A model generated the notes under the pieces. That model had not been told where the DNA came from. It was given only the letters and a program-made list of their open reading frames with translations, and made no database searches. From Bacteroidetes bacterium HLUCCA01 (lineage in GTDB: Bacteria > Bacteroidota > Rhodothermia > Balneolales > HLUCCA01): DNA of 64,000 nucleotides. The stretch's first letter is position 1; every line of letters starts with the position of its first letter. A program made the position numbers and the translations under genes. The stretch lies in contig LIHN01000015.1 of assembly GCA_001314545.1 (NCBI GenBank), positions 1 through 64,000 of the forward strand, in the 5' to 3' direction. Positions 1-64,000 of the stretch are shown here, one piece after another.

Positions 1-322
1 AAACCCCACCCCGACACCCCGGCAGCAGCAGCCCCCCTCCCCGGACGGCCAGGCCTTGCACGCACATCGGCTAGCGAGCCGCAAAGCCCGGACGGCCAGC
101 CAACCCGAAGACCAACCGCTCCACCTCATTAAACTCCCTCGGGTATCTGCACTGGAATGTAAAGACATGTATATTATTAAACCGGAAGCATAAGTAAATG
201 AAATTCAATTACTTTACTGCTTATAAACTCTATCCGGATTATGTTGTCTTGTTTTGATTAGGTCTTAATCTTACCTAAATTTCAATAGAAGCCAACACAT
301 AAATTCAGGAATATTTATTACA
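1..322. other. Non-coding leader, C-rich first 120 bases then AT-rich
   Basis: No convincing gene is seen here. The first ~120 bases are strongly C-rich on the + strand and contain a 13-bp direct repeat CCCGGACGGCCAG at 40-52 and 87-99. The remaining ~200 bases are AT-rich and lead into the acyl-CoA dehydrogenase, so they presumably hold its promoter. The C-rich part may be the end of an element or gene lying outside the window. I do not recognise it. Confidence 0.5.
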
Positions 323-1840
323 GTGATTAAAGAAAAAATTCTCGGTCTCGATACGAATTTCGAAGAATTCCTAGACCACTATAAAGCCGTTTTAGCAAAT
401 TTATTTTCACAACGTTCAAACCTTGAGGAAATCAGTTTGAACCGTGGTCTGCCCCCGTTTGTGCTGCGGGATATTATGTCATGCAAACCACTTTCAGTTT
501 TTATTGATAAAGAATATGAAGGCAGAGGCGGTAACGTGTCGGAAGCTCTTTCTGTGCTTGAAGCTACTTCATATGAGTCTTTACCGCTATCATTAATGGT
601 AGGTATTAATGGTGCGCTTTTTTTGCAGCCGGTAGGTATTTACGGTTCTACTGATGCGAAAGATCATGTTTTAGGTGACTTCCTGAATGATCGAAAACTC
701 GGTGGATTAATGATTACTGAACCTGACTATGGCTCAGATGCACTTAAGATGAAAACATCTTTTACAGAAAGTGAAGAGCACTATCATCTGAAAGGGACCA
801 AGCACTGGGCTGGTTTAACCGGATGGGCTGACTTCTGGTTGCTTACAGCCAGAAGGACAGACGAGAATGGCGATTTAGGAAGAGATATTGATTTCTTTAT
901 TCATGATACGCTTCACAAAGGCGTTGAAGTAACTGAAGTTTATCAAAACCTGGGCTTGTACATGTTACCATATGGTCGCAATGAGATTGATGCAAGAATA
1001 CCGAAGGCACATCGACTTATACCCAAGACCAATGGTATCACGATGATGCTTGATATCTTGCACCGAAGTCGACTTCAGTTTCCCGGAATGGGTATCGGCT
1101 TTATCCGACGTCTGCTGGATGAAGCTATTGCCCATTGCAAAGAAAGATTTGTTGGTGGAAGTTCACTGCTTAATTACGATCAGGTTGTTCATCGTATTTC
1201 CAATATTCAAAGTTACTATACGGTATTATCGGCGATGTGTACATTTACATCAGAACATGCCGGTGTACACCGTGATTTATCCAGGATGGATGTAGCAGCG
1301 AATACCATTAAAACGGTTGTTACTGACTACATGCAGCAAGCATCTCAGTCGTTGCTACAATTAGTAGGAGCCAAAGGATACCGTTTGAACCACCTTGCCG
1401 GACGTGCAGTTGTTGACAGCCGACCCTATCAGATATTTGAGGGGTCCAATGATATTTTATATCAACAACTATCAGAGTCAATATTAAAGCTTATGCGCAA
1501 GACAAAGGTGTCTAACCTCTATGAGTTTTTAAAGGGGTATGAGTTGAGTGAAAACGCTGCTGACATGCTCAAGGACACACTCAACTTTAGTGTTGACTTA
1601 AAGATTGCACAACGTAAACTGGTTCAATTGGGTAAAATTCTGGGTAGGGTAATTTCCCTGAACATGGTGATTGAGCTTGGTCAACGTGGTTTCAGAATTG
1701 ATATGATTGATAATGCCATTGAAAATCTCAAAGCTGAAATCCATAATCTGAATACTTCATTTCAGATTCAAGCAGAACCTGGTTTTACAATGGATTATCA
1801 AGCTGAGAGCAGTTGGATGAACTACACCAGAACGGTTTAA
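323..1840 (+). CDS. Acyl-CoA dehydrogenase family protein, long form (505 aa)
   Basis: Predicted FAD-dependent acyl-CoA dehydrogenase that would introduce an alpha-beta double bond into an acyl thioester in the cytoplasm. The middle domain shows the TEPDYGSD segment and the C-terminal helical domain contains IFEGSNDIL, where Glu373 sits in the position of the usual catalytic base. At 505 residues it is about 120 longer than typical SCAD/MCAD enzymes, with an extra C-terminal helical tail after residue ~390, so it is not a routine beta-oxidation enzyme. The start is GTG at 323; I see no better ATG nearby. It is followed after 66 bases by an SGNH-like protein on the same strand, suggesting co-transcription. 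Base composition is AT-richer than the centre of the window. The family is well supported; the substrate is unknown. Confidence 0.85.
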   Translation: MIKEKILGLDTNFEEFLDHYKAVLANLFSQRSNLEEISLNRGLPPFVLRDIMSCKPLSVFIDKEYEGRGGNVSEALSVLEATSYESLPLSLMVGINGALFLQPVGIYGSTDAKDHVLGDFLNDRKLGGLMITEPDYGSDALKMKTSFTESEEHYHLKGTKHWAGLTGWADFWLLTARRTDENGDLGRDIDFFIHDTLHKGVEVTEVYQNLGLYMLPYGRNEIDARIPKAHRLIPKTNGITMMLDILHRSRLQFPGMGIGFIRRLLDEAIAHCKERFVGGSSLLNYDQVVHRISNIQSYYTVLSAMCTFTSEHAGVHRDLSRMDVAANTIKTVVTDYMQQASQSLLQLVGAKGYRLNHLAGRAVVDSRPYQIFEGSNDILYQQLSESILKLMRKTKVSNLYEFLKGYELSENAADMLKDTLNFSVDLKIAQRKLVQLGKILGRVISLNMVIELGQRGFRIDMIDNAIENLKAEIHNLNTSFQIQAEPGFTMDYQAESSWMNYTRTV

Positions 1841-1906
1841 TATAGGCGAAAGAGAAAATGTTCTGGTGTTCAATCAGACTGGAACCACAAAACCTATGAC
1901 TATCAG

Positions 1907-2746
1907 ATGAGTAACAAAAGCAAAGAGCTGGAGGTTGCCGCGGTTAAGAACTACTTACTGCCTTTTTTAAACCTTGAAAAACAGTATCCACTGTTACCGG
2001 GGGCTGGTAAACTGAATGGTCAGGCAGCATTTATTGGGATAAGTCAAGATGACCTGGCGGAAGCAAGACAGCAGTACAGATCTGTGACCAAGACTGCTGC
2101 ACTCGATTTGCTCAAACAACAGGAGGTCATCGACGGTCTGGAGGCAATACCGTTTGGCAAAGATGATACCATCATGGTCATTGGTGATTCCCTGACGGAT
2201 GATTTACAAGGCTGGTTTGAAGTGTTTCGCCATGTAGTTCAAATTGGGCTGGATGATTCCGGCCATAAGCTGGTGAATGCTGCAGTCTATGGAAGTACCA
2301 GTGTTGACGTACTCAAACAAATAGATCGTAACCTGGCGCTGCATAAACCAGATTGGGTTTTAGTTGCAATAGGCTCGGTTGATGCGCAACGCTTGCACGG
2401 AACAGGAGAAAGAACGTTGGTTTCATTGGCTGACTTTTATGAGAATGTGTCTACCATCGAAAGTATGATTGCCGAAATCACCCGTAAACCTGTTGTCTGG
2501 ATTACGCCTCCACCACCAATTTCGGAATTGATGAATGACATGCCACTATTTAATGGTGTTTTATACGAGGAGGATTTAGCCCGATATCGGGAGGTTATCG
2601 CCGGTAAAGCCGGCATTATAGTTGACCCGTACGGCAGACGTATGGGCCAGCCTCCGGAAGCATGGCATTATCTGCCAGATGGATTTCATCCTTCCTTATC
2701 GGGTCATCTGGAAACCGTGAAGTGGTTGCTACGAAGCTTTCACTAG
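1907..2746 (+). CDS. SGNH/GDSL-hydrolase-like protein
   Basis: Likely SGNH-fold esterase or lipase-like protein. Block I is the GDSL motif in VIGDSLTDD, with Ser as nucleophile. Block II Gly is in AAVYGSTS, and block V is DGFHPS, giving the Asp-x-x-His pair. Block III, normally GxND, reads GSVD here, so the oxyanion-hole Asn appears to be replaced by Val. There is no signal peptide, so it probably acts in the cytoplasm, unlike many secreted relatives. About 70 residues precede block I and match no domain I recognise. It follows the acyl-CoA dehydrogenase in the same direction; together they could act on an acyl substrate, but that is inference. A terminator-like hairpin follows at 2753-2773. 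Confidence 0.75.
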   Translation: MSNKSKELEVAAVKNYLLPFLNLEKQYPLLPGAGKLNGQAAFIGISQDDLAEARQQYRSVTKTAALDLLKQQEVIDGLEAIPFGKDDTIMVIGDSLTDDLQGWFEVFRHVVQIGLDDSGHKLVNAAVYGSTSVDVLKQIDRNLALHKPDWVLVAIGSVDAQRLHGTGERTLVSLADFYENVSTIESMIAEITRKPVVWITPPPPISELMNDMPLFNGVLYEEDLARYREVIAGKAGIIVDPYGRRMGQPPEAWHYLPDGFHPSLSGHLETVKWLLRSFH

Positions 2747-2752
2747 CAACAC

Positions 2753-2773
2753 AACACCTGGTGGTGTTCTTTT
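2753..2773 (+). terminator. Probable intrinsic terminator after SGNH gene
   Basis: AACACC (2753-2758) and GGTGTT (2763-2768) pair around a 4-base loop, followed by a short T-rich stretch. It lies 7 bases after the SGNH stop codon and between converging genes. The stem is only 6 bp, so support is moderate. Confidence 0.5.
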
Positions 2774-2816
2774 GCGTTCAATGTGCCACCTACGGTTAAG
2801 TGCAGCACGAAGCTAT

Positions 2817-3500
2817 TTAAAAGCTAATGCGTGCGCTGAGGAGATCTACTGTAAGGTTGTAGGTAGAGTGGGCAGGAGTATTACCTGATACCACCAGAGA
2901 TGGGGTAGATATGATCGATGGATTAATTAATCCAAGCTGAACAGATTTTGATGAGCTGGTTGTAATTTGCATAGTCAACAGTCCATCAACCTGGTTTTGA
3001 CGGTAACCTGAAGAAGATAAACCTGTATTGCTGTCACTCAGATAAAACGCATCAGCCAATCCGAATACAAAGCCACCGATAGCCCCCGCACTGGCTCCAT
3101 ATTGTATAGATGTAAGCAGATTTTCGTTGGCCATCAGGCCAATGGCCATGCCAATGACAGAACCTGTAACACTACCGTAAGCCGTATCCAACAGCACAAT
3201 CAGTGACGTATACTCCGTAGAGTTGAATAGCCCCTCCACATAGTAATAGCCCAAACCGTCCAGGTTACTAATATCATAGGCTGCTACACCCAAACCAAAT
3301 AATGTTCCGGCACCAATACCGAATCGCAGCGGGGTCAGATCAGCATTGTTAGTTAGCCCCATTACACTCAAGCCAATTGCAGCCCCGTTTGCAGTACCAA
3401 TGATAGTGTTTCCTGCCGCAATTTTTAGTGCCTGTCCGTTAGTAATGGAAGTAAGCAGAAAAAGAAAAGCAATCAACAATCCCGTTTTTGACATTTTCAT
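2817..3500 (-). CDS. Secreted glycine-rich protein of unknown function
   Basis: Not recognised. The first ~22 residues form a typical Sec signal peptide (MSKTGLLIAFLFLL then ...TNGQA), so the product is exported. The mature part has three stretches rich in small residues and Gly (roughly residues 28-60, 105-128 and 132-150) that resemble glycine-zipper or small membrane-embedded segments, then a polar Ser/Thr-rich C-terminal third ending in Phe. A terminal Phe is common in outer-membrane beta-barrel proteins, but no barrel can be shown here. It converges with the SGNH gene. The neighbouring 130-aa gene upstream on the same strand is also unknown; the 70-base gap would allow co-transcription. 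Confidence 0.6.
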   Translation of the reverse strand: MKMSKTGLLIAFLFLLTSITNGQALKIAAGNTIIGTANGAAIGLSVMGLTNNADLTPLRFGIGAGTLFGLGVAAYDISNLDGLGYYYVEGLFNSTEYTSLIVLLDTAYGSVTGSVIGMAIGLMANENLLTSIQYGASAGAIGGFVFGLADAFYLSDSNTGLSSSGYRQNQVDGLLTMQITTSSSKSVQLGLINPSIISTPSLVVSGNTPAHSTYNLTVDLLSARISF

Positions 3501-3570
3501 AAATTGATTAGTAGGAAATGTGGAATCTAGATGAATAAACTATTCAGAATACCGCAAAATTACAATCAAA

Positions 3571-3963
3571 TTAGGGAATAAGTCGTCTGTATAGGGTTAT
3601 TCGGGCTGACAGTTTCTTCAGGATTCCAAAGTGTGTTTTCATCCAGATATTCAGTTGCTCATAATTCTCAACTGATAAATTTTTACTCAGATAAATATGC
3701 AGACCATCCTGTTCAATGCGCATGAATTCATTTACATCCGCTGGCTTTTTGACCTGTACATCCAGTTTATCACCAGAATAGCCGTACCTTCCGGCTGAGG
3801 GATGTCTGATTATAGTAAGAGAATTACCTTTTTTGCGTATCTGTTTCATTGCTTCAGTACTGATAGCTACAAAGGGTAATAGTGACATGGAGGCAGAGTC
3901 TGTTGGAGAATTTGGTTTACTTGAAGTAACCGAACTTATATAGTCTATTAATTTCGTAGTCAT
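3571..3963 (-). CDS. Hypothetical protein (130 aa)
   Basis: Not recognised. It is a small, basic, soluble-looking protein without signal peptide or membrane segment. The N-terminal 25 residues are Ser/Thr/Pro-rich, followed by a segment (residues ~30-50) beginning FVAISTEAMKQI that superficially resembles the start of HesB/IscA-like domains. The conserved cysteines of that family are absent, so I do not assign it. ATG start at 3963. It lies divergent to rimO across a ~215-base AT-rich region with repeated CACTAA motifs. Confidence 0.5.
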   Translation of the reverse strand: MTTKLIDYISSVTSSKPNSPTDSASMSLLPFVAISTEAMKQIRKKGNSLTIIRHPSAGRYGYSGDKLDVQVKKPADVNEFMRIEQDGLHIYLSKNLSVENYEQLNIWMKTHFGILKKLSARITLYRRLIP

Positions 3964-4179
3964 TGAATGCGATTATGTGATAGGGCACTAAACGTTGATA
4001 CTTGCTGATTGTTCCCTATCGGCAGTAAGGCATGAGTCTGTTTTTTTTGATGCTAGCCTGTACAGTACACACTAAACGAAAACACTAACTACCTAAAGTA
4101 CGTGAAAAAACACTAACTTACTATAGTTTATATATGCTGGTACTTATAACCTGGCAGCGGTATCACAAACAGATAAAAT

Positions 4180-5502
4180 ATGAAGACGAAGGTCCCCAAA
4201 ATATTTATTGATTCGCTTGGATGTAGCAAAAATACGGTTGATTCGGAGGCTTTTGCGGCACAGGCTCGGGCAAACGAATTTATCATCGTAGACGAGATTG
4301 AACAAGCCGATACGCTAGTCATCAATACATGCGGATTCATAGACGCTGCCAAACAGGAGTCAATCGATCATATACTCTCAGGAGTGGGACTTAAAGAGTC
4401 GGGCAAGTTGGAGAAATTAATGGTCATGGGGTGTCTTTCTGACCGATATGCAGACGAACTACGAGCCGACATCCCCGAGGTCGATGAATATTTTGGAAGC
4501 AGTCATACGTCCATTCCGCAGGTGATTCAGTATTTAGGGGGCGATTACCGTAAGGATTTACTCGGAGAGCGGTTACTTAGTACGCCTTCTCATTTTGCGT
4601 ACCTGAAGATATCAGAGGGTTGCGACAATCCTTGTTCATTTTGTGCAATACCGCTCATGCGTGGCGGCCACAAGTCAGTACCGATGGAAGATTTGTTGCG
4701 GGAGGCTTTGCTTCTCAGACAGAAAGGCGTCAAAGAGCTGATTTTAATTGGACAGGATACAACGTATTATGGTCTGGACTTATACGGCAAGCGTACGTTG
4801 GATGAATTACTGCTGCGTATTTCTGATCTTGGCTTCGAATGGATTCGCTTGCTTTATGCATATCCTGCAAAATTTCCGGTTCATATTTTGCCTGTTATTC
4901 GCGATCGTGAGAACATTTGTAATTATCTGGATATGCCGCTGCAGCATGCAAGTACAGATGTATTGAAATCTATGCGAAGAGGGGTGACTCGAAGTCGGCT
5001 TGAAGATTTGATTGGATATATTCGCAGTGAAGTACCCGGAATCCGTTTACGTACAACGATGATTGTAGGGTACCCCTCGGAAAGTCGCGAGAATTTTGAT
5101 GAGCTCAAAGACTTTATAGAAAGGATGCAGTTTGACAGGCTGGGGTGTTTTGTGTATTCACAGGAAGATGCAACTACAGCATTTCCGTTGGGAGACCCTG
5201 TTACTGCAAAGGAGAAACAGAAAAGACTTCGTGAATTGATGGCAGTTCAGGAACAGATCAGTTATGAAAAAAATCAACGACTCATTGGTTCTGATCAACG
5301 TGTAGTGATTGACCGCATACAAGACGGTACAGCCTGGGGCAGAACATCGTTTGACGCTCCGGAGGTAGATAATGAGGTGGTAATAACTTCGGCATCATCT
5401 GATTTCAGTGTTACGCACCTGAAAGTGGGTAATTTTTATCAGATATCGGTTGATGATGCTGAAGCGTTTGATTTGTTCGGTACCCTCATCGCCCCTCAGT
5501 AA
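4180..5502 (+). CDS. rimO: Ribosomal protein S12 methylthiotransferase RimO
   Basis: Radical-SAM enzyme that methylthiolates the conserved aspartate of ribosomal protein uS12. The N-terminal MTTase domain supplies Cys15 (SLGCSKN), Cys51 (NTCGF) and Cys85 (MGC) for the auxiliary cluster. The radical-SAM CxxxCxxC is Cys148, Cys152 and Cys155 (SEGCDNPCSFC). A C-terminal TRAM-like region follows from ~residue 375. The SLGCSKN start and overall length (440 aa) fit RimO rather than MiaB. ATG start at 4180; no strong ribosome binding site is visible, which is usual in this group. It stands alone on the + strand and is followed by a terminator overlapping the stop codon. Confidence 0.95.
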   Translation: MKTKVPKIFIDSLGCSKNTVDSEAFAAQARANEFIIVDEIEQADTLVINTCGFIDAAKQESIDHILSGVGLKESGKLEKLMVMGCLSDRYADELRADIPEVDEYFGSSHTSIPQVIQYLGGDYRKDLLGERLLSTPSHFAYLKISEGCDNPCSFCAIPLMRGGHKSVPMEDLLREALLLRQKGVKELILIGQDTTYYGLDLYGKRTLDELLLRISDLGFEWIRLLYAYPAKFPVHILPVIRDRENICNYLDMPLQHASTDVLKSMRRGVTRSRLEDLIGYIRSEVPGIRLRTTMIVGYPSESRENFDELKDFIERMQFDRLGCFVYSQEDATTAFPLGDPVTAKEKQKRLRELMAVQEQISYEKNQRLIGSDQRVVIDRIQDGTAWGRTSFDAPEVDNEVVITSASSDFSVTHLKVGNFYQISVDDAEAFDLFGTLIAPQ

Positions 5503-5512
5503 GAGGGCTTTT
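5491..5512 (+). terminator. Probable terminator overlapping the rimO stop
   Basis: CCCTC (5493-5497) pairs with GAGGG (5503-5507) around AGTAA and is followed by CTTTT. The stem spans the rimO stop codon. It is short but correctly placed between the converging rimO and M23 genes. Confidence 0.45.
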
Positions 5513-5595
5513 CAACGGTAGCCCATTAAACAGTTGAGTGCGAAATGGTACTTTTACTCAGGTGCTTTGGCTGATTGCTGTAACGGGCCTTTTTA

Positions 5596-6942
5596 CTACC
5601 TGAGTTGCGAGGAAAAGATCAGTGGGGTTTCGGGTATATGCGCCGTTATGTCTTCCAACGCAACGATACTCCATGCTCCGGGGCGATCCGCTGTTTCCGG
5701 TCTGGAAAGGACTGCAAACATGTGCGTCCTGTGGATATTAAATGCAGCTTTATTTTCAACTTTAATCGGATCAGCTGAAGGGAAGTCGATTCGATGGGGG
5801 TCAGCAGGCTGTCCGTTAACCCAAAACCGGTAACACAGATGCGGTCCTGTGGCCAGTCCGGTTTGCCCCACATAGCCGATTATCTGACCTTGCTGAACGC
5901 TTGTACCAGGTCGGATTCCTGAAGCTATTCTCGACATATGCAGGTAGCCTGACTCATAGGTACCATTATGGCGGATTCGTACATAGTTCCCGTTATTGTT
6001 ATCAAATGAAGCCCTTGTTATTACACCATCTCCCGTTGCCCGGATTGGGGTTCCGGTGGGCGCGGCATAATCGGTTCCGTGATGGGGCATGTTCCGACGT
6101 AGGACCGGATGAAACCGGCGGTTTGTGAAGCGTGAGCTGATTCTGGAATATTCCAGTGGAGCCCTCAGAAAGGCCTTACGCATAGACTCACCCTGCAAAT
6201 CGTAGTAGTTGCCGAATTCCTCATCCTCGCCTTGATAGTAGATAGCGTAATAGTCACGTCCGGCATGGCGAAAGTAGGCCCCGTGAATTCTATGAATACT
6301 GGTTACTACTCCGTCAATCACATTCTCCTCAAACATAACCCGGAAGGAATCACCTCGTTGTATCCGGTAGAAATCGATTTGCCATGCAAATACTTCGGAT
6401 AAAGCATTGGCCAGTTGCGGTGTAGCTCCCTGGTTGATCAGCGTGTTATACAGTGATCCCTCTATAACACCTCCAATAGTTCGCATCCTTCGCGATACTT
6501 CCTTGGCATCCGTATAGACGGTCTGCTCAGCAATGTCAAAAACTACAAATTCACTCAGATTCTGTTCGTAAATGATATAATGCGGTGTTTCGGGATCAGA
6601 TTCCGGGTAGTATACTGTCAGTGCTTTTCCGGCGATAACCCGTCTTACATCAAATACGCCGCTGCTCCTGTTCATGAGTGTATTCACTGTCAGCGGATCT
6701 ATTCCGAGTCCGGTGAATATTGAAGCAAGGTTTTCATTTCTGCGAATGGGTCGGCGCACTTTATTGTAATCTGCAATTTGTATCCCATAAACGTCGGTCT
6801 GCACTTCACTGACGATGTGTACCTGTTGGAAGGTTGTTTCCACGGGGTCTGTTGGGGAATCTGAGTCATCGTGTAGCTGGCATCCCGATAGCAGGTAGAT
6901 TACAGAAATGGAAAACAGAAAAGCTATTGAGCGTATAAGCAT
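5596..6942 (-). CDS. M23-family peptidase lipoprotein (MepM/OapA-like)
   Basis: Cell-envelope endopeptidase-type protein, probably acting on peptidoglycan cross-links. The ATG at 6942 is preferred over an upstream ATG at 7002 because it directly yields a lipoprotein signal, with lipobox LLSGC at about residue 20. A ~200-residue N-terminal region with an OapA/LysM-like appearance (RRNENLASIFTGLGI) precedes the C-terminal M23 domain. That domain shows HHGTDYAAPTGTP (His-x3-Asp zinc ligands) and YLHMSR. The final motif, usually GPHLHxE, reads GPHLCYRFW, so the third zinc ligand His is replaced by Cys. That change may still bind zinc, or may alter activity. It is divergent from the amidase-like lipoprotein gene at 7395. 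Confidence 0.88.
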   Translation of the reverse strand: MLIRSIAFLFSISVIYLLSGCQLHDDSDSPTDPVETTFQQVHIVSEVQTDVYGIQIADYNKVRRPIRRNENLASIFTGLGIDPLTVNTLMNRSSGVFDVRRVIAGKALTVYYPESDPETPHYIIYEQNLSEFVVFDIAEQTVYTDAKEVSRRMRTIGGVIEGSLYNTLINQGATPQLANALSEVFAWQIDFYRIQRGDSFRVMFEENVIDGVVTSIHRIHGAYFRHAGRDYYAIYYQGEDEEFGNYYDLQGESMRKAFLRAPLEYSRISSRFTNRRFHPVLRRNMPHHGTDYAAPTGTPIRATGDGVITRASFDNNNGNYVRIRHNGTYESGYLHMSRIASGIRPGTSVQQGQIIGYVGQTGLATGPHLCYRFWVNGQPADPHRIDFPSADPIKVENKAAFNIHRTHMFAVLSRPETADRPGAWSIVALEDITAHIPETPLIFSSQLR

Positions 6943-7394
6943 GATGTAGAATGGTCCAGGCGTGCTGGTTACGGTTGGTGCGGCGATGTAATGTAACATC
7001 AAATCTGAGCAACGTTACCGGAAATATTTCGTGATGTAGGAATTTTGAGTACAGCAAAGATACGCCAAAAAAAACATAGTCGGCAGTCTCAAGTTTTAAT
7101 GCAGCAGCTGGGTGATTCGTTTATTGCGTGGACGGTATCAAAGCGCACCTCATTGCCGGGTTCAGACATCATCAAATCTTAGGAATAACGTTAATTTTGC
7201 ACAACCACATAAGGAGCCGATTTAGGTTTTGCTTCACAGTTGTTAACACGATTGGGTTACCGCGTTTCGTGCAATATGCCGATATTAACTACAATCATCT
7301 ACACAGCGTTCTGGATGCAGGCAGATTGCATTTTTTCAGCGGGTAAAAATGGTTTGCTGCATACGGCTCCCAATACCTTTAACGATAGTATACC
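6943..7394. other. Divergent intergenic region between two envelope genes
   Basis: About 450 bases with no gene I can support. It must carry the promoters for both the M23 lipoprotein gene (minus) and the amidase-like gene (plus). Visible elements are a near-palindrome GATGTAATGTAACATC at 6985-7000, an A8 run near 7070, and TAATTTTG at 7192-7199. The last matches the -7 element TAnnTTTG of Bacteroidota promoters but has no clear -33 partner. No tRNA-like fold is recognised. Confidence 0.4.
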
Positions 7395-10300
7395 ATGTTC
7401 AAGAATGTATATAGACCTTTCGGTTTAATCGCCCTGGCGATGTTTACCATGTACTCGTGTAAGCCATCGGATGTGATTACAGATGATACACAACCCCCAC
7501 TGTCACAGGAGGAAATACAGGTACTGGAAGTCAATCAGGCTGCAGAGTACTATCTGGAGCAACGCAGAGCCCGTAAACTTGGTGACGATCCTGTACTAAT
7601 GCGGTTGGTTCAGGTGAGTGATGTTGCTGTTGACCACAGCCGGAAAGAAATTGATATCTATTTTAATCCTCGTTTTGCTGACTACCCTATCCGGCCCGGG
7701 ACGGTTACTGCAGCCGACTCCTTGATTCGCTCAGTTTTGTCAGACCCCCTCCGTACCTACACAATCAGGATGTATTCCATGGGGTACGACATCCGTACGT
7801 TGATTCCGAATTATTTTCAGAATTCACCGCGTGACATTGATTTCCTTCGGCGCCCAATTGGTAATCCATCCTATCAGCCTTCCTTTGTGCGTAATCTTGA
7901 TGCCCCGTGGCTGGGAGATCACGGCCTTCAAAACCGTCACATTGCATTATGGCACTCGCATGGATGGTACTACAATCTGAGTGATCAACGCTGGGAATGG
8001 CAGCGCCCACGTCTTTTTAATACTACCGAAGATATGCTGCCGATGGTTTTCACATTGCCCTATATCATACCGATGCTGGAGGGGGCTGGTGCTCATGTAT
8101 GGGTGCCGCGTGAGCGGGATGTGCAGCGCAATATGGTCATTGTGGATAACGATGGTATATTCGGTGAAGGGGAGTACCTGGAAGCTGAAAATACAAGCAC
8201 CAGTGTCTGGACCTCTTCGGCCAGTTCAGGCTTTACGCCGAGTGTGCTGCCCCTGACAGATGAAACCAACCCGTTCAATGCGGGCAGCAGCAGGCAAACC
8301 ATCACAGACGGTAACCCAACGGCAAGTGCAACATGGATTCCGGATATTCCTGAATCCGGAGAGTATGCCGTTTACGTGAGTTACTCGGGCGGCGCAGATT
8401 TCACATCTGATGCGCGCTATACCGTCTATCATACCGGCGGCAGTACCCGATTTTCGGTAAACCAGCAGATGGCAAGCGGAACCTGGGTGTATCTGGGGCA
8501 TTTTCATTTTGATGAAGGCTATCATCCGGAACGTGGATCAGTGGAGCTGATTAATATCAGCGACCAAACGGGTCGTAAACTAAGTGCCGATGCCGTTCGT
8601 TTTGGTGGGGGAGAAGGTGTAATTGAGCGTAATGGTCGTACCTCAGAGCGCCCCCGGTTTCTGGAGGGAGCCCGTTATCATATGCAGTTCGCAGGAGCAC
8701 CCGATTCGCTGGTCTGGAAACTAAACGAGAATAATGACTACAGCGACGATTTTCAGGGTCGGGGTGAGTGGGTGAATTATCTGCGTGGAACACCGTACGG
8801 ACCCAATCTGTCACGGGGAGCTGGCCTTGGTGTTCCCATTGAGCTCTCTCTTGCTTTTCATACGGACGCGGGTGTAACCCGAAATGATTCGGTGATCGGA
8901 ACGCTTTCTATCTATACCCTCGGGGATGTAGACGATCGCCCTCACTTTCCAGATGGCATGTCCCGCATGGCGAATCGCGATCTTACCGATATTATGCAGA
9001 CTCAGATAGTCAATGACGTGCGCGTACTTCATGATACAACGTGGGTCCGTCGGGCGCTGCGAAACGCCCGGTATAGTGAGTCTATGCGACCTAATGTCCC
9101 CTCTACCCTCCTGGAGCTGCTTAGTCACCAGAACTTCCGTGACATGGAGTATGCAATGGACCCACATTTTCGCTTCGACGTCAGCAGGGCTATTTATAAG
9201 TCGATGTTGCGATTTGTAGCCGATCAGCACGGGTTGGATTACATCGTACAGCCGCTGCCAGTAACCCACATGATGAGTGAAATAGCAGATGAAGGTGTCA
9301 GGTTGCGCTGGATGCCGCAGGAGGATCCGCTGGAGCCAACGGCATCGCCAACAGGTTATGTGCTGTACACAAAAGAAGGGGACTCGGGATTTGATAATGG
9401 CCGCGCAATTGCTGACACTACGATTGTATTGCATGATCTGGTTCCGGGTACGGTCTACAGTTTCAGGGTACGTGCGGCCAATGACGGGGGCGTTTCTATG
9501 CCTTCTGAAACCATTACGGTGGCGCTTGCAACCTCGCAGGATAAACCGGTATTACTGATTAACGGTTTTACCCGGGTAGGCACGCCGGCGGTTATAAAAG
9601 AGCAAGATTTCAGAGGTTTTGCGCACTTTCTGGATGCGGGCGTGGCGGATGGACTGGAACTTGGCTTTTCCGGTGAGCAATACAATTATGATATCAATGA
9701 TGATTGGGTGTCGGATGACCGGCCCGGGCATGGAGCCTCTCATGCTGATTTTGAGGAGCGGTTAGGGTTAGGGAACACCCGTGATTTTGCGCGAATCTAC
9801 GTGCAATCATTATTAAGTGCTGGTCGTAGTGTAGTTACCGTAAGCGAGGCGGCTATTGAAAGCGGTTTGGTTCAACCATTCGACTATGACCTGGTGGTAT
9901 TGATGCTCGGAAAGCAACGGCAGATTAGCGGAGTCAATGCCTATGCAGAAGAGCGGAACGGTTTACGCTATGGCATCTATGCCAGTGGTATGCAGGATTT
10001 TCTGACCCGGCACGCGGAAAATGGAGGACGAATGTTTATTTCGGGAGCGCACGTTGGTACCGACCTGATTCATCGACCGGTGCCGGACTCGTCTGTCATC
10101 CGTTTTGCCCGTGACATTCTGGGCTATCAGCATGTGACCAATCATGCATCCCGAAGCGGGCAGGTTTTTGGTGCACCGCTTACACGCTATAGTGGTGATG
10201 AATCTGGTAAGGTATCATCGGTAAATGACGGTGCTGCGGCACGGCCGGGACAAACAACACCGGTTCCATCAACCAGAGTATTTTTGCCATCCGGACTTGA

Positions 10301-10538
10301 GTTCAATACACGCTATGGTTCTGAAATGTACCGTGTTGATGCCCCCGATGCCATTGAGCCGTCAGGGGATGGAGGGTTTACCCTGCTGCGTTACGATGAA
10401 ACTGAATTTAGTGCGGCAACGGGTTATAAAGGCCGGCATCGCGTTGTGGTTTTCGGGTTTCCCTTTGAGACCATACTCGGACAGGCTGATCGAGATGAGG
10501 TTATGAGAGAGGTTTTAAAATTCTTGATGGAGGAATAG
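7395..10538 (+). CDS. Large lipoprotein with amidase-like, golvesin/Xly carbohydrate-binding and Fn3 domains
   Basis: Probable surface lipoprotein acting on cell-wall or extracellular glycan; the lipobox is MYSC with Cys at residue 22. An amidase-like alpha/beta domain appears split. Its first part contains IALWHSHGWYY (~residues 182-192) and the second AFHTDAG (~residues 495-502), recalling the zinc His positions of N-acetylmuramoyl-L-alanine amidases. Between them lies a ~160-residue insert resembling the golvesin C-terminal/xanthan-lyase carbohydrate-binding domain (GEYAVYVSY ... LSADAVRFGGG). A fibronectin III domain follows at ~residues 625-715 (VPGTVYSFRVRAAN). The last ~320 residues may be a glutamine-amidotransferase-like or unknown domain. 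No T9SS sorting domain is seen. Two bases later a flavin-reductase gene starts. Confidence 0.75.
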   Translation: MFKNVYRPFGLIALAMFTMYSCKPSDVITDDTQPPLSQEEIQVLEVNQAAEYYLEQRRARKLGDDPVLMRLVQVSDVAVDHSRKEIDIYFNPRFADYPIRPGTVTAADSLIRSVLSDPLRTYTIRMYSMGYDIRTLIPNYFQNSPRDIDFLRRPIGNPSYQPSFVRNLDAPWLGDHGLQNRHIALWHSHGWYYNLSDQRWEWQRPRLFNTTEDMLPMVFTLPYIIPMLEGAGAHVWVPRERDVQRNMVIVDNDGIFGEGEYLEAENTSTSVWTSSASSGFTPSVLPLTDETNPFNAGSSRQTITDGNPTASATWIPDIPESGEYAVYVSYSGGADFTSDARYTVYHTGGSTRFSVNQQMASGTWVYLGHFHFDEGYHPERGSVELINISDQTGRKLSADAVRFGGGEGVIERNGRTSERPRFLEGARYHMQFAGAPDSLVWKLNENNDYSDDFQGRGEWVNYLRGTPYGPNLSRGAGLGVPIELSLAFHTDAGVTRNDSVIGTLSIYTLGDVDDRPHFPDGMSRMANRDLTDIMQTQIVNDVRVLHDTTWVRRALRNARYSESMRPNVPSTLLELLSHQNFRDMEYAMDPHFRFDVSRAIYKSMLRFVADQHGLDYIVQPLPVTHMMSEIADEGVRLRWMPQEDPLEPTASPTGYVLYTKEGDSGFDNGRAIADTTIVLHDLVPGTVYSFRVRAANDGGVSMPSETITVALATSQDKPVLLINGFTRVGTPAVIKEQDFRGFAHFLDAGVADGLELGFSGEQYNYDINDDWVSDDRPGHGASHADFEERLGLGNTRDFARIYVQSLLSAGRSVVTVSEAAIESGLVQPFDYDLVVLMLGKQRQISGVNAYAEERNGLRYGIYASGMQDFLTRHAENGGRMFISGAHVGTDLIHRPVPDSSVIRFARDILGYQHVTNHASRSGQVFGAPLTRYSGDESGKVSSVNDGAAARPGQTTPVPSTRVFLPSGLEFNTRYGSEMYRVDAPDAIEPSGDGGFTLLRYDETEFSAATGYKGRHRVVVFGFPFETILGQADRDEVMREVLKFLMEE

Positions 10539-10539
10539 T

Positions 10540-11154
10540 ATGGAAGTCTCGCCATTTCAGATAGAGAACATGGAGCGTTACAAGCTCCTGATTGGATCGG
10601 TTGTACCTCGGCCTATTGCCCTGGTGTCTACGCTTAGTTCAGAAGGGGAACCTAATCTGGCGCCATTTTCTTTTTTTACGGTCGCTGCCTACAATCCTAT
10701 GATTCTGGTTTTTTTCCCGCTTCGGTACAAAAAGGGTCTTGAGTTTAAAGACACCGTACTCAACATCCGTGAGACGGCTGAATTTGTTATCAATATTGTA
10801 ACTGAAGACATCGCTGAAGCGGTAAACACATGCAGTGGATTGTACGAAAAGGGAGCCAATGAATTTGTCATTTCTGGTCTGACTGCGGAGAAATCCCGTA
10901 TTGTGAAGCCCTTTCGTGTGCGTGAAAGTCCTATACAGTTTGAATGTAGGCTTCACAAAATGATCACAATCAGTGAGGAGCCGGGAGGTTCTGATGCCAT
11001 TTTTGGTGAGGTCATTCACATGCATATTAAAGATGAACTGATAACAGAACACAAAATTGATGTAAAGAAACTCAAGCCGGTTGCCAAGCTCGCCGGCCCG
11101 GAGTGGTCGACCATCGGGGAGGTTTTCAACCTCGACCGTCCAAAGGTTGGTTGA
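10540..11154 (+). CDS. Flavin reductase family protein (FMN-binding)
   Basis: Soluble FMN-binding split-barrel protein of the flavin-reductase-like (DIM6/NTAB) family. The family reduces flavins with NAD(P)H or uses bound FMN for other redox chemistry. The N-terminal segment YKLLIGSVVPRPIALVSTLS and the following LAPFSFF are the characteristic FMN-phosphate binding region of the family. The full length of 204 residues is normal. A good ribosome binding site (GGAGGAAT) lies just before the ATG at 10540, inside the end of the previous gene, so translation is coupled. The methyltransferase gene begins one base after its stop codon, indicating a tight operon. The specific substrate cannot be inferred. 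Confidence 0.85.
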   Translation: MEVSPFQIENMERYKLLIGSVVPRPIALVSTLSSEGEPNLAPFSFFTVAAYNPMILVFFPLRYKKGLEFKDTVLNIRETAEFVINIVTEDIAEAVNTCSGLYEKGANEFVISGLTAEKSRIVKPFRVRESPIQFECRLHKMITISEEPGGSDAIFGEVIHMHIKDELITEHKIDVKKLKPVAKLAGPEWSTIGEVFNLDRPKVG

Positions 11155-11155
11155 T

Positions 11156-12016
11156 ATGCTACGTGTTGAGCCGGGTTTACATACCGACTATGAGCTTCTT
11201 GATTTTGGTGGTGGCCGGAAGCTTGAGCGTTTTGGCAGTGTGGTCCTGGATCGACCTGAAGTTCTGGCTGCAGGCAATACACACATGGATTTTACGAAGT
11301 GGCGTGAAACAGCTGATGCCCGTTTTGAGGAGCTTAAAAACGACCAGGGGACGTGGGTGTTTACGGGGGCTAATCCAGGTGTCTGGAATATGAGATTAAC
11401 AGAATTTGGATTGCAACTCCAGCTGGAATGTTCTCCCTTCAAGCATATAGGTATATTTCCGGAGCAGTATGCAAATTGGCTGTACATCCGCGAAAAGCTC
11501 CGGAACAGCAAGGCTTCCACTATATTGAATCTGTTTGCCTATACCGGTGTGGCCAGCCTTGTTTCCTGTAAAAGCGGTGCCAGGGTAACCCATGTTGATG
11601 CCAGTAAATCTGTGGTAACCAAAGCCCGCCAGAACATGGAATTGAGCGGATTGCGTGATATACGCTGGATTGTTGACGATGCGGTGACCTTCGTAAACCG
11701 TGAAATCAGGCGGGGGAACCGATATCAAGGAATTATACTGGATCCGCCTGCTTTCGGCCGGAGCAAGGCAGGAGGACTATGGTTACTTGAACAGGGACTA
11801 GCCTCACTGCTTCGTTCGGTCAGGGAACTTCTTGACTCCAACGGTGGCTGGGTTATACTCAATACCTATTCAACGGCAATGACGCAGGAGGAAATCGGTG
11901 AAATTGTGCGGAGCGTATTTGCGTCAGCTGGAAAGATCACAACAGATTGGTTGACTATTGAATCGAACGATGGCAGACAGCTTCCAATGAGCCTTGTCCA
12001 TCGGATTACGTTATAA
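11156..12016 (+). CDS. Class I SAM-dependent methyltransferase, RlmI/RlmK-like
   Basis: Likely RNA (rRNA) methyltransferase with a Rossmann fold. Motif I is ILNLFAYTGVASL with the acidic loop VTHVDASK, and motif IV is ILDPPAFGRS, the DPPxF type seen in RlmI/RlmK and related 23S rRNA enzymes. The C-terminal NTYSTAM fits motif VI. The protein lacks an obvious PUA domain and is shorter (286 aa) than full RlmI. I choose the ATG at 11156, one base after the preceding stop, rather than an earlier start at 11081 that would overlap the flavin-reductase gene by 74 bases. The target nucleotide is unknown. Confidence 0.85.
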   Translation: MLRVEPGLHTDYELLDFGGGRKLERFGSVVLDRPEVLAAGNTHMDFTKWRETADARFEELKNDQGTWVFTGANPGVWNMRLTEFGLQLQLECSPFKHIGIFPEQYANWLYIREKLRNSKASTILNLFAYTGVASLVSCKSGARVTHVDASKSVVTKARQNMELSGLRDIRWIVDDAVTFVNREIRRGNRYQGIILDPPAFGRSKAGGLWLLEQGLASLLRSVRELLDSNGGWVILNTYSTAMTQEEIGEIVRSVFASAGKITTDWLTIESNDGRQLPMSLVHRITL

Positions 12017-12051
12017 TGGATAGTATATTAACACCAAAATAGAATTTAGTT

Positions 12052-12480
12052 ATGCAGGTTGATGAGAATGTGCGCGAGGCAGTGGATAAGCTTTTTGAGT
12101 CGGCGGTTCCCAATATTTCAGATGTTCTTGGAATAACGTTCGAGCTTCTCAGCAGGGATGAGGTGGTTGCAACGATGCCCGTTGACGGTCGTACCCATCA
12201 GCCTTTTGGAATCTTGCACGGGGGAGCATCGGTAGTGCTTGCTGAAACTGTTTGTTCGGTAGCCGGTTACCTGAATGTGGACTATAAGACCCAGGCAGCT
12301 GTAGGACTGGAAATCAATGCAAATCACGTCCGACCGGTGCGTTCCGGTATTGTCAGAGCGACTGCAAGGCCCTTGCATAAGGGCGCCTCTACGCAGCTAT
12401 GGGACATCCGGATTACCGATGAGCGTGGCAGACTGGTATGCGTGAGTCGGTGTACACTTGCGGTAATTAAAAAGAAGTAG
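12052..12480 (+). CDS. Hotdog-fold thioesterase (PaaI family)
   Basis: Cytoplasmic acyl-CoA thioesterase of the PaaI/YbdB/MenI-like hotdog group. The signature FGILHGGASVVLAETV holds the HGG motif and the acidic residue used in catalysis. The second strand segment TAAVGLEINANHVRP is replaced here by QAAVGLEINANHVRP, which also fits the family. The length of 142 residues is standard. It may hydrolyse 1,4-dihydroxy-2-naphthoyl-CoA or a phenylacetyl-type thioester; no menaquinone or paa genes lie next to it to decide. It sits 35 bases after the methyltransferase and upstream of a TetR regulator, whose probable operator TGACCGAATGGTCA is just beyond its stop codon. Confidence 0.88.
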   Translation: MQVDENVREAVDKLFESAVPNISDVLGITFELLSRDEVVATMPVDGRTHQPFGILHGGASVVLAETVCSVAGYLNVDYKTQAAVGLEINANHVRPVRSGIVRATARPLHKGASTQLWDIRITDERGRLVCVSRCTLAVIKKK

Positions 12481-12494
12481 TATCATACCAAAAG

Positions 12495-12508
12495 TGACCG
12501 AATGGTCA
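12495..12508. promoter_or_regulatory. Palindrome, candidate TetR operator
   Basis: TGACCGAATGGTCA, a 5+4+5 inverted repeat (TGACC/GGTCA), ~92 bases upstream of the TetR gene start. Size and position fit an autoregulatory TetR-family operator. The assignment is inference. Confidence 0.45.
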
Positions 12509-12558
12509 TTAAAAACTTCCTCTGTAGGTTTTTTTGCTTCTGTCTGCAGTTATCTAAA

Positions 12559-12575
12559 GTACGTTTAGCACGTAC
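12559..12575. promoter_or_regulatory. Second palindrome upstream of the TetR gene
   Basis: GTACGTTTAGCACGTAC is a perfect 6-bp inverted repeat (GTACGT/ACGTAC) with a 5-base spacer, 25 bases before the ATG of the TetR gene. It could be the operator itself or overlap the promoter. The CTAAAGTACGT part also occurs upstream of rimO near 4093. Confidence 0.45.
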
Positions 12576-12600
12576 CTAAACCCTGAAACCACAGCAGATT

Positions 12601-13299
12601 ATGCCACGAAAAACTTTTTTACGACTCCCGGATGTCAAACGTGATGCATTCATCACAGCGTGTCTGGATGAATTTTCGCGCAACGATTATGATTCGGCCA
12701 GTATTTCGGCAATTGTGAGAAATTTGGGTATAGCCAAAGGCAGCGTATACCAATATTTCGAAGACAAGAAAGACCTCTGGTTATATTTACGCCAACGGGC
12801 TGAGCAAGAGCGACTACGGTATTTGAAGGAAGTCTACAGGTCAAGTTTTGATGATTTTTACGGTTATTTTGCGGCACTTCAGCAAAAGGAACTCTTATTC
12901 AGCAGGGAGCACGCTCTTGAATCACGGTTTCTTTTCCGAGCGGTTTCGTTGGAAACCAGCAGCGCTTTGCATCAGGAGGTAGAAGCCTGGAAGCAACAGC
13001 AGCTTCGATTTTACGAGAAGCTGGTTGAAGCTGAAAAGTTAATAGGCAGCCTGGACGCTTCGCTTCGCAACCGGACGGCCGCCATGTTTTTGCAATCGGT
13101 AAGTCATACACTCAGAGAATATCTAGCCGGAGTATCAGCAGATGTATCCCCTGAAGAGTCGGTTAACCAGAAAGAAAGCATGACCGTTATTGACCGGATA
13201 AAAGGTGTATTTAGTTCAGGCAGTACGGATCCTTACGAGGAAGCCGAGACGCTGGTCTCCGAACTGATGACGATGGTTCGTAAGGCTTTGGTTGGCTGA
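12601..13299 (+). CDS. TetR/AcrR-family transcriptional regulator
   Basis: One-component DNA-binding repressor-type protein. The N-terminal ~60 residues form the TetR helix-turn-helix (SISAIVRNLGIAKGSVYQYFEDKKDLW), a strong family signature. The remaining ~170 residues are the variable ligand and dimerisation domain, including an acidic, extended region at ~residues 180-205 (DVSPEESVNQKES). The 120-base leader contains two inverted repeats that may be its operators. Its likely targets are itself and nearby genes; a role in acyl-CoA or lipid metabolism is suggested only by the neighbouring thioesterase. ATG start at 12601. It converges with the PhzF gene. Confidence 0.92.
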   Translation: MPRKTFLRLPDVKRDAFITACLDEFSRNDYDSASISAIVRNLGIAKGSVYQYFEDKKDLWLYLRQRAEQERLRYLKEVYRSSFDDFYGYFAALQQKELLFSREHALESRFLFRAVSLETSSALHQEVEAWKQQQLRFYEKLVEAEKLIGSLDASLRNRTAAMFLQSVSHTLREYLAGVSADVSPEESVNQKESMTVIDRIKGVFSSGSTDPYEEAETLVSELMTMVRKALVG

Positions 13300-13353
13300 A
13301 CGAGCCTGGGTTGTGCATGGCGGCTGGTGGAGGGGCTGACTTCCGGATATCTG

Positions 13354-14286
13354 TCAGAGCTTTTCGGGTATTTGTGTGCTCAGTGTGAGAACCCCGTCCA
13401 GTACCGTAACGGCTTGTCCGGCAATCTGTACTTCGTCAGGAACACCGTCTTTCACGGTCATATTTACTGTTACCAGTCCGGGCCGGCCAAGCGATTCACC
13501 CTGGCTGGCACTAAAGGTGAAGTATTTTTTCTCCTGATCCAGTAGTCCATTGTGCAGCAGGTACACGGCCATTGGTCCGTTTGCCGAACCCGTTACCGGG
13601 TCTTCATTTACGCCCAGAGCGGGTGCGAAAAAACGCATATGCCAATCCAGATCCTGTTCGCCGGTGTCTGTGGTGACTACGGCAAAGGCTGTGATTTGGT
13701 GGTGTTCGTACATTTTTTTCAGCAACTCCATATTGGGGTCGAGGCTTTGGAGGCTGTCATTATCGCGGACCGGCACAAAACAGTAACCATCGCGTGTGAT
13801 TTGTGGTTTTGCCTTCTTACTCAGCTCAATTTCAGAGAGGCCAAGTGCACCGCACAGTACGGTAATGTCATCCGGAAATGGGAAGAATTCCGGTATAGGG
13901 AGGCTGAATTTGACGTAAGGGATCATATCTTTCCACTCTACGTCAACGGTCAGAATGCCCGATCTGGTTTCAACCATAAAGGTCTGATCCTCGTCAACCT
14001 CGAGACCAAAATAGCCATTTTCGGCCAATGCATGAAAAGCGGCGATGGTTGCGTGACCACACAGGTCAACCTCGCAATTTGGCGTAAACCACCGAAGGCG
14101 CAGATCAGCCAGGTCTTCAATGGAGGGCTGAAGAACAAATACGGTTTCAGACAGATTCATTTCGTTGGCAATCTTCTGCATCTGGTCTGCAGTAAGCTTG
14201 TCAGCCTCAAGTACAACTCCGGCCGGATTTCCGGTGAACGGTTTGCGTGTGAATGCGTCTACCTGTTTTATTCGGATGCTGTTCAT
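13354..14286 (-). CDS. PhzF family phenazine biosynthesis-like isomerase
   Basis: Member of the PhzF/DapF-fold isomerase-like family, which has two similar alpha/beta half-domains. The N-terminal FTGNPAGVVLEAD and the segment EVDLCGHATIAAFH are the family hallmarks, and NEDPVTGSANGPMAVYLL is the corresponding motif in the second half. The length of 310 residues is normal. Most chromosomal members are not phenazine enzymes and no phz genes are present, so the substrate is unknown. A Glu near residue 45 in NLSETVFVLQP matches the catalytic Glu position of PhzF. ATG start at 14286. Confidence 0.9.
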   Translation of the reverse strand: MNSIRIKQVDAFTRKPFTGNPAGVVLEADKLTADQMQKIANEMNLSETVFVLQPSIEDLADLRLRWFTPNCEVDLCGHATIAAFHALAENGYFGLEVDEDQTFMVETRSGILTVDVEWKDMIPYVKFSLPIPEFFPFPDDITVLCGALGLSEIELSKKAKPQITRDGYCFVPVRDNDSLQSLDPNMELLKKMYEHHQITAFAVVTTDTGEQDLDWHMRFFAPALGVNEDPVTGSANGPMAVYLLHNGLLDQEKKYFTFSASQGESLGRPGLVTVNMTVKDGVPDEVQIAGQAVTVLDGVLTLSTQIPEKL

Positions 14287-14376
14287 GGTTTAGATAATCC
14301 TAATTCAAAGGTTCAGCCTGATCAGGCGCTGTTTCCCGGAATATACTGCATAGAATGGTAGTATGTTTATAGTCGA

Positions 14377-15219
14377 CTATGGACTTGCCGGGCGAGGGGG
14401 GAGAATTTCAACCAGTTCAATATCAAAGCGGAGCGGGCTGTCCGGGGGTACAATCCCGGCCACTCCTTCCTTGCCGTAGGCAAGGTCCGGCGGAAGTATC
14501 ACAGTTCGTTGTTCACCTTGCTGCATGTTGAGCAGGGTAAGATCCCATCCCGGTATGACCTGACCTACTCCAACCTGAAACTGAAACAGGGTGTCTCGCA
14601 GGAAGGAGCTGTCAAATACCGTCCCGTCAGGCAGATAGCCGGTGTAATGTACACGAACGGTCTGTCCTGTGGTGACCGTTGGACCGGCTCCGGATTTGTG
14701 AACCTGGAAGCGAATATCATCGGGGGTAACCTCCATCGATTGCTCATCGATGGTCCATTTTTCGGGCAAGGTGTGTATTGCTACAAGCTCTACTTCAAAA
14801 CGGAGTGTATCGTCAGGAGGGATGATATCCGGAATGCCATTTTCGCCATATGCCAGGGCTGGAGGCGCAATAATGATGCGTTTTCCACCGGTGCGCATGC
14901 CGTTTATTCCTTCCTCCCAGGCCTGAAGAACCTGACCTGCTCCCAGCTGAAAGGTGATGGGCATTCCGCGTTCCAGGCTGGAATCGAAGATACTTCCATC
15001 GGAGAGATAGCCGGTATAGTGCGCAGTGAAGTAATCGCCCGGTCGAATAGGCGGACCTTGTCCGAGTTCTATATCGGTTAGGTGCAGACCGTTGGCCATG
15101 GTCGTGTCAACAGCAAGCGGGGTGTTTCCGGTATCGCTCTGCTTCCGGGGATCTGGTTCTGGCAGACACGAGAATAGCAGACTTGCCAGGAGTACTGGCA
15201 ACCAAAGCGTTTTGTACAT
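14377..15219 (-). CDS. Tandem FKBP-type peptidyl-prolyl isomerase lipoprotein
   Basis: Envelope-anchored protein-folding catalyst. The signal peptide ends in a lipobox (LLFSC, Cys ~18). Two complete FKBP domains follow at roughly residues 55-150 and 170-272. Both contain the VHYTGYL/AHYTGYL DGxxFDSS core, a GxVIPGW or GQVLQAWEEG helix, and the LAYG(K/E) loop. Tandem FKBPs in one lipoprotein are less usual than the single-domain FkpA type. The first domain has QAWEEG in place of IPGWxEG, so the two may differ in activity. It stands alone between PhzF and the small two-CxxC gene on the same strand. Confidence 0.92.
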   Translation of the reverse strand: MYKTLWLPVLLASLLFSCLPEPDPRKQSDTGNTPLAVDTTMANGLHLTDIELGQGPPIRPGDYFTAHYTGYLSDGSIFDSSLERGMPITFQLGAGQVLQAWEEGINGMRTGGKRIIIAPPALAYGENGIPDIIPPDDTLRFEVELVAIHTLPEKWTIDEQSMEVTPDDIRFQVHKSGAGPTVTTGQTVRVHYTGYLPDGTVFDSSFLRDTLFQFQVGVGQVIPGWDLTLLNMQQGEQRTVILPPDLAYGKEGVAGIVPPDSPLRFDIELVEILPPRPASP

Positions 15220-15277
15220 GAAATAATTACGGGTTAAAATTCTACCGGAATTTACGCAATCAGAAACAGAAGTTTAT

Positions 15278-15499
15278 TTATCTTATGGCTTTTTTGGTAA
15301 ATAAGCTCTTGAGAAAACCCTTTTTACGGGATTCGTTTTTTTGATTTCGTGCTTCATTGCGAACGGCACATGACTGGCAGAGCCAGCGGGTTTTGGTTTC
15401 TGTAACTACTTCTTCAATGGTTGTGTTGGTGTTGTAAACCGGGTGACTGAGACCGGCCCTTGCACCACATCGCTCACACGCTGAATGCTCAATGTTCAT
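15278..15499 (-). CDS. Small protein with two CxxC pairs
   Basis: Unrecognised 73-residue protein. It has CERCGAR near the N-terminus and WLCQSCAVR about 35 residues later, an arrangement that could bind one zinc ion as a ribbon. A basic C-terminal tail rich in Lys/Arg/Asn follows. The ATG at 15499 is preferred to 15547 because an AGGTAAAG-like ribosome binding site lies at the right distance. No signal peptide. It may be a nucleic-acid or protein-binding zinc ribbon. The neighbouring genes (PspC, FKBP) give no functional clue. Confidence 0.55.
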   Translation of the reverse strand: MNIEHSACERCGARAGLSHPVYNTNTTIEEVVTETKTRWLCQSCAVRNEARNQKNESRKKGFLKSLFTKKAIR

Positions 15500-15626
15500 A
15501 GACTTTACCTGTATTTTGGGTACTCTCCTGTAACCCAATAATAGCAAGGTTTTGAATCTGGAATATTTTGTTAAAGAAATCTAATATTCCAGATTTATGT
15601 TATGGAGCCGGTTGTGGAAACGGTTA

Positions 15627-15812
15627 TCAGAAATCTTTGGGCATTACAAATGCCAGAACGACGTAGATTATGAAGAATGATCCCACCCCGAGGATGGCGC
15701 CGATGACAAAGATGGCCCGTACAACAGTTGAGTCCATTCCGAAGCGCTGGGCCAGACCGCCGCATACACCAAAGAGCATTTTGTCGTAACTGGATTTGAC
15801 TAATCGTGTCAT
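15627..15812 (-). CDS. PspC-domain small membrane protein
   Basis: Short (61 aa) stand-alone PspC domain. The opening LVKSSYDKMLFGVCGGLAQRFGMDSTVVR is followed by one or two hydrophobic segments (residues ~33-58, IFVIGAILGVGSFFIIYVVLAF). The GVCGGLAxxF signature is diagnostic for the family. Members sit in the inner membrane; in proteobacteria PspC signals envelope stress, but short stand-alone forms are widespread and uncharacterised. AAGGA lies upstream of the ATG at 15812. No other psp genes are nearby. Confidence 0.88.
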   Translation of the reverse strand: MTRLVKSSYDKMLFGVCGGLAQRFGMDSTVVRAIFVIGAILGVGSFFIIYVVLAFVMPKDF

Positions 15813-15942
15813 AATTGAATTCCTTTTTAAAATAGATGGTTACCTGAATCCGCGATTGTGGGTATACCATCAGGTTTACACCCGGGATAAACCACTATCA
15901 AGGTTGTACTTAACCAAACTTTACGAATGAATCAACCGGATG

Positions 15943-17406
15943 TTAGCTAAACTGCTGCAGATAGTTTTTCAGATTGATTTTTTTTGCGGTACTCTGGCTG
16001 GTCATGTAGCGGACCTTCCCATACACGGGTCGTTCAGGTCCCCAGGCACGGTCAAACCGGCCGAAAATCCAGAAGATACCGGAATAGCTGTTCGGATCAC
16101 GACCGTCTATGGCGTACTTGTTGTTTAGTTCAATCAGATACTCCAGTGCTGTTTGCGGATCGGGCGTCCATTCGAGGACTTTTTTACCCCATAACATGCG
16201 AAGATAGTTGTGTATGATTCCATCGCGTACCAGCTGGTTTTGTGCGGCATTCCAGACGGGGTCGTGGGTTTGTGCTTTTTCCAGTTGTTCAAAGCTGTGT
16301 ACATAGGGGCGTTCATCCAAACTATGCTCCTCCAGGGTTTGCAGGGCCCAGTCAGGCAGGCTATTGTATTTATCGTAGTTGGGAACATGATGGCAAAAAT
16401 GAAATCCGACTTCTCTCCATGTGATCAGTTCATCCAGAAACGATTCCACATTGGGATTTCCATTGAAGAATCCATCCCTCTGGCCTTTATTGAAGGTTAT
16501 ACTATTCAGTGACCAGTCGGAGGGTTGTTTATCTAAGGCTGCCTGCACAATTTCAAAGGCTGATATTTTGCCATAGTGTAACCATGGACTGAGCCCACTG
16601 GCTGCATTATCGTCAGGTTCGTTACGTTTATCTGCATAGAGGTTTAGTCGCTGGTTGATGAAGGCCTGCATTTGTTCCAGGGCACATTGCCGCGTTCCGG
16701 ATAGTGGCAGAGCGGCAACGCTGTGATCGACGGGCAGCTTTGCAACTGTAGACGGGATGTCTTCATAATGTGGTGCCGCATCTGGCCATTGCCTGAGGAT
16801 TTCTTCCGGGAGGATTACTTTTTGTTTGTTCTGGAGGTTGTCAAGCGGAGCTGGAGACGGGCCATGTTCGTAACACGCCACAAAATGCTTTTGCATTGTT
16901 TTCCGGAAGATGTAGGCTGAATAGGGGGCCTTGTCTGTCAGTTGCATGGGGATAATCCCGTTGCTGTCAACCGTGATATAGGCTACATCTGTCTTGTGGG
17001 CCATCAACCGGTTATATGGTCTGATGATATAAACGGGGTATTCATCGGCTACTACCAGACAGGCGTCGGCTGCGAGGGCTTCAACCAGGCCTGCGCCGTC
17101 GCCGGTGCGGGTTTCCAGGTAGCTGTAGTACGAAATGCCGTGCTTTTTGCACCAGGTGTGGGTTTCATGCATACCCTCAAGAAGAAACTGATGAAAGCGG
17201 TCGCTGGCCCAGGGAATACCGCAGCTGAGGCCTTCGTAAATCAGCAGCGGTTTGCCAAGTTTGTTGGCATAGCCCACAGCCAGTTCAAGCGCATAGTTAT
17301 ATTCCAGCCTGCGACTGATGGTCATCCAATACAGAACATATTGGCCGTTCTCGTTCACCGGATTATCATTGCGCTGGAATTTTCGCAGCGAGTTGACGTT
17401 TTTCAT
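15943..17406 (-). CDS. Class II deoxyribodipyrimidine (CPD) photolyase
   Basis: Light-driven FAD enzyme that splits cyclobutane pyrimidine dimers in DNA. The N-terminal alpha/beta antenna domain starts at YVLYWMTISRRLEYNYAL. The C-terminal FAD-binding helical domain contains SFLDELITWREVGFHFC, WNAAQNQLVRDGIIHNYLRMLWGK split over a class II-like context, and LDGRDPNGY-type text as AIDGRDPNSYSGIFW. These match class II rather than class I enzymes. The length of 487 residues is normal. The start codon shares one base with the stop of the preceding CrtC/AttH-like gene, so the two are translationally coupled. A second, different photolyase lies 2 kb away on the same strand. Confidence 0.93.
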   Translation of the reverse strand: MKNVNSLRKFQRNDNPVNENGQYVLYWMTISRRLEYNYALELAVGYANKLGKPLLIYEGLSCGIPWASDRFHQFLLEGMHETHTWCKKHGISYYSYLETRTGDGAGLVEALAADACLVVADEYPVYIIRPYNRLMAHKTDVAYITVDSNGIIPMQLTDKAPYSAYIFRKTMQKHFVACYEHGPSPAPLDNLQNKQKVILPEEILRQWPDAAPHYEDIPSTVAKLPVDHSVAALPLSGTRQCALEQMQAFINQRLNLYADKRNEPDDNAASGLSPWLHYGKISAFEIVQAALDKQPSDWSLNSITFNKGQRDGFFNGNPNVESFLDELITWREVGFHFCHHVPNYDKYNSLPDWALQTLEEHSLDERPYVHSFEQLEKAQTHDPVWNAAQNQLVRDGIIHNYLRMLWGKKVLEWTPDPQTALEYLIELNNKYAIDGRDPNSYSGIFWIFGRFDRAWGPERPVYGKVRYMTSQSTAKKINLKNYLQQFS

Positions 17407-18482
17407 TAGTCGATGATAAAGTAGTTGTATTCACCGGTTTTGGGTAATTCACCCTCAATCCGGCAGTACACTTCACCCCGGAAGTCGACTACTTCACCGC
17501 CCAGGAAGGATCGTGCCGCTCTACGGGCAACCCAGGGTAATTCACTGAGCAGCGAGTAGGTTTCATCATCACGGGATCGGTTGATGCTCATGGTTCTGCC
17601 GTCGTTGAGTTGAATACTCAAGTTTTGGGCTAATTGTTTGCCGAAGGCCCGACTTTTGGTTTTTTCAGTGATTTGAGTGACGCCGTTAATGCGTGTTTCC
17701 CCACCGGAACGCGAAAGTCGATGCCCTACGGTGTATCGTTCATCACGGTCAGAACGCAGGAGGAAGTACAAGATGTCCCAATTATCCGGGCCGCCATGAT
17801 GAACCATGCGGTAACCACTATGTACCAGTCTGGTTACGGAGCGGGTTTGCCAGGTTTGATCCATATAACCCGTTCCGGTTACCGCTCCTCCGTTTCCGTC
17901 AATTACGACCCTGCCCGTGACGTTTGCGTAAGGGATGTGGGTTACGATTCCCACGAAATCGTCATTCAGATGATAGGTAGCATCGCCCCATTTGTAACCG
18001 GGGTGGATGTCGCTGAATTGCAGATCGATGTCATATTCAATACCGGATTTTGTAGTATGTATTACAACACGGTGTTCCTCAGGCAGTTTTCCGGTAAAGT
18101 AAAGGTCTCGCTCATTTCGGTTTCTGAATGTGTAGTTCTCCTCGTCTAATACCAGCCAGTCCAGGTCGTACTCGCGGGTCAGGTTGTATGTCTCCTCAGT
18201 CAGCCCGAATGCAGTAACACGAACACCACTGACGGGCGCACGGAAGCTTCCGAAATTATTTACAGAGAAAATGATGTGGAGTTTGACGCCGTTGTCCAGA
18301 TAAATCTGGTAATTCCAGAACTCATTAAATTCGCTTTCCTGCATAGTTTGGGGCAGGATATCGTCGGGTTGTGAGAGTAACAGCTCGCCGGATGGATTGC
18401 GCATCTGAGACGCAGCAATCTCGGGTCTGGTTGTTAGCAGCAGCAGTGGCAGCAGCAAGATGCTGATGAGCCGGAGTGTCAT
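17406..18482 (-). CDS. Secreted CrtC/AttH/Svf1-like lipocalin-type protein
   Basis: Probable exported protein with a Sec signal peptide (residues ~1-25, a Leu-rich core ending IAAS). The mature part contains GTGYMDQTWQT and GYKWGDATYHL, which recall the AttH/CrtC (carotenoid 1,2-hydratase-like) and Svf1 double-lipocalin fold, where a GxGYxDxxW motif recurs. The match is weak and carotenoid hydration is not claimed. It ends exactly where the class II photolyase starts and is first in that operon. Coupling of a possible lipid or pigment-binding protein with photorepair is notable. The promoter should lie in 18483-18589, between it and the divergent membrane protein gene. Confidence 0.6.
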   Translation of the reverse strand: MTLRLISILLLPLLLLTTRPEIAASQMRNPSGELLLSQPDDILPQTMQESEFNEFWNYQIYLDNGVKLHIIFSVNNFGSFRAPVSGVRVTAFGLTEETYNLTREYDLDWLVLDEENYTFRNRNERDLYFTGKLPEEHRVVIHTTKSGIEYDIDLQFSDIHPGYKWGDATYHLNDDFVGIVTHIPYANVTGRVVIDGNGGAVTGTGYMDQTWQTRSVTRLVHSGYRMVHHGGPDNWDILYFLLRSDRDERYTVGHRLSRSGGETRINGVTQITEKTKSRAFGKQLAQNLSIQLNDGRTMSINRSRDDETYSLLSELPWVARRAARSFLGGEVVDFRGEVYCRIEGELPKTGEYNYFIID

Positions 18483-18589
18483 GAGGTAAATTTTGATAAT
18501 CTATTGGCTGTTAAGCCGTAACTTGTAACGATAAAAACGAGCGGACTGGTCAGTTCATTGCCCGGTCTGACTTTTGGTAAAAGATAGCT

Positions 18590-19546
18590 ATGATAACGGC
18601 AGCCCATCGAATTAAAGAACTAAAAGACCGAATAAATACGTTCCGGCGCAGTGAAACTGCCCGTAAGCTCGGTCGCTGGACGCGCAGATTGGTGGTATTT
18701 GCCATACTGGCTGTAATTGGATGGAATCTATGGAGTCTGGGTTGGGGGGAAGTTCTGCGTTCCCTGCCGATGCATCCAGGGTATTATCTCATCTTTGTGC
18801 TTCTGTATTTGTCCCTTCCGGTGGCTGAAGTGCTGATTTACAGACAAATATGGCAGTTTCCAACTGCAAGTGGATTTCGGGTCTTTCTGAACAAGCGGGT
18901 GTACAACAATGAAGTAATCGGGTACTCCGGTGAGTTCTATTTGTATTTGTGGGCCAAGCGCAAGCTGGGACTACCCGGAGAGCAGGTTATGAAGGATGTG
19001 CGCGACAGCAACATTTTATCGGCACTGGTATCCTATCTGGTAGCCTTGACGCTGGTCGGGATCCTAGTCTTTGGGGGTGTCGTTGACCTGGAGGTCTGGT
19101 TTGGGGAGATTGATCGATTGCTGGCAGCTGCAGCGGGTGTGGTTTCCGTAATTCTGGTCGTAGTACTCATCCAATTCCGCCGCCACTTATTTTCTTTACC
19201 GAGAATGATTGCTCTACGGATTTTCGGCATTTATGTATTTCGTTTTGTGTTTCACCATGCAGGACTGGCAGTTATGTGGATGCTGGTGATGCCCGGGGCG
19301 CCCTTGACCGTTTGGATGACCTTCATCGCGATGTATGTAGTGATCAACCGACTCCCGTTTTTTCCCAGCAAGGACCTTGTTTTTGCCCTTGCCGGTATAG
19401 AAATGGCCGGCATTGTAGGGATTAATCCTGCCGAGGTTGCCGGGATGCTGCTGGTCTACAGCGCCTTGAATAAAATTGTGAACATGATTTTGTTCTCGGT
19501 ATTGTCCCTCAAGAAGGAGAAAGAATCCCTGACGGAAACGACCTAG
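18590..19546 (+). CDS. Integral membrane protein, flippase/UPF0104-like
   Basis: Polytopic inner-membrane protein with about six to eight hydrophobic segments (for example residues ~35-52, 62-82, 142-165 and 180-202, plus several after 215). The order of charged N-terminus, early transmembrane pair and late hairpins recalls lysylphosphatidylglycerol-synthase-TM-like (UPF0104) proteins, but no diagnostic motif is visible, so the family call is tentative. ATG start at 18590. It is divergent from the CrtC/AttH-like gene and converges with the FeS photolyase, separated from it by ~23 bases with no clear terminator. Confidence 0.65.
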   Translation: MITAAHRIKELKDRINTFRRSETARKLGRWTRRLVVFAILAVIGWNLWSLGWGEVLRSLPMHPGYYLIFVLLYLSLPVAEVLIYRQIWQFPTASGFRVFLNKRVYNNEVIGYSGEFYLYLWAKRKLGLPGEQVMKDVRDSNILSALVSYLVALTLVGILVFGGVVDLEVWFGEIDRLLAAAAGVVSVILVVVLIQFRRHLFSLPRMIALRIFGIYVFRFVFHHAGLAVMWMLVMPGAPLTVWMTFIAMYVVINRLPFFPSKDLVFALAGIEMAGIVGINPAEVAGMLLVYSALNKIVNMILFSVLSLKKEKESLTETT

Positions 19547-19569
19547 GCTTTGCTTTTTGCCGGAATTGA

Positions 19570-21207
19570 TTACTCTGAGAAGTTAATCTTTTTCCAGCGT
19601 GGCAGGGATTCAATAAAACGGGCAGCGTCTTTTCGGATGGTGTCTTTATCAGCCCGGGCGCGTTTGTCGAAGCTGTTCACCATAAATGAAACCCTTCTGT
19701 TTTCCTGAAATACATGACGGTGAGTATCTACAAAGTTCCAGTAGAGATAGTTGAACGGGCAGGCATCCGGACCGGTTTTGTCTTTAATTTTAAATCGGCA
19801 GGAGCTGCAATAATTGCTCATTTTATGGATGTAATTACCTCCGCTGACGTAGGGTTTTGAGGCCAGCACGCCACCGTCGGCGAAGGTTGACATCCCCAGT
19901 ACATTTGGTAGTACCACCCAGTCGTGCGCGTCGGTATAGGCGTACCAGAACCAAAGATAGAGTTGAAACGGGTCGGTCTGCGTGAGGTTGGAGAAGTTGC
20001 TGAGAACCATAAGCCGGGGAATGTGGTGCGACCACCCGTGTTCATGAACACCTTTTACGATGTCGTCTACACAGGCCATTCCGGAGTCGGCGGTCCAGAA
20101 GACTTCGGGTACGTTTCTGATAAAGTTCAACGCGTTGGCCGTGCGTACCTCCGGCATCATGGCCTCATAGTACACCCGCACGAACTCCCTCCATCCGATA
20201 ATTTGCCGGATGAATCCCTCAGCAGAATTTATGGGTGCGTGGCCGTGGTGGAAGGCTTGTTCTGCGCGCCGGCATAGTTCCATGGGGTTCAGGAGGCCTG
20301 TGTTGAGGTAGGCCGACAAGGAGGAGTGGAAAAGGTACGCCTCGCCTTTCAACATGGCATCTTCGTAAGGACCGAAGCGGGGCAGGCTGTGTGTGAAAAA
20401 GTGATCGGCCAGGGACTCCGCCTGTGCTCGGGTTACGGCCATGGTGAAATTGCCTGCGGTGCCGAAGTGATCCGGGAAAGTCGCTTCGGTGTATATCGTT
20501 GCCTCGGTGGTTATGGCATCGGGTTGAAAACCGGGGAAGTCCGGCAGGTCGATGGTGCGAGGCAACGGTTTACGGTTGTCTTTATCGTAGTTCCATTCAC
20601 CGCCTACGGGTTGATTTCCGGAGTCCATCAGCAGGTTGTATTTTCTGCGCATATCCCGGTAGAAAAACTCCATTCGATACCCCGGACTGATTTTTGGTCG
20701 ATACTCCTGTACATCGGCCAGGAAGAAGGTATTTGGGTGCAGGGTGATGTGCAGCGGGTTGCGGGCCTGCACGGCGAGCAGCGCTTCACGCTCGCCCAGG
20801 CTGGCCGGATGCATGCAATGCAGGGAGAATGTGGTATCGGGGGCAGCTGGAGCCGGGGGGGTGGAGTGGATTCCGTGTACGGGAGCGATGTTGCTGTCCA
20901 GCAGGGTGTTCAGGCAGGTACTGAAGGATTCATCCGTTATGGCGTAGTACACGGCCCGACCCTGCTCGATCAGTTCCACGGCCAGGTGGCGCATGGCGGC
21001 GATTTCGAAGACAATGCGTTTTTTATGAAAAGGGAGCAGTTTCCATCGCCGGGAAGACTCGATGAACAGGAATCCGGTTTCAGGCCGGGCGTTGTCGGGC
21101 AGGGCCTCCAGGAGTCGTTCCGGGTGCAGCTGGTCGGGATGAACGTACACCCAATGGTGCGGGGTTGCGGGCTGATGGCGGGAAAAAACGGATTGAAATG
21201 CTTGCAT
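19570..21207 (-). CDS. FeS-type photolyase/cryptochrome (PhrB, (6-4) class)
   Basis: Photolyase of the prokaryotic FeS-BCP/CryPro group, which repairs (6-4) photoproducts or acts as a light sensor. The C-terminus contains NYCSSCRFKIKDKTGPDACPF, providing three of the four Cys ligands of the [4Fe-4S] cluster. The fourth is probably Cys in GMACVDDIVKG. The FAD-pocket segment FIRQIIGWREFVRVYYE is typical of the group. The length of 545 residues is slightly above average. The N-terminal ~150 residues form the antenna-like alpha/beta domain. It belongs to a different class from the CPD photolyase nearby, so together they cover both main UV lesions. The single gene is transcribed away from the blaI gene. 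Confidence 0.93.
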   Translation of the reverse strand: MQAFQSVFSRHQPATPHHWVYVHPDQLHPERLLEALPDNARPETGFLFIESSRRWKLLPFHKKRIVFEIAAMRHLAVELIEQGRAVYYAITDESFSTCLNTLLDSNIAPVHGIHSTPPAPAAPDTTFSLHCMHPASLGEREALLAVQARNPLHITLHPNTFFLADVQEYRPKISPGYRMEFFYRDMRRKYNLLMDSGNQPVGGEWNYDKDNRKPLPRTIDLPDFPGFQPDAITTEATIYTEATFPDHFGTAGNFTMAVTRAQAESLADHFFTHSLPRFGPYEDAMLKGEAYLFHSSLSAYLNTGLLNPMELCRRAEQAFHHGHAPINSAEGFIRQIIGWREFVRVYYEAMMPEVRTANALNFIRNVPEVFWTADSGMACVDDIVKGVHEHGWSHHIPRLMVLSNFSNLTQTDPFQLYLWFWYAYTDAHDWVVLPNVLGMSTFADGGVLASKPYVSGGNYIHKMSNYCSSCRFKIKDKTGPDACPFNYLYWNFVDTHRHVFQENRRVSFMVNSFDKRARADKDTIRKDAARFIESLPRWKKINFSE

Positions 21208-21324
21208 GGGCTTTTAAAGCGAGGCCAATAGTGATGTAGCAAAGGATGGTATACGGCTTTGAAAATGATGCAGCGGGTTTATTCGTTCCAGTTTTTTCTT
21301 ACAGCACTTGCAATTGTATTAATA

Positions 21325-21340
21325 TACTACTATCATAGTA
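21325..21340. promoter_or_regulatory. Candidate BlaI operator
   Basis: TACTACTATCATAGTA has inverted TACTA/TAGTA ends, the arrangement bound by BlaI/MecI dimers. It lies 33 bases before the blaI-like ATG, with another TACTA half-site at 21353-21357. Autoregulation is expected from the family. Confidence 0.55.
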
Positions 21341-21373
21341 CTGTGAAAATAATACTAACTGAATAAAATCTTT

Positions 21374-21748
21374 ATGAAAAATCCGACCCTCGCCATTGGC
21401 GATTCCGAAATGGAGGTGCTGAATCATGTGTGGGAGCTCAGACAGGCGACTGTTGCCCAGGTGCATGAGCGCATCTTGCAGCATCGTAAAGTTGCGTATA
21501 CCACGGTGATGACCATGATGCAAAATCTGGCCAAAAAAGGGTATCTGTCTTTCACAAAAGATGGAGTAACCTACGTCTATCAGCCCGCTATTGACCCGGC
21601 GCAAGTTCGCCAGGACCTCCTCTCGCATCTGATGCGTAAGGCATTTCGGGGGTCACCAACGGCGTTGGTACAGACGTTGGTAAGTCAGGAAGCGCTGACG
21701 GATGCTGATCGGGAAGCGATACGGGCTATTATCGATACTATGGAGTGA
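21374..21748 (+). CDS. BlaI/MecI/CopY-family transcriptional repressor
   Basis: Small (124 aa) winged-helix repressor. The N-terminal two-thirds shows LAIGDSEMEVLNHVWELRQATVAQVHE and the recognition-helix region KVAYTTVMTMMQNLAKKGYL, typical of BlaI. The C-terminal part is the dimerisation and cleavage region. The partner M56 sensor gene starts immediately after, giving a BlaI-BlaR1-type signalling pair in which the sensor peptidase would inactivate the repressor. A TACTA/TAGTA palindrome lies at 21325-21340. No beta-lactamase gene is adjacent, so the signal and target genes are unknown. Confidence 0.92.
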   Translation: MKNPTLAIGDSEMEVLNHVWELRQATVAQVHERILQHRKVAYTTVMTMMQNLAKKGYLSFTKDGVTYVYQPAIDPAQVRQDLLSHLMRKAFRGSPTALVQTLVSQEALTDADREAIRAIIDTME

Positions 21749-21753
21749 TACAG

Positions 21754-23982
21754 ATGGAACCTATACGCCTGTGGCTGGAGCAGTTCGGGGCTGCCGGATG
21801 GATTTTTGTATGGGCACCCATGCTGTTCTGGAGCTTTTTTGCATTGTCGGTGTGGATGTTGCTGAAAGCGACGGGGTTTCGGTTGCATCCGGCCTATCAC
21901 CACGCCGTGCGCCTCGCTGTCATTATAGCATTGCCGCTGGGGATTATGGTTACCGTGATAATCTCACGTTTCGCCTCATTGCCGGAACATATATTGCCCC
22001 TGATGGTGATGTTAAACGATGCCATGGCTGTTCAGTCGCTGCCAGAGATTATCGTCACAGACCTAGCGGAAGAGACGGCGGATGGCGGTTTGTTTACCCA
22101 TATCGGTAGTGTATCGGTTCCTGTCTGGCTGGGATTGGGTCAGGTGATGGTCCTTACGGTTGGGGTAGGATTGCTCATCCGGCACGGGTGGAATCATGTC
22201 CGTCTGGTGGCGCTTCGACACAACGAACTGCGGCCTGCGAGTCAGGCCATTCATGAAGCAGCCCGGGACTTGCTAAACCATGCGGGCGCAGACCCGGCGC
22301 GTGTTGAATTGGCTGTGGGGGATGTTGAAGTACCGTTTACCTTTGGCTGGCTCCGCCCCGTTATTGTGCTTCCAGACCGGGAGTTCAATCCAGAGAAATT
22401 GAGGTCGTTATTGGCGCATGAAATCATGCACGTGCGCCATAACGATTATCTGATCGAGTGGATGGTGCAGGTATTACGCGCCGTCTGCTGGTTCCATCCG
22501 TTGGTGCAGGTGTACGCTCGCGACGTGCACCGGTACCGCGAGATGTTGTGCGATGCGGAAGTCATATCGGGCATGATCGCAGACCCGCGTTCGTATGCTT
22601 CGTTGTTGCTGGAGTTTTCCGGTGGTAACCGACAGCCTGCTTTGTCGGTCATGATATCCATGGCCACAACCGAATCACGACTTAAAGAACGAATACTTGC
22701 TATGCCAACATATCCTAAATCGCCCGAACAATTAGCCTTAACCCGTCGGACCAGTATACTGACGGCATTTTTAATCATGGCCACTCTCTTGTTTACCATG
22801 GCCCTTACGGCGTCACCGGCCGGTGATGTAACCATGCAGACATCGACTCAGCTTACCGACATTGCTGCAACTCCAGTCTCGAGTCATTCATCAGAACCCC
22901 TCGCAGCAGCAGATAGTGTGTACCGGGTTGCCGAAAAAATGCCCGAACCGGTGGGAGGGATGTCGGTTTTGTACAATAATGTACGGTATCCCGAATCGGC
23001 GCGGGCCGACTCTCTCGAGGGACGGGTTCTTTTGCAATTTGTGGTCTCTGAGCGTGGGGAAGTTATTGATCCCCGTGTTGTTCAGGGTATCCGTCCCGAC
23101 CTGGACCAGGCGGCACTCCAGGCCCTGGAAGGTATACGGTTTTTTCCCGGTATTCAGGATGGAGAGCCGGTTAAGGTTCAGTTCATGCTACCCATCGTGT
23201 TCCGGCTTCAGCCCGGAGCTCCGCCGCCACCGCGCAATCAGGACCAACCTGCTTCGCACAACGGTGAAGACGTTTTCATCGTAGTTGAACAAATGCCGTC
23301 TCCAATTGGCGGTCTCGAATCCATCTACAACAACATACGCTATCCTGAAGCGGCACGCGAAGCCGGTGTGGAGGGTCGGGTTGTGGTCCAGTTTCTCGTC
23401 GACAAGGAAGGCAACGTAGTGGATCCGTTTATACTGCGCGGTATAGGGTATGGAGCTGATGAAATGGCCCTTGATGCCATAAAAGAAGCGAAATTCACAC
23501 CCGGAGTACAGCGTGGTGTACCTGTTAATGTAGTGCTGCAATTACCCATCGTATTTCGGTTAGATAAGGAAGAAGAACAAGAGCGGGGCAGCCGGGAACG
23601 GATGCCGGATACCGGTGAACTGGATGCCCTGTTGAACGACCCTGCTTATGAGCATATTGGCGGGTCGTTGGTGAGAACCCAACGATCATTCTCCGAAAAT
23701 TCCGGCACCGGTAACCAGTTTGCTGAACTCAGGGGGCGGGTCCGAGATCGAAGTCACCTTGGCTTCATCGCAGGGGCCAATGTGTTGGCGCGCCATGACG
23801 ATAGTGGTCGTGAATACGGTGCCAGCACAGACCCTGAGGGCAATTTCCTGGTTCGTGGTCTGCCGCCCGGTAATTATTCCATAGAGATTACCTATCCGGG
23901 CTATCATCGCCGTTGGTTCGGGTTCAACGCTGTTGACCACGGTGAAATACTCTGGGCTGATGTAGTTCTTGGGATTCCCTAG
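21754..23982 (+). CDS. BlaR1-like M56 metallopeptidase with two TonB C-terminal domains
   Basis: Inner-membrane sensor-protease. Transmembrane segments occur at ~18-38, 52-72, 120-142 and ~340-354 (from the ATG). The M56 zinc motif is HEIMH (His222, Glu223, His226), with a downstream CDAEV segment. Instead of a BlaR1 penicillin-binding sensor domain, the periplasmic part has two TonB C-terminal-like domains (~392-485 and ~505-600; each with YPESAR/YPEAAR, ...GRVLLQFVV/GRVVVQFLV and a FFPGIQ/FTPGVQ end). A carboxypeptidase-regulatory-like beta domain follows (~655-742). The ATG at 21754 with GGAG 8 bases ahead is preferred over the overlapping GTG at 21745. It is operonic with blaI. Confidence 0.88.
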   Translation: MEPIRLWLEQFGAAGWIFVWAPMLFWSFFALSVWMLLKATGFRLHPAYHHAVRLAVIIALPLGIMVTVIISRFASLPEHILPLMVMLNDAMAVQSLPEIIVTDLAEETADGGLFTHIGSVSVPVWLGLGQVMVLTVGVGLLIRHGWNHVRLVALRHNELRPASQAIHEAARDLLNHAGADPARVELAVGDVEVPFTFGWLRPVIVLPDREFNPEKLRSLLAHEIMHVRHNDYLIEWMVQVLRAVCWFHPLVQVYARDVHRYREMLCDAEVISGMIADPRSYASLLLEFSGGNRQPALSVMISMATTESRLKERILAMPTYPKSPEQLALTRRTSILTAFLIMATLLFTMALTASPAGDVTMQTSTQLTDIAATPVSSHSSEPLAAADSVYRVAEKMPEPVGGMSVLYNNVRYPESARADSLEGRVLLQFVVSERGEVIDPRVVQGIRPDLDQAALQALEGIRFFPGIQDGEPVKVQFMLPIVFRLQPGAPPPPRNQDQPASHNGEDVFIVVEQMPSPIGGLESIYNNIRYPEAAREAGVEGRVVVQFLVDKEGNVVDPFILRGIGYGADEMALDAIKEAKFTPGVQRGVPVNVVLQLPIVFRLDKEEEQERGSRERMPDTGELDALLNDPAYEHIGGSLVRTQRSFSENSGTGNQFAELRGRVRDRSHLGFIAGANVLARHDDSGREYGASTDPEGNFLVRGLPPGNYSIEITYPGYHRRWFGFNAVDHGEILWADVVLGIP

Positions 23983-24054
23983 GCTTAGCATTACCGTCTG
24001 TTTCGGCGAATCAATATATTGGGTGGTAAAGCTGAACATCAATCACCATCGCCC

Positions 24055-24798
24055 ATGCCAACCGAACCCCGTTACTTTGTGTGGACCGAATCTTTCACGG
24101 TCAAAGCTTTTGAAATAGATACCGACGGGCATATTCTGCTCTCGGCGCTTGCCAATTATATGCAGGATGCAGCCGGAAACCATGCAGCCCGGCTCGGGTT
24201 TTCTATGGAGTCGATGGTAGCCAATAATCAGGGGTGGGTTCTCAACCGGTTTACCATCAGGATGACCCGTTACCCGAAATCCGGCGAAACCATTCGCATT
24301 GAAACCTGGCCCTCCGGGGCCGACCGCCTGTTCGGCTGGAGGGATTTTGACTTGTACGATGCGGATGGTAACCATATTCTGGCTGCCCGGACCGGGTGGA
24401 TTATCCTTGACATCGCCCGTCGCCGCCCCATACCAACTCCGGAGGCGGTTCAGCGCGTCGGGGCAGCGAACAAGCGCTTTGCCAACGTGGAGGTGGCCAA
24501 AAGACTGCCAAAAATTGAAACGGAGCCCGATACGGAGGTCCCGTTCCGTGTCCGCCGGGCTGACCTCGATATTATGCGCCATGTGAACAATGTACGCTAT
24601 ATGGAATGGGTGCTGGAAGCGATGGGCGGCGGGCTCGAGCCTGCCCGGCCTGAGTATATTGATATCCAGTTTAAGGCTGAAAGTACCTACGGAGATCGGG
24701 TAATCGCTGAACAACACCCTCCAACGTCGGATGGGCGCATGTATCGGATTCGCCTGGATGGCGAAGAAAAGGAGCTGGCCGTTGCCCTGATACGGTAG
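24055..24798 (+). CDS. Acyl-ACP thioesterase-like hotdog protein (FatA-like)
   Basis: Double-hotdog acyl-ACP thioesterase-like protein that would release fatty acids from ACP. The first hotdog opens with FTVKAFEIDTDGHILLSALANYMQDAAGNHA and the WVLNRFTIRMTRYPKSGETI strand follows. The second contains FRVRRADLDIMRHVNNVRYMEWVLE, where the Asn and His of MRHVNNVRY fit the catalytic positions of plant and bacterial FatA-type enzymes. The start is uncertain: the ATG at 24055 gives 247 residues, and an in-frame TTG at 24019 adds 12. It is on the same strand as the BlaR1-like gene, 72 bases downstream, and converges with the nucleoside phosphorylase gene. Confidence 0.85.
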   Translation: MPTEPRYFVWTESFTVKAFEIDTDGHILLSALANYMQDAAGNHAARLGFSMESMVANNQGWVLNRFTIRMTRYPKSGETIRIETWPSGADRLFGWRDFDLYDADGNHILAARTGWIILDIARRRPIPTPEAVQRVGAANKRFANVEVAKRLPKIETEPDTEVPFRVRRADLDIMRHVNNVRYMEWVLEAMGGGLEPARPEYIDIQFKAESTYGDRVIAEQHPPTSDGRMYRIRLDGEEKELAVALIR

Positions 24799-24812
24799 AG
24801 CCCGGTTGCAGG

Positions 24813-25595
24813 CTAAATTCGCTGCAGTACTGCTGCAACAAACCGGCTGAAATCCTCTTTGCGGGAGTCGGCCACTTCTTTGATTTCTCCATGTTCCAGC
24901 CTGGCATGGGTCACGCCGGTCGACATGTTGGTCAGCAGGGTTATTCCCAGGCTTTTCATACCCAATTTCTGGGCTTCCAGCAATTCCGGTACGGTTGACA
25001 TTCCTACGGCATCGGCGCCCATCGTCCGGAATGCTCTGATTTCAGCTGCGGTTTCATAAACGGGTCCTTTTACGAACAGGTAGGTGCCCTGGCGCAGCTC
25101 AATGCCGAGTTCCAATCCGGTTTTCCGTGCTACGTTAATGAGCGGACGGTTGTCATACCGTGTTTCGGCAAGCTGATTTCCGGAACTGCTGCGGAACCCT
25201 ATGCGCATAAAGTCATCGATGAGCATGAGGTCGCCCACCTCAAAGCGGGTATTAATACAGCCGGCGGCGTTAGAAACGATGAGCCCATTGGCCTTAAAAG
25301 CGGCGGCGAGTTGCACCGGAATGACGGTTCGGTCCAGCGGATGACCTTCGTAGTGATGGAATCGGCCTGAAAACACCAGCACCCGTCTATCCCCGACCAT
25401 ACCCTGAATCAGTTCTCCTCCATGACCGGCCACGGTAACATCAGGAAAACCCGGAATATCCTTGTAGGGTACCGAAACAGCCCGGGTTACGGTCGATGAA
25501 AAACCACCCAACCCCGATCCCAGAATCACCGCACCATCAACGGTATCGTGAAAGCCTTGTTCGAGCAGGAAGGTCTTGGCGTCGGTTATCTTCAT
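24813..25595 (-). CDS. punA: Purine nucleoside phosphorylase
   Basis: Cytoplasmic enzyme of purine salvage that cleaves (deoxy)inosine or guanosine with phosphate. Trimeric-type PNP features are the phosphate loop GSGLGGFSS, GRFHHYEGHPLDRTVIPVQ, SNAAGCIN and MGADAVGMSTVPEL near the base-binding site. The length of 260 residues fits the trimeric class. It sits at the end of a run of minus-strand genes but is separated from the upstream MBL-fold gene by ~210 bases, so it may have its own promoter. ATG start at 25595. Confidence 0.93.
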   Translation of the reverse strand: MKITDAKTFLLEQGFHDTVDGAVILGSGLGGFSSTVTRAVSVPYKDIPGFPDVTVAGHGGELIQGMVGDRRVLVFSGRFHHYEGHPLDRTVIPVQLAAAFKANGLIVSNAAGCINTRFEVGDLMLIDDFMRIGFRSSSGNQLAETRYDNRPLINVARKTGLELGIELRQGTYLFVKGPVYETAAEIRAFRTMGADAVGMSTVPELLEAQKLGMKSLGITLLTNMSTGVTHARLEHGEIKEVADSRKEDFSRFVAAVLQRI

Positions 25596-25805
25596 CTGGA
25601 AATGGGGTCTATATCATATTGCTGACGGGGGACTAAAGCTACTGCACCCCTCGCTCAAATACAAATGAGGCAGATGCGTTGGGTTCACATCCCGACCAAT
25701 CCGACTTTTCATGCTGCCTGGCTGCTGCCGGTAATATAACTGCGATTGCGCCGGGGCATGGTGCAACCGATATTTGTTGTGCTGCGGGGAAAACGCACAG
25801 CCGGG

Positions 25806-26552
25806 TCAAACCTCGATGATGTTCTCCCGATTGTCATGGTAGGCCAGTATTTTGTATCCATGCTGCCGGGCGTAGTCGATGAGTTCGTCCCGTTTACGCT
25901 GACTGGCTTTCCCGTCGAAGTCGTACTTGGCGGCGTACTTCCGTGACAGTGCCCCCTTGGTGTTCATGACATCGCCGGCATTCAGATAGCGGTGTTTTTC
26001 CCCGAAATCAAAGAACCAGGCCAGACTGAATTCGGTGTGCCCGCCAATACAGGTGCACCGTACACCTTCCAGGGGCGAGTCACCGTCATCAACAAAATGC
26101 AGGTTGGCATGGACCTCCAAAAATTGCAGATATTGCTCGCGATCCGGTTCCTCAATACCAATGCGATGCAGCTTATCCCACTCTTTGCGGCTCAGATAGA
26201 TCGTTGCCTGCGGATAGACCAGCTCCCAGAATCCATTTTCCCGCGTAGCCATCCCGCCTATGTGATCAAAATGCAGATGCGACAGGAAAATATGGCGGAT
26301 GTCATCGGGTTCCGCTCCGTGGTTCTGCAGGTTTTCAATGGTGACCGGAATATGGCTTTCTGCGCCGAAATCACCCAGTCCGGTATCCAGCAGCATGGCA
26401 ACTCCGTTATGGCGGATGAGGAAAGGATTCAGGGCTATTCGAAGGGCTCCTTTCCGGGCCGGTTCCTCACGGTTGATGCGGTGGAATATTTTGTCTGTAC
26501 CAACGGAGAATGTTCCCTCATACAGAGGGATTACTTCGGTCTTGGGGGTCAT
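25806..26552 (-). CDS. MBL-fold metallo-hydrolase
   Basis: Metallo-beta-lactamase-fold hydrolase. The dinuclear zinc motif is HLHFDHIGG (HxHxDH), with a second ligand region at GGHTEFSLAWFF and Asp in NAGDVMNT. The N-terminal ~60 residues carry the early strands and a metal-pocket-adjacent DTGLGDFG. The protein has no signal peptide, so it is cytoplasmic. The family includes lactonases, glyoxalase II-like and RNA-processing enzymes; the segment GGHTEFSLAWFFDFGE resembles N-acyl homoserine lactonase or quorum-quenching-like hydrolases, but this is not decisive. It starts 14 bases after the phoH stop and is probably co-transcribed. Confidence 0.85.
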   Translation of the reverse strand: MTPKTEVIPLYEGTFSVGTDKIFHRINREEPARKGALRIALNPFLIRHNGVAMLLDTGLGDFGAESHIPVTIENLQNHGAEPDDIRHIFLSHLHFDHIGGMATRENGFWELVYPQATIYLSRKEWDKLHRIGIEEPDREQYLQFLEVHANLHFVDDGDSPLEGVRCTCIGGHTEFSLAWFFDFGEKHRYLNAGDVMNTKGALSRKYAAKYDFDGKASQRKRDELIDYARQHGYKILAYHDNRENIIEV

Positions 26553-26566
26553 AGTAGATAATCGGA

Positions 26567-27562
26567 TTAACGAAGACCTTCTTCGTACTTATCGTAAGCC
26601 TCGATGATGTCACGAATCAGCTTGTGTCTGACTACATCGCTCTGGTCCAGGTATACAAAGTCGATGCCCTTTATTTTGCCCAGAATACGCGGAATTTCCA
26701 CAAGACCGGAGCTGGTTTTCTTAGGCAGATCGGTTTGCGTAACGTCGCCGGTGATTATGGCCTTGCTGTTGATGCCCAGTCTGGTCAGGAACATTTTCAT
26801 CTGGGTGGTGGTGGCGTTTTGGGCCTCATCCAGAATTACGAAGGCGTTGTTCAGGGTTCGGCCTCGCATGTAGGCCAACGGTACGATTTCGATGATATTT
26901 TTGTTGAGATGTATTTCGAGGCGATCGTGGTCAATCATTTCCTCAAGTGCGTCGTAGAGTGGACGCAGGTAGGGATCGATTTTATCTTTAAGGTCGCCGG
27001 GTAAAAAGCCGAGACTCTCACCGGCCTCAACGGCCGGCCGGCACAGAACAATGCGCTTGATTTGTCGTTCTTTAAGCGCTTTCACCGCCAGGGCTACGGC
27101 AGTGTAGGTTTTGCCGGTTCCGGCCGGTCCGATTGCAAATACGATGTCGTTTTTCGCATGCGATTCAACGATTTTGCGCTGATTTGCCGTTTTTGCCCGA
27201 ACGGCTCCGCCACCGTGCGTGTAAACAATGACCCCCGACTCCTCCGGGGTGGTAATCAAAGGCAGGGAACCGTCTGCGGCGGCAGGAATTTCGGCAGACT
27301 TGGCTGCCGGTCTGGGTGGCTTGGCTGTTTTACGGATACTCAGCACTGTGCGGATATCCCGTTCACTGACAACACCGGTGCGCTGGGCTATACCCACCAG
27401 CTCATTGACAATGTTACGAATCTCGTGATACTCATTGAGCGTGCCGCTCACCCGAAGTACATTGCCACGGGCGGCGATGGTTGCGGCCGGATAGGCGTCT
27501 TCAAGCTGTCTGAGGTTGGCGTCATGGGGACCCAGCACGGTGGCCGGATCAACGTCTTCCAT
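26567..27562 (-). CDS. PhoH family ATPase/RNA-binding protein
   Basis: Cytoplasmic PhoH/YbeZ-like P-loop protein, implicated in ribosome or RNA metabolism in other bacteria. It has a KH-like N-terminal region (~residues 1-75), Walker A GPAGTGKT at 145-152, and Walker B in FVILDEAQN. The C-terminal SGLVEIPRILGKIKGIDFVYLDQSDVVRH is typical of the family. The listed ATG (27562) may not be the true start: the frame stays open upstream for ~17 codons to a TAA, reading TLELTNQSIV before the ATG. This looks like genuine family N-terminus, and a CTG at 27607-27605 is the only near-cognate start seen. It lies between rpe and the MBL gene. Confidence 0.93.
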   Translation of the reverse strand: MEDVDPATVLGPHDANLRQLEDAYPAATIAARGNVLRVSGTLNEYHEIRNIVNELVGIAQRTGVVSERDIRTVLSIRKTAKPPRPAAKSAEIPAAADGSLPLITTPEESGVIVYTHGGGAVRAKTANQRKIVESHAKNDIVFAIGPAGTGKTYTAVALAVKALKERQIKRIVLCRPAVEAGESLGFLPGDLKDKIDPYLRPLYDALEEMIDHDRLEIHLNKNIIEIVPLAYMRGRTLNNAFVILDEAQNATTTQMKMFLTRLGINSKAIITGDVTQTDLPKKTSSGLVEIPRILGKIKGIDFVYLDQSDVVRHKLIRDIIEAYDKYEEGLR

Positions 27563-27723
27563 GACAATGGATTGATTGGTGAGTTCGAGCGTAGTAGAAG
27601 TATTCAGATCGATCTGGTTTTATTGGGTGAAGAGGATTTCGTATACCCGCAGTGCGTATCTGCAATGAACGCAATGTATCTGTAAAGATAAAATGAATTT
27701 ATCATTAAGTCAGTTCCCGATAC

Positions 27724-28398
27724 TCAGGCGGGTCTCATCAGATCCTGAAATTCACGTATCCGTGCCGGTATATCTTCTGCTCCAAATACGCTGCTGCCTG
27801 CCACCAGCACGTCTGCACCGGTCTGCAGCAGTTTGGAGGCATTGGCCGGACCGACCCCCCCATCGATTTCAATCAGGAAATCGGCACCACGCTCGCGACG
27901 TATTTTTACGAGTTCTTTTATGCGTTCGTAGGTATGCTCAATGAATTTTTGTCCGCCAAACCCCGGATTCACACTCATCAGCACAACCAGGTCAATATCC
28001 ATTGCAACCGCCTCGATAGTTCTGACCGGTGTTGCCGGATTGATGGCTACACCCGCTTTGATGCCTTTATCCCGGATGTTCTGAACCGATCGATGCAGGT
28101 GGGGTGTTGCCTCGGCGTGAACACTGATTAATCGGGCGCCGGCCCGGATAAACGCATCAATGTAAAGATCCGGGTTATAGATCATCAGATGGACATCCAG
28201 AAAGGCGTCAGATGCAGCATTTTGTGTTGCTTTGACAATCATGGGTCCGTAGGATATGTTCGGGACAAAGTGCCCGTCCATGATGTCACAGTGAATCCAC
28301 TCAATGCCGTTTTGGGTACACAGTTGTATTTGAGCGCCAAGCTGGGTGAAATCGGCTGCCAGAATGGATGGAGCCAATATGGGTTTGGAAGGAGTCAT
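27724..28398 (-). CDS. rpe: Ribulose-phosphate 3-epimerase
   Basis: Pentose-phosphate enzyme interconverting ribulose 5-phosphate and xylulose 5-phosphate. TIM-barrel protein with PSILAADFTQLG at the start, WIHCDIMDGHFVPNISYG (metal-binding His/Asp), DVHLMI, LVVLMSVNPGFGGQKF and EIDGGVGPANA, all diagnostic for Rpe. The length of 224 residues is normal. ATG start at 28398 with a weak ribosome binding site. It follows the PASTA protein gene by 62 bases in the same direction; rpe next to a PASTA-protein gene is a common Bacteroidota arrangement. Confidence 0.96.
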   Translation of the reverse strand: MTPSKPILAPSILAADFTQLGAQIQLCTQNGIEWIHCDIMDGHFVPNISYGPMIVKATQNAASDAFLDVHLMIYNPDLYIDAFIRAGARLISVHAEATPHLHRSVQNIRDKGIKAGVAINPATPVRTIEAVAMDIDLVVLMSVNPGFGGQKFIEHTYERIKELVKIRRERGADFLIEIDGGVGPANASKLLQTGADVLVAGSSVFGAEDIPARIREFQDLMRPA

Positions 28399-28460
28399 GA
28401 CAGATGGTTTGTGCTCGTGACGTTCGTAAATGCTGGTCTCAGGATGGGTGCGGCGTTGAT

Positions 28461-29309
28461 TTATGGGGTTTCAACCGGCGTTTCGGGTCGGAGTGTGTCG
28501 GCCTGTAATGACTCCAGCACATCCTGATTACCCTCAAAAACCGATCCGCTTTCCGTTTCTTCGCGTACCATAACCGGTTCTGATATCACCAGATTGAGGG
28601 ATTCGCCTTCAAAAAGCTCGTCACGGTCGTTCGGGGAATAGTCCAGAATATGGTTCGGTTCAATTTCATTGGTGGCGCGGAACTGGATGGAACCCACCCT
28701 CAGGCCGGCATCGCGCAGCAGACGCTGTCCTTCGGCCAGCCGGAGCCCGATTATTTCCGGAATCTGTACGCGTTCCTGACCTAATCCGTCACTAATCACC
28801 AGATCAACCACGGTTCCCCGGTCAACGGTAGTACCTTCCGGAATAGATTGACGCAAGACAATGCTTCGGAAGCGGGAGCTTTCAACAGTGATATTTCCTA
28901 CCCGCAGGCCATGATTCTGCAGCTGGATGCGGGCGTTGTTCAGGCTGGTGTTGACCACCTGCGGAACCGTTGCCGTTGGACGTTCGCTGGTAGCAACGGT
29001 CAGGTACACCTTTCGGTTGGGTTTGACCTGAGAAGCCCCAAGGGGTGACTGGTCAATAATGTAATCCGGCGGGAAGGCTTCGTGCGGTCGCCGATCGGAC
29101 ACCACAAAGCGCAGTCCCTGCGATTCCAGCAGTATACTGGCTTCGTCCAATGCCATCTTGGTCACATCGGGTACGGTAATCCCTTCATTGTAGTTGGTAT
29201 ACCATGGCATAATCAGGCGGTCCATGCTTAACACACCGGCGGTAACCAGCAGAATCAGCGAGATTATGTAGATATAAAACTGGGCGGATGTGAGTAAACG
29301 TTTAATCAT
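28461..29309 (-). CDS. PASTA-domain membrane protein
   Basis: Single-pass inner-membrane protein with a short cytoplasmic head, a transmembrane helix (~residues 10-31) and three PASTA domains in the periplasm (~38-105, 108-178 and 180-245). Each shows the VPDV/VPQV/IPEI start and an LxxxGLRV/GLRF step. A disordered acidic tail follows (EETESGSVFEGN). PASTA domains usually bind peptidoglycan fragments or beta-lactams and occur in Ser/Thr kinases and penicillin-binding proteins, but here no kinase or transpeptidase domain is present. It starts 25 bases after the DUF5683-like gene and precedes rpe. Confidence 0.9.
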   Translation of the reverse strand: MIKRLLTSAQFYIYIISLILLVTAGVLSMDRLIMPWYTNYNEGITVPDVTKMALDEASILLESQGLRFVVSDRRPHEAFPPDYIIDQSPLGASQVKPNRKVYLTVATSERPTATVPQVVNTSLNNARIQLQNHGLRVGNITVESSRFRSIVLRQSIPEGTTVDRGTVVDLVISDGLGQERVQIPEIIGLRLAEGQRLLRDAGLRVGSIQFRATNEIEPNHILDYSPNDRDELFEGESLNLVISEPVMVREETESGSVFEGNQDVLESLQADTLRPETPVETP

Positions 29310-29334
29310 GCTGGGAATATACGGTCTGGCTGAG

Positions 29335-30507
29335 TTAAAATCGCCAGGTCACCATCAGATGGTTTCCCATATAATCGGCCCTGGCTGTAGTTTCTAAACG
29401 ATGCTGGCGCATTTTTATGGTGAAGTAGGCATCAAATGCGGAAATCACATGGTTGAAGATCAGGGTGGAAACCATGTTGTTGGCCAGTTTATAGGCATCG
29501 TTGAAACGACGGTTCTGAGCCGCATGGTTCAGCCACATGGCCGACATACCCGCATTACTGGCCAGATTGACCGAATTGACGGCGTCATCCCAATCGCGCC
29601 ATCCGGGACCGAACTGCCAGTACTTGCTCATGAGCTCGTAGTATTGCTGCGATCCGAAAGGGTTTACTTCGTGGGTAAAGTTGGTCCCGCTTGTATATCG
29701 GCTGCGGCGTTCCATTTCATTGAGGGCCTCACGGTTAACCCAGCTCCATTCCAGTGGAGCGTTATAGGCCGGATCCGGAAATCCCGTTTCCGGATTGGCG
29801 GCGGCACGACCAGCCTCGGTAAGCAGGTCAGCCGGTAACAGGTCCGGTGCATCGGGATTTCGAGCTCCGCTCATATAGTAGTTGTGGACCCATGCGGTAT
29901 ACTTGACCAGCGACCAATTTGAATCACCGTAGGCATTGTAGCTCCTTTGCAGCCGGTCGCCACGACGAGATGCATCCACATACAGGTAAACAACGGCAAC
30001 TTCTACGGCTGCCATAAGACCAGCCTTCCAATATTGTCGGTTAGCAGTCTGACCCAGTCCCGGAAGGATCAGCGAGGCCAGCAGTCCTTTGCCCGGGGAA
30101 TTGCTGATTTGTTCAAAAACGGAACGGCCTTGTGAGCTGGAGACAGTTATGTTCGCAGCAGGTCGCATCTGTAGAATATCGGCACTGGCGTCGGGGGAAG
30201 AGGGGATATCCAGACGGTACAGGTCGGAGGAGGGCCGTATGTCAGGACGGTACGAGGTAAACCACCTTTGGGTTGACAGATTCACTTCCGGAAGGGAACG
30301 CGTAAGCGGCCGGTGTGTTCCGGCCGTTGCAGCAGCTGAAAATCCGGCTTCCGGCAGCGGCCAGGCATACACTGCGCCCGGGCCGGTCAAGGAGACAGAC
30401 AGCCGTGGGTGGGAGGAACCCTGACCCTGCACTCCCTGCATGGCGATTGCGTGGCTTACAGAAAGCAAAAGCGCGATTGTTATGCCAAAAACGAGACGCA
30501 GTACCAT
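29335..30507 (-). CDS. DUF5683-like secreted protein
   Basis: Exported protein with a Sec signal peptide (residues ~1-22). The central SLILPGLGQTANRQYWKAGLMAAVEVAVVYLY, read as a hydrophobic stretch beginning with the PGLGQ motif, is typical of DUF5683 or P-loop-less small membrane-associated proteins common in Bacteroidota. The rest contains an extended region with predicted beta content and ends LMVTWRF. The terminal Phe may indicate outer-membrane insertion. The function is unknown. It lies in the run downstream of porU-porV and 14 bases after the peptidase-propeller-barrel gene, so it may belong to envelope assembly. Confidence 0.7.
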   Translation of the reverse strand: MVLRLVFGITIALLLSVSHAIAMQGVQGQGSSHPRLSVSLTGPGAVYAWPLPEAGFSAAATAGTHRPLTRSLPEVNLSTQRWFTSYRPDIRPSSDLYRLDIPSSPDASADILQMRPAANITVSSSQGRSVFEQISNSPGKGLLASLILPGLGQTANRQYWKAGLMAAVEVAVVYLYVDASRRGDRLQRSYNAYGDSNWSLVKYTAWVHNYYMSGARNPDAPDLLPADLLTEAGRAAANPETGFPDPAYNAPLEWSWVNREALNEMERRSRYTSGTNFTHEVNPFGSQQYYELMSKYWQFGPGWRDWDDAVNSVNLASNAGMSAMWLNHAAQNRRFNDAYKLANNMVSTLIFNHVISAFDAYFTIKMRQHRLETTARADYMGNHLMVTWRF

Positions 30508-30521
30508 AAGCTGTTGGCTGG

Positions 30522-33500
30522 TTAGAAGTCGAAATCGAATAATAATCCGAAGTTAAACAGAACTTCCCGTCCGAACTGAACTGAGCTTTGTCCTGTGGTG
30601 GTGATGAAGGACTCGGGCAGGTTCACATCGAACGTATCAAGACCGTATGCGGCGCTGATGAACAGTCTGGAGGGGAACAGGTAGTAGGAGCTCATGCTCA
30701 ATCGGAGTTCGGCACCGATGCCGGATTTCAGGTTGTTTCCAACCTGCAGCGGACCACCCCAGCCGTTTCCTGTTTCCGCAAATACACGCATGAAGAGCTT
30801 GTCAATGGTGAACCGTCCGGCCTGATAATGGATGCGTTCAAACAGGGGCTGGTGGTAGTTGAGTTGGGTGAAAAACGTAGTATTACCGCCCAGAGCGAAG
30901 AATGAGTAGCTGCGCATGGCAGGCAAACCGCCGATGTAATCCAGGAAGAAGTATTCATCGCTGCCGTTGAAATTCGTAAAAAAGCGGCTTCGAACGTCAA
31001 AGAGTCGGTTTGATAGTGCCTGAAATCCGTAACGGATGTCCAGCTCAGTGGTATGTATGCGGTAGTCGTTGTACTGAGGGATGAGCTCTCCGCCGCGAAT
31101 ATCGTAGCCGTCTAGCAGGGAACTGGGCTGAAAGCTGTAGCGCAGGGAGGTGGTAATACCGCGCTGAACGATGTCGGAGTGCCGGTGGGGAGTGTTGACA
31201 TTCAGGAAGTACCCGGCGGTATAGGTATTTCCGATGAAATACCGCGAGGAGGAGCCGCCTATGGTCTGGCGGAACTCCCGGGAAAAGAAAGCGTTGGTTG
31301 AAACCCGGTACGGACTATGATACCATCCCAGCTCTATCACACTGAACCGGTTTATTTTGCTTATCAGACTGATTTGGGCCTGCCAGATATCGTAGGCAAT
31401 GCCGATGTTGGTGGTATCGGGCAGACAGGCGGTGCAGGGGAATTCCTCCACAGAGAGTCCGTCAGCTACATTGCGGCGAATGTTGAACAGCTCGATGGAA
31501 ACCGTGGGCGACCATTTGGCATCAATGAAGGGCAAACCACGGTATTCGGCCATCAGGAACAGATCGCGGTCCATGGCACTCAGACCGGCCGGGCGGATGT
31601 AGTCGCCCAGCTGTTCGGCATCGGTTGAACCGGGACCCAGCAGGGCTCCGCCGAAAATACTGAAGCGATCCAGCATTTCCCGGGAGCTGAAATACATACC
31701 AACCTTGGCATCGCGCCAGATATTGGCGCCCAGGTCGGCAATACGTCCTGAGGTGAGCAGGTCCGCATTGGATCCCTTGATTTTGCTGTAGTTATCGAAT
31801 CGGAGGGCCGGATAGATACTGAAGGAGGTAAACGTGTCCTGGTAGGGATACAGGGTGCGCTCTGCAGGAATATCTGCCGGTGGATTTCCCTCCGAGGGAA
31901 TCTGAAACGGGTGAGCTTCCATCCGACGGTTGGTGAACAGGCTGTCTGGCAGGGGGGTAAGGTCGGTATCCATAACGCCGTTCAGCCAGGAGGTTGCCTG
32001 CAGCTCACCGAGCTGCTCCTGCGGGGTATAGGGTCGCTGATAGGAGGGATGTACCTGACTGAGCAGTGAGCTGGCGTCAGTGGGGAACTGGATGTTTTCA
32101 GCGATCGGTGCGGGACCTGCCCTACGGATTTCATAACCGTGTGCAACGTATTCTGCATAATAGATATTTCCGTTGGTATCACTGTGTGGCATGAATGCGC
32201 CACCGGTCACGCTGGTGAGCTGGCTCACGGATCCGGTACGCAGATCCAGGGCATAGATATTGTAAATACCGTCGATGTCTGAGCTGAAATACAATGTTTC
32301 TCCGTCACTGCTTACGTGTGGGTCACGGAAGTCCGCGGCATCATGCCGGAAAATGGTGGACTCACGACCACTTTCCAGATCGAATAAGCGGATTTCCCGG
32401 TGTGCATCGCGAGCCCATGCGTAGTAGAGGTATTTGCCCTCAGGGTGCCAGGCAGGCGCGTAAATCTGCTCACCGCGGTCGAATCGGGTCAGACGTGTTA
32501 GTGATGGGCTGCCGGCATCACGTACGGGTTCATCCTTAGCTTTTTGAATATCCAGCATCATCAGGTTCAGAACACCGTCTTCCCGGATGAGTACCGCAGC
32601 ACGGTTACCGTCAGGATGCACGGTTGGGTCGCTCAAACGGGCACCCTTCGAAAGGCGCTCGCTTTTTCCGGTATCGCGATCGTGCAGGAAAAGGTCGTTA
32701 TAGGGTTCACCGAATCGGGTTTCCAGAATTCGGTTGTACAGAATCTGCCGACCGTCCGGCATGAAACTGAATGTGTTTTGAATGAAACGGATTTCCGGTT
32801 CCAGCTCCAGTCCGCAGCTAAGGGTGAATCCTTGCTCAACAAAGGCCCGGGAGGTTGCCTGAGGCAGTGCCTCGAGCTGACCGGTTGCTATGTCCCGGAT
32901 GAACAACTGCACCCGCGAGTCGTCCCGGCCACGGTTCGACACATACGCAATTTCGCTTCCGTCAGGGGATATTACCGGGTAAAAATTGAAGAATCCGTCG
33001 CCCTCAATCAGCTCCCCGCCGGAGACCTTCCGGCCTTCCAGTTGTGAAGTGTAATGGTCGCGAAGGGAGCTGACCCAGTCCTCAAAAACCTGCTCGCCGG
33101 GCTTGCCGGTAGCCATTTCAAGGGCTTTACTTACATCGAAAACACCACGCTGTGAAAAAGCCCGGGTTATTTCGTTGAGTACCTGCTCGCCGTAGGTTGC
33201 CGCAAGGTAGTGGGTAAATGCGAAGCCCTGATTATAGGTTACCTCGCGTTCAATGCTGGTTTTTGAGGCAAACGTACCCATCCGCTCGAAAGACAGCTGT
33301 GTATTATTGAGAATGCGGGTACGCAGAATCATGTCGCGGTGGGAGTCCCAGTAGTCGTAGTGGATATCTGCCCGTTGATACTGAGCCGTGCCTTCTGCCA
33401 GCCACGCCGGTAATCCTACTGCCGACAGCGGGTAGCTGATTACGCCGCTGGGATAGCCATAGAGCACGTCGGGGCGCCGTACGTCTTCATAGCTGAGCCA

Positions 33501-33980
33501 TTGCAGGTACGTTATGGCTCGCTGGCGCGGATTCTTCATGGAAGCCTGAATCTGTATGATATGCACAAATTCATGGGTAACCACATTGCGTAACCAGTTA
33601 TGGGAGCCCCTCAGCGGGGAGTCAAGCGACGGCAGCCATATTTCAATTTTATTGTCGAGGAAGAAGGCTGCTCCGTTTGCGTAATCGAGTCGATCGTTCA
33701 ATACTACTGAAACCTTGCTGTCTGGTTCGTAGTCGTACAGCGCGGTGATGTCCGGATAAATTTCCTCCAGAATCCGGGAGGTTACCTGCGCCGGACGACT
33801 ATTACCCTCCTGAAAATGAACCAGAAAATGGTCGCTTTCAATTGTAAACCATTCCATGTGCTGCATGGGATAGCCATAAAACTGCGGATTCCTGAATTGA
33901 GCCTGTACGACGGCTGAACCAAGGCACAGTAATGCGATGATCAGTATGGATGCGCGTTTTAGCACGGTGCGGTGCCTCAT
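30522..33980 (-). CDS. Outer-membrane peptidase MA-like / TolB propeller / beta-barrel protein
   Basis: Large (1152 aa) exported protein with three parts. After a signal peptide (~1-28) comes a gluzincin-type peptidase MA-like domain with an intact zinc motif HEFVH (His136, Glu137, His140) and a downstream AEGTAQY Glu196. A TolB/PD40-like beta-propeller follows (~325-650; repeats such as ISPDGSEIAYVSNRGRDD and SSDGETLYFSSDIDG). The last ~390 residues look like an outer-membrane beta-barrel, ending in DFDF. Its ATG overlaps the stop of the M6-like gene by four bases (ATGA), showing tight coupling. It may process or display surface proteins near the T9SS, which is inference. Confidence 0.82.
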   Translation of the reverse strand: MRHRTVLKRASILIIALLCLGSAVVQAQFRNPQFYGYPMQHMEWFTIESDHFLVHFQEGNSRPAQVTSRILEEIYPDITALYDYEPDSKVSVVLNDRLDYANGAAFFLDNKIEIWLPSLDSPLRGSHNWLRNVVTHEFVHIIQIQASMKNPRQRAITYLQWLSYEDVRRPDVLYGYPSGVISYPLSAVGLPAWLAEGTAQYQRADIHYDYWDSHRDMILRTRILNNTQLSFERMGTFASKTSIEREVTYNQGFAFTHYLAATYGEQVLNEITRAFSQRGVFDVSKALEMATGKPGEQVFEDWVSSLRDHYTSQLEGRKVSGGELIEGDGFFNFYPVISPDGSEIAYVSNRGRDDSRVQLFIRDIATGQLEALPQATSRAFVEQGFTLSCGLELEPEIRFIQNTFSFMPDGRQILYNRILETRFGEPYNDLFLHDRDTGKSERLSKGARLSDPTVHPDGNRAAVLIREDGVLNLMMLDIQKAKDEPVRDAGSPSLTRLTRFDRGEQIYAPAWHPEGKYLYYAWARDAHREIRLFDLESGRESTIFRHDAADFRDPHVSSDGETLYFSSDIDGIYNIYALDLRTGSVSQLTSVTGGAFMPHSDTNGNIYYAEYVAHGYEIRRAGPAPIAENIQFPTDASSLLSQVHPSYQRPYTPQEQLGELQATSWLNGVMDTDLTPLPDSLFTNRRMEAHPFQIPSEGNPPADIPAERTLYPYQDTFTSFSIYPALRFDNYSKIKGSNADLLTSGRIADLGANIWRDAKVGMYFSSREMLDRFSIFGGALLGPGSTDAEQLGDYIRPAGLSAMDRDLFLMAEYRGLPFIDAKWSPTVSIELFNIRRNVADGLSVEEFPCTACLPDTTNIGIAYDIWQAQISLISKINRFSVIELGWYHSPYRVSTNAFFSREFRQTIGGSSSRYFIGNTYTAGYFLNVNTPHRHSDIVQRGITTSLRYSFQPSSLLDGYDIRGGELIPQYNDYRIHTTELDIRYGFQALSNRLFDVRSRFFTNFNGSDEYFFLDYIGGLPAMRSYSFFALGGNTTFFTQLNYHQPLFERIHYQAGRFTIDKLFMRVFAETGNGWGGPLQVGNNLKSGIGAELRLSMSSYYLFPSRLFISAAYGLDTFDVNLPESFITTTGQSSVQFGREVLFNFGLLFDFDF

Positions 33981-36900
33981 CTTGCCACCACCATGGTTAT
34001 GGTCATATGTTCAGTTTTTCCGTCGCCCCGGGCCGTAATACGGGCAAAATAAACGCCGTTGGCCCAGTTACGGGTGTTGATCCGCACATCGGTTGGCATC
34101 ATGCCGGGGGTTTGTTGGCGGGTTTCGTAAACGGGTTGACCGGCATAGGTAATCACACTCAGGGAAACCTCGGCAGCGGCCGTGGTCATAAATCGCAGAT
34201 GAGTATGGTCGGTTGCGGGATTGGGCCAGTTGTAGGTCTCCTCAGCCACGAGCAGCCCGCCGGAGGGCTGATTCTGATCAACGGCAAGGACAATGCCGGC
34301 CATATTGTGTGTCGGACTCCCAAACGGATAGGATGTTGCATTGCTGTAGCTCTCCTCCAGTCTCCAGCTTCGAAGTTCACCACCCGGAGCCACGCTATAC
34401 AGGACACCATCCAGGAGAACCGGTTGCAGTAAAGTCCTGTCATTGCCGGTGCTTCCAATCAGCAGCGTTTCCACAGGTTGATTTAAACGGTCTGTCTGAT
34501 AAACGTGCAGGGAATAGCTGTATGAATTGGTGCCGGGTATCAGCAATAGTGTTTCGTCGGACGAGGGGTGTTGAGCGATGAGCGGCGTACCGATGAAATG
34601 CCCTGACTCTGCCTGCTCAGGTCTGAGGGGGAATCCGTCAAGCATGGCTCCCAGCTGATTGCGTGCTTCGAGGGTCCCTTGGCTGTGATTTACGTACACG
34701 ATGTCCGCCCGATGGTCACCATCCAGGTCGTGAAGCAGCGGCCATCCGTAATCAGCTGCAGCCATATCGGCTAGAATATCGCCTGATTGCCCGTCAAGGA
34801 AGAGAAATCGCTCCGATGTGATCACCAGAAAGACCGGTGTGCCGGTTTCACCGGATTTCGTTACGGCGAGGTAAAGGCGCTGCGAGGCCGATTCCGGACC
34901 GCTCAGCGTAAAGATATCGGATTCATTTTCGCTCTGAATCCGGCCGTCGGTTAACGCCCCATGTCGTGTGACGCCGTCAGCACTGCCTGATTGGTAGCGA
35001 TTTACCACGCGGGTTTCTGCGATGGATCCGTCGGTTTTGTTCAGCACCAGAGGGGTTCCGGCAACCTCAATGGTCTGACTGTCGGATGGATTTCGGATCA
35101 GCGCGCTGGCCCCGTCGGGTATAGATTGATTCCACAGCTGCGTAAACTGCGATGACGGTATGTCCCATTGCACGTGGACAACTTCTCCCCGGCCGCCAAG
35201 GGTAATACCATCACTCCATATGAGCGGTTGAAGCAGGGGGGAGGGCAGATTGAAAAACTGTTCGTTACCGGTGCCGGTGTGCATCAAGGTAAATCCATTT
35301 TCAGCTGGTAGTACAAGCAGGGTGTCCGTCTGGCTGACAAACCGGCTGACAGCCAGCGGCGGTCCGCCGGTATCTTCCAATGTAAACGCGCCGGATGGCG
35401 ATGCACCGGGTTGTGGCAGCTCCGCTGGTTGAAGCCGGACCGAACCACGATCCGCCCGCACATCGAAGGTTGCGTTAACCTGGTAGTCTGAAAAGTTAAG
35501 AAACTCAAAATAGGTACGTGCTCCGCTGTTGCTGCGGTTGTTCGGACGGGTGTCATCGCCAAACCGATTTTCATACAGTACGATGCGTTCACCATTCTGC
35601 GTAATGACGGTGAAATCATTCCCCGCCCACCAGAAGTCAAATGCTGCACCCTGTGCATATTGTGTGAGCCCGCCTGCCGGCCGGCCGATATCCTGGGCCG
35701 CATCGGCTTCAACCAGGCGCACACCCTTTTGATCGGGATTGTTATTGATGGCATTATCTTGAATCCGTTCGCGTATTATCTGGTCATCAATATGCCAGAT
35801 GAGGATGCCTCCGTTCAGAAAGCGGTCGTCATCGGTGCCCGTTTCCCGGTCATCTCCGGCATCCAGCTGGCCCGGCAGGCTCCAGTCGAAATGGCTCACG
35901 TCTACCAGCACACCGGGGGGGATGAAATCGCGGATTTCGGAAAGGTCACTGTTGGAAAACCGGGTTTCATCACGTGGTATATTTACCGTTTCAAGAACTC
36001 CGTCGGGACGGCGTATGGTCAGCTCGAGGCCGGTACCCCGGGGATCCCGTATGCGATTTTCAATCAGGAAGTATTCGTCAGATGATATGGGCAGTTTGGC
36101 GATAGTACCCTGAGTGCCGTTGCCGGGCGCGGTGACCGTAACCTGGCCTGATGCGGCTACGGCGTCTGAAATATCGAACGGGGTAACCCAGCCGAGGTGC
36201 GTTTTTTCCCAGGCGGAGGGTTCCGGCGGGAACAGGCCGAAATAGGAGAAAAAGCCGGCACCGTCCATGAGTCCGAACCGACCGATTCCCGACTCACCGG
36301 TATCGGTGTTGAAAAGGTCGGGCAGCCCCAGAAAGCTGCCTACCGTTGCAGTCAGAATACCATTGATGGATAGTTCCAGCACAAAGGACTCGCCAATTAC
36401 GCTTTCCCCGGGACGTGATTGTGTCTCCGGCAGAATCGCGCTGTTGTGCACGATATTTCCGTTGACATTAAATCCGCCAAAATCCGGAGTCTCCAGCAGA
36501 CGGCTTAACGAAGTACGGGACAGAAATACGGATGGTATATCCTGCGGGGTCTTGGTCAGCGTTGTTCCCACCAGCTCCAGGTCGCGACCAACCCCGGCGT
36601 GAAAGATGACGTACATCGTGCGATCCGGGTCCAGGGTTCTGCCGCTGAGCATGCCCTGACGGTCTGCTTCCTGCCATACATCGCGGGCCAGGAAGGCCAG
36701 TTTTTCGTTCTCTTTCCCGTCTTCACCCAGAGGGCTGTAGGCAGCCATTTCCTGCTGAAGGGTGACAATTTCGGGAAGTACTTCGTAGGAGACGCTCAGC
36801 TGATCATTGGAAACCCGTTCGAAGTAGTTTTTTGCGAACAGGAGGTGTGCCTCAAAGTAGCCCCGGTCATGAGGAAGCGGATCGATGGTAATATCATCAC

Positions 36901-37114
36901 GGTCCAGAAAGTCCGGATTAAAGGTTCCGTCCCCGGAGGTGAAACGGTTGTCATCGCGTTGAAACTCGACCATCACAGCAACGATGTGGATATTTCCGCT
37001 GGCGGTTACGGATGCCTGGTCATGCTGTGGCTGACCGGCAAAAACAGGCCAGGTGGCCAGGAGCATCAGTCCGATGCTGCTAAACCACCCGGTAAATGAG
37101 ATGATCGTACGCAA
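33977..37114 (-). CDS. M6-like metalloprotease homologue with dead zinc site and T9SS sorting domain
   Basis: Secreted 1045-residue protein resembling immune-inhibitor-A/M6 metallopeptidases. After the signal peptide (~1-27) comes the M6-like region. The family normally reads HExGH followed by LGLPDLY; here the LGLPDLFNTD block is retained but the HExGH is Ala256-Thr-Val-Gly-Ser260. Downstream GIGRFGLMDGAG and WEKTHLGW are conserved, so this is a real homologue without catalytic residues. The C-terminal ~80 residues (YNWPNPATDHT ... WANGVYFARI) form a T9SS type A sorting domain. The start is TTG at 37114. It lies 10 bases after porV. Confidence 0.85.
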   Translation of the reverse strand: MRTIISFTGWFSSIGLMLLATWPVFAGQPQHDQASVTASGNIHIVAVMVEFQRDDNRFTSGDGTFNPDFLDRDDITIDPLPHDRGYFEAHLLFAKNYFERVSNDQLSVSYEVLPEIVTLQQEMAAYSPLGEDGKENEKLAFLARDVWQEADRQGMLSGRTLDPDRTMYVIFHAGVGRDLELVGTTLTKTPQDIPSVFLSRTSLSRLLETPDFGGFNVNGNIVHNSAILPETQSRPGESVIGESFVLELSINGILTATVGSFLGLPDLFNTDTGESGIGRFGLMDGAGFFSYFGLFPPEPSAWEKTHLGWVTPFDISDAVAASGQVTVTAPGNGTQGTIAKLPISSDEYFLIENRIRDPRGTGLELTIRRPDGVLETVNIPRDETRFSNSDLSEIRDFIPPGVLVDVSHFDWSLPGQLDAGDDRETGTDDDRFLNGGILIWHIDDQIIRERIQDNAINNNPDQKGVRLVEADAAQDIGRPAGGLTQYAQGAAFDFWWAGNDFTVITQNGERIVLYENRFGDDTRPNNRSNSGARTYFEFLNFSDYQVNATFDVRADRGSVRLQPAELPQPGASPSGAFTLEDTGGPPLAVSRFVSQTDTLLVLPAENGFTLMHTGTGNEQFFNLPSPLLQPLIWSDGITLGGRGEVVHVQWDIPSSQFTQLWNQSIPDGASALIRNPSDSQTIEVAGTPLVLNKTDGSIAETRVVNRYQSGSADGVTRHGALTDGRIQSENESDIFTLSGPESASQRLYLAVTKSGETGTPVFLVITSERFLFLDGQSGDILADMAAADYGWPLLHDLDGDHRADIVYVNHSQGTLEARNQLGAMLDGFPLRPEQAESGHFIGTPLIAQHPSSDETLLLIPGTNSYSYSLHVYQTDRLNQPVETLLIGSTGNDRTLLQPVLLDGVLYSVAPGGELRSWRLEESYSNATSYPFGSPTHNMAGIVLAVDQNQPSGGLLVAEETYNWPNPATDHTHLRFMTTAAAEVSLSVITYAGQPVYETRQQTPGMMPTDVRINTRNWANGVYFARITARGDGKTEHMTITMVVAR

Positions 37115-37124
37115 GTTGGTGGGA

Positions 37125-38243
37125 TCAGAAATTCAGGAGCAGAGAGAATCGGATGGTATTGGCGAGCGGGTGATTTTCCTTGAGGGTCTGCAGATAGCTG
37201 AAATCAACCCCGAAGATATTGTAGCGGATACCTGCCCCGAAGGTCAGGAACTGCCGGTCACCGTTGTTGGGCGACTCGTAAAAATATCCGCCCCGGAGAG
37301 CGAACATTTGGTTATACCAGTATTCGGCACCAATTCCAATCATCAGCTGCTCCGACAGGGGGACTTCCACAGTTTCCTGAGAAAGAGCATCAAAACGCTG
37401 GTAGCTGTCCCACGATCGGAACAGGGCTTCAAAAACGGGCATGGCTTTGCCGGTGGAGTCGTTGCGGGCCATGACTTTTGAAATGTCATTGGCGATGGTC
37501 AGTGTGTTATACCCCTCGGTGTCAAGGTCCATATTCAGCGACCAGCCGGCACGGAAAACGGTGGGCAGGGGGTCGCGCTGCTCATCGTCCACATACTGCA
37601 TGCCCTGTCCGATGTTGGAAAGGTTAAAGCCCACGTTAAATCGTGCATCACGGTCTGCCACGGTAAAGGGGTTGGTGCGATACAAACCGGCGATATCGAA
37701 CCCGACACTGGCTCCGTTCTGCGCCGTCTGACCGCCTACATCAATTCCGGCCGGTACCAGTCGGCTGTAGATGAATCGAAAACCTGCACCCAGTGCGAAG
37801 TTTTCGTTCAGTTTGATGCCATGCGATAAACCGGCGGCCATTTCGTAACTGCGGAATGTGCCGAGCTCGTTACCGATTTCATCGGTTTGTACCTGTTCGC
37901 CGAGATCGAAGTAGGTGATATGGGCGCCGAAATTCCCCAGACCGTTGACATGGTACTTGCCTGACAGGTAGTAGTAGGTCAGATCCGTATTGAAATTGGG
38001 CAACCATTCTGAACGGGTTACACTGACCTGGGAGGTTTCATCCTGGAAAGCGAAACCGGCGGGATTCCAGAACAGTGCAGTGGCATTATCGGCAACGGCT
38101 ACGCCGGTATTGCCCATACCGGCGGACCGGGAATCGGGTTCAATCTGAAGAAAAGGAACAGCCGTTATACCTACCTGGGCAGATGCTGTGACGGCGGTTA
38201 TTCCCGTAATCAGTATGGCTAGAAAATAAGTACGCATGCTCAT
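37125..38243 (-). CDS. porV: Type IX secretion system outer-membrane protein PorV
   Basis: Outer-membrane beta-barrel component of the type IX secretion system that shuttles cargo from the translocon to the PorU attachment complex. It has a Sec signal peptide (~1-22), then QIEPDSRSAGMGNTGVAVADNATALFWNPAGFAF, the PorV/PorQ-family hallmark. The rest alternates beta strands, ending in LLLNF with terminal Phe. The length of 372 residues is typical. It sits 69 bases downstream of porU in the same direction, the conserved porU-porV order. PorQ is a close alternative, but adjacency to porU supports PorV. Confidence 0.92.
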   Translation of the reverse strand: MSMRTYFLAILITGITAVTASAQVGITAVPFLQIEPDSRSAGMGNTGVAVADNATALFWNPAGFAFQDETSQVSVTRSEWLPNFNTDLTYYYLSGKYHVNGLGNFGAHITYFDLGEQVQTDEIGNELGTFRSYEMAAGLSHGIKLNENFALGAGFRFIYSRLVPAGIDVGGQTAQNGASVGFDIAGLYRTNPFTVADRDARFNVGFNLSNIGQGMQYVDDEQRDPLPTVFRAGWSLNMDLDTEGYNTLTIANDISKVMARNDSTGKAMPVFEALFRSWDSYQRFDALSQETVEVPLSEQLMIGIGAEYWYNQMFALRGGYFYESPNNGDRQFLTFGAGIRYNIFGVDFSYLQTLKENHPLANTIRFSLLLNF

Positions 38244-38312
38244 CGTGTTTCGTTTTTTGATAAAGTTCGGAATATACTAAAGTCTGTGTGATAGTGTGAA
38301 CGTTGAAACCGG

Positions 38313-41300
38313 TTATCTGATGATGACCAGCCGTTCAATTTTTTCCCGCGTTCTGGATTGTCCGTTAAAATCACTGCGAACCTGCACATGATACAGATAG
38401 GTACCGGCCGCAAGCAGGTTGCCGTCATCATCCCGACCGTCCCAGCTTAGCTGAATATTATTTCCGGCAGGGATGTAATTGTCGCGCTGAAGTCGAGCTA
38501 CCGGCTTTCCACTAAGGGTATAAACCCGGATTAACAAATCCAGTTCCCGTCCTGATTGATTGTGCTCGAATACGAAGCGGGTGTAGGAACTCATCGGATT
38601 CGGATAGTTGTATACGTGTCTTAGCTCAAGATCCTGTGCCCGGGCGACTTCGAAGGTGACTTCCTCCTCGTTCATATTGTTGAATACATCCCAGGCCCGT
38701 ATACGTAACGTGTATTGACCGTCCTGAAGTCTGTCCAGCGGGTATTCTACGGTTCCACGGGTGAAATCGTCAAGTTCGCTGCGGTAAAAGTTGTTCAGGA
38801 TGAAGGTTTCTTCACTGCCGCTGCCGTCTGCGCGTGACAGATACCCGACCAGTTCATGGCCAACTCCTGCACCGGCTGTATTGATTCCGGACTGATCTTC
38901 CAGGTTCACGAGCAGTCTGGGAGTGTCATTGACCAGATCGCCGTCAGCAAAGGTTTCATCGTTCAGAAATAGTTGAATATCCGGGCCAGTTCCGTCGTTT
39001 TGGGCGTCCGGGTTACGGCCGTTGAATACAATATTGGAGAAGGAGGCCACGGCATCGCCCCCGTCCGGTGTGCTTCCGTACAGCAGTATCCTGCCGGTAG
39101 TGTCGTCGTAGGCTATGTCATTGGGCACAATAAAACGACCGGTGAAGGCGCCGTTTGTAACGGAGACCCTGCCGCTGAATATTACATCGTTCTGCACCCG
39201 ATACTGGCACCCGGGAAGACTGTTGCAGTTGACACGCTGCGCTATGCTGATGAAGCGGTCAGCGTCATAGACCTGAATGGCTGCCTCACCATTGAAACCG
39301 GTGTTTATGCTGCCATCCGGATTGGTAATTACCCCGTTAATCCGGGCCTGATCCAGTGCCCGCAATGTGACACGATTGCCGGAATCGGTGTTTTGTGTAT
39401 TGATTTGTGTAATCTGCGCCTGTGAGCGGGGCAGGCCGATGCGCATGGCAGGGTCACCCAATAAAACGAATTTCCTACTGTTGAAACTGGCCCCCACGGT
39501 GGTATTCTTCGTGTTCAGATAGATATCACCGAGTGTCTGTGGAAGGCCATTATTATCGCGCTCAACCATCTGTAGCGTGAGCTGGATATTAAGCCCGAAA
39601 TTAAAACTGGTCTGACTGGTACTAGTGAATACCACGCGGGTGGTGGTGAAGGCTGCAATGGCCCCGCCGTTGGTCCAGTTAATGAGTTTTTCGGCACCGG
39701 AGTAATCGTCGGGATCGTCAAAACGGCCGAAATCGCAGGTTGCTGTTACGAAAATCGTAGGACGGTCGGCATTGTTTAGCCGTTCGATGTCATCGCTGGT
39801 AAACAGACGTTCTGCTGTGAGCTGTTGTTCACTGCCATGGCCCGAGAAGTTCATGATCAGGGTGCCGTTGTTGATGCTGTTGATGAACGCCTGTGTGGCT
39901 TCGGGTGCCAGCCGTCCGAGTGGGGTATTTACAGAAGGATAGCTTATTTGATAGACTTTGTTAATTCTGACTCCCGAGTTGTCACGATTGATACGCTCTG
40001 CGGTTCCGTCAGCATTCCACACGTGCAAGTCGTTTTCATTGGTATTAGGACCGTTTTCGTTGTTGTCAGAAGAAAATGTAAATATGGTCCGCCAGTCGCC
40101 GTAGGTTTCCGGACTTTCATAACGCCGAATCTTTTCAATCAGATTACGGGCTTCGGCACTCGTCTGCACCGGCAGCCGGCCCACGCCCATATCGATGCGT
40201 TCAAAGGTGGAAAAAGAGCTCACGGTGGGTGCCCACACCCCCTCATTACTGTCCAGAAGCACGAACAGATCATCGCTGCCGTAGGTTGATGTACGCCGCA
40301 GCGATTCTTCACTCTGGAATGTGAATACATGGTTGATCATCCGTGACGAACGATTGATACCCCTGAAATCGAAGGTCGTGTTGCCAAACAAAAGCAGATG
40401 TCTGGGGATGCGTTCGTCATCCATTCCGGCCCGCAGGTAAAGAAATCGCACATAATCACGAATGGCGGTTACATCCGGCACACCACCGGAAAATTCGTTG
40501 AAAATCTGGTTTTGCGTTACCACAACCGGCTCCCATCCCCCGCTGCTTCGCCGATAATCTGCGAATTCAAGGGCCTGTTCGAGTAAGTCATCACTGGTTA
40601 CGATGATGTAATCGGGAAAACCGGTAATACCTCGGAGATTTTGAGCCGGGACAGCATTACCGCTTTCCGGTCGCAGCAGTCGGGTGTGAGCAACAAACCT
40701 TCGACCGGCCTCTGCATTATGGCGTACCCGGTAGTCGTTGCCCTCTGTAACTACTTCAAGCAACATGGGTTGAAGTGGGTTGGTTACATCCATTACGAAG
40801 GGGACACTCGCGAAGCCTGAAAGCCGGAAATCGGCAATTTCACCCGGCTGACCGTCCGTGGGCGACCAATAATGGAGTACACCGTTTCGGGCACGAAGCT
40901 CGCGGGTAGCGGTAACCCGAATCCAGTCAATCCAGCCGATCCCATCGTTTGACAGGGATGTGAATGTGGCCTGCAGGTTCAGGATGTCGTCATCGAGGGT
41001 GACGTTGTCGAGCGTCTGATTGATTTGGGAGCGGTTTGCGGCAATTCCGCTGGATGAATTGAGTGTGGAAGATGAAATGCCGGGTATCTGTGCGCTGCCT
41101 ACGTTGAGTCCGCCAAGCTGAAAACTAAACTGGGAGTTACGTGTGCCGCGTGCAATCACATCAACGGAAATCTGGACAGGGGTACCTGAAACGTGACCGG
41201 AAAGGGTGTCAAGGAGTATGCTTTGGGTTCGGTTGACGGCATCGGCGTTAAACTGCTGACCGAACCACTGCTGACCCGACTTGGTTCGGGTATCAGGACG

Positions 41301-42239
41301 GCGAAGGTCTTCTTCTTTCCATATGAAATCGGTGAACGTACGCAGCGTTCGGTTTGCAGGTTGAGACACCGGGATTTCCTGCAGCCTGCTGCCCCGGGTA
41401 TCACCCACGGTGATGAAAACATAGTTCAGGTTGCTGTAAGGATGAATGCTATGTTCGAAGCGGTTATTGGCTGTATCGAAGCGGACGTCGTGCTGACTGC
41501 TGCCGTAGAAAATAACAGCATCGGAGGCGTTGAGCTGTCCGTCGGCCTCACCGGTTACCAAAATCGGGACCTCCGTAAATTCAGGTCGCGGTGTTGCATT
41601 CAATCGCGGAAGCTCGGTACCCGGAGCGCGCCATACCTGTATATTCCTCGGATCAGTGTTATTTACATCAATTCCGAGGTTCTGAAGGTAGGCCCGGTCC
41701 AGAATGTAAATACCATCCCGGCTAATGGGGATTTTGTACCAGGTTCCGGTGGATAATGGGCCGGGTGTATCCAGCTGCATCTGCCGGGAGAGCCTGGTTT
41801 CGGTTTCATCCCAGATGGGTTCGTGATACACACGGATCACAGCCCGTCGGGTGATCAGCAGATGCCGGTCGGAATCCGGATCACGCCGGGTGACGTGTAC
41901 CAGCAAGGACGCCACCCGCTGTTTGCGGTAAACCCCCGGGTTTTCCGTATGAATAACCGGTGAGTTTTCGGGTACCTCTTCCAGGATTTGATTCAGGTCG
42001 GCATCGTCAGCAATACGATCACGGCGAACAATTTCCTGCTCGAGCACCCTCCAGGTCTGACGGTTTCCATCGTGCGGAATGGTCAGTTCGAAGCGGTACA
42101 CCGCGCGGAGGCTGTCGTTTTCCAGGACGTAGTCTGTGAATGAATCTGTTTGTGTCAGAATCTCAAGGGTCTGCGCACGGACGCCGTAACTGCACATAAG
42201 TACGGTTACGACCAGCAGAACGGATCTTCTAAAAATCAT
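38313..42239 (-). CDS. porU: Type IX secretion system sortase PorU
   Basis: Gingipain-family (C25) cysteine sortase of the type IX secretion system, removing the C-terminal signal of cargo and attaching it to surface lipopolysaccharide in the model species. After the signal peptide (~1-23 from the ATG at 42239), a long N-terminal beta region is followed by the C25 domain. The catalytic pair is His801 in MNFSGHGSEQ and Cys835 in FVTATCDFG. The C-terminal ~100 residues carry a T9SS-type sorting and FlgD-like domain (NYPNPMSSYTRF ... AGTYLYHVQV). The length (1308 aa) fits PorU. An alternative TTG at 42254 adds five residues. Confidence 0.93.
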   Translation of the reverse strand: MIFRRSVLLVVTVLMCSYGVRAQTLEILTQTDSFTDYVLENDSLRAVYRFELTIPHDGNRQTWRVLEQEIVRRDRIADDADLNQILEEVPENSPVIHTENPGVYRKQRVASLLVHVTRRDPDSDRHLLITRRAVIRVYHEPIWDETETRLSRQMQLDTPGPLSTGTWYKIPISRDGIYILDRAYLQNLGIDVNNTDPRNIQVWRAPGTELPRLNATPRPEFTEVPILVTGEADGQLNASDAVIFYGSSQHDVRFDTANNRFEHSIHPYSNLNYVFITVGDTRGSRLQEIPVSQPANRTLRTFTDFIWKEEDLRRPDTRTKSGQQWFGQQFNADAVNRTQSILLDTLSGHVSGTPVQISVDVIARGTRNSQFSFQLGGLNVGSAQIPGISSSTLNSSSGIAANRSQINQTLDNVTLDDDILNLQATFTSLSNDGIGWIDWIRVTATRELRARNGVLHYWSPTDGQPGEIADFRLSGFASVPFVMDVTNPLQPMLLEVVTEGNDYRVRHNAEAGRRFVAHTRLLRPESGNAVPAQNLRGITGFPDYIIVTSDDLLEQALEFADYRRSSGGWEPVVVTQNQIFNEFSGGVPDVTAIRDYVRFLYLRAGMDDERIPRHLLLFGNTTFDFRGINRSSRMINHVFTFQSEESLRRTSTYGSDDLFVLLDSNEGVWAPTVSSFSTFERIDMGVGRLPVQTSAEARNLIEKIRRYESPETYGDWRTIFTFSSDNNENGPNTNENDLHVWNADGTAERINRDNSGVRINKVYQISYPSVNTPLGRLAPEATQAFINSINNGTLIMNFSGHGSEQQLTAERLFTSDDIERLNNADRPTIFVTATCDFGRFDDPDDYSGAEKLINWTNGGAIAAFTTTRVVFTSTSQTSFNFGLNIQLTLQMVERDNNGLPQTLGDIYLNTKNTTVGASFNSRKFVLLGDPAMRIGLPRSQAQITQINTQNTDSGNRVTLRALDQARINGVITNPDGSINTGFNGEAAIQVYDADRFISIAQRVNCNSLPGCQYRVQNDVIFSGRVSVTNGAFTGRFIVPNDIAYDDTTGRILLYGSTPDGGDAVASFSNIVFNGRNPDAQNDGTGPDIQLFLNDETFADGDLVNDTPRLLVNLEDQSGINTAGAGVGHELVGYLSRADGSGSEETFILNNFYRSELDDFTRGTVEYPLDRLQDGQYTLRIRAWDVFNNMNEEEVTFEVARAQDLELRHVYNYPNPMSSYTRFVFEHNQSGRELDLLIRVYTLSGKPVARLQRDNYIPAGNNIQLSWDGRDDDGNLLAAGTYLYHVQVRSDFNGQSRTREKIERLVIIR

Positions 42240-42290
42240 CTTACGGAAAGACAAAGCGTATTGCGCGTGTGTTAAACGAGGGTAAAACGT

Positions 42291-42319
42291 TATTCAGATA
42301 CAGTAACAGTTTGACGCAA
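42291..42319 (-). promoter_or_regulatory. Possible porU promoter
   Basis: Read on the minus strand, TTGCGT and TGAATA are separated by 17 bases, ~50 bases upstream of the porU ATG. It fits a -35/-10 pair loosely; Bacteroidota-type elements are not evident. Confidence 0.25.
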
Positions 42320-42460
42320 TAGAGATCCGGATTGGTTAAAGGAGGGCGGTCTTAATGAAAGACGTTAATATTCTGAATTCTAATTATAGGAATTAACCAC
42401 AGAATTACAAAGTAAAAACGATGCTCACAAAAGAAATACCCCTCTGTAATGCTGTCCGTA

Positions 42461-43639
42461 TCAGATCCGTTCAATCACAATGGCCGATGCTCCGCCGCCG
42501 CCGTTGCATATTCCGGCACACCCGAGTTTCCCCCCGGTCCTGCCGAGGGCGTGCAGTAAGGTGACTATGATACGGGCACCGGAGCAGCCTATGGGGTGGC
42601 CCATACTTACGGCGCCTCCGTGGATGTTGACTTTTGCAGGGTCCAGCGCCAGAAGTTTGTTATTTGCCAGCGAAACCACGGAAAAGGCCTCATTTATTTC
42701 GAACAGGTCGATGTCTTCAATATGCAGCCCTGCACGATGGAGCGCCAGAGGAATGGCATCCGCCGGGGCTGTGGTAAACCATTCCGGGTCTTTTGCGGCA
42801 CTGGCCTGCGACCGTATGCGGGCAAGCGGGGTAAGTCCAAGTTCAGCAGCTTTATCGGCTGTCATCAGCACCAGCGCGGCGGCACCGTCGTTAATGGAAC
42901 TGGCATTCGCAGCGGTCACGGTTCCTTCTTTATCGAAAACGGGCCTTAGCGTTTTGAGTTTAGCAAAATCTACCCGCTGTACTTCCTCATCCATCGTCAC
43001 CTCGGTAACGTTGCCTTTACGATCGCGGATGTTCACTTTAAGAATTTCATCGTCAAACCATCCTTCAGCTTGCGCTTTCTGGCTTCTGCGGTACGATTCT
43101 TCGGCGAAGGCGTCCTGGTCTTCCCGGGTGAACCCATGCTCGCGTGCACACAGTTCGGCCGCATTGCCCATGTGATAGTTTTTGTAAACATCGATGAGCC
43201 CATCGCGCAGAATGCCATCCTGTACTTCACTGTGACCGAGCTTTTGTCCGCCCCGCATGGAGGGTAGATAAAAAGGAACGTTGCTCATGCTTTCCATGCC
43301 TCCGGCAACAATAACCTCGCCTTCACCACATTGCAATTGATTGACGGCATACATGATGGCTTTCATTCCTGAGGCGCAGACTTTGTTGACGGTGGTAGCG
43401 GGGACGGTATTTTTGAGACCTGCCTTCAGGGTTGCCTGCCGGGCCGGGGCCTGCCCCTCGCCTGCGGTAAGTACATTGCCCATGATAACTTCGTCAACCC
43501 GGTCGGGCGCAATTTTGGCAGCCTTTATGGCTCCGCCGATGGCAATGGCACCCAGCTCAGGGGCGGTAAGTGAAGACAGGCTTCCGGAAAAAGATCCTAT
43601 GGGTGTGCGTTTGGCACTGACGATGACTACTTCTTTCAT
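42461..43639 (-). CDS. Acetyl-CoA C-acetyltransferase (thiolase)
   Basis: Cytoplasmic thiolase condensing two acetyl-CoA to acetoacetyl-CoA, or the reverse cleavage in beta-oxidation and ketone use. The nucleophile is Cys88 in NKVCASGMKAI, with His348 in GHPIGCSGAR and Cys378 in GICNGGGGA, all expected. The length of 392 residues is normal. Overall it looks like the AtoB/PhaA-type degradative or acetoacetyl-CoA thiolase rather than a long-chain FadA. It starts 12 bases after a small lipoprotein gene and may be co-transcribed with it; the gene order suggests nothing about the pathway. Acyl-CoA dehydrogenases and Etf lie 11 kb downstream. Confidence 0.95.
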   Translation of the reverse strand: MKEVVIVSAKRTPIGSFSGSLSSLTAPELGAIAIGGAIKAAKIAPDRVDEVIMGNVLTAGEGQAPARQATLKAGLKNTVPATTVNKVCASGMKAIMYAVNQLQCGEGEVIVAGGMESMSNVPFYLPSMRGGQKLGHSEVQDGILRDGLIDVYKNYHMGNAAELCAREHGFTREDQDAFAEESYRRSQKAQAEGWFDDEILKVNIRDRKGNVTEVTMDEEVQRVDFAKLKTLRPVFDKEGTVTAANASSINDGAAALVLMTADKAAELGLTPLARIRSQASAAKDPEWFTTAPADAIPLALHRAGLHIEDIDLFEINEAFSVVSLANNKLLALDPAKVNIHGGAVSMGHPIGCSGARIIVTLLHALGRTGGKLGCAGICNGGGGASAIVIERI

Positions 43640-43651
43640 ATTCCAAATAAG

Positions 43652-44176
43652 TTACAGGTCTGACTCATCGCGCCAGCGAATCAGCTGCCAGCTGGAGGTG
43701 GTGTCAGCCCGGGTTAGGGTAAAGACCGCAGCGCCGTCGGTTCGGAATAAATCAGAACCTTCCAGCAGTACGGTGAGATTAAATCGTCTGACAATCCGGG
43801 TTTGCAGCCCGCCGGGGGCATCAATCCGGTCGATTATATTGTTCCATTGCAGTTGAATATCTCTGCTATTTTCAAAAAGACGGGTTGTAGAGTTCATCTC
43901 TTCAGAACGCCCCCAGCTGATATCAACATTTTGCTGCTGATCCCGAAAGGTAAAAATAAAATCGGGATGGATGAGCAGGCCGTACATGGTAGTATCGCGG
44001 AACTGATAGGCACTCTGAAAACGGGTATAAAACCCCTCGATGGTTGCCGGATTCCCCAGTAAATCGCCTAAAATATCGCCTTCCAGCATCTTCGGGGCAA
44101 AGGGATTGGAGCAGGATGCCATTGTTATGACCATCAAGCCCATTGCCAGGGATGCTATGAAGGCTTTTACGGGCAT
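43652..44176 (-). CDS. Hypothetical lipoprotein (174 aa)
   Basis: Not recognised. The ATG at 44176 is chosen because it yields a lipoprotein signal (MPVKAFIASLAMGLMVITMASC, lipobox TMASC) and avoids a 35-base overlap with the upstream PLP-enzyme gene. The mature part resembles NTF2-like or SnoaL-like small folds (FYTRFQSAYQFRDTTMYGLLIHPDFIFTFRD), but that is tentative. It lies between the cystathionine-type enzyme gene and the thiolase on the same strand; the 5-base gap upstream suggests an operon. Confidence 0.55.
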   Translation of the reverse strand: MPVKAFIASLAMGLMVITMASCSNPFAPKMLEGDILGDLLGNPATIEGFYTRFQSAYQFRDTTMYGLLIHPDFIFTFRDQQQNVDISWGRSEEMNSTTRLFENSRDIQLQWNNIIDRIDAPGGLQTRIVRRFNLTVLLEGSDLFRTDGAAVFTLTRADTTSSWQLIRWRDESDL

Positions 44177-44180
44177 TACA

Positions 44181-45338
44181 TCAGCATTTTTCCAGGGCTT
44201 GTCCGATATCTTCAATCAGATCGTCCGCATCTTCAATACCAACCGATAAGCGGATGAGAGAATCGCTCAGGCCGGATTTTCGGCGGACCTCCACCGGTAT
44301 GGAGCCATGGGTCATACTCACGGGATGTGATATCAATGATTCAACACCACCCAGACTCTCGGCCAGGGTGAAAATCTCAGTCTGACTCATGAAATTCAGT
44401 GCTTTTTCAACCCGGTCGTCTTTCAGCGTAAAGGAAAGCATCCCTCCAAAATCGCGCATCTGATTTTTAGCAATGCGGTGACCCGGGTGGGTGCTCAGCC
44501 CCGGATAGTATACGTGTCCTACATCTTTATGATTGACCAGGTACGCGGCAATCTTGTGGGCATTGTCGCAGGAACGCTGCATCCTGACCGCCAGAGTTTT
44601 GATTCCGCGCAGGGTCAGGTAGCTGTCCATCGGACCGGGTACTGCTCCGCTGGCTTTGGTTTGAAACCGCATGTTCGCTATGATTTCCTTGTGCGAGGTG
44701 CAAATGGCCCCTCCAATCACATCGGAGTGCCCTCCCAGGTACTTTGTGGTGGAATGAATGACGGCATCTGCGCCAAGTTTAAGCGGTTGCTGCAGGTACG
44801 GCGAGGCGAACGTATTGTCAACCACCGATAAAATTCCGTGCCTTCGGGTAATATCGGTGACGCCTGCGATGTCAATGATGGAAAGCAGTGGATTGGTAGG
44901 AGTTTCAATCCAAATCATACGCGTTTTGGCGTTAATCGTCTCTTTAAGCAGGGCTATATCCGTCAGGTCAATAAAATGAAACCGGATTCCGTAGGGTTCA
45001 AAAACCTGGGTAAAGAGTCGGTAAGAACCACCGTAAAGATCATGTGTTGAGATGACCTCGTCACCCGGACGCAGCATTTTCAGCAGGGCATCCATCGCCG
45101 CAAGGCCACTGGCGTAGGCAGCGCAATCGGTTGCATCTTCGAGACCGGCGAGCAGATTCTCAAGAGCCGTACGGGTGGGATTGGTAACCCGGGCATACTC
45201 ATGGCCTTTGTGTACACCGGGCGATTCCTGCGCGTAGGTTGATGTCTGAAAGATGGGGGGCATCACAGCACCCGAAGTTGACTCAGGATGTTGTCTGGCG
45301 TGTATTGCCAGGGTGTTGAAATGTAAATTCTTGTCCAT
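44181..45338 (-). CDS. Cystathionine gamma-synthase/gamma-lyase-type PLP enzyme
   Basis: PLP-dependent trans-sulfuration enzyme of Met/Cys metabolism. The PLP-lysine motif is SVIHSTTKYLGGHSD, with EYARVTNPTRTALENLLAGLED near the N-terminus and SLGGVESLISHPVSMTHGSIP near the C-terminus, the standard Cys/Met metabolism PLP family pattern. The length is 385 residues from the ATG at 45338, preferred over 45380 because the longer form overlaps the TPR-lipoprotein gene. Whether it makes or degrades cystathionine, or acts as methionine gamma-lyase, cannot be decided from the sequence. It follows the TPR lipoprotein gene and may be in the same transcript. Confidence 0.9.
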   Translation of the reverse strand: MDKNLHFNTLAIHARQHPESTSGAVMPPIFQTSTYAQESPGVHKGHEYARVTNPTRTALENLLAGLEDATDCAAYASGLAAMDALLKMLRPGDEVISTHDLYGGSYRLFTQVFEPYGIRFHFIDLTDIALLKETINAKTRMIWIETPTNPLLSIIDIAGVTDITRRHGILSVVDNTFASPYLQQPLKLGADAVIHSTTKYLGGHSDVIGGAICTSHKEIIANMRFQTKASGAVPGPMDSYLTLRGIKTLAVRMQRSCDNAHKIAAYLVNHKDVGHVYYPGLSTHPGHRIAKNQMRDFGGMLSFTLKDDRVEKALNFMSQTEIFTLAESLGGVESLISHPVSMTHGSIPVEVRRKSGLSDSLIRLSVGIEDADDLIEDIGQALEKC

Positions 45339-45355
45339 TAGATTAATGCGTTGCT

Positions 45356-46540
45356 TTACGGGTTCACTTGTTCGAGCCATGCCTCGGCCTGATCTGTATT
45401 CCCGGTCAGGTTGTACGTGGCAGCCATACCATAGAGAGCCTCTTCGTTACCCGGAAACGCATCCAGCATAGCTTGATAGTAGTATCGGGCTTCCTCCAGA
45501 AACAGACCGACGGTCTGGCTTTGGCTGATCTGGTAACTATCGTTGAGTTCAGTTTGAAGGTCGATGTAGGCGCTGGCCAGGTCGATGTACTCGTTGGCTG
45601 CGAAGGGCCGTAGTTCGGGGTAGGCTTCGGTGCTTAACCGTATGCTGTACATGGCGTCTTCAACAGCCGGGGCAGAGAATTCCGTGTAGGTATCCAGAGC
45701 TGCATTACGAATTAAATACAGATGCTGAACGATGAGCATTTCGTGGTAGGGACCTGCTTCGTCCATTGCAGTAGTGAGTTCATTAAGCAATGAAATTGCA
45801 AGCTCCGTGTTCCCGGCCTCTGAAAGGGTATTGATGGCTCCGTGATAGGCGTTCAGCAGTGAACCTCTTTGAGCTGGATTGTCAGCAGGTGAAAGTGACT
45901 GACTCTGAAAAGATTTCATCCAGTCTATACTTCGCAGATACCACGAACCGGCCTCATCGTAATTACCGTTTCGTGTTTGGAGGTAGGCAAATCGCTCGTA
46001 GTACGCCCCATAACGATCTCCTGACTGGACAACAGGAAACAGGTATGTGGCTGCTTGTTCCAGATCACGCTGTTCCAGGTAGATTTCGCTGAGGAGCAGA
46101 TGTACCTGAACACTGTCAGGGTATAGGGTAATGGCATTCTGTGCATGCACGGTGGTCAGTCCGCTGGCTTCCGGATCTGTTTGTGTGGCTTGCGCCCGGG
46201 CAAACTCCTGCGACCATGCCGTTTGCTGCAGGCTGTGCATATGGTCCAGTGCCGGACTTCTGTTGTCATAGTTTTGACGGGCTTTGTCAAAGCTGGTCAC
46301 CATCAATTCATAAAAATCTTGCCGGTAGGGTGCCGTTTCTGCTACAGCCTGCCGGTACGCAGCAACACCGGCCATATAATGACCATCTGCCGAGCCGGGG
46401 TCATCGCGGAGTAGCTCCTGTGACTGCTCCAGCAATACAGCGGTTTCTGTTTGTTCTACGTTTTCGGTAAGCAGCTCGCGCTGTCCGGTGCATGAAATAA
46501 AGAACCCGAATGCGAGCACCAGGCTCGCCATTCGGGTCAT
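45356..46540 (-). CDS. TPR-containing lipoprotein
   Basis: Lipoprotein with lipobox FISC and then multiple tetratricopeptide-like helical repeats (~395 residues from the ATG at 46540, preferred over a TTG at 46555). Repeats are recognisable around residues 60-100, 145-180, 185-215 and 355-390. TPRs mediate protein-protein contacts, so it may scaffold an envelope complex. A second TPR lipoprotein follows the same pattern just upstream, and the two may be partners or duplicates of different age. No T9SS or secretion signal other than the lipobox is visible. Confidence 0.75.
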   Translation of the reverse strand: MTRMASLVLAFGFFISCTGQRELLTENVEQTETAVLLEQSQELLRDDPGSADGHYMAGVAAYRQAVAETAPYRQDFYELMVTSFDKARQNYDNRSPALDHMHSLQQTAWSQEFARAQATQTDPEASGLTTVHAQNAITLYPDSVQVHLLLSEIYLEQRDLEQAATYLFPVVQSGDRYGAYYERFAYLQTRNGNYDEAGSWYLRSIDWMKSFQSQSLSPADNPAQRGSLLNAYHGAINTLSEAGNTELAISLLNELTTAMDEAGPYHEMLIVQHLYLIRNAALDTYTEFSAPAVEDAMYSIRLSTEAYPELRPFAANEYIDLASAYIDLQTELNDSYQISQSQTVGLFLEEARYYYQAMLDAFPGNEEALYGMAATYNLTGNTDQAEAWLEQVNP

Positions 46541-46588
46541 GTTCTTTTTAAACAAATCAGGTTGAGTTTAGAATTCGCTCGTTTATCG

Positions 46589-47914
46589 TTAAAAACCGGC
46601 TTTTTCCTGAGCTTCAAGTGCTTCTTCAGTCATCCCGAGGGTAGTATAAACCCGGAACAGCGACAACCAATACTCACTGTTGTCAGGATCCAGTTCAGCG
46701 GCACGTTCATAATAAACAACCGCCTCACGGAGCAAGTCGCGAGCCTGTGTATCCAGCCGGTTAGCCTCGTCAATATCTTCGGTAACATTGCGTTCGTCAA
46801 ATATTGCAGCTGCGCGGTTCTGATAAATTACACCCAGCGTGTTGAATACGAAGTCGTCATCAGGAGCCAGTTCAGCAGCAACAATCAGCTCATCTTCTGC
46901 CTGTTGCGTTAAATCTTCAATCTGCACGTACAATGTTTCCAATTCAGCGTTGGTTTGCTCAATGGAGGATTGTAGTTCAGCGATGCGGGCGTTGTCCGGG
47001 CTCGATTCACGCTCAGCGGCACGAAGTTCACGGTTCATTTCGTCCAGACCCCGATAGAGTTCACGCTGACGATCGCTTAGTTCAAGAACCAGCTGATATA
47101 CCTGACTGCCGAAAACCAGTCGGTATTGGGCATTTTCCGGATCTGAATCAATCAGGTCACGCACCACAACCAGCGCCTCGTCAACCATCCCAAGCTGCAG
47201 GTAGGCATTGGCAAGCTCCTGGGCTATTTCAATTTCATCAGGAAAGTCAGTTCGAGCCGAATTCAGGGATTCCAATGCACCCTCACGGTCGCCGTTTTCT
47301 GATTGAAACAGGGAAAGACGCACCAATCGGAAAGCCTCGGGCACCGGAGCAACTTCAATGGCTTGTTCCATTGTAGTGATGGCGTTGTCCAGGTCGCCCA
47401 GCATATAGTATACCTCCGAAAGGACGTCGACAGACTGGACACTGTCTGGTTGAATTGCGTAGGCGTTTTGAAGGTGAAATATGGAACGCTCCAGCGACTC
47501 TTCGGTGGGTTCGCCTTCTTCGGGCACAATCAGATTAACGGCTGAGTTATACTCCTCACCCCATATCTGTGTTACCTGAAGGGGAATGAACTCGCGTTCA
47601 CCTGCCCGACTCGACTGAGCTTCAAAAAGTTCTTCCGCCCGATCGAACGAGGCATGGGCCTCCCGGAAGCTTTCTGCGCGCTCGGCTACGGGCATTTGTT
47701 TGCCTAACTCGCTCAATCCCAGACCGCGGTAGTAGTGACCAAGCGGATTTTCTGCATTCATTTCAAGGGAAGCTTCTGCTGCGGAGACAACCTGCTCATA
47801 ATCACCCCGGTTCAGATTCAGCTTAGCCGATTCAATGTTCGGGTCCCCGCCGCAGGCCGCTACGGTTACGGCCACCAACATCACCATAAGTGCTTTTGTA
47901 AGCAAAGATTTCAT
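46589..47914 (-). CDS. TPR-containing lipoprotein with coiled coil
   Basis: Lipoprotein (lipobox VAAC) with an N-terminal TPR array (~residues 20-260) followed by an acidic, heptad-like stretch (~265-330; DRQRELYRGLDEMNRELRA, then SIEQTNAELETLYVQIEDL) that should form a coiled coil, then further TPR repeats to the end. The start at 47914 is used because it gives the signal peptide directly; an in-frame ATG at 47947 adds 11 residues. It lies 48 bases upstream of the second TPR lipoprotein and is probably co-transcribed with it. Function unknown; peptidoglycan or secretion-machinery scaffolding is plausible. Confidence 0.75.
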   Translation of the reverse strand: MKSLLTKALMVMLVAVTVAACGGDPNIESAKLNLNRGDYEQVVSAAEASLEMNAENPLGHYYRGLGLSELGKQMPVAERAESFREAHASFDRAEELFEAQSSRAGEREFIPLQVTQIWGEEYNSAVNLIVPEEGEPTEESLERSIFHLQNAYAIQPDSVQSVDVLSEVYYMLGDLDNAITTMEQAIEVAPVPEAFRLVRLSLFQSENGDREGALESLNSARTDFPDEIEIAQELANAYLQLGMVDEALVVVRDLIDSDPENAQYRLVFGSQVYQLVLELSDRQRELYRGLDEMNRELRAAERESSPDNARIAELQSSIEQTNAELETLYVQIEDLTQQAEDELIVAAELAPDDDFVFNTLGVIYQNRAAAIFDERNVTEDIDEANRLDTQARDLLREAVVYYERAAELDPDNSEYWLSLFRVYTTLGMTEEALEAQEKAGF

Positions 47915-48211
47915 AATAATTGTGTTTCGTTTACGGATGAAATTCAATGTTTTAAGGTAGTGATAGATGAAACCATGTGCAATAGAATTGAATTCTCAAT
48001 GCCTTGCTTGTTCATGAATTAACATGACCGACTGCTTTCGCTGGCCTCTCGATTCCGGGTTGTGTGCGTATGGCCAATTGCTGCCGGTGCAGTATGAATC
48101 AGGCAGACGTTACTGCACTCTGACCGGCTGCATCACGTTGATTACACTATTAATACAATGCACGGGGCTGTATATTATTGTACGTCTAATCGAAATCATT
48201 ACCCATTTTCT
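47915..48211. other. Intergenic region between TPR lipoprotein and RidA
   Basis: About 300 bases divergent between the minus-strand TPR lipoprotein gene and the plus-strand RidA gene. It must carry both promoters. GAATTGAATTC occurs near 47989. No tRNA, riboswitch or small gene is convincing here. Confidence 0.35.
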
Positions 48212-48589
48212 ATGAAACAAATCATCCAAACTCCGGACGCACCTGCTGCCATCGGACCCTATGCTCAAGCTGTAGTATGCAATGGTATGGTCTACTGTTC
48301 AGGTCAGATACCCCTCGATCCGCAAACAATGCAATTCGTGAGCGATGAGGTCGGTGAACAGACCATGCAGGTGATGAAAAACCTTCGAGCGGTACTGAAT
48401 GCAGCCGGAACCGACTTTCCCAATGTCGTTAAATGCTCCATCTTCCTGAGCAGTATGGACGATTTTGCCAGTGTCAACGAAGTGTATGGTACGTTCTTTC
48501 CCGAAAATCCTCCAGCCCGTGAGACGGTTGCAGTCAGGACGCTGCCTAAGAACGCTAAAGTTGAAATATCCTGTATTGCATTTGTGTAG
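48212..48589 (+). CDS. ridA: RidA family enamine/imine deaminase
   Basis: Small (125 aa) YjgF/RidA-family protein that hydrolyses reactive imines made by PLP enzymes. The signature is PAAIGPYAQAV near the start and the C-terminal RTLPKNAKVEISCIAFV, where the conserved Arg and the RxLPK motif are the active-site arginine region. It starts at the ATG at 48212; an in-frame upstream start (48158) adds 18 residues not found in the family. RidA often accompanies PLP enzymes; the trans-sulfuration enzyme lies 3 kb away. It converges with the M23 peptidase gene. Confidence 0.94.
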   Translation: MKQIIQTPDAPAAIGPYAQAVVCNGMVYCSGQIPLDPQTMQFVSDEVGEQTMQVMKNLRAVLNAAGTDFPNVVKCSIFLSSMDDFASVNEVYGTFFPENPPARETVAVRTLPKNAKVEISCIAFV

Positions 48590-48591
48590 AC

Positions 48592-50586
48592 CTAGCGGGG
48601 AACAGCTTCCAGGGTACTGTCCACTATGTTTCCGGATCGGTCGTGTAGTACAATGCGCAGGGTATTTAAACGTTCAGGCCGAAATTCCGGATGGTGGTAA
48701 ATGAGTATACCGCCGAAGGGATCATATTCAGCTATTCCACGCACGCCATTGACATAAAACTCCGCGTTTTGATGGGTCACTCCTGACAATTCGTCCTGCA
48801 CGCGTACCGTAGCAAACCACTTGCCATCGCTTCTTCGGAAAATTCGTGGTCTGCTGAGCTCCGGAGCGGTGGTATCAGCGGCCAGCGTAAATGTTCCGAA
48901 ACTTCCGGACCGGATCCGGATGGCATCACCCGACCGGTTGCTGCCGGCATAACCCAGGCTCCGCTGGCCACGCGAGCGGGTACTGACCCGGTACATACCC
49001 ATGTCGGGGGTGTTCTGTTCTGCTTCATCCAGCATGAATCGAAGCTCGTACGAACCCTTCAACGGCTCCGAATCGGTTCCAACCTGAATGACCGGCAGGT
49101 TTTCCTCGTCATAATAATAGCCAAATACCACACTGAGCGTGTCAAATACAGTGTTCGGATAAAACGTTAGCTCAAGACGCTGATCTGGAGTCCGCATTCT
49201 CGTAGTCTGACCGGGGTACACGCGGTGAACGGAGGCGGGAGTATCTCCAAAGTAGAGTGTTCCGAAACCGGTTTTTTCCAAAGAAAAGGTGGCATGCTCG
49301 TTGAAGGAGGTAATCACGTGTACGGAATCTGCGAAGGAACCCGCGGGCACATAGCTCAGTGACGTGCTGTTGCTTCGGGATGGATTGCTCACCCAATTGT
49401 TGGTCCAGATGTAATCCCGGCCGGTTTCCGGGATTCCCCGGACCTCTGCAGAGTGCCTGAGGGTATCAGCGTGCAGTGGATGAGAAGCCCGTTGCAGGGG
49501 CTGTGCCGACGCTGCCAAAACGGTTCCCTCGGCACTGGACTCATTCCCGAAGTAGTCCCGGGCTACAATCCGTACACGGTGCCGACCTGGTGGCAGGTCC
49601 AACAGACCTGTAGTGCCGGTATCGCGGTAGAATGGCAGGGTGTTGCCATCACGAATGAACAGTCGCTGATATCCCTTCCGCTCACTTCGTAGCAGTGGAT
49701 ACACCCGGTCTACAAACATTTGACGGGCTTTATCATAGCTGAAACTGTCTACCCTGGAGTGGAAATACAGACTGTCATTAACAAAGAGCTGCAGCTCGTA
49801 GACCGCGTATACGTTACGGAGTGCGTCTGCCCGATCGGACACGTCTACGGCAAGTCCGATGGTGCCCTGGGTTCGGATGGTTCCGAATGTATAGGTACTG
49901 CCCCGGCGGGTAATCGGTATGCGCGCGATACGCTTGGATTCATTTACGCGGGAGTCCGCGTTGATGGGTTCTGCAGCGATGCCTGAAAACCTGGGTGCGA
50001 TGCTGTCTGGTACGCGTATTCCGGCCAGCAGGGGGTTAAACGGGTTGTTAATTGGACTTCGTAATTCGAAATGCAGGTGAGGCGGACCAATTCCGGTATT
50101 TCCGGTGAAGGCAATGAGGTCACCTTTTCGGAACTGGATGCCATAGGCTTCAACGTTGACGTCCAGATCGGCAGTGTAGGTTTCAAACTGGATGGAATCA
50201 GCCAATTGGCGAATTTCTGGCACGAAATCACGCAAGTGGGCATATATAGACTGCGTTCCATCCTCATGACGCAGGTAGATTACATTGCCGTAGCCATATG
50301 GAGAAATGCCGATACGGCTGAGGATCCCGTCACGACTGGCATAGACGTTGTAGCCTTGTCGACCCCACGTACCGATGTCGACAGCTGCGTGGAAGTGTGC
50401 CGAACGGGTCTCGCCGAAGGTTGCTGACATGTAGTCGCTGGCGCTGGTTGGCCAAAGGTAACGGGTCTCTGCCGACAAGAACGGGAGCCGGTCGGTATCC
50501 GGCGGGGCGGCGGGTTGCTGTGCCTGTACCTGCCAGGGAAGCATCAGGAGGGGGAAAAGAACGATGCGGGCGATCTTATGATACAC
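48592..50586 (-). CDS. M23-family metallopeptidase, secreted
   Basis: Exported endopeptidase (664 aa) with a Sec signal peptide (MYHKIARIVLFPLLMLPWQVQ then AQ). The M23 zinc ligands are HFHAAVDIG (His-x3-Asp), YAHLRDF and GPPHLHFELR, all intact. This is unlike the 5596 enzyme. The catalytic domain is near the N-terminus (~residues 60-200) and is followed by a ~450-residue C-terminal region rich in beta strands with Ig-like appearance, which may bind the cell wall or other surface. The start is GTG at 50586. It ends 3 bases from ridA (convergent) and starts 15 bases after the FAH gene. Confidence 0.92.
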   Translation of the reverse strand: MYHKIARIVLFPLLMLPWQVQAQQPAAPPDTDRLPFLSAETRYLWPTSASDYMSATFGETRSAHFHAAVDIGTWGRQGYNVYASRDGILSRIGISPYGYGNVIYLRHEDGTQSIYAHLRDFVPEIRQLADSIQFETYTADLDVNVEAYGIQFRKGDLIAFTGNTGIGPPHLHFELRSPINNPFNPLLAGIRVPDSIAPRFSGIAAEPINADSRVNESKRIARIPITRRGSTYTFGTIRTQGTIGLAVDVSDRADALRNVYAVYELQLFVNDSLYFHSRVDSFSYDKARQMFVDRVYPLLRSERKGYQRLFIRDGNTLPFYRDTGTTGLLDLPPGRHRVRIVARDYFGNESSAEGTVLAASAQPLQRASHPLHADTLRHSAEVRGIPETGRDYIWTNNWVSNPSRSNSTSLSYVPAGSFADSVHVITSFNEHATFSLEKTGFGTLYFGDTPASVHRVYPGQTTRMRTPDQRLELTFYPNTVFDTLSVVFGYYYDEENLPVIQVGTDSEPLKGSYELRFMLDEAEQNTPDMGMYRVSTRSRGQRSLGYAGSNRSGDAIRIRSGSFGTFTLAADTTAPELSRPRIFRRSDGKWFATVRVQDELSGVTHQNAEFYVNGVRGIAEYDPFGGILIYHHPEFRPERLNTLRIVLHDRSGNIVDSTLEAVPR

Positions 50587-50600
50587 GAGGAATAAGTACG

Positions 50601-51266
50601 TTAAGAGTGGGCTACGTTTACGGTAACGCTGGATAATTCAGCACCACGATGCCTGATACGTGCCGTGGCCAGATCTCCGTCTTTTAGGGGTCCCACACCA
50701 GCCGGGGTTCCGGTAAAGATCAGGTCTCCGGGCTGGAGTGTGAATAGGGCCGACAGGCGCACAATCAGGTCCGTTACCGGAAACAACAGGTCTCGGGTGT
50801 TTCCTTCCTGGCGAATTTGTCCGTTTACCTCCATGATCACGTCTATATCTTCTAGTTGGCCGGGTTTGCCCGGCGGCGTAAAATTTCCGACAGGTCCGAA
50901 TGTATCAAGTCCTTTGGCGAGCAGCCAGGGCAGACCCTTTTCCTTAAGTCGTGTCTGTGCCGCACGGTCTGTGACATCAATGCCTGCAGCCAGCCCGGCT
51001 ATGTATTCGATAGCTTGTTCGCGGATTATGTGCTTACCGGTTTTACCGATAGCGATGACCAGCTCGGCTTCATGGTGAACTTCCCCGGCACCGTGTGGCA
51101 ACAGGATGGTACCATTGTCATGAATAATGCAGGAAGAGGGCTTGGTAAACATAACCGGGGTTTCCGGTACCGGATTATTCAGTTCCTTGGCATGATCTGC
51201 ATAGTTTCGTCCAATGCAGTACAGGGTAGAAGGTTTTAGTTCTGGGAGACCGGGTAGTGTATTCAT
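50601..51266 (-). CDS. Fumarylacetoacetate hydrolase family (acylpyruvase-like)
   Basis: Metal-dependent FAH-family hydrolase, 221 residues, resembling YcgM/FAHD1 acylpyruvase. The Mg/Mn ligands are HHEAELVIAIG (the E-x-E pair), GIDVTDR (Asp) and the IFTGTPAGVGPL loop near the C-terminus, all typical. It would hydrolyse acylpyruvates or decarboxylate oxaloacetate. It is on the same strand as rpmA and the M23 peptidase; the terminator at 51389-51421 separates it from rpmA. ATG start at 51266. Confidence 0.92.
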   Translation of the reverse strand: MNTLPGLPELKPSTLYCIGRNYADHAKELNNPVPETPVMFTKPSSCIIHDNGTILLPHGAGEVHHEAELVIAIGKTGKHIIREQAIEYIAGLAAGIDVTDRAAQTRLKEKGLPWLLAKGLDTFGPVGNFTPPGKPGQLEDIDVIMEVNGQIRQEGNTRDLLFPVTDLIVRLSALFTLQPGDLIFTGTPAGVGPLKDGDLATARIRHRGAELSSVTVNVAHS

Positions 51267-51388
51267 TGATAGCGTGAGAAAGCGTGGTGATGTAGCCAGG
51301 GATCTTTACATATGTGAGGACTGACCCCGACGGATTTTCTGCAGGGCTTATCGGTTGTGTATTCTTCAACAGACATGTACTAAAATAC

Positions 51389-51421
51389 AAAAAGCCCCTA
51401 CCGGAACCGGAGGGGCTTTTT
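51389..51421. terminator. Intrinsic terminator after rpmA (bidirectional)
   Basis: AAAAAGCCCCT (51389-51399) pairs with AGGGGCTTTTT (51411-51421), with an inner GC-rich loop and T/A tracts on both sides, so it could act in both directions. It lies 42 bases after the rpmA stop and before the FAH promoter region. Confidence 0.85.
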
Positions 51422-51462
51422 GTTAAAATATTTGCCGAAGAAGGCTTAACTAAAGCCTGGAA

Positions 51463-51717
51463 TCAGGCTTCTACAACAGATACGAACTTGCGTTTGTTGT
51501 AACCTACTTTAAAGGCTACAACGCCGTCGGTCTTGGCGAAGAGGGTGAAATCATTTCCTACCCCTACGTTGTCTCCGGGGTGGAAGGTAGTTCCACGTTG
51601 ACGCACGATAATGTTACCTGCCAGTACGTGTTGTCCGCCGAATTTTTTTACGCCCAGACGTTTAGATTCTGAGTCGCGACCGTTTTTTGTGGATCCTCCA
51701 CCTTTCTTATGTGCCAT
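51463..51717 (-). CDS. rpmA: 50S ribosomal protein L27
   Basis: Ribosomal large-subunit protein that reaches the peptidyl-transferase centre through its N-terminal tail. [24 protein letters not shown] and the [19 protein letters not shown] core are diagnostic. The N-terminus begins directly with the AHKKGGGS tail, without the cleaved extension seen in Firmicutes. The length of 84 residues is normal. It follows rplU by 19 bases in the conserved rplU-rpmA order and ends with a strong terminator. Confidence 0.98.
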
Positions 51718-51736
51718 GAGTCGTGTACCTCGTTAA

Positions 51737-52045
51737 TTAAGCAATAATGTTGTCTATGCGAATTTGAGAAAGCTTCTGACGGTGACCCGTCTTCTTCTGA
51801 TACCCTTTTCTTCGTTTTTTCTTGAAGATGATAATCTTGTCAGCTTTGACCAGTTCAAGCACGGTAGCTTCAACTTTGGCTCCTTCAACTACAGGGGTGC
51901 CAACTTGTATGCCTTTTTCGCCGGCAACGAGGAGGACACGATCGATAGAAAGCTTGCCGTCAGCTGTATTTTGTTTATCTACAAACAATACCTGGTCTTT
52001 GGAAACTTTGTATTGGTGACCACCAATCTCTACAATAGCGTACAT
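51737..52045 (-). CDS. rplU: 50S ribosomal protein L21
   Basis: Ribosomal large-subunit protein. The MYAIVEIGGHQYKVSKDQVLFVDK start and the C-terminal KKKRRKGYQKKTGHRQK RNA-binding segment are the L21 signature. The length of 102 residues is normal. It precedes rpmA (19 bases). Upstream, a candidate Bacteroidota-type promoter lies at 52088-52121. ATG start at 52045. Confidence 0.98.
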   Translation of the reverse strand: MYAIVEIGGHQYKVSKDQVLFVDKQNTADGKLSIDRVLLVAGEKGIQVGTPVVEGAKVEATVLELVKADKIIIFKKKRRKGYQKKTGHRQKLSQIRIDNIIA

Positions 52046-52087
52046 AACAGTATATCTGTACTTAAAAAGTGTGTTTTTTGGAAGACT

Positions 52088-52121
52088 CGAAATTTACGCG
52101 ATTTCTCAACAATTTCAAAAC
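52088..52121 (-). promoter_or_regulatory. Candidate -33/-7 promoter of rplU-rpmA
   Basis: On the minus strand, GTTTTG (52116-52121) and TAAATTTCG (52088-52096) are separated by 19 bases. That resembles the Bacteroidota consensus TTTG - 19 - TAnnTTTG, with one mismatch in the -7 element. It is ~45 bases before the rplU start. Confidence 0.5.
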
Positions 52122-52165
52122 TGAAAAATAGCGCGAAGTTGAATACGCTTCTCGTTCAGCTTCGG

Positions 52166-52375
52166 TTATTCACCTGCAGCGGGTAAATCTGTTTTTTCAG
52201 CGAGTTCCATAGCTGGTTTTGCCGGTTTGGTAATCAGTGTAGGATTCACGTCACGTATGGCCTCATGGAGCTGTCCGTCTTTGATCCAGGCCCGGCCACC
52301 ATCGTGCTGGTGTCTTCTGAGATTTTTAAAAACAAGACCTTGATTGTGCAGATCGGTTGTGTGCTTTCGGAACAT
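52166..52375 (-). CDS. Small hypothetical ORF between trx-TPR gene and rplU
   Basis: A 69-residue reading frame from the ATG at 52375 (79 residues from 52405), in the gap between the thioredoxin-TPR gene and rplU and in the same direction. It is hydrophilic, His/Lys-rich, without a signal or membrane segment, and matches no family I recognise. There is no good ribosome binding site, so it may be chance. Confidence 0.3.
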   Translation of the reverse strand: MFRKHTTDLHNQGLVFKNLRRHQHDGGRAWIKDGQLHEAIRDVNPTLITKPAKPAMELAEKTDLPAAGE

Positions 52376-52420
52376 AGCGTTGTACTTAGTTTTGGATGGG
52401 AACAAATATACTGTTTATCA

Positions 52421-53239
52421 TCAATACAATAGCATGCTGAATCGGCGACGGTAGCTTTTTGTGACCGGGTGATTCTCACCCAGCAGTGTAAACAAGGCTA
52501 CACACGCTTTCCGGGCACCGTCTTCGTATAGAGCTCGGTCCGTTCCTAAAATATGAAGAAACCCCTTCAGTGCTTCTTCATACCGATGGCTTACTACCTG
52601 TCGGGCGGACTGCTTGAATGCTTCCTGCATGGGTACTTCATCCGGAGCTTCTGCAGCCAGTTTTGCCAGCCAGGCAACCGTGTCAATAGTCTGAAACTGG
52701 ATTTCATATTTGCTGTCATGCTCATGGCCGGCAAGTATCTGCCTGGACTTCTCGGGGTCATCAGGAAGCCAGCTCATTGCCAACGCCGAGATGAAAGCCG
52801 CATTTTCCGGTTGTTTACCCACCAGGTATTCCAAAAGCCGGTGGGTTTCAGTGCGATTACCGGAAGCGATGGCCTGATCCAAAAGCTCCTCATGAGCCAG
52901 GGTGTCATCGTCCTGGCTGGCGGGCAGGTTCTCCTTTAACCACTGTCTGATTTGAGCTTCAGGCAAGGCGCCCGCAAACTCAGCGACAAGTTCGCCATTG
53001 TAGACCATTTTGACCGATGGTATGCTGCGAATACCAAACTGTGCCGCCAGCTGCTGATGTACCTCCGTGTTTATTTTTACCAGCTTCCATTGGCCTGCAG
53101 CCTCGGCAGCCAGTTTTTCGATAACCGGACCCAGAACCCGGCACGGTCCACACCATTCAGCCCAAAAGTCGAGAACAACAGGGGTTGTTTTGCTTTGTTC
53201 AACAACTTCGCTTCGAAAATCCTTTAATTCATAGTCCAT
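52421..53239 (-). CDS. Thioredoxin-TPR fusion (CnoX/YbbN-like co-chaperone)
   Basis: Cytoplasmic protein combining an N-terminal thioredoxin domain with C-terminal tetratricopeptide-like helices. The redox motif is CGPC (Cys30, Cys33) in FWAEWCGPCR. Residues ~115-260 form the helical part. This architecture matches CnoX/YbbN, which protects proteins from oxidative over-oxidation and hands them to GroEL/DnaK. In many YbbN proteins the CxxC is partly lost; here it is complete. It is 42 bases after lexA on the same strand. ATG start at 53239. Confidence 0.9.
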   Translation of the reverse strand: MDYELKDFRSEVVEQSKTTPVVLDFWAEWCGPCRVLGPVIEKLAAEAAGQWKLVKINTEVHQQLAAQFGIRSIPSVKMVYNGELVAEFAGALPEAQIRQWLKENLPASQDDDTLAHEELLDQAIASGNRTETHRLLEYLVGKQPENAAFISALAMSWLPDDPEKSRQILAGHEHDSKYEIQFQTIDTVAWLAKLAAEAPDEVPMQEAFKQSARQVVSHRYEEALKGFLHILGTDRALYEDGARKACVALFTLLGENHPVTKSYRRRFSMLLY

Positions 53240-53281
53240 AGTGTCGTTTAATAGCTTTGATCAAAAGACACCGTGGTCTGG

Positions 53282-53962
53282 CTACGATGCCTTTTGATGA
53301 ACGTTTTTGTAGATACCGTTTCGATTTACATGACCAACATACTTGCCAATGATACGCACTTCCTCAAAAATATCCGGCTCAATATGAATATCCCGATACT
53401 CATCATTGGCCGGCTCCAGACGTAACCCGTTCGGACCGTAATAAATACGCTTAAGACTGGTTTGACCGTCGTACATTACAGCGCCAATATCCCCGTCACG
53501 GATATCATCATCAACCAGCAGTACAAAATCACCGTCATTGATGTTGGCATCACGCATACTTTGCCCTGAAACCCGAAGTGCAAACAGCTTATGTAGATTC
53601 GGGAAAAGATGTTTGAGTGTAATGTTGCCAAGATTCGATTCCACTGCTTCCTGAAGATAACCTGCGGAAATGATACCCCGGATAGGTATACCTCCGTAAA
53701 GGGGTTCTTCCAATTGCGAATCAACCTGCACGGTTTTCTTTTTGAGATAACGCTGGTGTAATTCGTACTCATTATCGTCCGTTTTAACCAGGTAGCCTTT
53801 TTTCAGTAATGACTGCAGATTCTGTGTCACACTGTTGGGCGACTTAAACCCAAACCGGTCAGCAATTTCCCGGTAGGTTGGCCAGATCTCATTCTCGTCA
53901 CGGTAGGTGATGATATAATCTAAAAACTTCTTTTGCTTACTGGTCAGTTGTACATTATCCAT
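53282..53962 (-). CDS. lexA: LexA-type SOS repressor
   Basis: Self-cleaving SOS repressor. The N-terminal winged-helix region includes PTYREIADRFGFKSPNSVTQNLQSL. The cleavage site is Ala100-Gly101 in IISAGYLQ. The catalytic Ser135 is in VSGQSMRDAN and Lys171 in QTSLKRIYY, all intact. The length of 226 residues is typical. The leader carries four (T/A)TATGTG boxes in two pairs 11 bp apart, likely the LexA autoregulatory sites. ATG start at 53962. It is followed by the thioredoxin-TPR gene. Family repression and RecA-triggered cleavage are established; the operator assignment here is inference. Confidence 0.95.
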   Translation of the reverse strand: MDNVQLTSKQKKFLDYIITYRDENEIWPTYREIADRFGFKSPNSVTQNLQSLLKKGYLVKTDDNEYELHQRYLKKKTVQVDSQLEEPLYGGIPIRGIISAGYLQEAVESNLGNITLKHLFPNLHKLFALRVSGQSMRDANINDGDFVLLVDDDIRDGDIGAVMYDGQTSLKRIYYGPNGLRLEPANDEYRDIHIEPDIFEEVRIIGKYVGHVNRNGIYKNVHQKAS

Positions 53963-53977
53963 GGCAGCGGAATTGGT

Positions 53978-54052
53978 TTATGTGTAATATATGTGCAATA
54001 AACACAATCCCGCCTTAAAGGTCAAGTATTATGTGCTAATTATGTGACATAA
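53978..54052 (-). promoter_or_regulatory. Candidate LexA operator boxes (CACATAA pairs)
   Basis: Four (T/A)TATGTG copies at 53978, 53989, 54029 and 54040 form two pairs, each with an 11-bp step (one helical turn), and the distal one extends to the palindrome TTATGTGACATAA (54040-54052). They flank a promoter-like TTGACC on the minus strand. Their place in the lexA leader suggests LexA self-regulation. The consensus is not one I know for this phylum, so this is a proposal. Confidence 0.5.
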
Positions 54053-54205
54053 CTTGTTCATATAGATTTACACGCAGGACAGGCCCTGGTAAAGCTGCAT
54101 CCCGATTGAGTCCTGTAGCTATTGTCTCTGTTGAATCCTGTGTCTGCATAATGCCCGCCTGCATTTACACGATGCACGTTCGAGGCACGTTCTGTATATG
54201 CTGCG

Positions 54206-54242
54206 AAAAAAAAACGGCTGCCATAATTTCGTATGGCAGCCG
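54206..54242 (-). terminator. Strong intrinsic terminator after gcdH
   Basis: Minus-strand transcript: a 10-bp perfect stem CGGCTGCCAT/ATGGCAGCCG (54242-54233 with 54224-54215), loop of 8 bases, then nine U (54214-54206). It is 36 bases after the gcdH stop codon and closes the Etf/acyl-CoA dehydrogenase cluster. Confidence 0.9.
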
Positions 54243-54278
54243 GTCACACCCAAAAGAGGGCAGGGTTATGTTGTTCCC

Positions 54279-55484
54279 TTACAGGTCGTTTCCGCGGGGA
54301 GTAAACGATTGTATTCCGGTAATATCACGACCCAGTATCAAGCCGTGAATATCGTAGGTACCTTCGTAGGTATTAACCGATTCCAGATTGATGACATGAT
54401 GGATAACCCGATATTCACCCGTTATACCGTTGCCACCCAGCATATCGCGGGCAACCCGGGCAATTTCCAGCGCTTTACCGGCATTATGGCGTTTTGCCAG
54501 GGAAATCATGGAAGGATGAAGCTCGCCGCTGTCTTTAAGCTGACCGAGACGGTGTACCAGCAACTGCATCCCCGTAATGTCTGTTAGCATATTGGCCAGT
54601 TTGGTCTGTACCAATTGATTGGCTGCCAGCGGGTAGCCGAATTGCTTGCGCTCAAGGGTGTATTGCCGGGCTCTGTGATAGCAGTTTTCGGCAGCACCTA
54701 CCGTACCCCAGGCGATACCGTACCGGGCGCTGTTCAGGCAGCTGAACGGACCTTTGAGTCCGCGAATGTCAGGGAATGCGTTTTCATCGGGAACAAAGCA
54801 GTCTTCCAGGATGATTTCACCGGTGTGTGATGCCCGGAGCGACATCTTGTTGTGCGTAACCGGCGCCGAATACCCCTTGAATTCTTTTTCTACAATAAAT
54901 CCGCGGATGACCGGTTTGTCGTCCTTATGCTCTTTTGCTTTCGCCCAAACAATGGCAATATCGGCCACCGGTGAGTTGGTAATCCACATTTTGGCACCAT
55001 TAAGTACCCATCCGCCATCAACTTTAACGGCCGTGGTTACCATAGACCCCGGATCACTTCCGTGATCTGGTTCAGTCAGACCAAAACAGCCTATGATTTC
55101 GGCAGTTGCCAGCCGCGGGAGGAACCGTTTTTTCTGTTCTTCGGTACCAAATTCGTTGATCGGATGCATAACGAGTGAAGATTGCACCGACATAAACGAC
55201 CGATAGGCCGAATCAACGCGTTCAATTTCCCGGGTGATGAGACCATAGGCGGTATACGATGCTCCAACGCCACCATATTGCGGGTCGATGGTAACACCCA
55301 GCAGTCCCAGTTCGGCCATTTCAGCCGGTATTTCCGGGTGAAATATTTCCTGCTGGTTACCCTCCATAGCACGCGGTTCAAGTTTCGTGCGGGCGTATTC
55401 ACGGGCGGTCTCCATAATCATCCGATCGTCTTCACTAAGGAGCGATTCGAAGTTATAGGCGTCGTCAATATTAAATTTTGCCAT
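54279..55484 (-). CDS. gcdH: Glutaryl-CoA dehydrogenase-type acyl-CoA dehydrogenase
   Basis: FAD enzyme that oxidises and decarboxylates glutaryl-CoA to crotonyl-CoA in lysine and tryptophan breakdown. The catalytic Glu374 is in NTYEGTYDIHGLILGRDITG, whose YEGTYDIH wording is characteristic of glutaryl-CoA dehydrogenases. CFGLTEPDHGSDPGSM and MWITNSPVADIAIVWAK support this. Electrons would go to the Etf proteins encoded upstream. ATG start at 55484; it is 152 bases after the second acyl-CoA dehydrogenase gene and is followed by a strong terminator. Confidence 0.93.
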   Translation of the reverse strand: MAKFNIDDAYNFESLLSEDDRMIMETAREYARTKLEPRAMEGNQQEIFHPEIPAEMAELGLLGVTIDPQYGGVGASYTAYGLITREIERVDSAYRSFMSVQSSLVMHPINEFGTEEQKKRFLPRLATAEIIGCFGLTEPDHGSDPGSMVTTAVKVDGGWVLNGAKMWITNSPVADIAIVWAKAKEHKDDKPVIRGFIVEKEFKGYSAPVTHNKMSLRASHTGEIILEDCFVPDENAFPDIRGLKGPFSCLNSARYGIAWGTVGAAENCYHRARQYTLERKQFGYPLAANQLVQTKLANMLTDITGMQLLVHRLGQLKDSGELHPSMISLAKRHNAGKALEIARVARDMLGGNGITGEYRVIHHVINLESVNTYEGTYDIHGLILGRDITGIQSFTPRGNDL

Positions 55485-55636
55485 ACGTGTAGTGATACTA
55501 AAGTTGTAAGATTCTGTTCAAACGGGTTCGTGTGTGCATTGTGCTACTCCGAAAATACCAAAATGAAGGCTATTAACAGCGTGATTTTTTTTAGCGCCCT
55601 GCAACCGTCTGGACCACTGAACAACCCGAATCACTG

Positions 55637-56803
55637 TCAGCGGAAAAGATGCTTCCCGATAACCAGGCGCTGTATTTCACTGGTGCCTTCGCCAATCTCC
55701 AGGAGTTTGGCATCCCGCAGAAACCGTTCTACATGATACTCTTTGGTGTAGCCATACCCGCCGTGAATCTGAATAGCTTCCAGGGCGGCCCTGGTTGCCT
55801 GTTCTGATGCGAAAAGTTTGGCCATGGAGGCTTCAATGGTGTAGGGTCTGCCCTGATCTTTCAGCCAGGCAGCCTTCAGAATCATGTTGCGCGCGGCTTC
55901 ATAGGCCACCATCATGTCCACAACTTTCCATCGTATAGCCTGGAATTCGCCGATGGGCTTGCCGAATTGTTTGCGTTCGGAAGCATACTTCAGCGATTCT
56001 TCCATACTTCCGCGGATAATACCACAGGCAATGGCACCAATGCCAATCCGGCCTGCATCCAGAATTTTCATCGTATCAATAAAGCCATGTCCCAGCTTGC
56101 CGAGCAGGTTCTCTGCGGGAATCCGGCAGTCTTCAAAGTACAGCTCGGAAGTGTCTGAGGAGTTCATCCCCAGTTTGTGAAGTTTTGGCCCATGCGAAAA
56201 TCCGGGGGTGCCTTTTTCAACGATGAAGGCACTGATTCCCCTGGCGCCCGCTTCACGGTCGGTAACGGCCAGAACTACGAAGGTGCCCCCAACCGTACCC
56301 TGTGTGATGAAAATCTTCGCTCCGTTAAGCACCCAGTGGTCGCCATCGCGAACCGCTGTCGTCTTCATGCCGGACGCATCACTGCCGCTTCCGGGTTCCG
56401 TAAGACCCCATCCGCCGAGCACTTCTCCACGGGTCAGGGGAGTCAGGTATTTTAGTTTCTGTTCGTGCGAGCCGGCCAGGGCGATGTGAGCCGAGCACAG
56501 ACTGGTATGTGAGGCAACGGTCAACGCCAGCGAAGCATCCCACCGGCCAATCTCCTCCAGAACCAGGGCGAAACTGACCGTATCGGCTCCCGCGCCGCCG
56601 TATTCTTCAGCGTGTACCATACCCATCAATCCCATTTCGCCGAGCTGTCGCACCAACTGATGCGGGAATTCCCTGGACTGATCTCTGTCCAGTACTCCGG
56701 GTGCTACAAACTGTTCGGTAAAGTCCCGTGCGGTCTCACGGATGAGCTCCTGATCTTCAGTTAAATCAAACGACAATCTGTTGTGTTGCAACGTAGCTTC
56801 CAT
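55637..56803 (-). CDS. Acyl-CoA dehydrogenase (short/branched-chain type)
   Basis: FAD-dependent acyl-CoA dehydrogenase, 388 residues, of the SCAD/IVD/ACAD group. It has GGWGLTEPGSGSDASGM, MSKLFASEQATR-like AKLFASEQATRAALEAIQIHGGYGYTKEYHVER, and EIGEGTSEIQR with the catalytic Glu372. The chain-length preference cannot be assigned; the butyryl- to branched-chain range is most likely. Its electrons would reach Etf, encoded by the same cluster. ATG start at 56803, 125 bases after fixX. Confidence 0.93.
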   Translation of the reverse strand: MEATLQHNRLSFDLTEDQELIRETARDFTEQFVAPGVLDRDQSREFPHQLVRQLGEMGLMGMVHAEEYGGAGADTVSFALVLEEIGRWDASLALTVASHTSLCSAHIALAGSHEQKLKYLTPLTRGEVLGGWGLTEPGSGSDASGMKTTAVRDGDHWVLNGAKIFITQGTVGGTFVVLAVTDREAGARGISAFIVEKGTPGFSHGPKLHKLGMNSSDTSELYFEDCRIPAENLLGKLGHGFIDTMKILDAGRIGIGAIACGIIRGSMEESLKYASERKQFGKPIGEFQAIRWKVVDMMVAYEAARNMILKAAWLKDQGRPYTIEASMAKLFASEQATRAALEAIQIHGGYGYTKEYHVERFLRDAKLLEIGEGTSEIQRLVIGKHLFR

Positions 56804-56928
56804 AATTCCTGATAGTATTAAATTTCAAACCAAAATAGCTAAAAAAGCGCTTCCAGAACGGCATAAAGCTACTCACAGTCTGGCAAATACCCAAAAAAGG
56901 AATTGTTAAAAAATGAGGGGACGGATAC

Positions 56929-57231
56929 TTATCCGAAGTTCCATTTAACACCCCGGCCGCGCTCGGGATCGGGGTACGACCAGCTCACAGCGCCCTTGTC
57001 GCAGGCGTACATGCAGGTACCGCACTCAATACAGTCTTCAAACTGAAAATGTACGTGACCGATTTCGTCGAGGGTGTAACAATTAGCCGGACAAACATAG
57101 GTAGTACACTTATGATCGCATTTGGTGTTACAGATATCGGTTTCAACCAGGATATGGGGTTTGGCCTCAGATAGTCCCTGGTTTACGTAGCTGACCGTGC
57201 CAAGTCGTTCAGCAATACTCATCTTTTTCAT
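56929..57231 (-). CDS. fixX: Ferredoxin-like protein FixX (Etf-quinone oxidoreductase partner)
   Basis: Small (100 aa) ferredoxin-like protein that works with FixC to pass electrons from Etf to quinone or, in bifurcating complexes, to other acceptors. Cysteines in CNTKCDHKCTTYVCPANC and DCIECGTCMYACDKG are those expected for the family. The ATG at 57231 overlaps the fixC stop in an ATGA arrangement, so the two are coupled. In most aerobes this domain is fused to the C-terminus of ETF-QO; here it is separate. It follows fixC and precedes the acyl-CoA dehydrogenase gene. Confidence 0.93.
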   Translation of the reverse strand: MKKMSIAERLGTVSYVNQGLSEAKPHILVETDICNTKCDHKCTTYVCPANCYTLDEIGHVHFQFEDCIECGTCMYACDKGAVSWSYPDPERGRGVKWNFG

Positions 57232-58559
57232 AGTGATCGCGCTCCTTTGATTCCTAATTTTATCATGTTCCACAGGCTGGAATGTTTGCTGACGGCATCT
57301 TTCAGCATGGCCGGTGTTTTGGGCGTGGGTTTGTTGTCTACCGTAAAGAAGCTGCGCCCGAATTCGTTCACTACCTTCGGAACTGAGGTGAACATTTCAT
57401 GGCTGTGTAAAAACTGTACGGCGCTCTGGAAGTTTCGGAGATCTTTCATCACATAGCTGTCATCGAGTTTTTTACGGTACTCCTTCAGGGTATTTTTGCT
57501 GAAATCTCCCTTCGCTTTGGCCTCGGCAACTGTTTCTGCGGCCAGAATTCCACTTTCCATAGCATAATCCATTCCCTGGATTGCTTTGCCGGAATTTAAC
57601 AGCAGGTTGGCCGACTCGCCGGCCAGCAGCACTCCGTCGGTGTAGAGCTCGCGCGGAAGCGCCCGCTGGTCGCCGGTGGATACCACGTGTGCTGAGTACT
57701 CAACCACCTCACCGCCGCGCAGCATATCTTTGACGGCGCTGTGGGATTTAAAATGGGAGAGGATATCATATACTTTCCGGTCCTGGCTCAGGTTCTCACG
57801 CATTGATTTCAGGTTCAAAACCAGCCCGATACTCACGGAATCTTTGTTGGTGTACAGAAAACCTCCACCCTCAACTCCATCGGAGGCAAATCCGATGAAT
57901 TCATTGGTCAGTCCCGAGTTGCCATCCAGCTGAAACCGGTCTTCCAGTACGTTCTGATCAAAGCGGATAATTTCTTTGACCCCGGTTGCCATGTAATCAG
58001 CGGGCACATAGTTGTCCTGAAGTCCGACCTGACGGGTGAGCAGGTTGTTTACCCCTTCTGCGATGATGACCACATCGGCATGAAATTCTTCTTCGCCGGT
58101 TCGGATACCCACGGCGCGCCCTGATTCCATGATAATAGTATCAACCAGGATGTTGGTGGCGATGAAGGAATCTTCCGGGTAACTGCTTTCAGCAATGGCC
58201 TCTTCCACTTTGCCGGCCAGCCAGTTATCAAATTTGGAGCGGAGTACAATCAGTCCCTTGTACGGTTGCTCATTGAAGTGATCACTTTTGAAATCGATGG
58301 AAAATGCCGATTGATCATCCAGAAACGTCAGTCTACGGTGGCGGACATATCGCTCAAATCCGGCCTCTTCCTGCCAGTAATCCGGCACGAGGTCAGCCAG
58401 CCTGGAACCCCATAACACACCGCCGGATACGTTTTTAGCTCCACTGAACTCACCGCGCTCAACCAGCAGGAACTTCATATTGCTGCGTGCCAGCGTCAGC
58501 GCAGCGCTGAGTCCGGCGATGCCACCGCCAACAATGATACAATCGAATTTATCGTCCAT
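57228..58559 (-). CDS. fixC: FixC-like FAD-dependent electron-transfer oxidoreductase
   Basis: Membrane-associated FAD protein, the flavoprotein part of ETF:quinone oxidoreductase-like complexes. It begins with DCIIVGGGIAGLSAALTLARS (FAD-binding GxGxxG), and GVLLAGESANLLLNSGKAIQGMDYAMESG is the second conserved FAD and membrane-related region. It is 443 residues from the ATG at 58559 (an upstream in-frame start at 58586 adds 9). Unlike the single-chain ETF-QO of mitochondria, the ferredoxin domain is separate (fixX). Gene order etfB-etfA-fixC-fixX indicates a FixABCX-type complex. Confidence 0.94.
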   Translation of the reverse strand: MDDKFDCIIVGGGIAGLSAALTLARSNMKFLLVERGEFSGAKNVSGGVLWGSRLADLVPDYWQEEAGFERYVRHRRLTFLDDQSAFSIDFKSDHFNEQPYKGLIVLRSKFDNWLAGKVEEAIAESSYPEDSFIATNILVDTIIMESGRAVGIRTGEEEFHADVVIIAEGVNNLLTRQVGLQDNYVPADYMATGVKEIIRFDQNVLEDRFQLDGNSGLTNEFIGFASDGVEGGGFLYTNKDSVSIGLVLNLKSMRENLSQDRKVYDILSHFKSHSAVKDMLRGGEVVEYSAHVVSTGDQRALPRELYTDGVLLAGESANLLLNSGKAIQGMDYAMESGILAAETVAEAKAKGDFSKNTLKEYRKKLDDSYVMKDLRNFQSAVQFLHSHEMFTSVPKVVNEFGRSFFTVDNKPTPKTPAMLKDAVSKHSSLWNMIKLGIKGARSL

Positions 58560-58664
58560 AGTTTCAATAGGTTCGTGTACGAGCAACCAACCGGTTCGCG
58601 GCGGACTGCATATCCGGATGCAGCTGGACTGTGATTCAGGCAGCTGCAGTCTTCAGGTAGGGGG

Positions 58665-59636
58665 TCAGGCTGATTTCAACGCGCGGATTTCCGCAGTCAG
58701 CAGGGGCAGGATTTTGTACAAATCACCCACCAGTCCGTAGGAAGCCATCTGGAAAATAGGTGCATCCCCATCTTTGTTGATGGCAACGATAACCTTGGAG
58801 TTGCTCATTCCGGCTGTGTGCTGGACGGCCCCGGAAATACCAACGGCAAAATACAGCTCTGGTGAGACCACTTTGCCGGTTTGCCCGATCTGCGTGGTAG
58901 CCGGGAAAAGGCCGTTTTCAACTACAGCGCGGGATGCTCCTATAGCGGCACCCAGGGCATCAGCGAGTTCTTCCACGAGTTGCTTGCCCTCCTCGTCTTT
59001 AATTCCGCGTCCGGCAGCTACAACTACATTGGCTTCGGAAAGGTCGATTTTATCGCCTGCGCTGCTGAGCACGTCGCGCAGAACCTGGGATATATCAGCC
59101 GGCACGAAGTCGACAGGAACTACCCCGGCGACAACCGGGGAGGGACTGGCGTCATAGGAGCCGGAACGTACACTGACCAGGATGAGGTCGGCACGGGCAT
59201 CGTTCTGACTCAGAATTTTCGCTGCCATTACAGGTCGCAGCGCTGAAACACCATCTGCGGTAACGTCGAAAGCGGCCACATCAGGCAGTGCGGCGCCACC
59301 GGTTCTGGCTGCCAGGGCACCCAGCACATCCTTGGTTCCCTCCGTGGAGGCGCAGGCAAAAACACGGGGCTTTGATTGCGCGATAACCTGCTCAAGGGCC
59401 TGTGAAACAGGAGCATTGAGGTGATTGATAAAAATCGGATTGCTTACGGTGTAAATGGTCTTTGCGCCGTACGACTGCAGGGTATCTATGTAGTCTTCGG
59501 CACGGGGATCCAGCACCACGGCAGCCAGTTCGAGTCCATTTTTACCGGCCTGCTCCCGACAATGCGAGAGTACTTCCAGTGAAGACCGTTTAACTTTTCC
59601 GCCGTTGGTGGAGATGTATACTAAAATGGATGACAT
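58665..59636 (-). CDS. etfA: Electron transfer flavoprotein alpha subunit
   Basis: FAD-binding alpha subunit of Etf, 323 residues. The C-terminal domain contains VVAAGRGIKDEEGKQLVEELADALGAAIGASRAVVE, GQTGKVVSPELYFAVGISGAVQHTAGM and INKDGDAPIFQMASYGLVGDL, the FAD-binding segments. It is 30 bases downstream of etfB and 105 bases upstream of fixC on the same strand. Electrons are collected from the two acyl-CoA dehydrogenases encoded downstream. ATG start at 59636. Confidence 0.96.
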   Translation of the reverse strand: MSSILVYISTNGGKVKRSSLEVLSHCREQAGKNGLELAAVVLDPRAEDYIDTLQSYGAKTIYTVSNPIFINHLNAPVSQALEQVIAQSKPRVFACASTEGTKDVLGALAARTGGAALPDVAAFDVTADGVSALRPVMAAKILSQNDARADLILVSVRSGSYDASPSPVVAGVVPVDFVPADISQVLRDVLSSAGDKIDLSEANVVVAAGRGIKDEEGKQLVEELADALGAAIGASRAVVENGLFPATTQIGQTGKVVSPELYFAVGISGAVQHTAGMSNSKVIVAINKDGDAPIFQMASYGLVGDLYKILPLLTAEIRALKSA

Positions 59637-59666
59637 TGCAATATATTCAATGGGTTAAAAATCAGT

Positions 59667-60446
59667 TCAAAGTACTTTAGCTTCGTTTTGCAGCAGGTTA
59701 AGCAGGTTGCTGACGAGTTCTTCGGCATCACCTTCCAGCTTTTTCCCGGCTTCACGGGCCGGCATCTCCCGGTAGCTGAGTGTTGTTGTTTTTACCGATT
59801 CGCGGACACCATCCAGAGTAAGTCCCAAATCCTCCAATGTCAGACTTTCTACGGGTTTTTTCTTGGAAGCCATGATTCCCTTGAGACTGGGTATGCGTGG
59901 ATTGTTCATATCATTGGAGCAGGTCACCAGGCAGGGAAACGGCAAGGCGATCATTTCCTGGCCAGTATCGCCCTGGCGTTTCACCACCAGGGTGTTACCT
60001 CCATCAATATGCAGTCCTACTGCGTTGGCGGCGTAGGGCAGACTCAGATGCGCGGCCAGCATACCGCCCGCCAGACCGCTGTCTGTATCCTGTGACTGTT
60101 TGCCGGTTGCGATGACATCGCAGCTGTTTTTCTCAAAAAAAGCGGTTAGTATCTCCGCGAAGGCAGCGGAATCCAGCCCGGTGCTGTCCTCCACATGAAT
60201 GTGATGTCCGCGGGAAGCGCCCATGGCCAGGGCTTTTCGAATGGTTTCTTTGGCCTTATCGGGGCCAATCAGAACCACCTCTACCTCCCCGCCGTGCTGC
60301 TCCGTGAGCACAAGGGCTTCTTCTACAGCCGAGGCGTCGTAGGCGTTAAGCACCATGCGGTCGGTATCCATAGAGAGTTCGCCGTTTTTAATTTGAAGAG
60401 GGGCGTAAACATCCGGGACCTGCTTGATGCAAACAATGAATTTCAT
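59667..60446 (-). CDS. etfB: Electron transfer flavoprotein beta subunit
   Basis: Beta subunit of Etf, 259 residues, pairing with EtfA in the first gene position of the cluster. CIKQVPDVYAPLQIKNG near the start, the adenine-nucleotide region IRKALAMGASRGHHI and GKQSQDTDSGLAGGMLAAHL are typical. The GKQSQDTD wording resembles the Fix/bifurcating type more than the ordinary SADTDT type, but the difference is small and does not prove bifurcation. ATG start at 60446; the ~245-base region upstream should hold the operon promoter. Confidence 0.95.
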   Translation of the reverse strand: MKFIVCIKQVPDVYAPLQIKNGELSMDTDRMVLNAYDASAVEEALVLTEQHGGEVEVVLIGPDKAKETIRKALAMGASRGHHIHVEDSTGLDSAAFAEILTAFFEKNSCDVIATGKQSQDTDSGLAGGMLAAHLSLPYAANAVGLHIDGGNTLVVKRQGDTGQEMIALPFPCLVTCSNDMNNPRIPSLKGIMASKKKPVESLTLEDLGLTLDGVRESVKTTTLSYREMPAREAGKKLEGDAEELVSNLLNLLQNEAKVL

Positions 60447-60693
60447 GCCGTTTACTGTATTTGGATGATTAAATTGGAACCGCTTTTCTTTGCCTGAAAA
60501 GCCGATTATTTTACTGCCTCTGAAAATAAGAAAGCCGCCCCGAAAAACCGAACAATACGGTCAATTTCGTTATATTTCGCCGTCCGCTGGCAGGTTTTGA
60601 CAGTCACGTCAATGTGCAAACGGCTTTTAACTCCGCTAAACCTCAATTGTGGCATTCTTCCGGCTAATCAACGCAACTAAATATTTCATATCT

Positions 60694-61596
60694 ATGCCTG
60701 AATCTACGGTCATAACCCGTTATGATGAACTGTCATTTTCGCTCGCCGAAGTCCCGACTATGCCGCTTCCCAAGGAAGCGCTTATGGTAACACCGGAGTA
60801 TTTTACTATTGACTATGTAATCAATCCTCACATGGAAGGACATGTGGGTTCGGTTGACCGGGACGCAGCCCGGCAGGAATGGGAGCAGGTGCGGGATGCA
60901 TTTGTGCAGGCCGGAATAAAGATTCACGCCATTCAGGGACAGGCGGGCCTGCCTGATATGGTATTCTGTGCCAACCAAAGTCTGCCCTATATTTCGGAAA
61001 ACGGCAGCAAACATGTTCTGATGAGCCGTATGCATGCCGACCAGCGGAAAGACGAGGTGGGTTTTATCCAGCAGTGGTACCAGGCCAATGCCTACACCGT
61101 ACATCACATTGAGTCGGACACGGTGCGCGATTTTGAAGGTATGGGCGATGCCATATGGCATTCCGGGAAGCGGCTGATCTGGGGTGGGTACGGTTTTCGT
61201 TCCTCATTGGATGCCTACACCCAGGTTAGCGCGTTATTTGACGTCCCCGTTGTGGCCCTCGAGCTTCGTCATCCATCGTTCTATCATCTTGATACCTGCT
61301 TTTGTATGCTCAACAGCAAAACGGCCCTGATTTACCCGCATGCGTTCACCGATGAAGGGCTGGATTTAATCCGAGCTGTGATTCCGGTCATTGTAGAAGC
61401 CGATCAGTACGAGGCGGAAGCTCTTTTTGCCTGTAACGCAACATGCCCTGACGGTCAGCATGTTATCATTCAGCAGGGATGTACCAAGGTTAACCGCCAG
61501 TTGTATGAACTGGGTTTCACCGTACTGGAAGTGTCAACCGATGAATACCGGAAAAGTGGCGGAAGTGTATTCTGTATGAAGATGATGGTCTTTTAA
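60694..61596 (+). CDS. Amidinotransferase/DDAH-like hydrolase
   Basis: Guanidino-group modifying enzyme of the pentein fold, 300 residues, resembling dimethylarginine dimethylaminohydrolase or arginine-deiminase-related proteins. Key residues are the NPHME/MPDMVFCANQ region, HPSFYHLDTCFCML (catalytic His), and the C-terminal SGGSVFCMKMM with the nucleophilic Cys. The ATG at 60694 is preferred to a GTG at 60649. It is divergent from etfB. The next gene is an AbgT transporter in the same direction, 146 bases on, possibly uptake of the substrate. Substrate unknown. Confidence 0.82.
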   Translation: MPESTVITRYDELSFSLAEVPTMPLPKEALMVTPEYFTIDYVINPHMEGHVGSVDRDAARQEWEQVRDAFVQAGIKIHAIQGQAGLPDMVFCANQSLPYISENGSKHVLMSRMHADQRKDEVGFIQQWYQANAYTVHHIESDTVRDFEGMGDAIWHSGKRLIWGGYGFRSSLDAYTQVSALFDVPVVALELRHPSFYHLDTCFCMLNSKTALIYPHAFTDEGLDLIRAVIPVIVEADQYEAEALFACNATCPDGQHVIIQQGCTKVNRQLYELGFTVLEVSTDEYRKSGGSVFCMKMMVF

Positions 61597-61742
61597 AGCG
61601 TTTTCAGAATTGACCGGTCTTAAGTATTTTGGGCCTTTCGATGCACACACTCCCGTGGCTTGCATCCTCGCTGCTGGTCATCTCAAATAGAATCTGTCTC
61701 ATACAAAGGCAGTACGGCCTTTCACCACTTAACCACCCTCCC

Positions 61743-63485
61743 ATGCAGACTCCATCGCCCGATGGCAATCCTTCCGGACTACCTCAAAAAAAATCTGCGT
61801 TTACCCGATTTCTGGATGCCGTAGAATGGTTGGGGAATCTGCTCCCACATCCGGTAACCTTATTTGCCCTGTTTGCCTTTGGCGTGGTACTGCTCAGTGG
61901 AGTAGCTGATTATTTCGGTCTGAGTGCTATAGATCCCCGACCGGAGGGAGCCCGTGGCAGGGCGCCGGACGGTGTAATAGAAGTTGTGAGCCTGCTCAAC
62001 GGGGATGGACTGCGACGAATTGTGGAAAACCTGGTAACCAATTTCACCGGGTTTGTGCCGTTGGGAACCGTACTGGTTGCCTTGCTTGGCGTGGGTGTTG
62101 CAGAGAAATCGGGGTTGATCAGTGCTGCTATACGGGCACTCGTGCTGGCAGCGGCCTCATTCAGGGTCCTTGAAATTCCATCAGTGGAAGGAAAATCGGG
62201 TCTCAGAAAGGTGATAGCGCTCTACCTCAATATCCCGGGACTTCGGCTGATTCACGAAAAGCTGGTCTTTCCGTTTTTGAATTTTATACTTGAACCCCGA
62301 CGCCTTGTCACCGTGACCATTGTTTTTGCAGGTATTGTTTCCAATACGGCCTCAGAAATGGGATATGTGGTATTGGTTCCGCTGGCTGCTGTGATCTTTC
62401 TGGCACTGGGCAGGCATCCGCTTGCCGGACTGGCCGCTGCCTTTGCCGGGGTTTCGGGGGGGTACAGCGCCAACTTGCTCATCGGCACCATTGACCCGCT
62501 GCTGGCGGGAATAACCGAAGAGGCTGCTCGCCTCATCGACCCGGGTTACACCGTTCATCCGGCGGTTAACTGGTATTTCATGATTGCCAGCACATTTTTG
62601 ATCACGGCTATCGGGACATTCGTTACACTGAAAATTGTTGAGCCGAAGCTTGGACCCTACGATCCTTCCAGGGCCAGTGAAGACCTGGGTGACGACAATA
62701 GCATGGAACCGGTCACCGCCAGGGAGAAACATGGACTCAAAATGGCCGGTCTTGCCGTGCTTGGGGTATCCTTTGCCATATTTATGTCAGCCTATCCGGA
62801 ATGGGGCGTTTTGCGTAACCCCGAGACCGGAGATGTTCTGGATTCACCGTTGCTCCGGGGGATGGTTGCCCTGATTTTTGTCTTCTTTCTGATCCCGGGG
62901 TACGTCTACGGTCGGGCCACCGGCACGATGAAATCAGACCGTGACGTGATTGAAGGCATGGCGAAGGCCATGAGCACCCTCGGCCTTTACATTGTACTGG
63001 TGTTTTTTGCAGCGCAGTTTGTCGCTTTTTTCGGATGGAGTAATCTGGGTCCTATTGTTGCAGTGAAGGGCGCCGATTTCCTGGTAGCCATCAATCTTAC
63101 CGGTCCGATGGTATTTGTACCGTTCATCCTGATGTGTTGTTTTGTGAACCTGATGCTGGGATCTGCTTCGGCACAATGGGCCATTACGGCACCGATTTTC
63201 GTGCCCATGCTCATGCTCATCGGGTACTCGCCGGAAGTGATACAGGCCGCATACCGGATTGGCGACAGCACCACCAATATTATTACACCTATGATGAGTT
63301 ATTTCGGGCTTATACTGGCTTTCGCTACGAGGTACGATCGTAAGCTGGGTATCGGTACTATCATAGCGACCATGCTGCCCTATTCCATGTTTTTCCTGTT
63401 AGGCTGGGTACTGCTCTTCTATCTCTGGGTTTTCGGGCTCGGTCTTCCTGTTGGACCAGGCTCTCCAACCTATTACATCCCGTAA
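61743..63485 (+). CDS. AbgT family transporter
   Basis: Inner-membrane transporter of the AbgT/MtrF family. Members export or import p-aminobenzoyl-glutamate or sulfonamides and some peptides. The start FTRFLDAVEWLGNLLPHPVTLFALFAFGVVLLSG, split by its first helix, and STTNIITPMMSYFGLILAFATRYDRKLGIGTIIATMLPYSMFFLLGWVLLFYLWV near the C-terminus are typical. Around ten or more transmembrane segments are visible. The ATG at 61743 gives 580 residues, slightly longer than E. coli AbgT (~510) because of an extended loop around residue 60. It follows the DDAH-like gene. Confidence 0.9.
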   Translation: MQTPSPDGNPSGLPQKKSAFTRFLDAVEWLGNLLPHPVTLFALFAFGVVLLSGVADYFGLSAIDPRPEGARGRAPDGVIEVVSLLNGDGLRRIVENLVTNFTGFVPLGTVLVALLGVGVAEKSGLISAAIRALVLAAASFRVLEIPSVEGKSGLRKVIALYLNIPGLRLIHEKLVFPFLNFILEPRRLVTVTIVFAGIVSNTASEMGYVVLVPLAAVIFLALGRHPLAGLAAAFAGVSGGYSANLLIGTIDPLLAGITEEAARLIDPGYTVHPAVNWYFMIASTFLITAIGTFVTLKIVEPKLGPYDPSRASEDLGDDNSMEPVTAREKHGLKMAGLAVLGVSFAIFMSAYPEWGVLRNPETGDVLDSPLLRGMVALIFVFFLIPGYVYGRATGTMKSDRDVIEGMAKAMSTLGLYIVLVFFAAQFVAFFGWSNLGPIVAVKGADFLVAINLTGPMVFVPFILMCCFVNLMLGSASAQWAITAPIFVPMLMLIGYSPEVIQAAYRIGDSTTNIITPMMSYFGLILAFATRYDRKLGIGTIIATMLPYSMFFLLGWVLLFYLWVFGLGLPVGPGSPTYYIP

Positions 63486-63538
63486 GCTCCGCAGTCCACT
63501 CAAAACCTTGATGACGGTTAATCAGAAGTGTGCGGGAG

Positions 63539-63564
63539 AAGCGGCAGCAAACTGGCTGCCGCTT
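63539..63564. terminator. Hairpin between AbgT and BadF-type genes
   Basis: AAGCGGCAGC (63539-63548) and GCTGCCGCTT (63555-63564) form a perfect 10-bp stem with a 6-base loop, overlapping the stop codon of the minus-strand gene. It lies between converging genes. There is no strong U tract on either strand, so it could be a weak bidirectional terminator. Confidence 0.45.
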
Positions 63565-64000
63565 AAATTAAGCCTCGATGGTATTTCACCAGATTGGGCA
63601 TGGGATTTTGAAGAATTTCGCCGGTGGTAAGTCCATTTTCCCGCAGTACGTCCCGAAGCAGGGCGGCATTGTGATAGGCAACGGATCCTACAAAACCAAC
63701 CGGCACTTCATAGACCCCATCGTACTTCAGGATGTGGCGCTGAACGGCTTCCTGCAACCCTTCCCTGAGAATGCCCTGGATATAGGGATGACCGGAATGT
63801 CGACCGATAAATTTTGCAAAACCTGCAACATAGGTATTGGGTTGCGGTTTTTTATACACGTTTTCCAGGATGGTACCGCGATTCATGTCGTACGATGCTT
63901 CCAGATCATTTTTAAGGTCTTCCGGCATTTCCCGGTAAAAATAGCCCTGTAGAATTTTTCGGCCGAAATATCCGGCACTTCCCTCATCTCCCAGAATAAA
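63563..64000 (-). CDS. BadF/BadG-type N-acetylglucosamine kinase-like protein, 3' part
   Basis: C-terminal 145 residues of an ASKHA-fold kinase of the BadF/BadG/BcrA/BcrD ATPase family; the 5' end lies beyond the window. Upstream of the ATG at 63928 the frame continues to base 64000 and reads FILGDEGSAGYFGRK, matching the GDEGSAxxxG signature. So the ATG at 63928 is internal, not the start. The C-terminal GFVGSVAYHNAALLRDVL matches the family's GSVA-type phosphate/adenosine loop. N-acetylglucosamine kinase is a common assignment, but the family also includes activases; the rest of the gene would decide. Confidence 0.85.
   Translation of the reverse strand, partial: FILGDEGSAGYFGRKILQGYFYREMPEDLKNDLEASYDMNRGTILENVYKKPQPNTYVAGFAKFIGRHSGHPYIQGILREGLQEAVQRHILKYDGVYEVPVGFVGSVAYHNAALLRDVLRENGLTTGEILQNPMPNLVKYHRGLI

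Follow-up and report, generated by a model that had tools for sequence, protein, structure and literature searches.

A T9SS-dependent M6 protease homologue with a family-wide loss of its zinc motif is co-inherited with a predicted barrel metalloprotease

The window analysed here is a whole stretch of 64,000 nucleotides of Bacteroidetes bacterium HLUCCA01 (contig LIHN01000015.1, positions 1 to 64,000). On its minus strand, four genes follow each other in the order PorU, PorV, M6i and barrel gene, where M6i is an M6-like protease homologue predicted to depend on the type IX secretion system (T9SS) for export and the barrel gene encodes a predicted metalloprotease. The features discussed below are the following.

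29335–30507, minus strand: DUF5683 protein, the usual gene after the barrel gene (profile match, loci of relatives)
30522–33980, minus strand: barrel metalloprotease of 1152 amino acids, with a gluzincin (peptidase MA) domain, a TolB-like PD40 propeller and an Omp85-like outer-membrane barrel (profile matches, alignment)
33561–33575, minus strand: zinc motif HEFVH at residues 136–140 of the barrel metalloprotease (invariant in alignment)
33977–33980, minus strand: ATGA overlap of the M6i stop and the barrel gene start, suggestive of translational coupling and also present in at least eight relatives
33977–37114, minus strand: M6i, 1045 amino acids, with a TTG start and a signal peptide to about residue 26
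34007–34228, minus strand: T9SS type-A sorting domain of M6i, residues 963–1036 (PF18962)
34355–35347, minus strand: beta-propeller-like region of M6i, residues about 590–920, weakly conserved in sequence (AF2, Foldseek)
35399–37009, minus strand: predicted M6-fold region of M6i, residues 36–572 (AF2, Foldseek)
36185–36379, minus strand: former active-site region of M6i, residues 246–310, the most conserved part of the chain
36335–36349, minus strand: A-T-V-G-S (residues 256–260) of M6i in place of HExGH, within a predicted helix of residues 251–261 (codons, AF2 model)
37125–38243, minus strand: PorV, the T9SS shuttle (NF033710, 293.3 bits; cut-off 250)
38313–42254, minus strand: PorU, the T9SS sortase (NF033707, 1036.7 bits; cut-off 420)

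M6i matches model NF052323 with 1008.9 bits (cut-off 600) over model positions 32–1043 of 1043. A first-pass annotation of this DNA had pointed to the M6 landmarks LGLPDLFNTD, GIGRFGLMDGAG and WEKTHLGW, to the replacement of HExGH by Ala256-Thr-Val-Gly-Ser260 and to an intact C-terminal T9SS sorting domain, and each of these was found as described. The codons GCA ACG GTA GGC AGC at 36349–36335 encode A256-T-V-G-S260 directly N-terminal to FLGLPDLFNTD. Both His residues and the Glu of the zinc motif HExxHxxGxxD are thus gone, and only the Asp of LPD, presumably the third ligand of HExxHxxGxxD proteins, is retained; inspection of the M6i chain for a real zinc motif elsewhere revealed no other. 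The sorting domain scores 30.5 bits with PF18962 (Por_Secre_tail; Pfam cut-off 27) and also lies above the cut-off of TIGR04183. In profile searches, M6i had no match to PF05547 or to PF21544 (the N-terminal propeller domain of PorZ), and its TIGR03296 score of 50.3 bits was under the cut-off of 110.8.

Foldseek searches with full-length M6i were dominated by propellers, and the M6 domain was therefore modelled separately. The AF2 model of the M6 region has a mean pLDDT of 88.4, and a Foldseek search of the PDB with this region alone returned immune inhibitor A2 (4yu6/4yu5) with an E value of 1.1e-14, all other matches being insignificant. The propeller-like region is all-beta in the AF2 model and its Foldseek matches are propellers. 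A PDB sequence search with M6i alone found no relative, and a PDB search with the profile of its domain gave chance-level Sir2 matches and nothing else.

The loss of the zinc motif is common to the whole family. Both His residues and the Glu are absent in all 131 distinct M6i orthologues with a readable motif, which carry Ala, Ser or Gly at the first His position, Ser, Asn, Gln, Thr, Met, Arg, Gly or Ile at the Glu position, and Ser, Asn or Gly at the second His position; no intact HExGH occurs among them. Neither of the two outcomes named in the first-pass annotation as refuting it, a real zinc motif elsewhere in the chain or orthologues with an intact HExGH, was therefore observed. The only HExxH sequence in M6i relatives is an HEMAH at about residue 138 in two near-identical proteins, and it is absent from the window protein. 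Matches to M6i are present in 58 of 60 related genomes, nearly all of them strong and full-length or close to it. Versions with an intact motif coexist with these proteins, as four proteins from the same order (L190–L192 and L194) have the zinc motif in an M6 context. A divergent M6i subgroup in family f15 (L082:8892-11936, L083:8315-11290 and L084:8797-11820) scores under the NF052323 cut-off; its motif is dead too (ANTGN, ANFGN), and the order PorU, PorV, M6i, barrel gene is retained.

Conservation of M6i is highest around the former active site, where residues 246–310 score 0.663. The sorting domain reaches 0.51 and the propeller 0.24, and the average over the full protein is 0.38. Among pairs with measurable dS, the dN/dS of the M6 domain is 0.02–0.09. 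Because the cleft is conserved despite the loss of the zinc site, it appears to be kept for something besides zinc catalysis. We found nothing in favour of a local mutation, a decaying gene or a sequencing error, given the shared loss in 131 of 131 orthologues, and consider such an origin to have practically no chance of being correct; decay is also countered by the long stop-free frames and by dN/dS values far below 1. With the predicted fold kept, the zinc site lost family-wide, the sorting domain kept and purifying selection strong, the designation of M6i as a secreted pseudoprotease is supported at the level of sequence and predicted structure, and its fold is predicted to be that of M6 enzymes of the immune inhibitor A type. 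A different, non-zinc enzymatic activity on the same fold could account for the polar and invariant residues Asn251, Asp266 and Asp284 near the old site. However, the replacement positions vary (Ser, Asn, Gln or Thr; Gly, Ala, Phe or Leu), unlike a new catalytic set, and Asp266 and Asp284 sit in landmarks common to ordinary M6 enzymes, and we regard such an activity as highly improbable.

The neighbouring barrel protein has an intact gluzincin site. Its His136, Glu137 and His140 as well as Glu196, the third ligand, are invariant across 23 sequences, so that only one member of the pair is dead. Peptidase_MA_2 was matched in all 23 barrel proteins, with the window copy under the Pfam cut-off, and PD40 in 21 of them; Pfam Omp85 was matched in two of the 23, with a best E value of 3.6e-8. 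In our reading, the barrel consensus GGLxGMRGYxxxALGGN resembles the Omp85 signature.

Gene order is well maintained in relatives. PorV lies directly upstream of M6i in 108 of the 109 loci with enough sequence, PorU is found farther upstream in 75 of 94, and the barrel gene is located downstream in 85 of 95; the linkage of M6i to PorV is thus tighter than that to the barrel gene. In most loci, those of distant relatives included, the next gene after the barrel gene encodes a DUF5683 protein. Two interruptions were seen, a barrel gene with one in-frame TGA (G108:C6:73879-77097) and a PorV divided over two frames (L062:5942-7077), both probably sequence errors or recent breaks. Elsewhere in the window, positions 21745–23982 encode a fusion protein in which an M56 peptidase of the BlaR1 type is combined with a carboxypeptidase-regulatory-like domain and two TonB C-terminal domains. 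In the cluster at positions 15943–21207, one gene encodes a deoxyribodipyrimidine photolyase-related protein (DPRP), and a weak match to the photolyase FAD domain occurs two genes from it.

Presence of the two genes was compared across 198 genomes, with thresholds of at least 358 bits for M6i and, in a single unbroken match, at least 1026 bits for the barrel gene. M6i and a full-length barrel gene occur in the identical 78 genomes, with zero discordant cases, and the best barrel-like match outside these 78 scored 175 bits. A chance probability for such identical sets disregards the relatedness of the genomes and plays no part in the argument. In eight genomes from four families (G064, G072, G128, G135, G165, G172, G176 and G212) the two genes are unlinked, being located on separate contigs or at a distance of 0.86 Mb, yet both are kept. 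On the SprA tree, the M6i pattern forces at least five gains or losses on well-supported branches, and the barrel gene shares all of them. PorU is found in many genomes without M6i, PorV was present in seven of seven M6i-less genomes tested, and the Rhodothermia families f6, f8, f9 and f11 have PorU and lack both M6i and the barrel gene. Since PorU and PorV belong to the same cluster and are equally close, yet do not track M6i, adjacency alone is insufficient to explain the co-inheritance. A deletion scar between PorV and the DUF5683 gene in genome G055 (L254:8713-9232) retains remnants of about 120 and 150 bp of M6i and the barrel gene, which were removed together; because one deletion took out both adjacent genes, this joint loss was not counted as independent evidence of a partnership.

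M6i orthologues are distributed over Balneolales, Rhodothermales, Ignavibacteria (Melioribacteraceae) and one MAG of Chloroherpetonaceae. The families with strong PorU scores in the 198-genome sample that are of the Bacteroidia type had no M6i; their assignment to Bacteroidia derives from genome features.

The proposal in the first-pass annotation that the neighbouring peptidase-barrel protein might be the partner of M6i thus receives strong, if indirect, support from the identical presence in 198 genomes and the eight unlinked cases; M6i may bind or regulate this protein. The co-inheritance could also reflect a shared pathway without contact. That the two proteins are functional partners in some form seems likely to us. 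One alternative explanation would make M6i a surface ligand-binding protein (an adhesin, or a receptor for glycan or peptide capture), with the barrel as its specific anchor or display platform and the gluzincin domain cleaving M6i for maturation or release. The strict co-inheritance and the conserved cleft are consistent with this idea, as is the variable propeller of M6i, a type of domain in which ligand binding is common. It leaves the invariant gluzincin site unexplained unless M6i or the ligand is the substrate, however, and M6i is without a known ligand; we think it quite unlikely.

Several T9SS genomes lack the sortase. G022, G034, G044, G047 and G058 have neither PorU nor PorZ, and SprA, PorV, M6i and the barrel gene are kept in all five; the gene order in G034 and G044 is thiolase, PorV, M6i and barrel gene, with PorU absent. 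According to the trees, these losses of PorU and PorZ occurred on at least three separate branches in Balneolaceae. The PorU-less genomes have 7–32 sorting-domain matches compared to 32–75 in the compared genomes with PorU and PorZ. At the locus level, PorU is missing upstream in L066, L067, L110, L112, L120–L122, L125 and L154. The loci without an upstream PorU include contigs of Rhodohalobacter and of uncultured Aliifodinibius. M6i and the barrel gene are thus independent of PorU and PorZ. The idea that M6i solely assists the PorU sortase was rejected on the basis of the five PorU-less genomes that keep PorV, M6i and the barrel gene. A role as a replacement of PorZ was likewise rejected, as a separate PorZ gene exists in the window genome and PorZ is present in most genomes with M6i.

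The same genomes bear on a further explanation, in which M6i is a PorZ-like part of a shuttle and attachment machinery centred on PorV. M6i would stay on PorV through an uncleaved C-terminal domain (CTD) and help receive, hold or anchor other type-A cargo, with the barrel protein in the same machine or cleaning up afterwards. The near-constant position of PorV upstream of M6i fits this explanation, as does the retention of SprA, PorV, M6i and sorting-domain proteins in the PorU-less genomes. Moreover, PorZ (5m11) is the third-ranked match of full-length M6i in Foldseek, and PorU is also among the matches, but the PorZ match stems from the propeller and sorting domain only. PorV, PorU and PorZ operate without M6i in many genomes, and G055, from which M6i and the barrel gene were deleted, still has PorV and nine sorting-domain matches. 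On balance, we consider a PorV-centred role of this type unlikely.

The reading that we prefer, with a probability of roughly one in two, is that M6i is an obligate exported, non-catalytic partner of the barrel metalloprotease that acts in substrate capture or presentation or in control. M6i is strictly linked to an intact gluzincin, and a non-catalytic subunit is therefore the most economical interpretation. M6i would be translocated by SprA of the T9SS, and PorV would take up its type-A CTD. PorV has been described as the shuttle for type-A CTDs (PMC12618676), and the attachment complex of P. gingivalis consists of PorZ, PorU, PorV and PorQ, with the CTD of PorZ remaining uncleaved (PMC8545088). 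By analogy, M6i is probably delivered by PorV and held there, and it may stay on PorV, more so where PorU is absent. It would then remain at or near the cell surface, with an M6 cleft that has no zinc, would not cut, and may have been selected as a binding site, possibly for peptides. There M6i would capture substrate and present it to the Omp85-like gluzincin, or control the activity of the latter by activation or inhibition. The N-terminal domain of Omp85 proteins is normally periplasmic and a finished T9SS substrate is outside. For M6i to meet the barrel protein, either the peptidase would have to be displayed at the surface (as in PlpD), or the two would have to come together during export or through the barrel. 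More tentatively still, M6i and the Omp85-like gluzincin might constitute a two-part protease or maturation machine at the cell surface. Such a T9SS accessory module would function in the absence of PorU and have M6i as its substrate receptor or switch.

If correct, the partnership would be a rare bacterial example of a dead protease working with a live protease at the outer membrane, and the pair would represent an ancient T9SS-linked module of Balneolales, Rhodothermales, Ignavibacteria and relatives that is apparently absent from the well-studied Bacteroidia. T9SS genomes that have no sortase and keep PorV with the M6i-barrel module bear on the role of PorV alone. In addition, a pseudoprotease family that had a name and no function gains a specific, testable partner.

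A literature search found no paper on the NF052323 M6i family, and both its partnership with the barrel protein and its independence of the sortase appear undescribed in the literature searched. The family itself has already been named by NCBI, which limits the novelty: the equivalog model NF052323.1 (T9SSA_dep_M6i, 'T9SS-dependent M6-like inactivated metalloprotease') matches M6i over nearly its whole length and has its dead motif and CTD, but gives neither function nor partner. With M6 enzymes of the immune inhibitor A type (InhA2, PDB 4yu5/4yu6; TIGR03296; PF05547), M6i shares the predicted fold and the LGLPDL, GLMDG and LGW sequences; it differs from them in the absence of HExxH and in profile scores that are under cut-off or lacking. 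PorZ resembles M6i as a surface T9SS protein with a propeller and CTD that associates with PorV and PorU (PMC8545088), but has no M6 domain. The barrel protein, in turn, may resemble the WD40-Omp85 subfamily of Omp85 proteins, described with no function assigned (PMC4104836), in that a TolB-like propeller appears to precede an Omp85-like barrel; it differs from this subfamily by an additional gluzincin domain at the N-terminus, whose zinc ligands are invariant.
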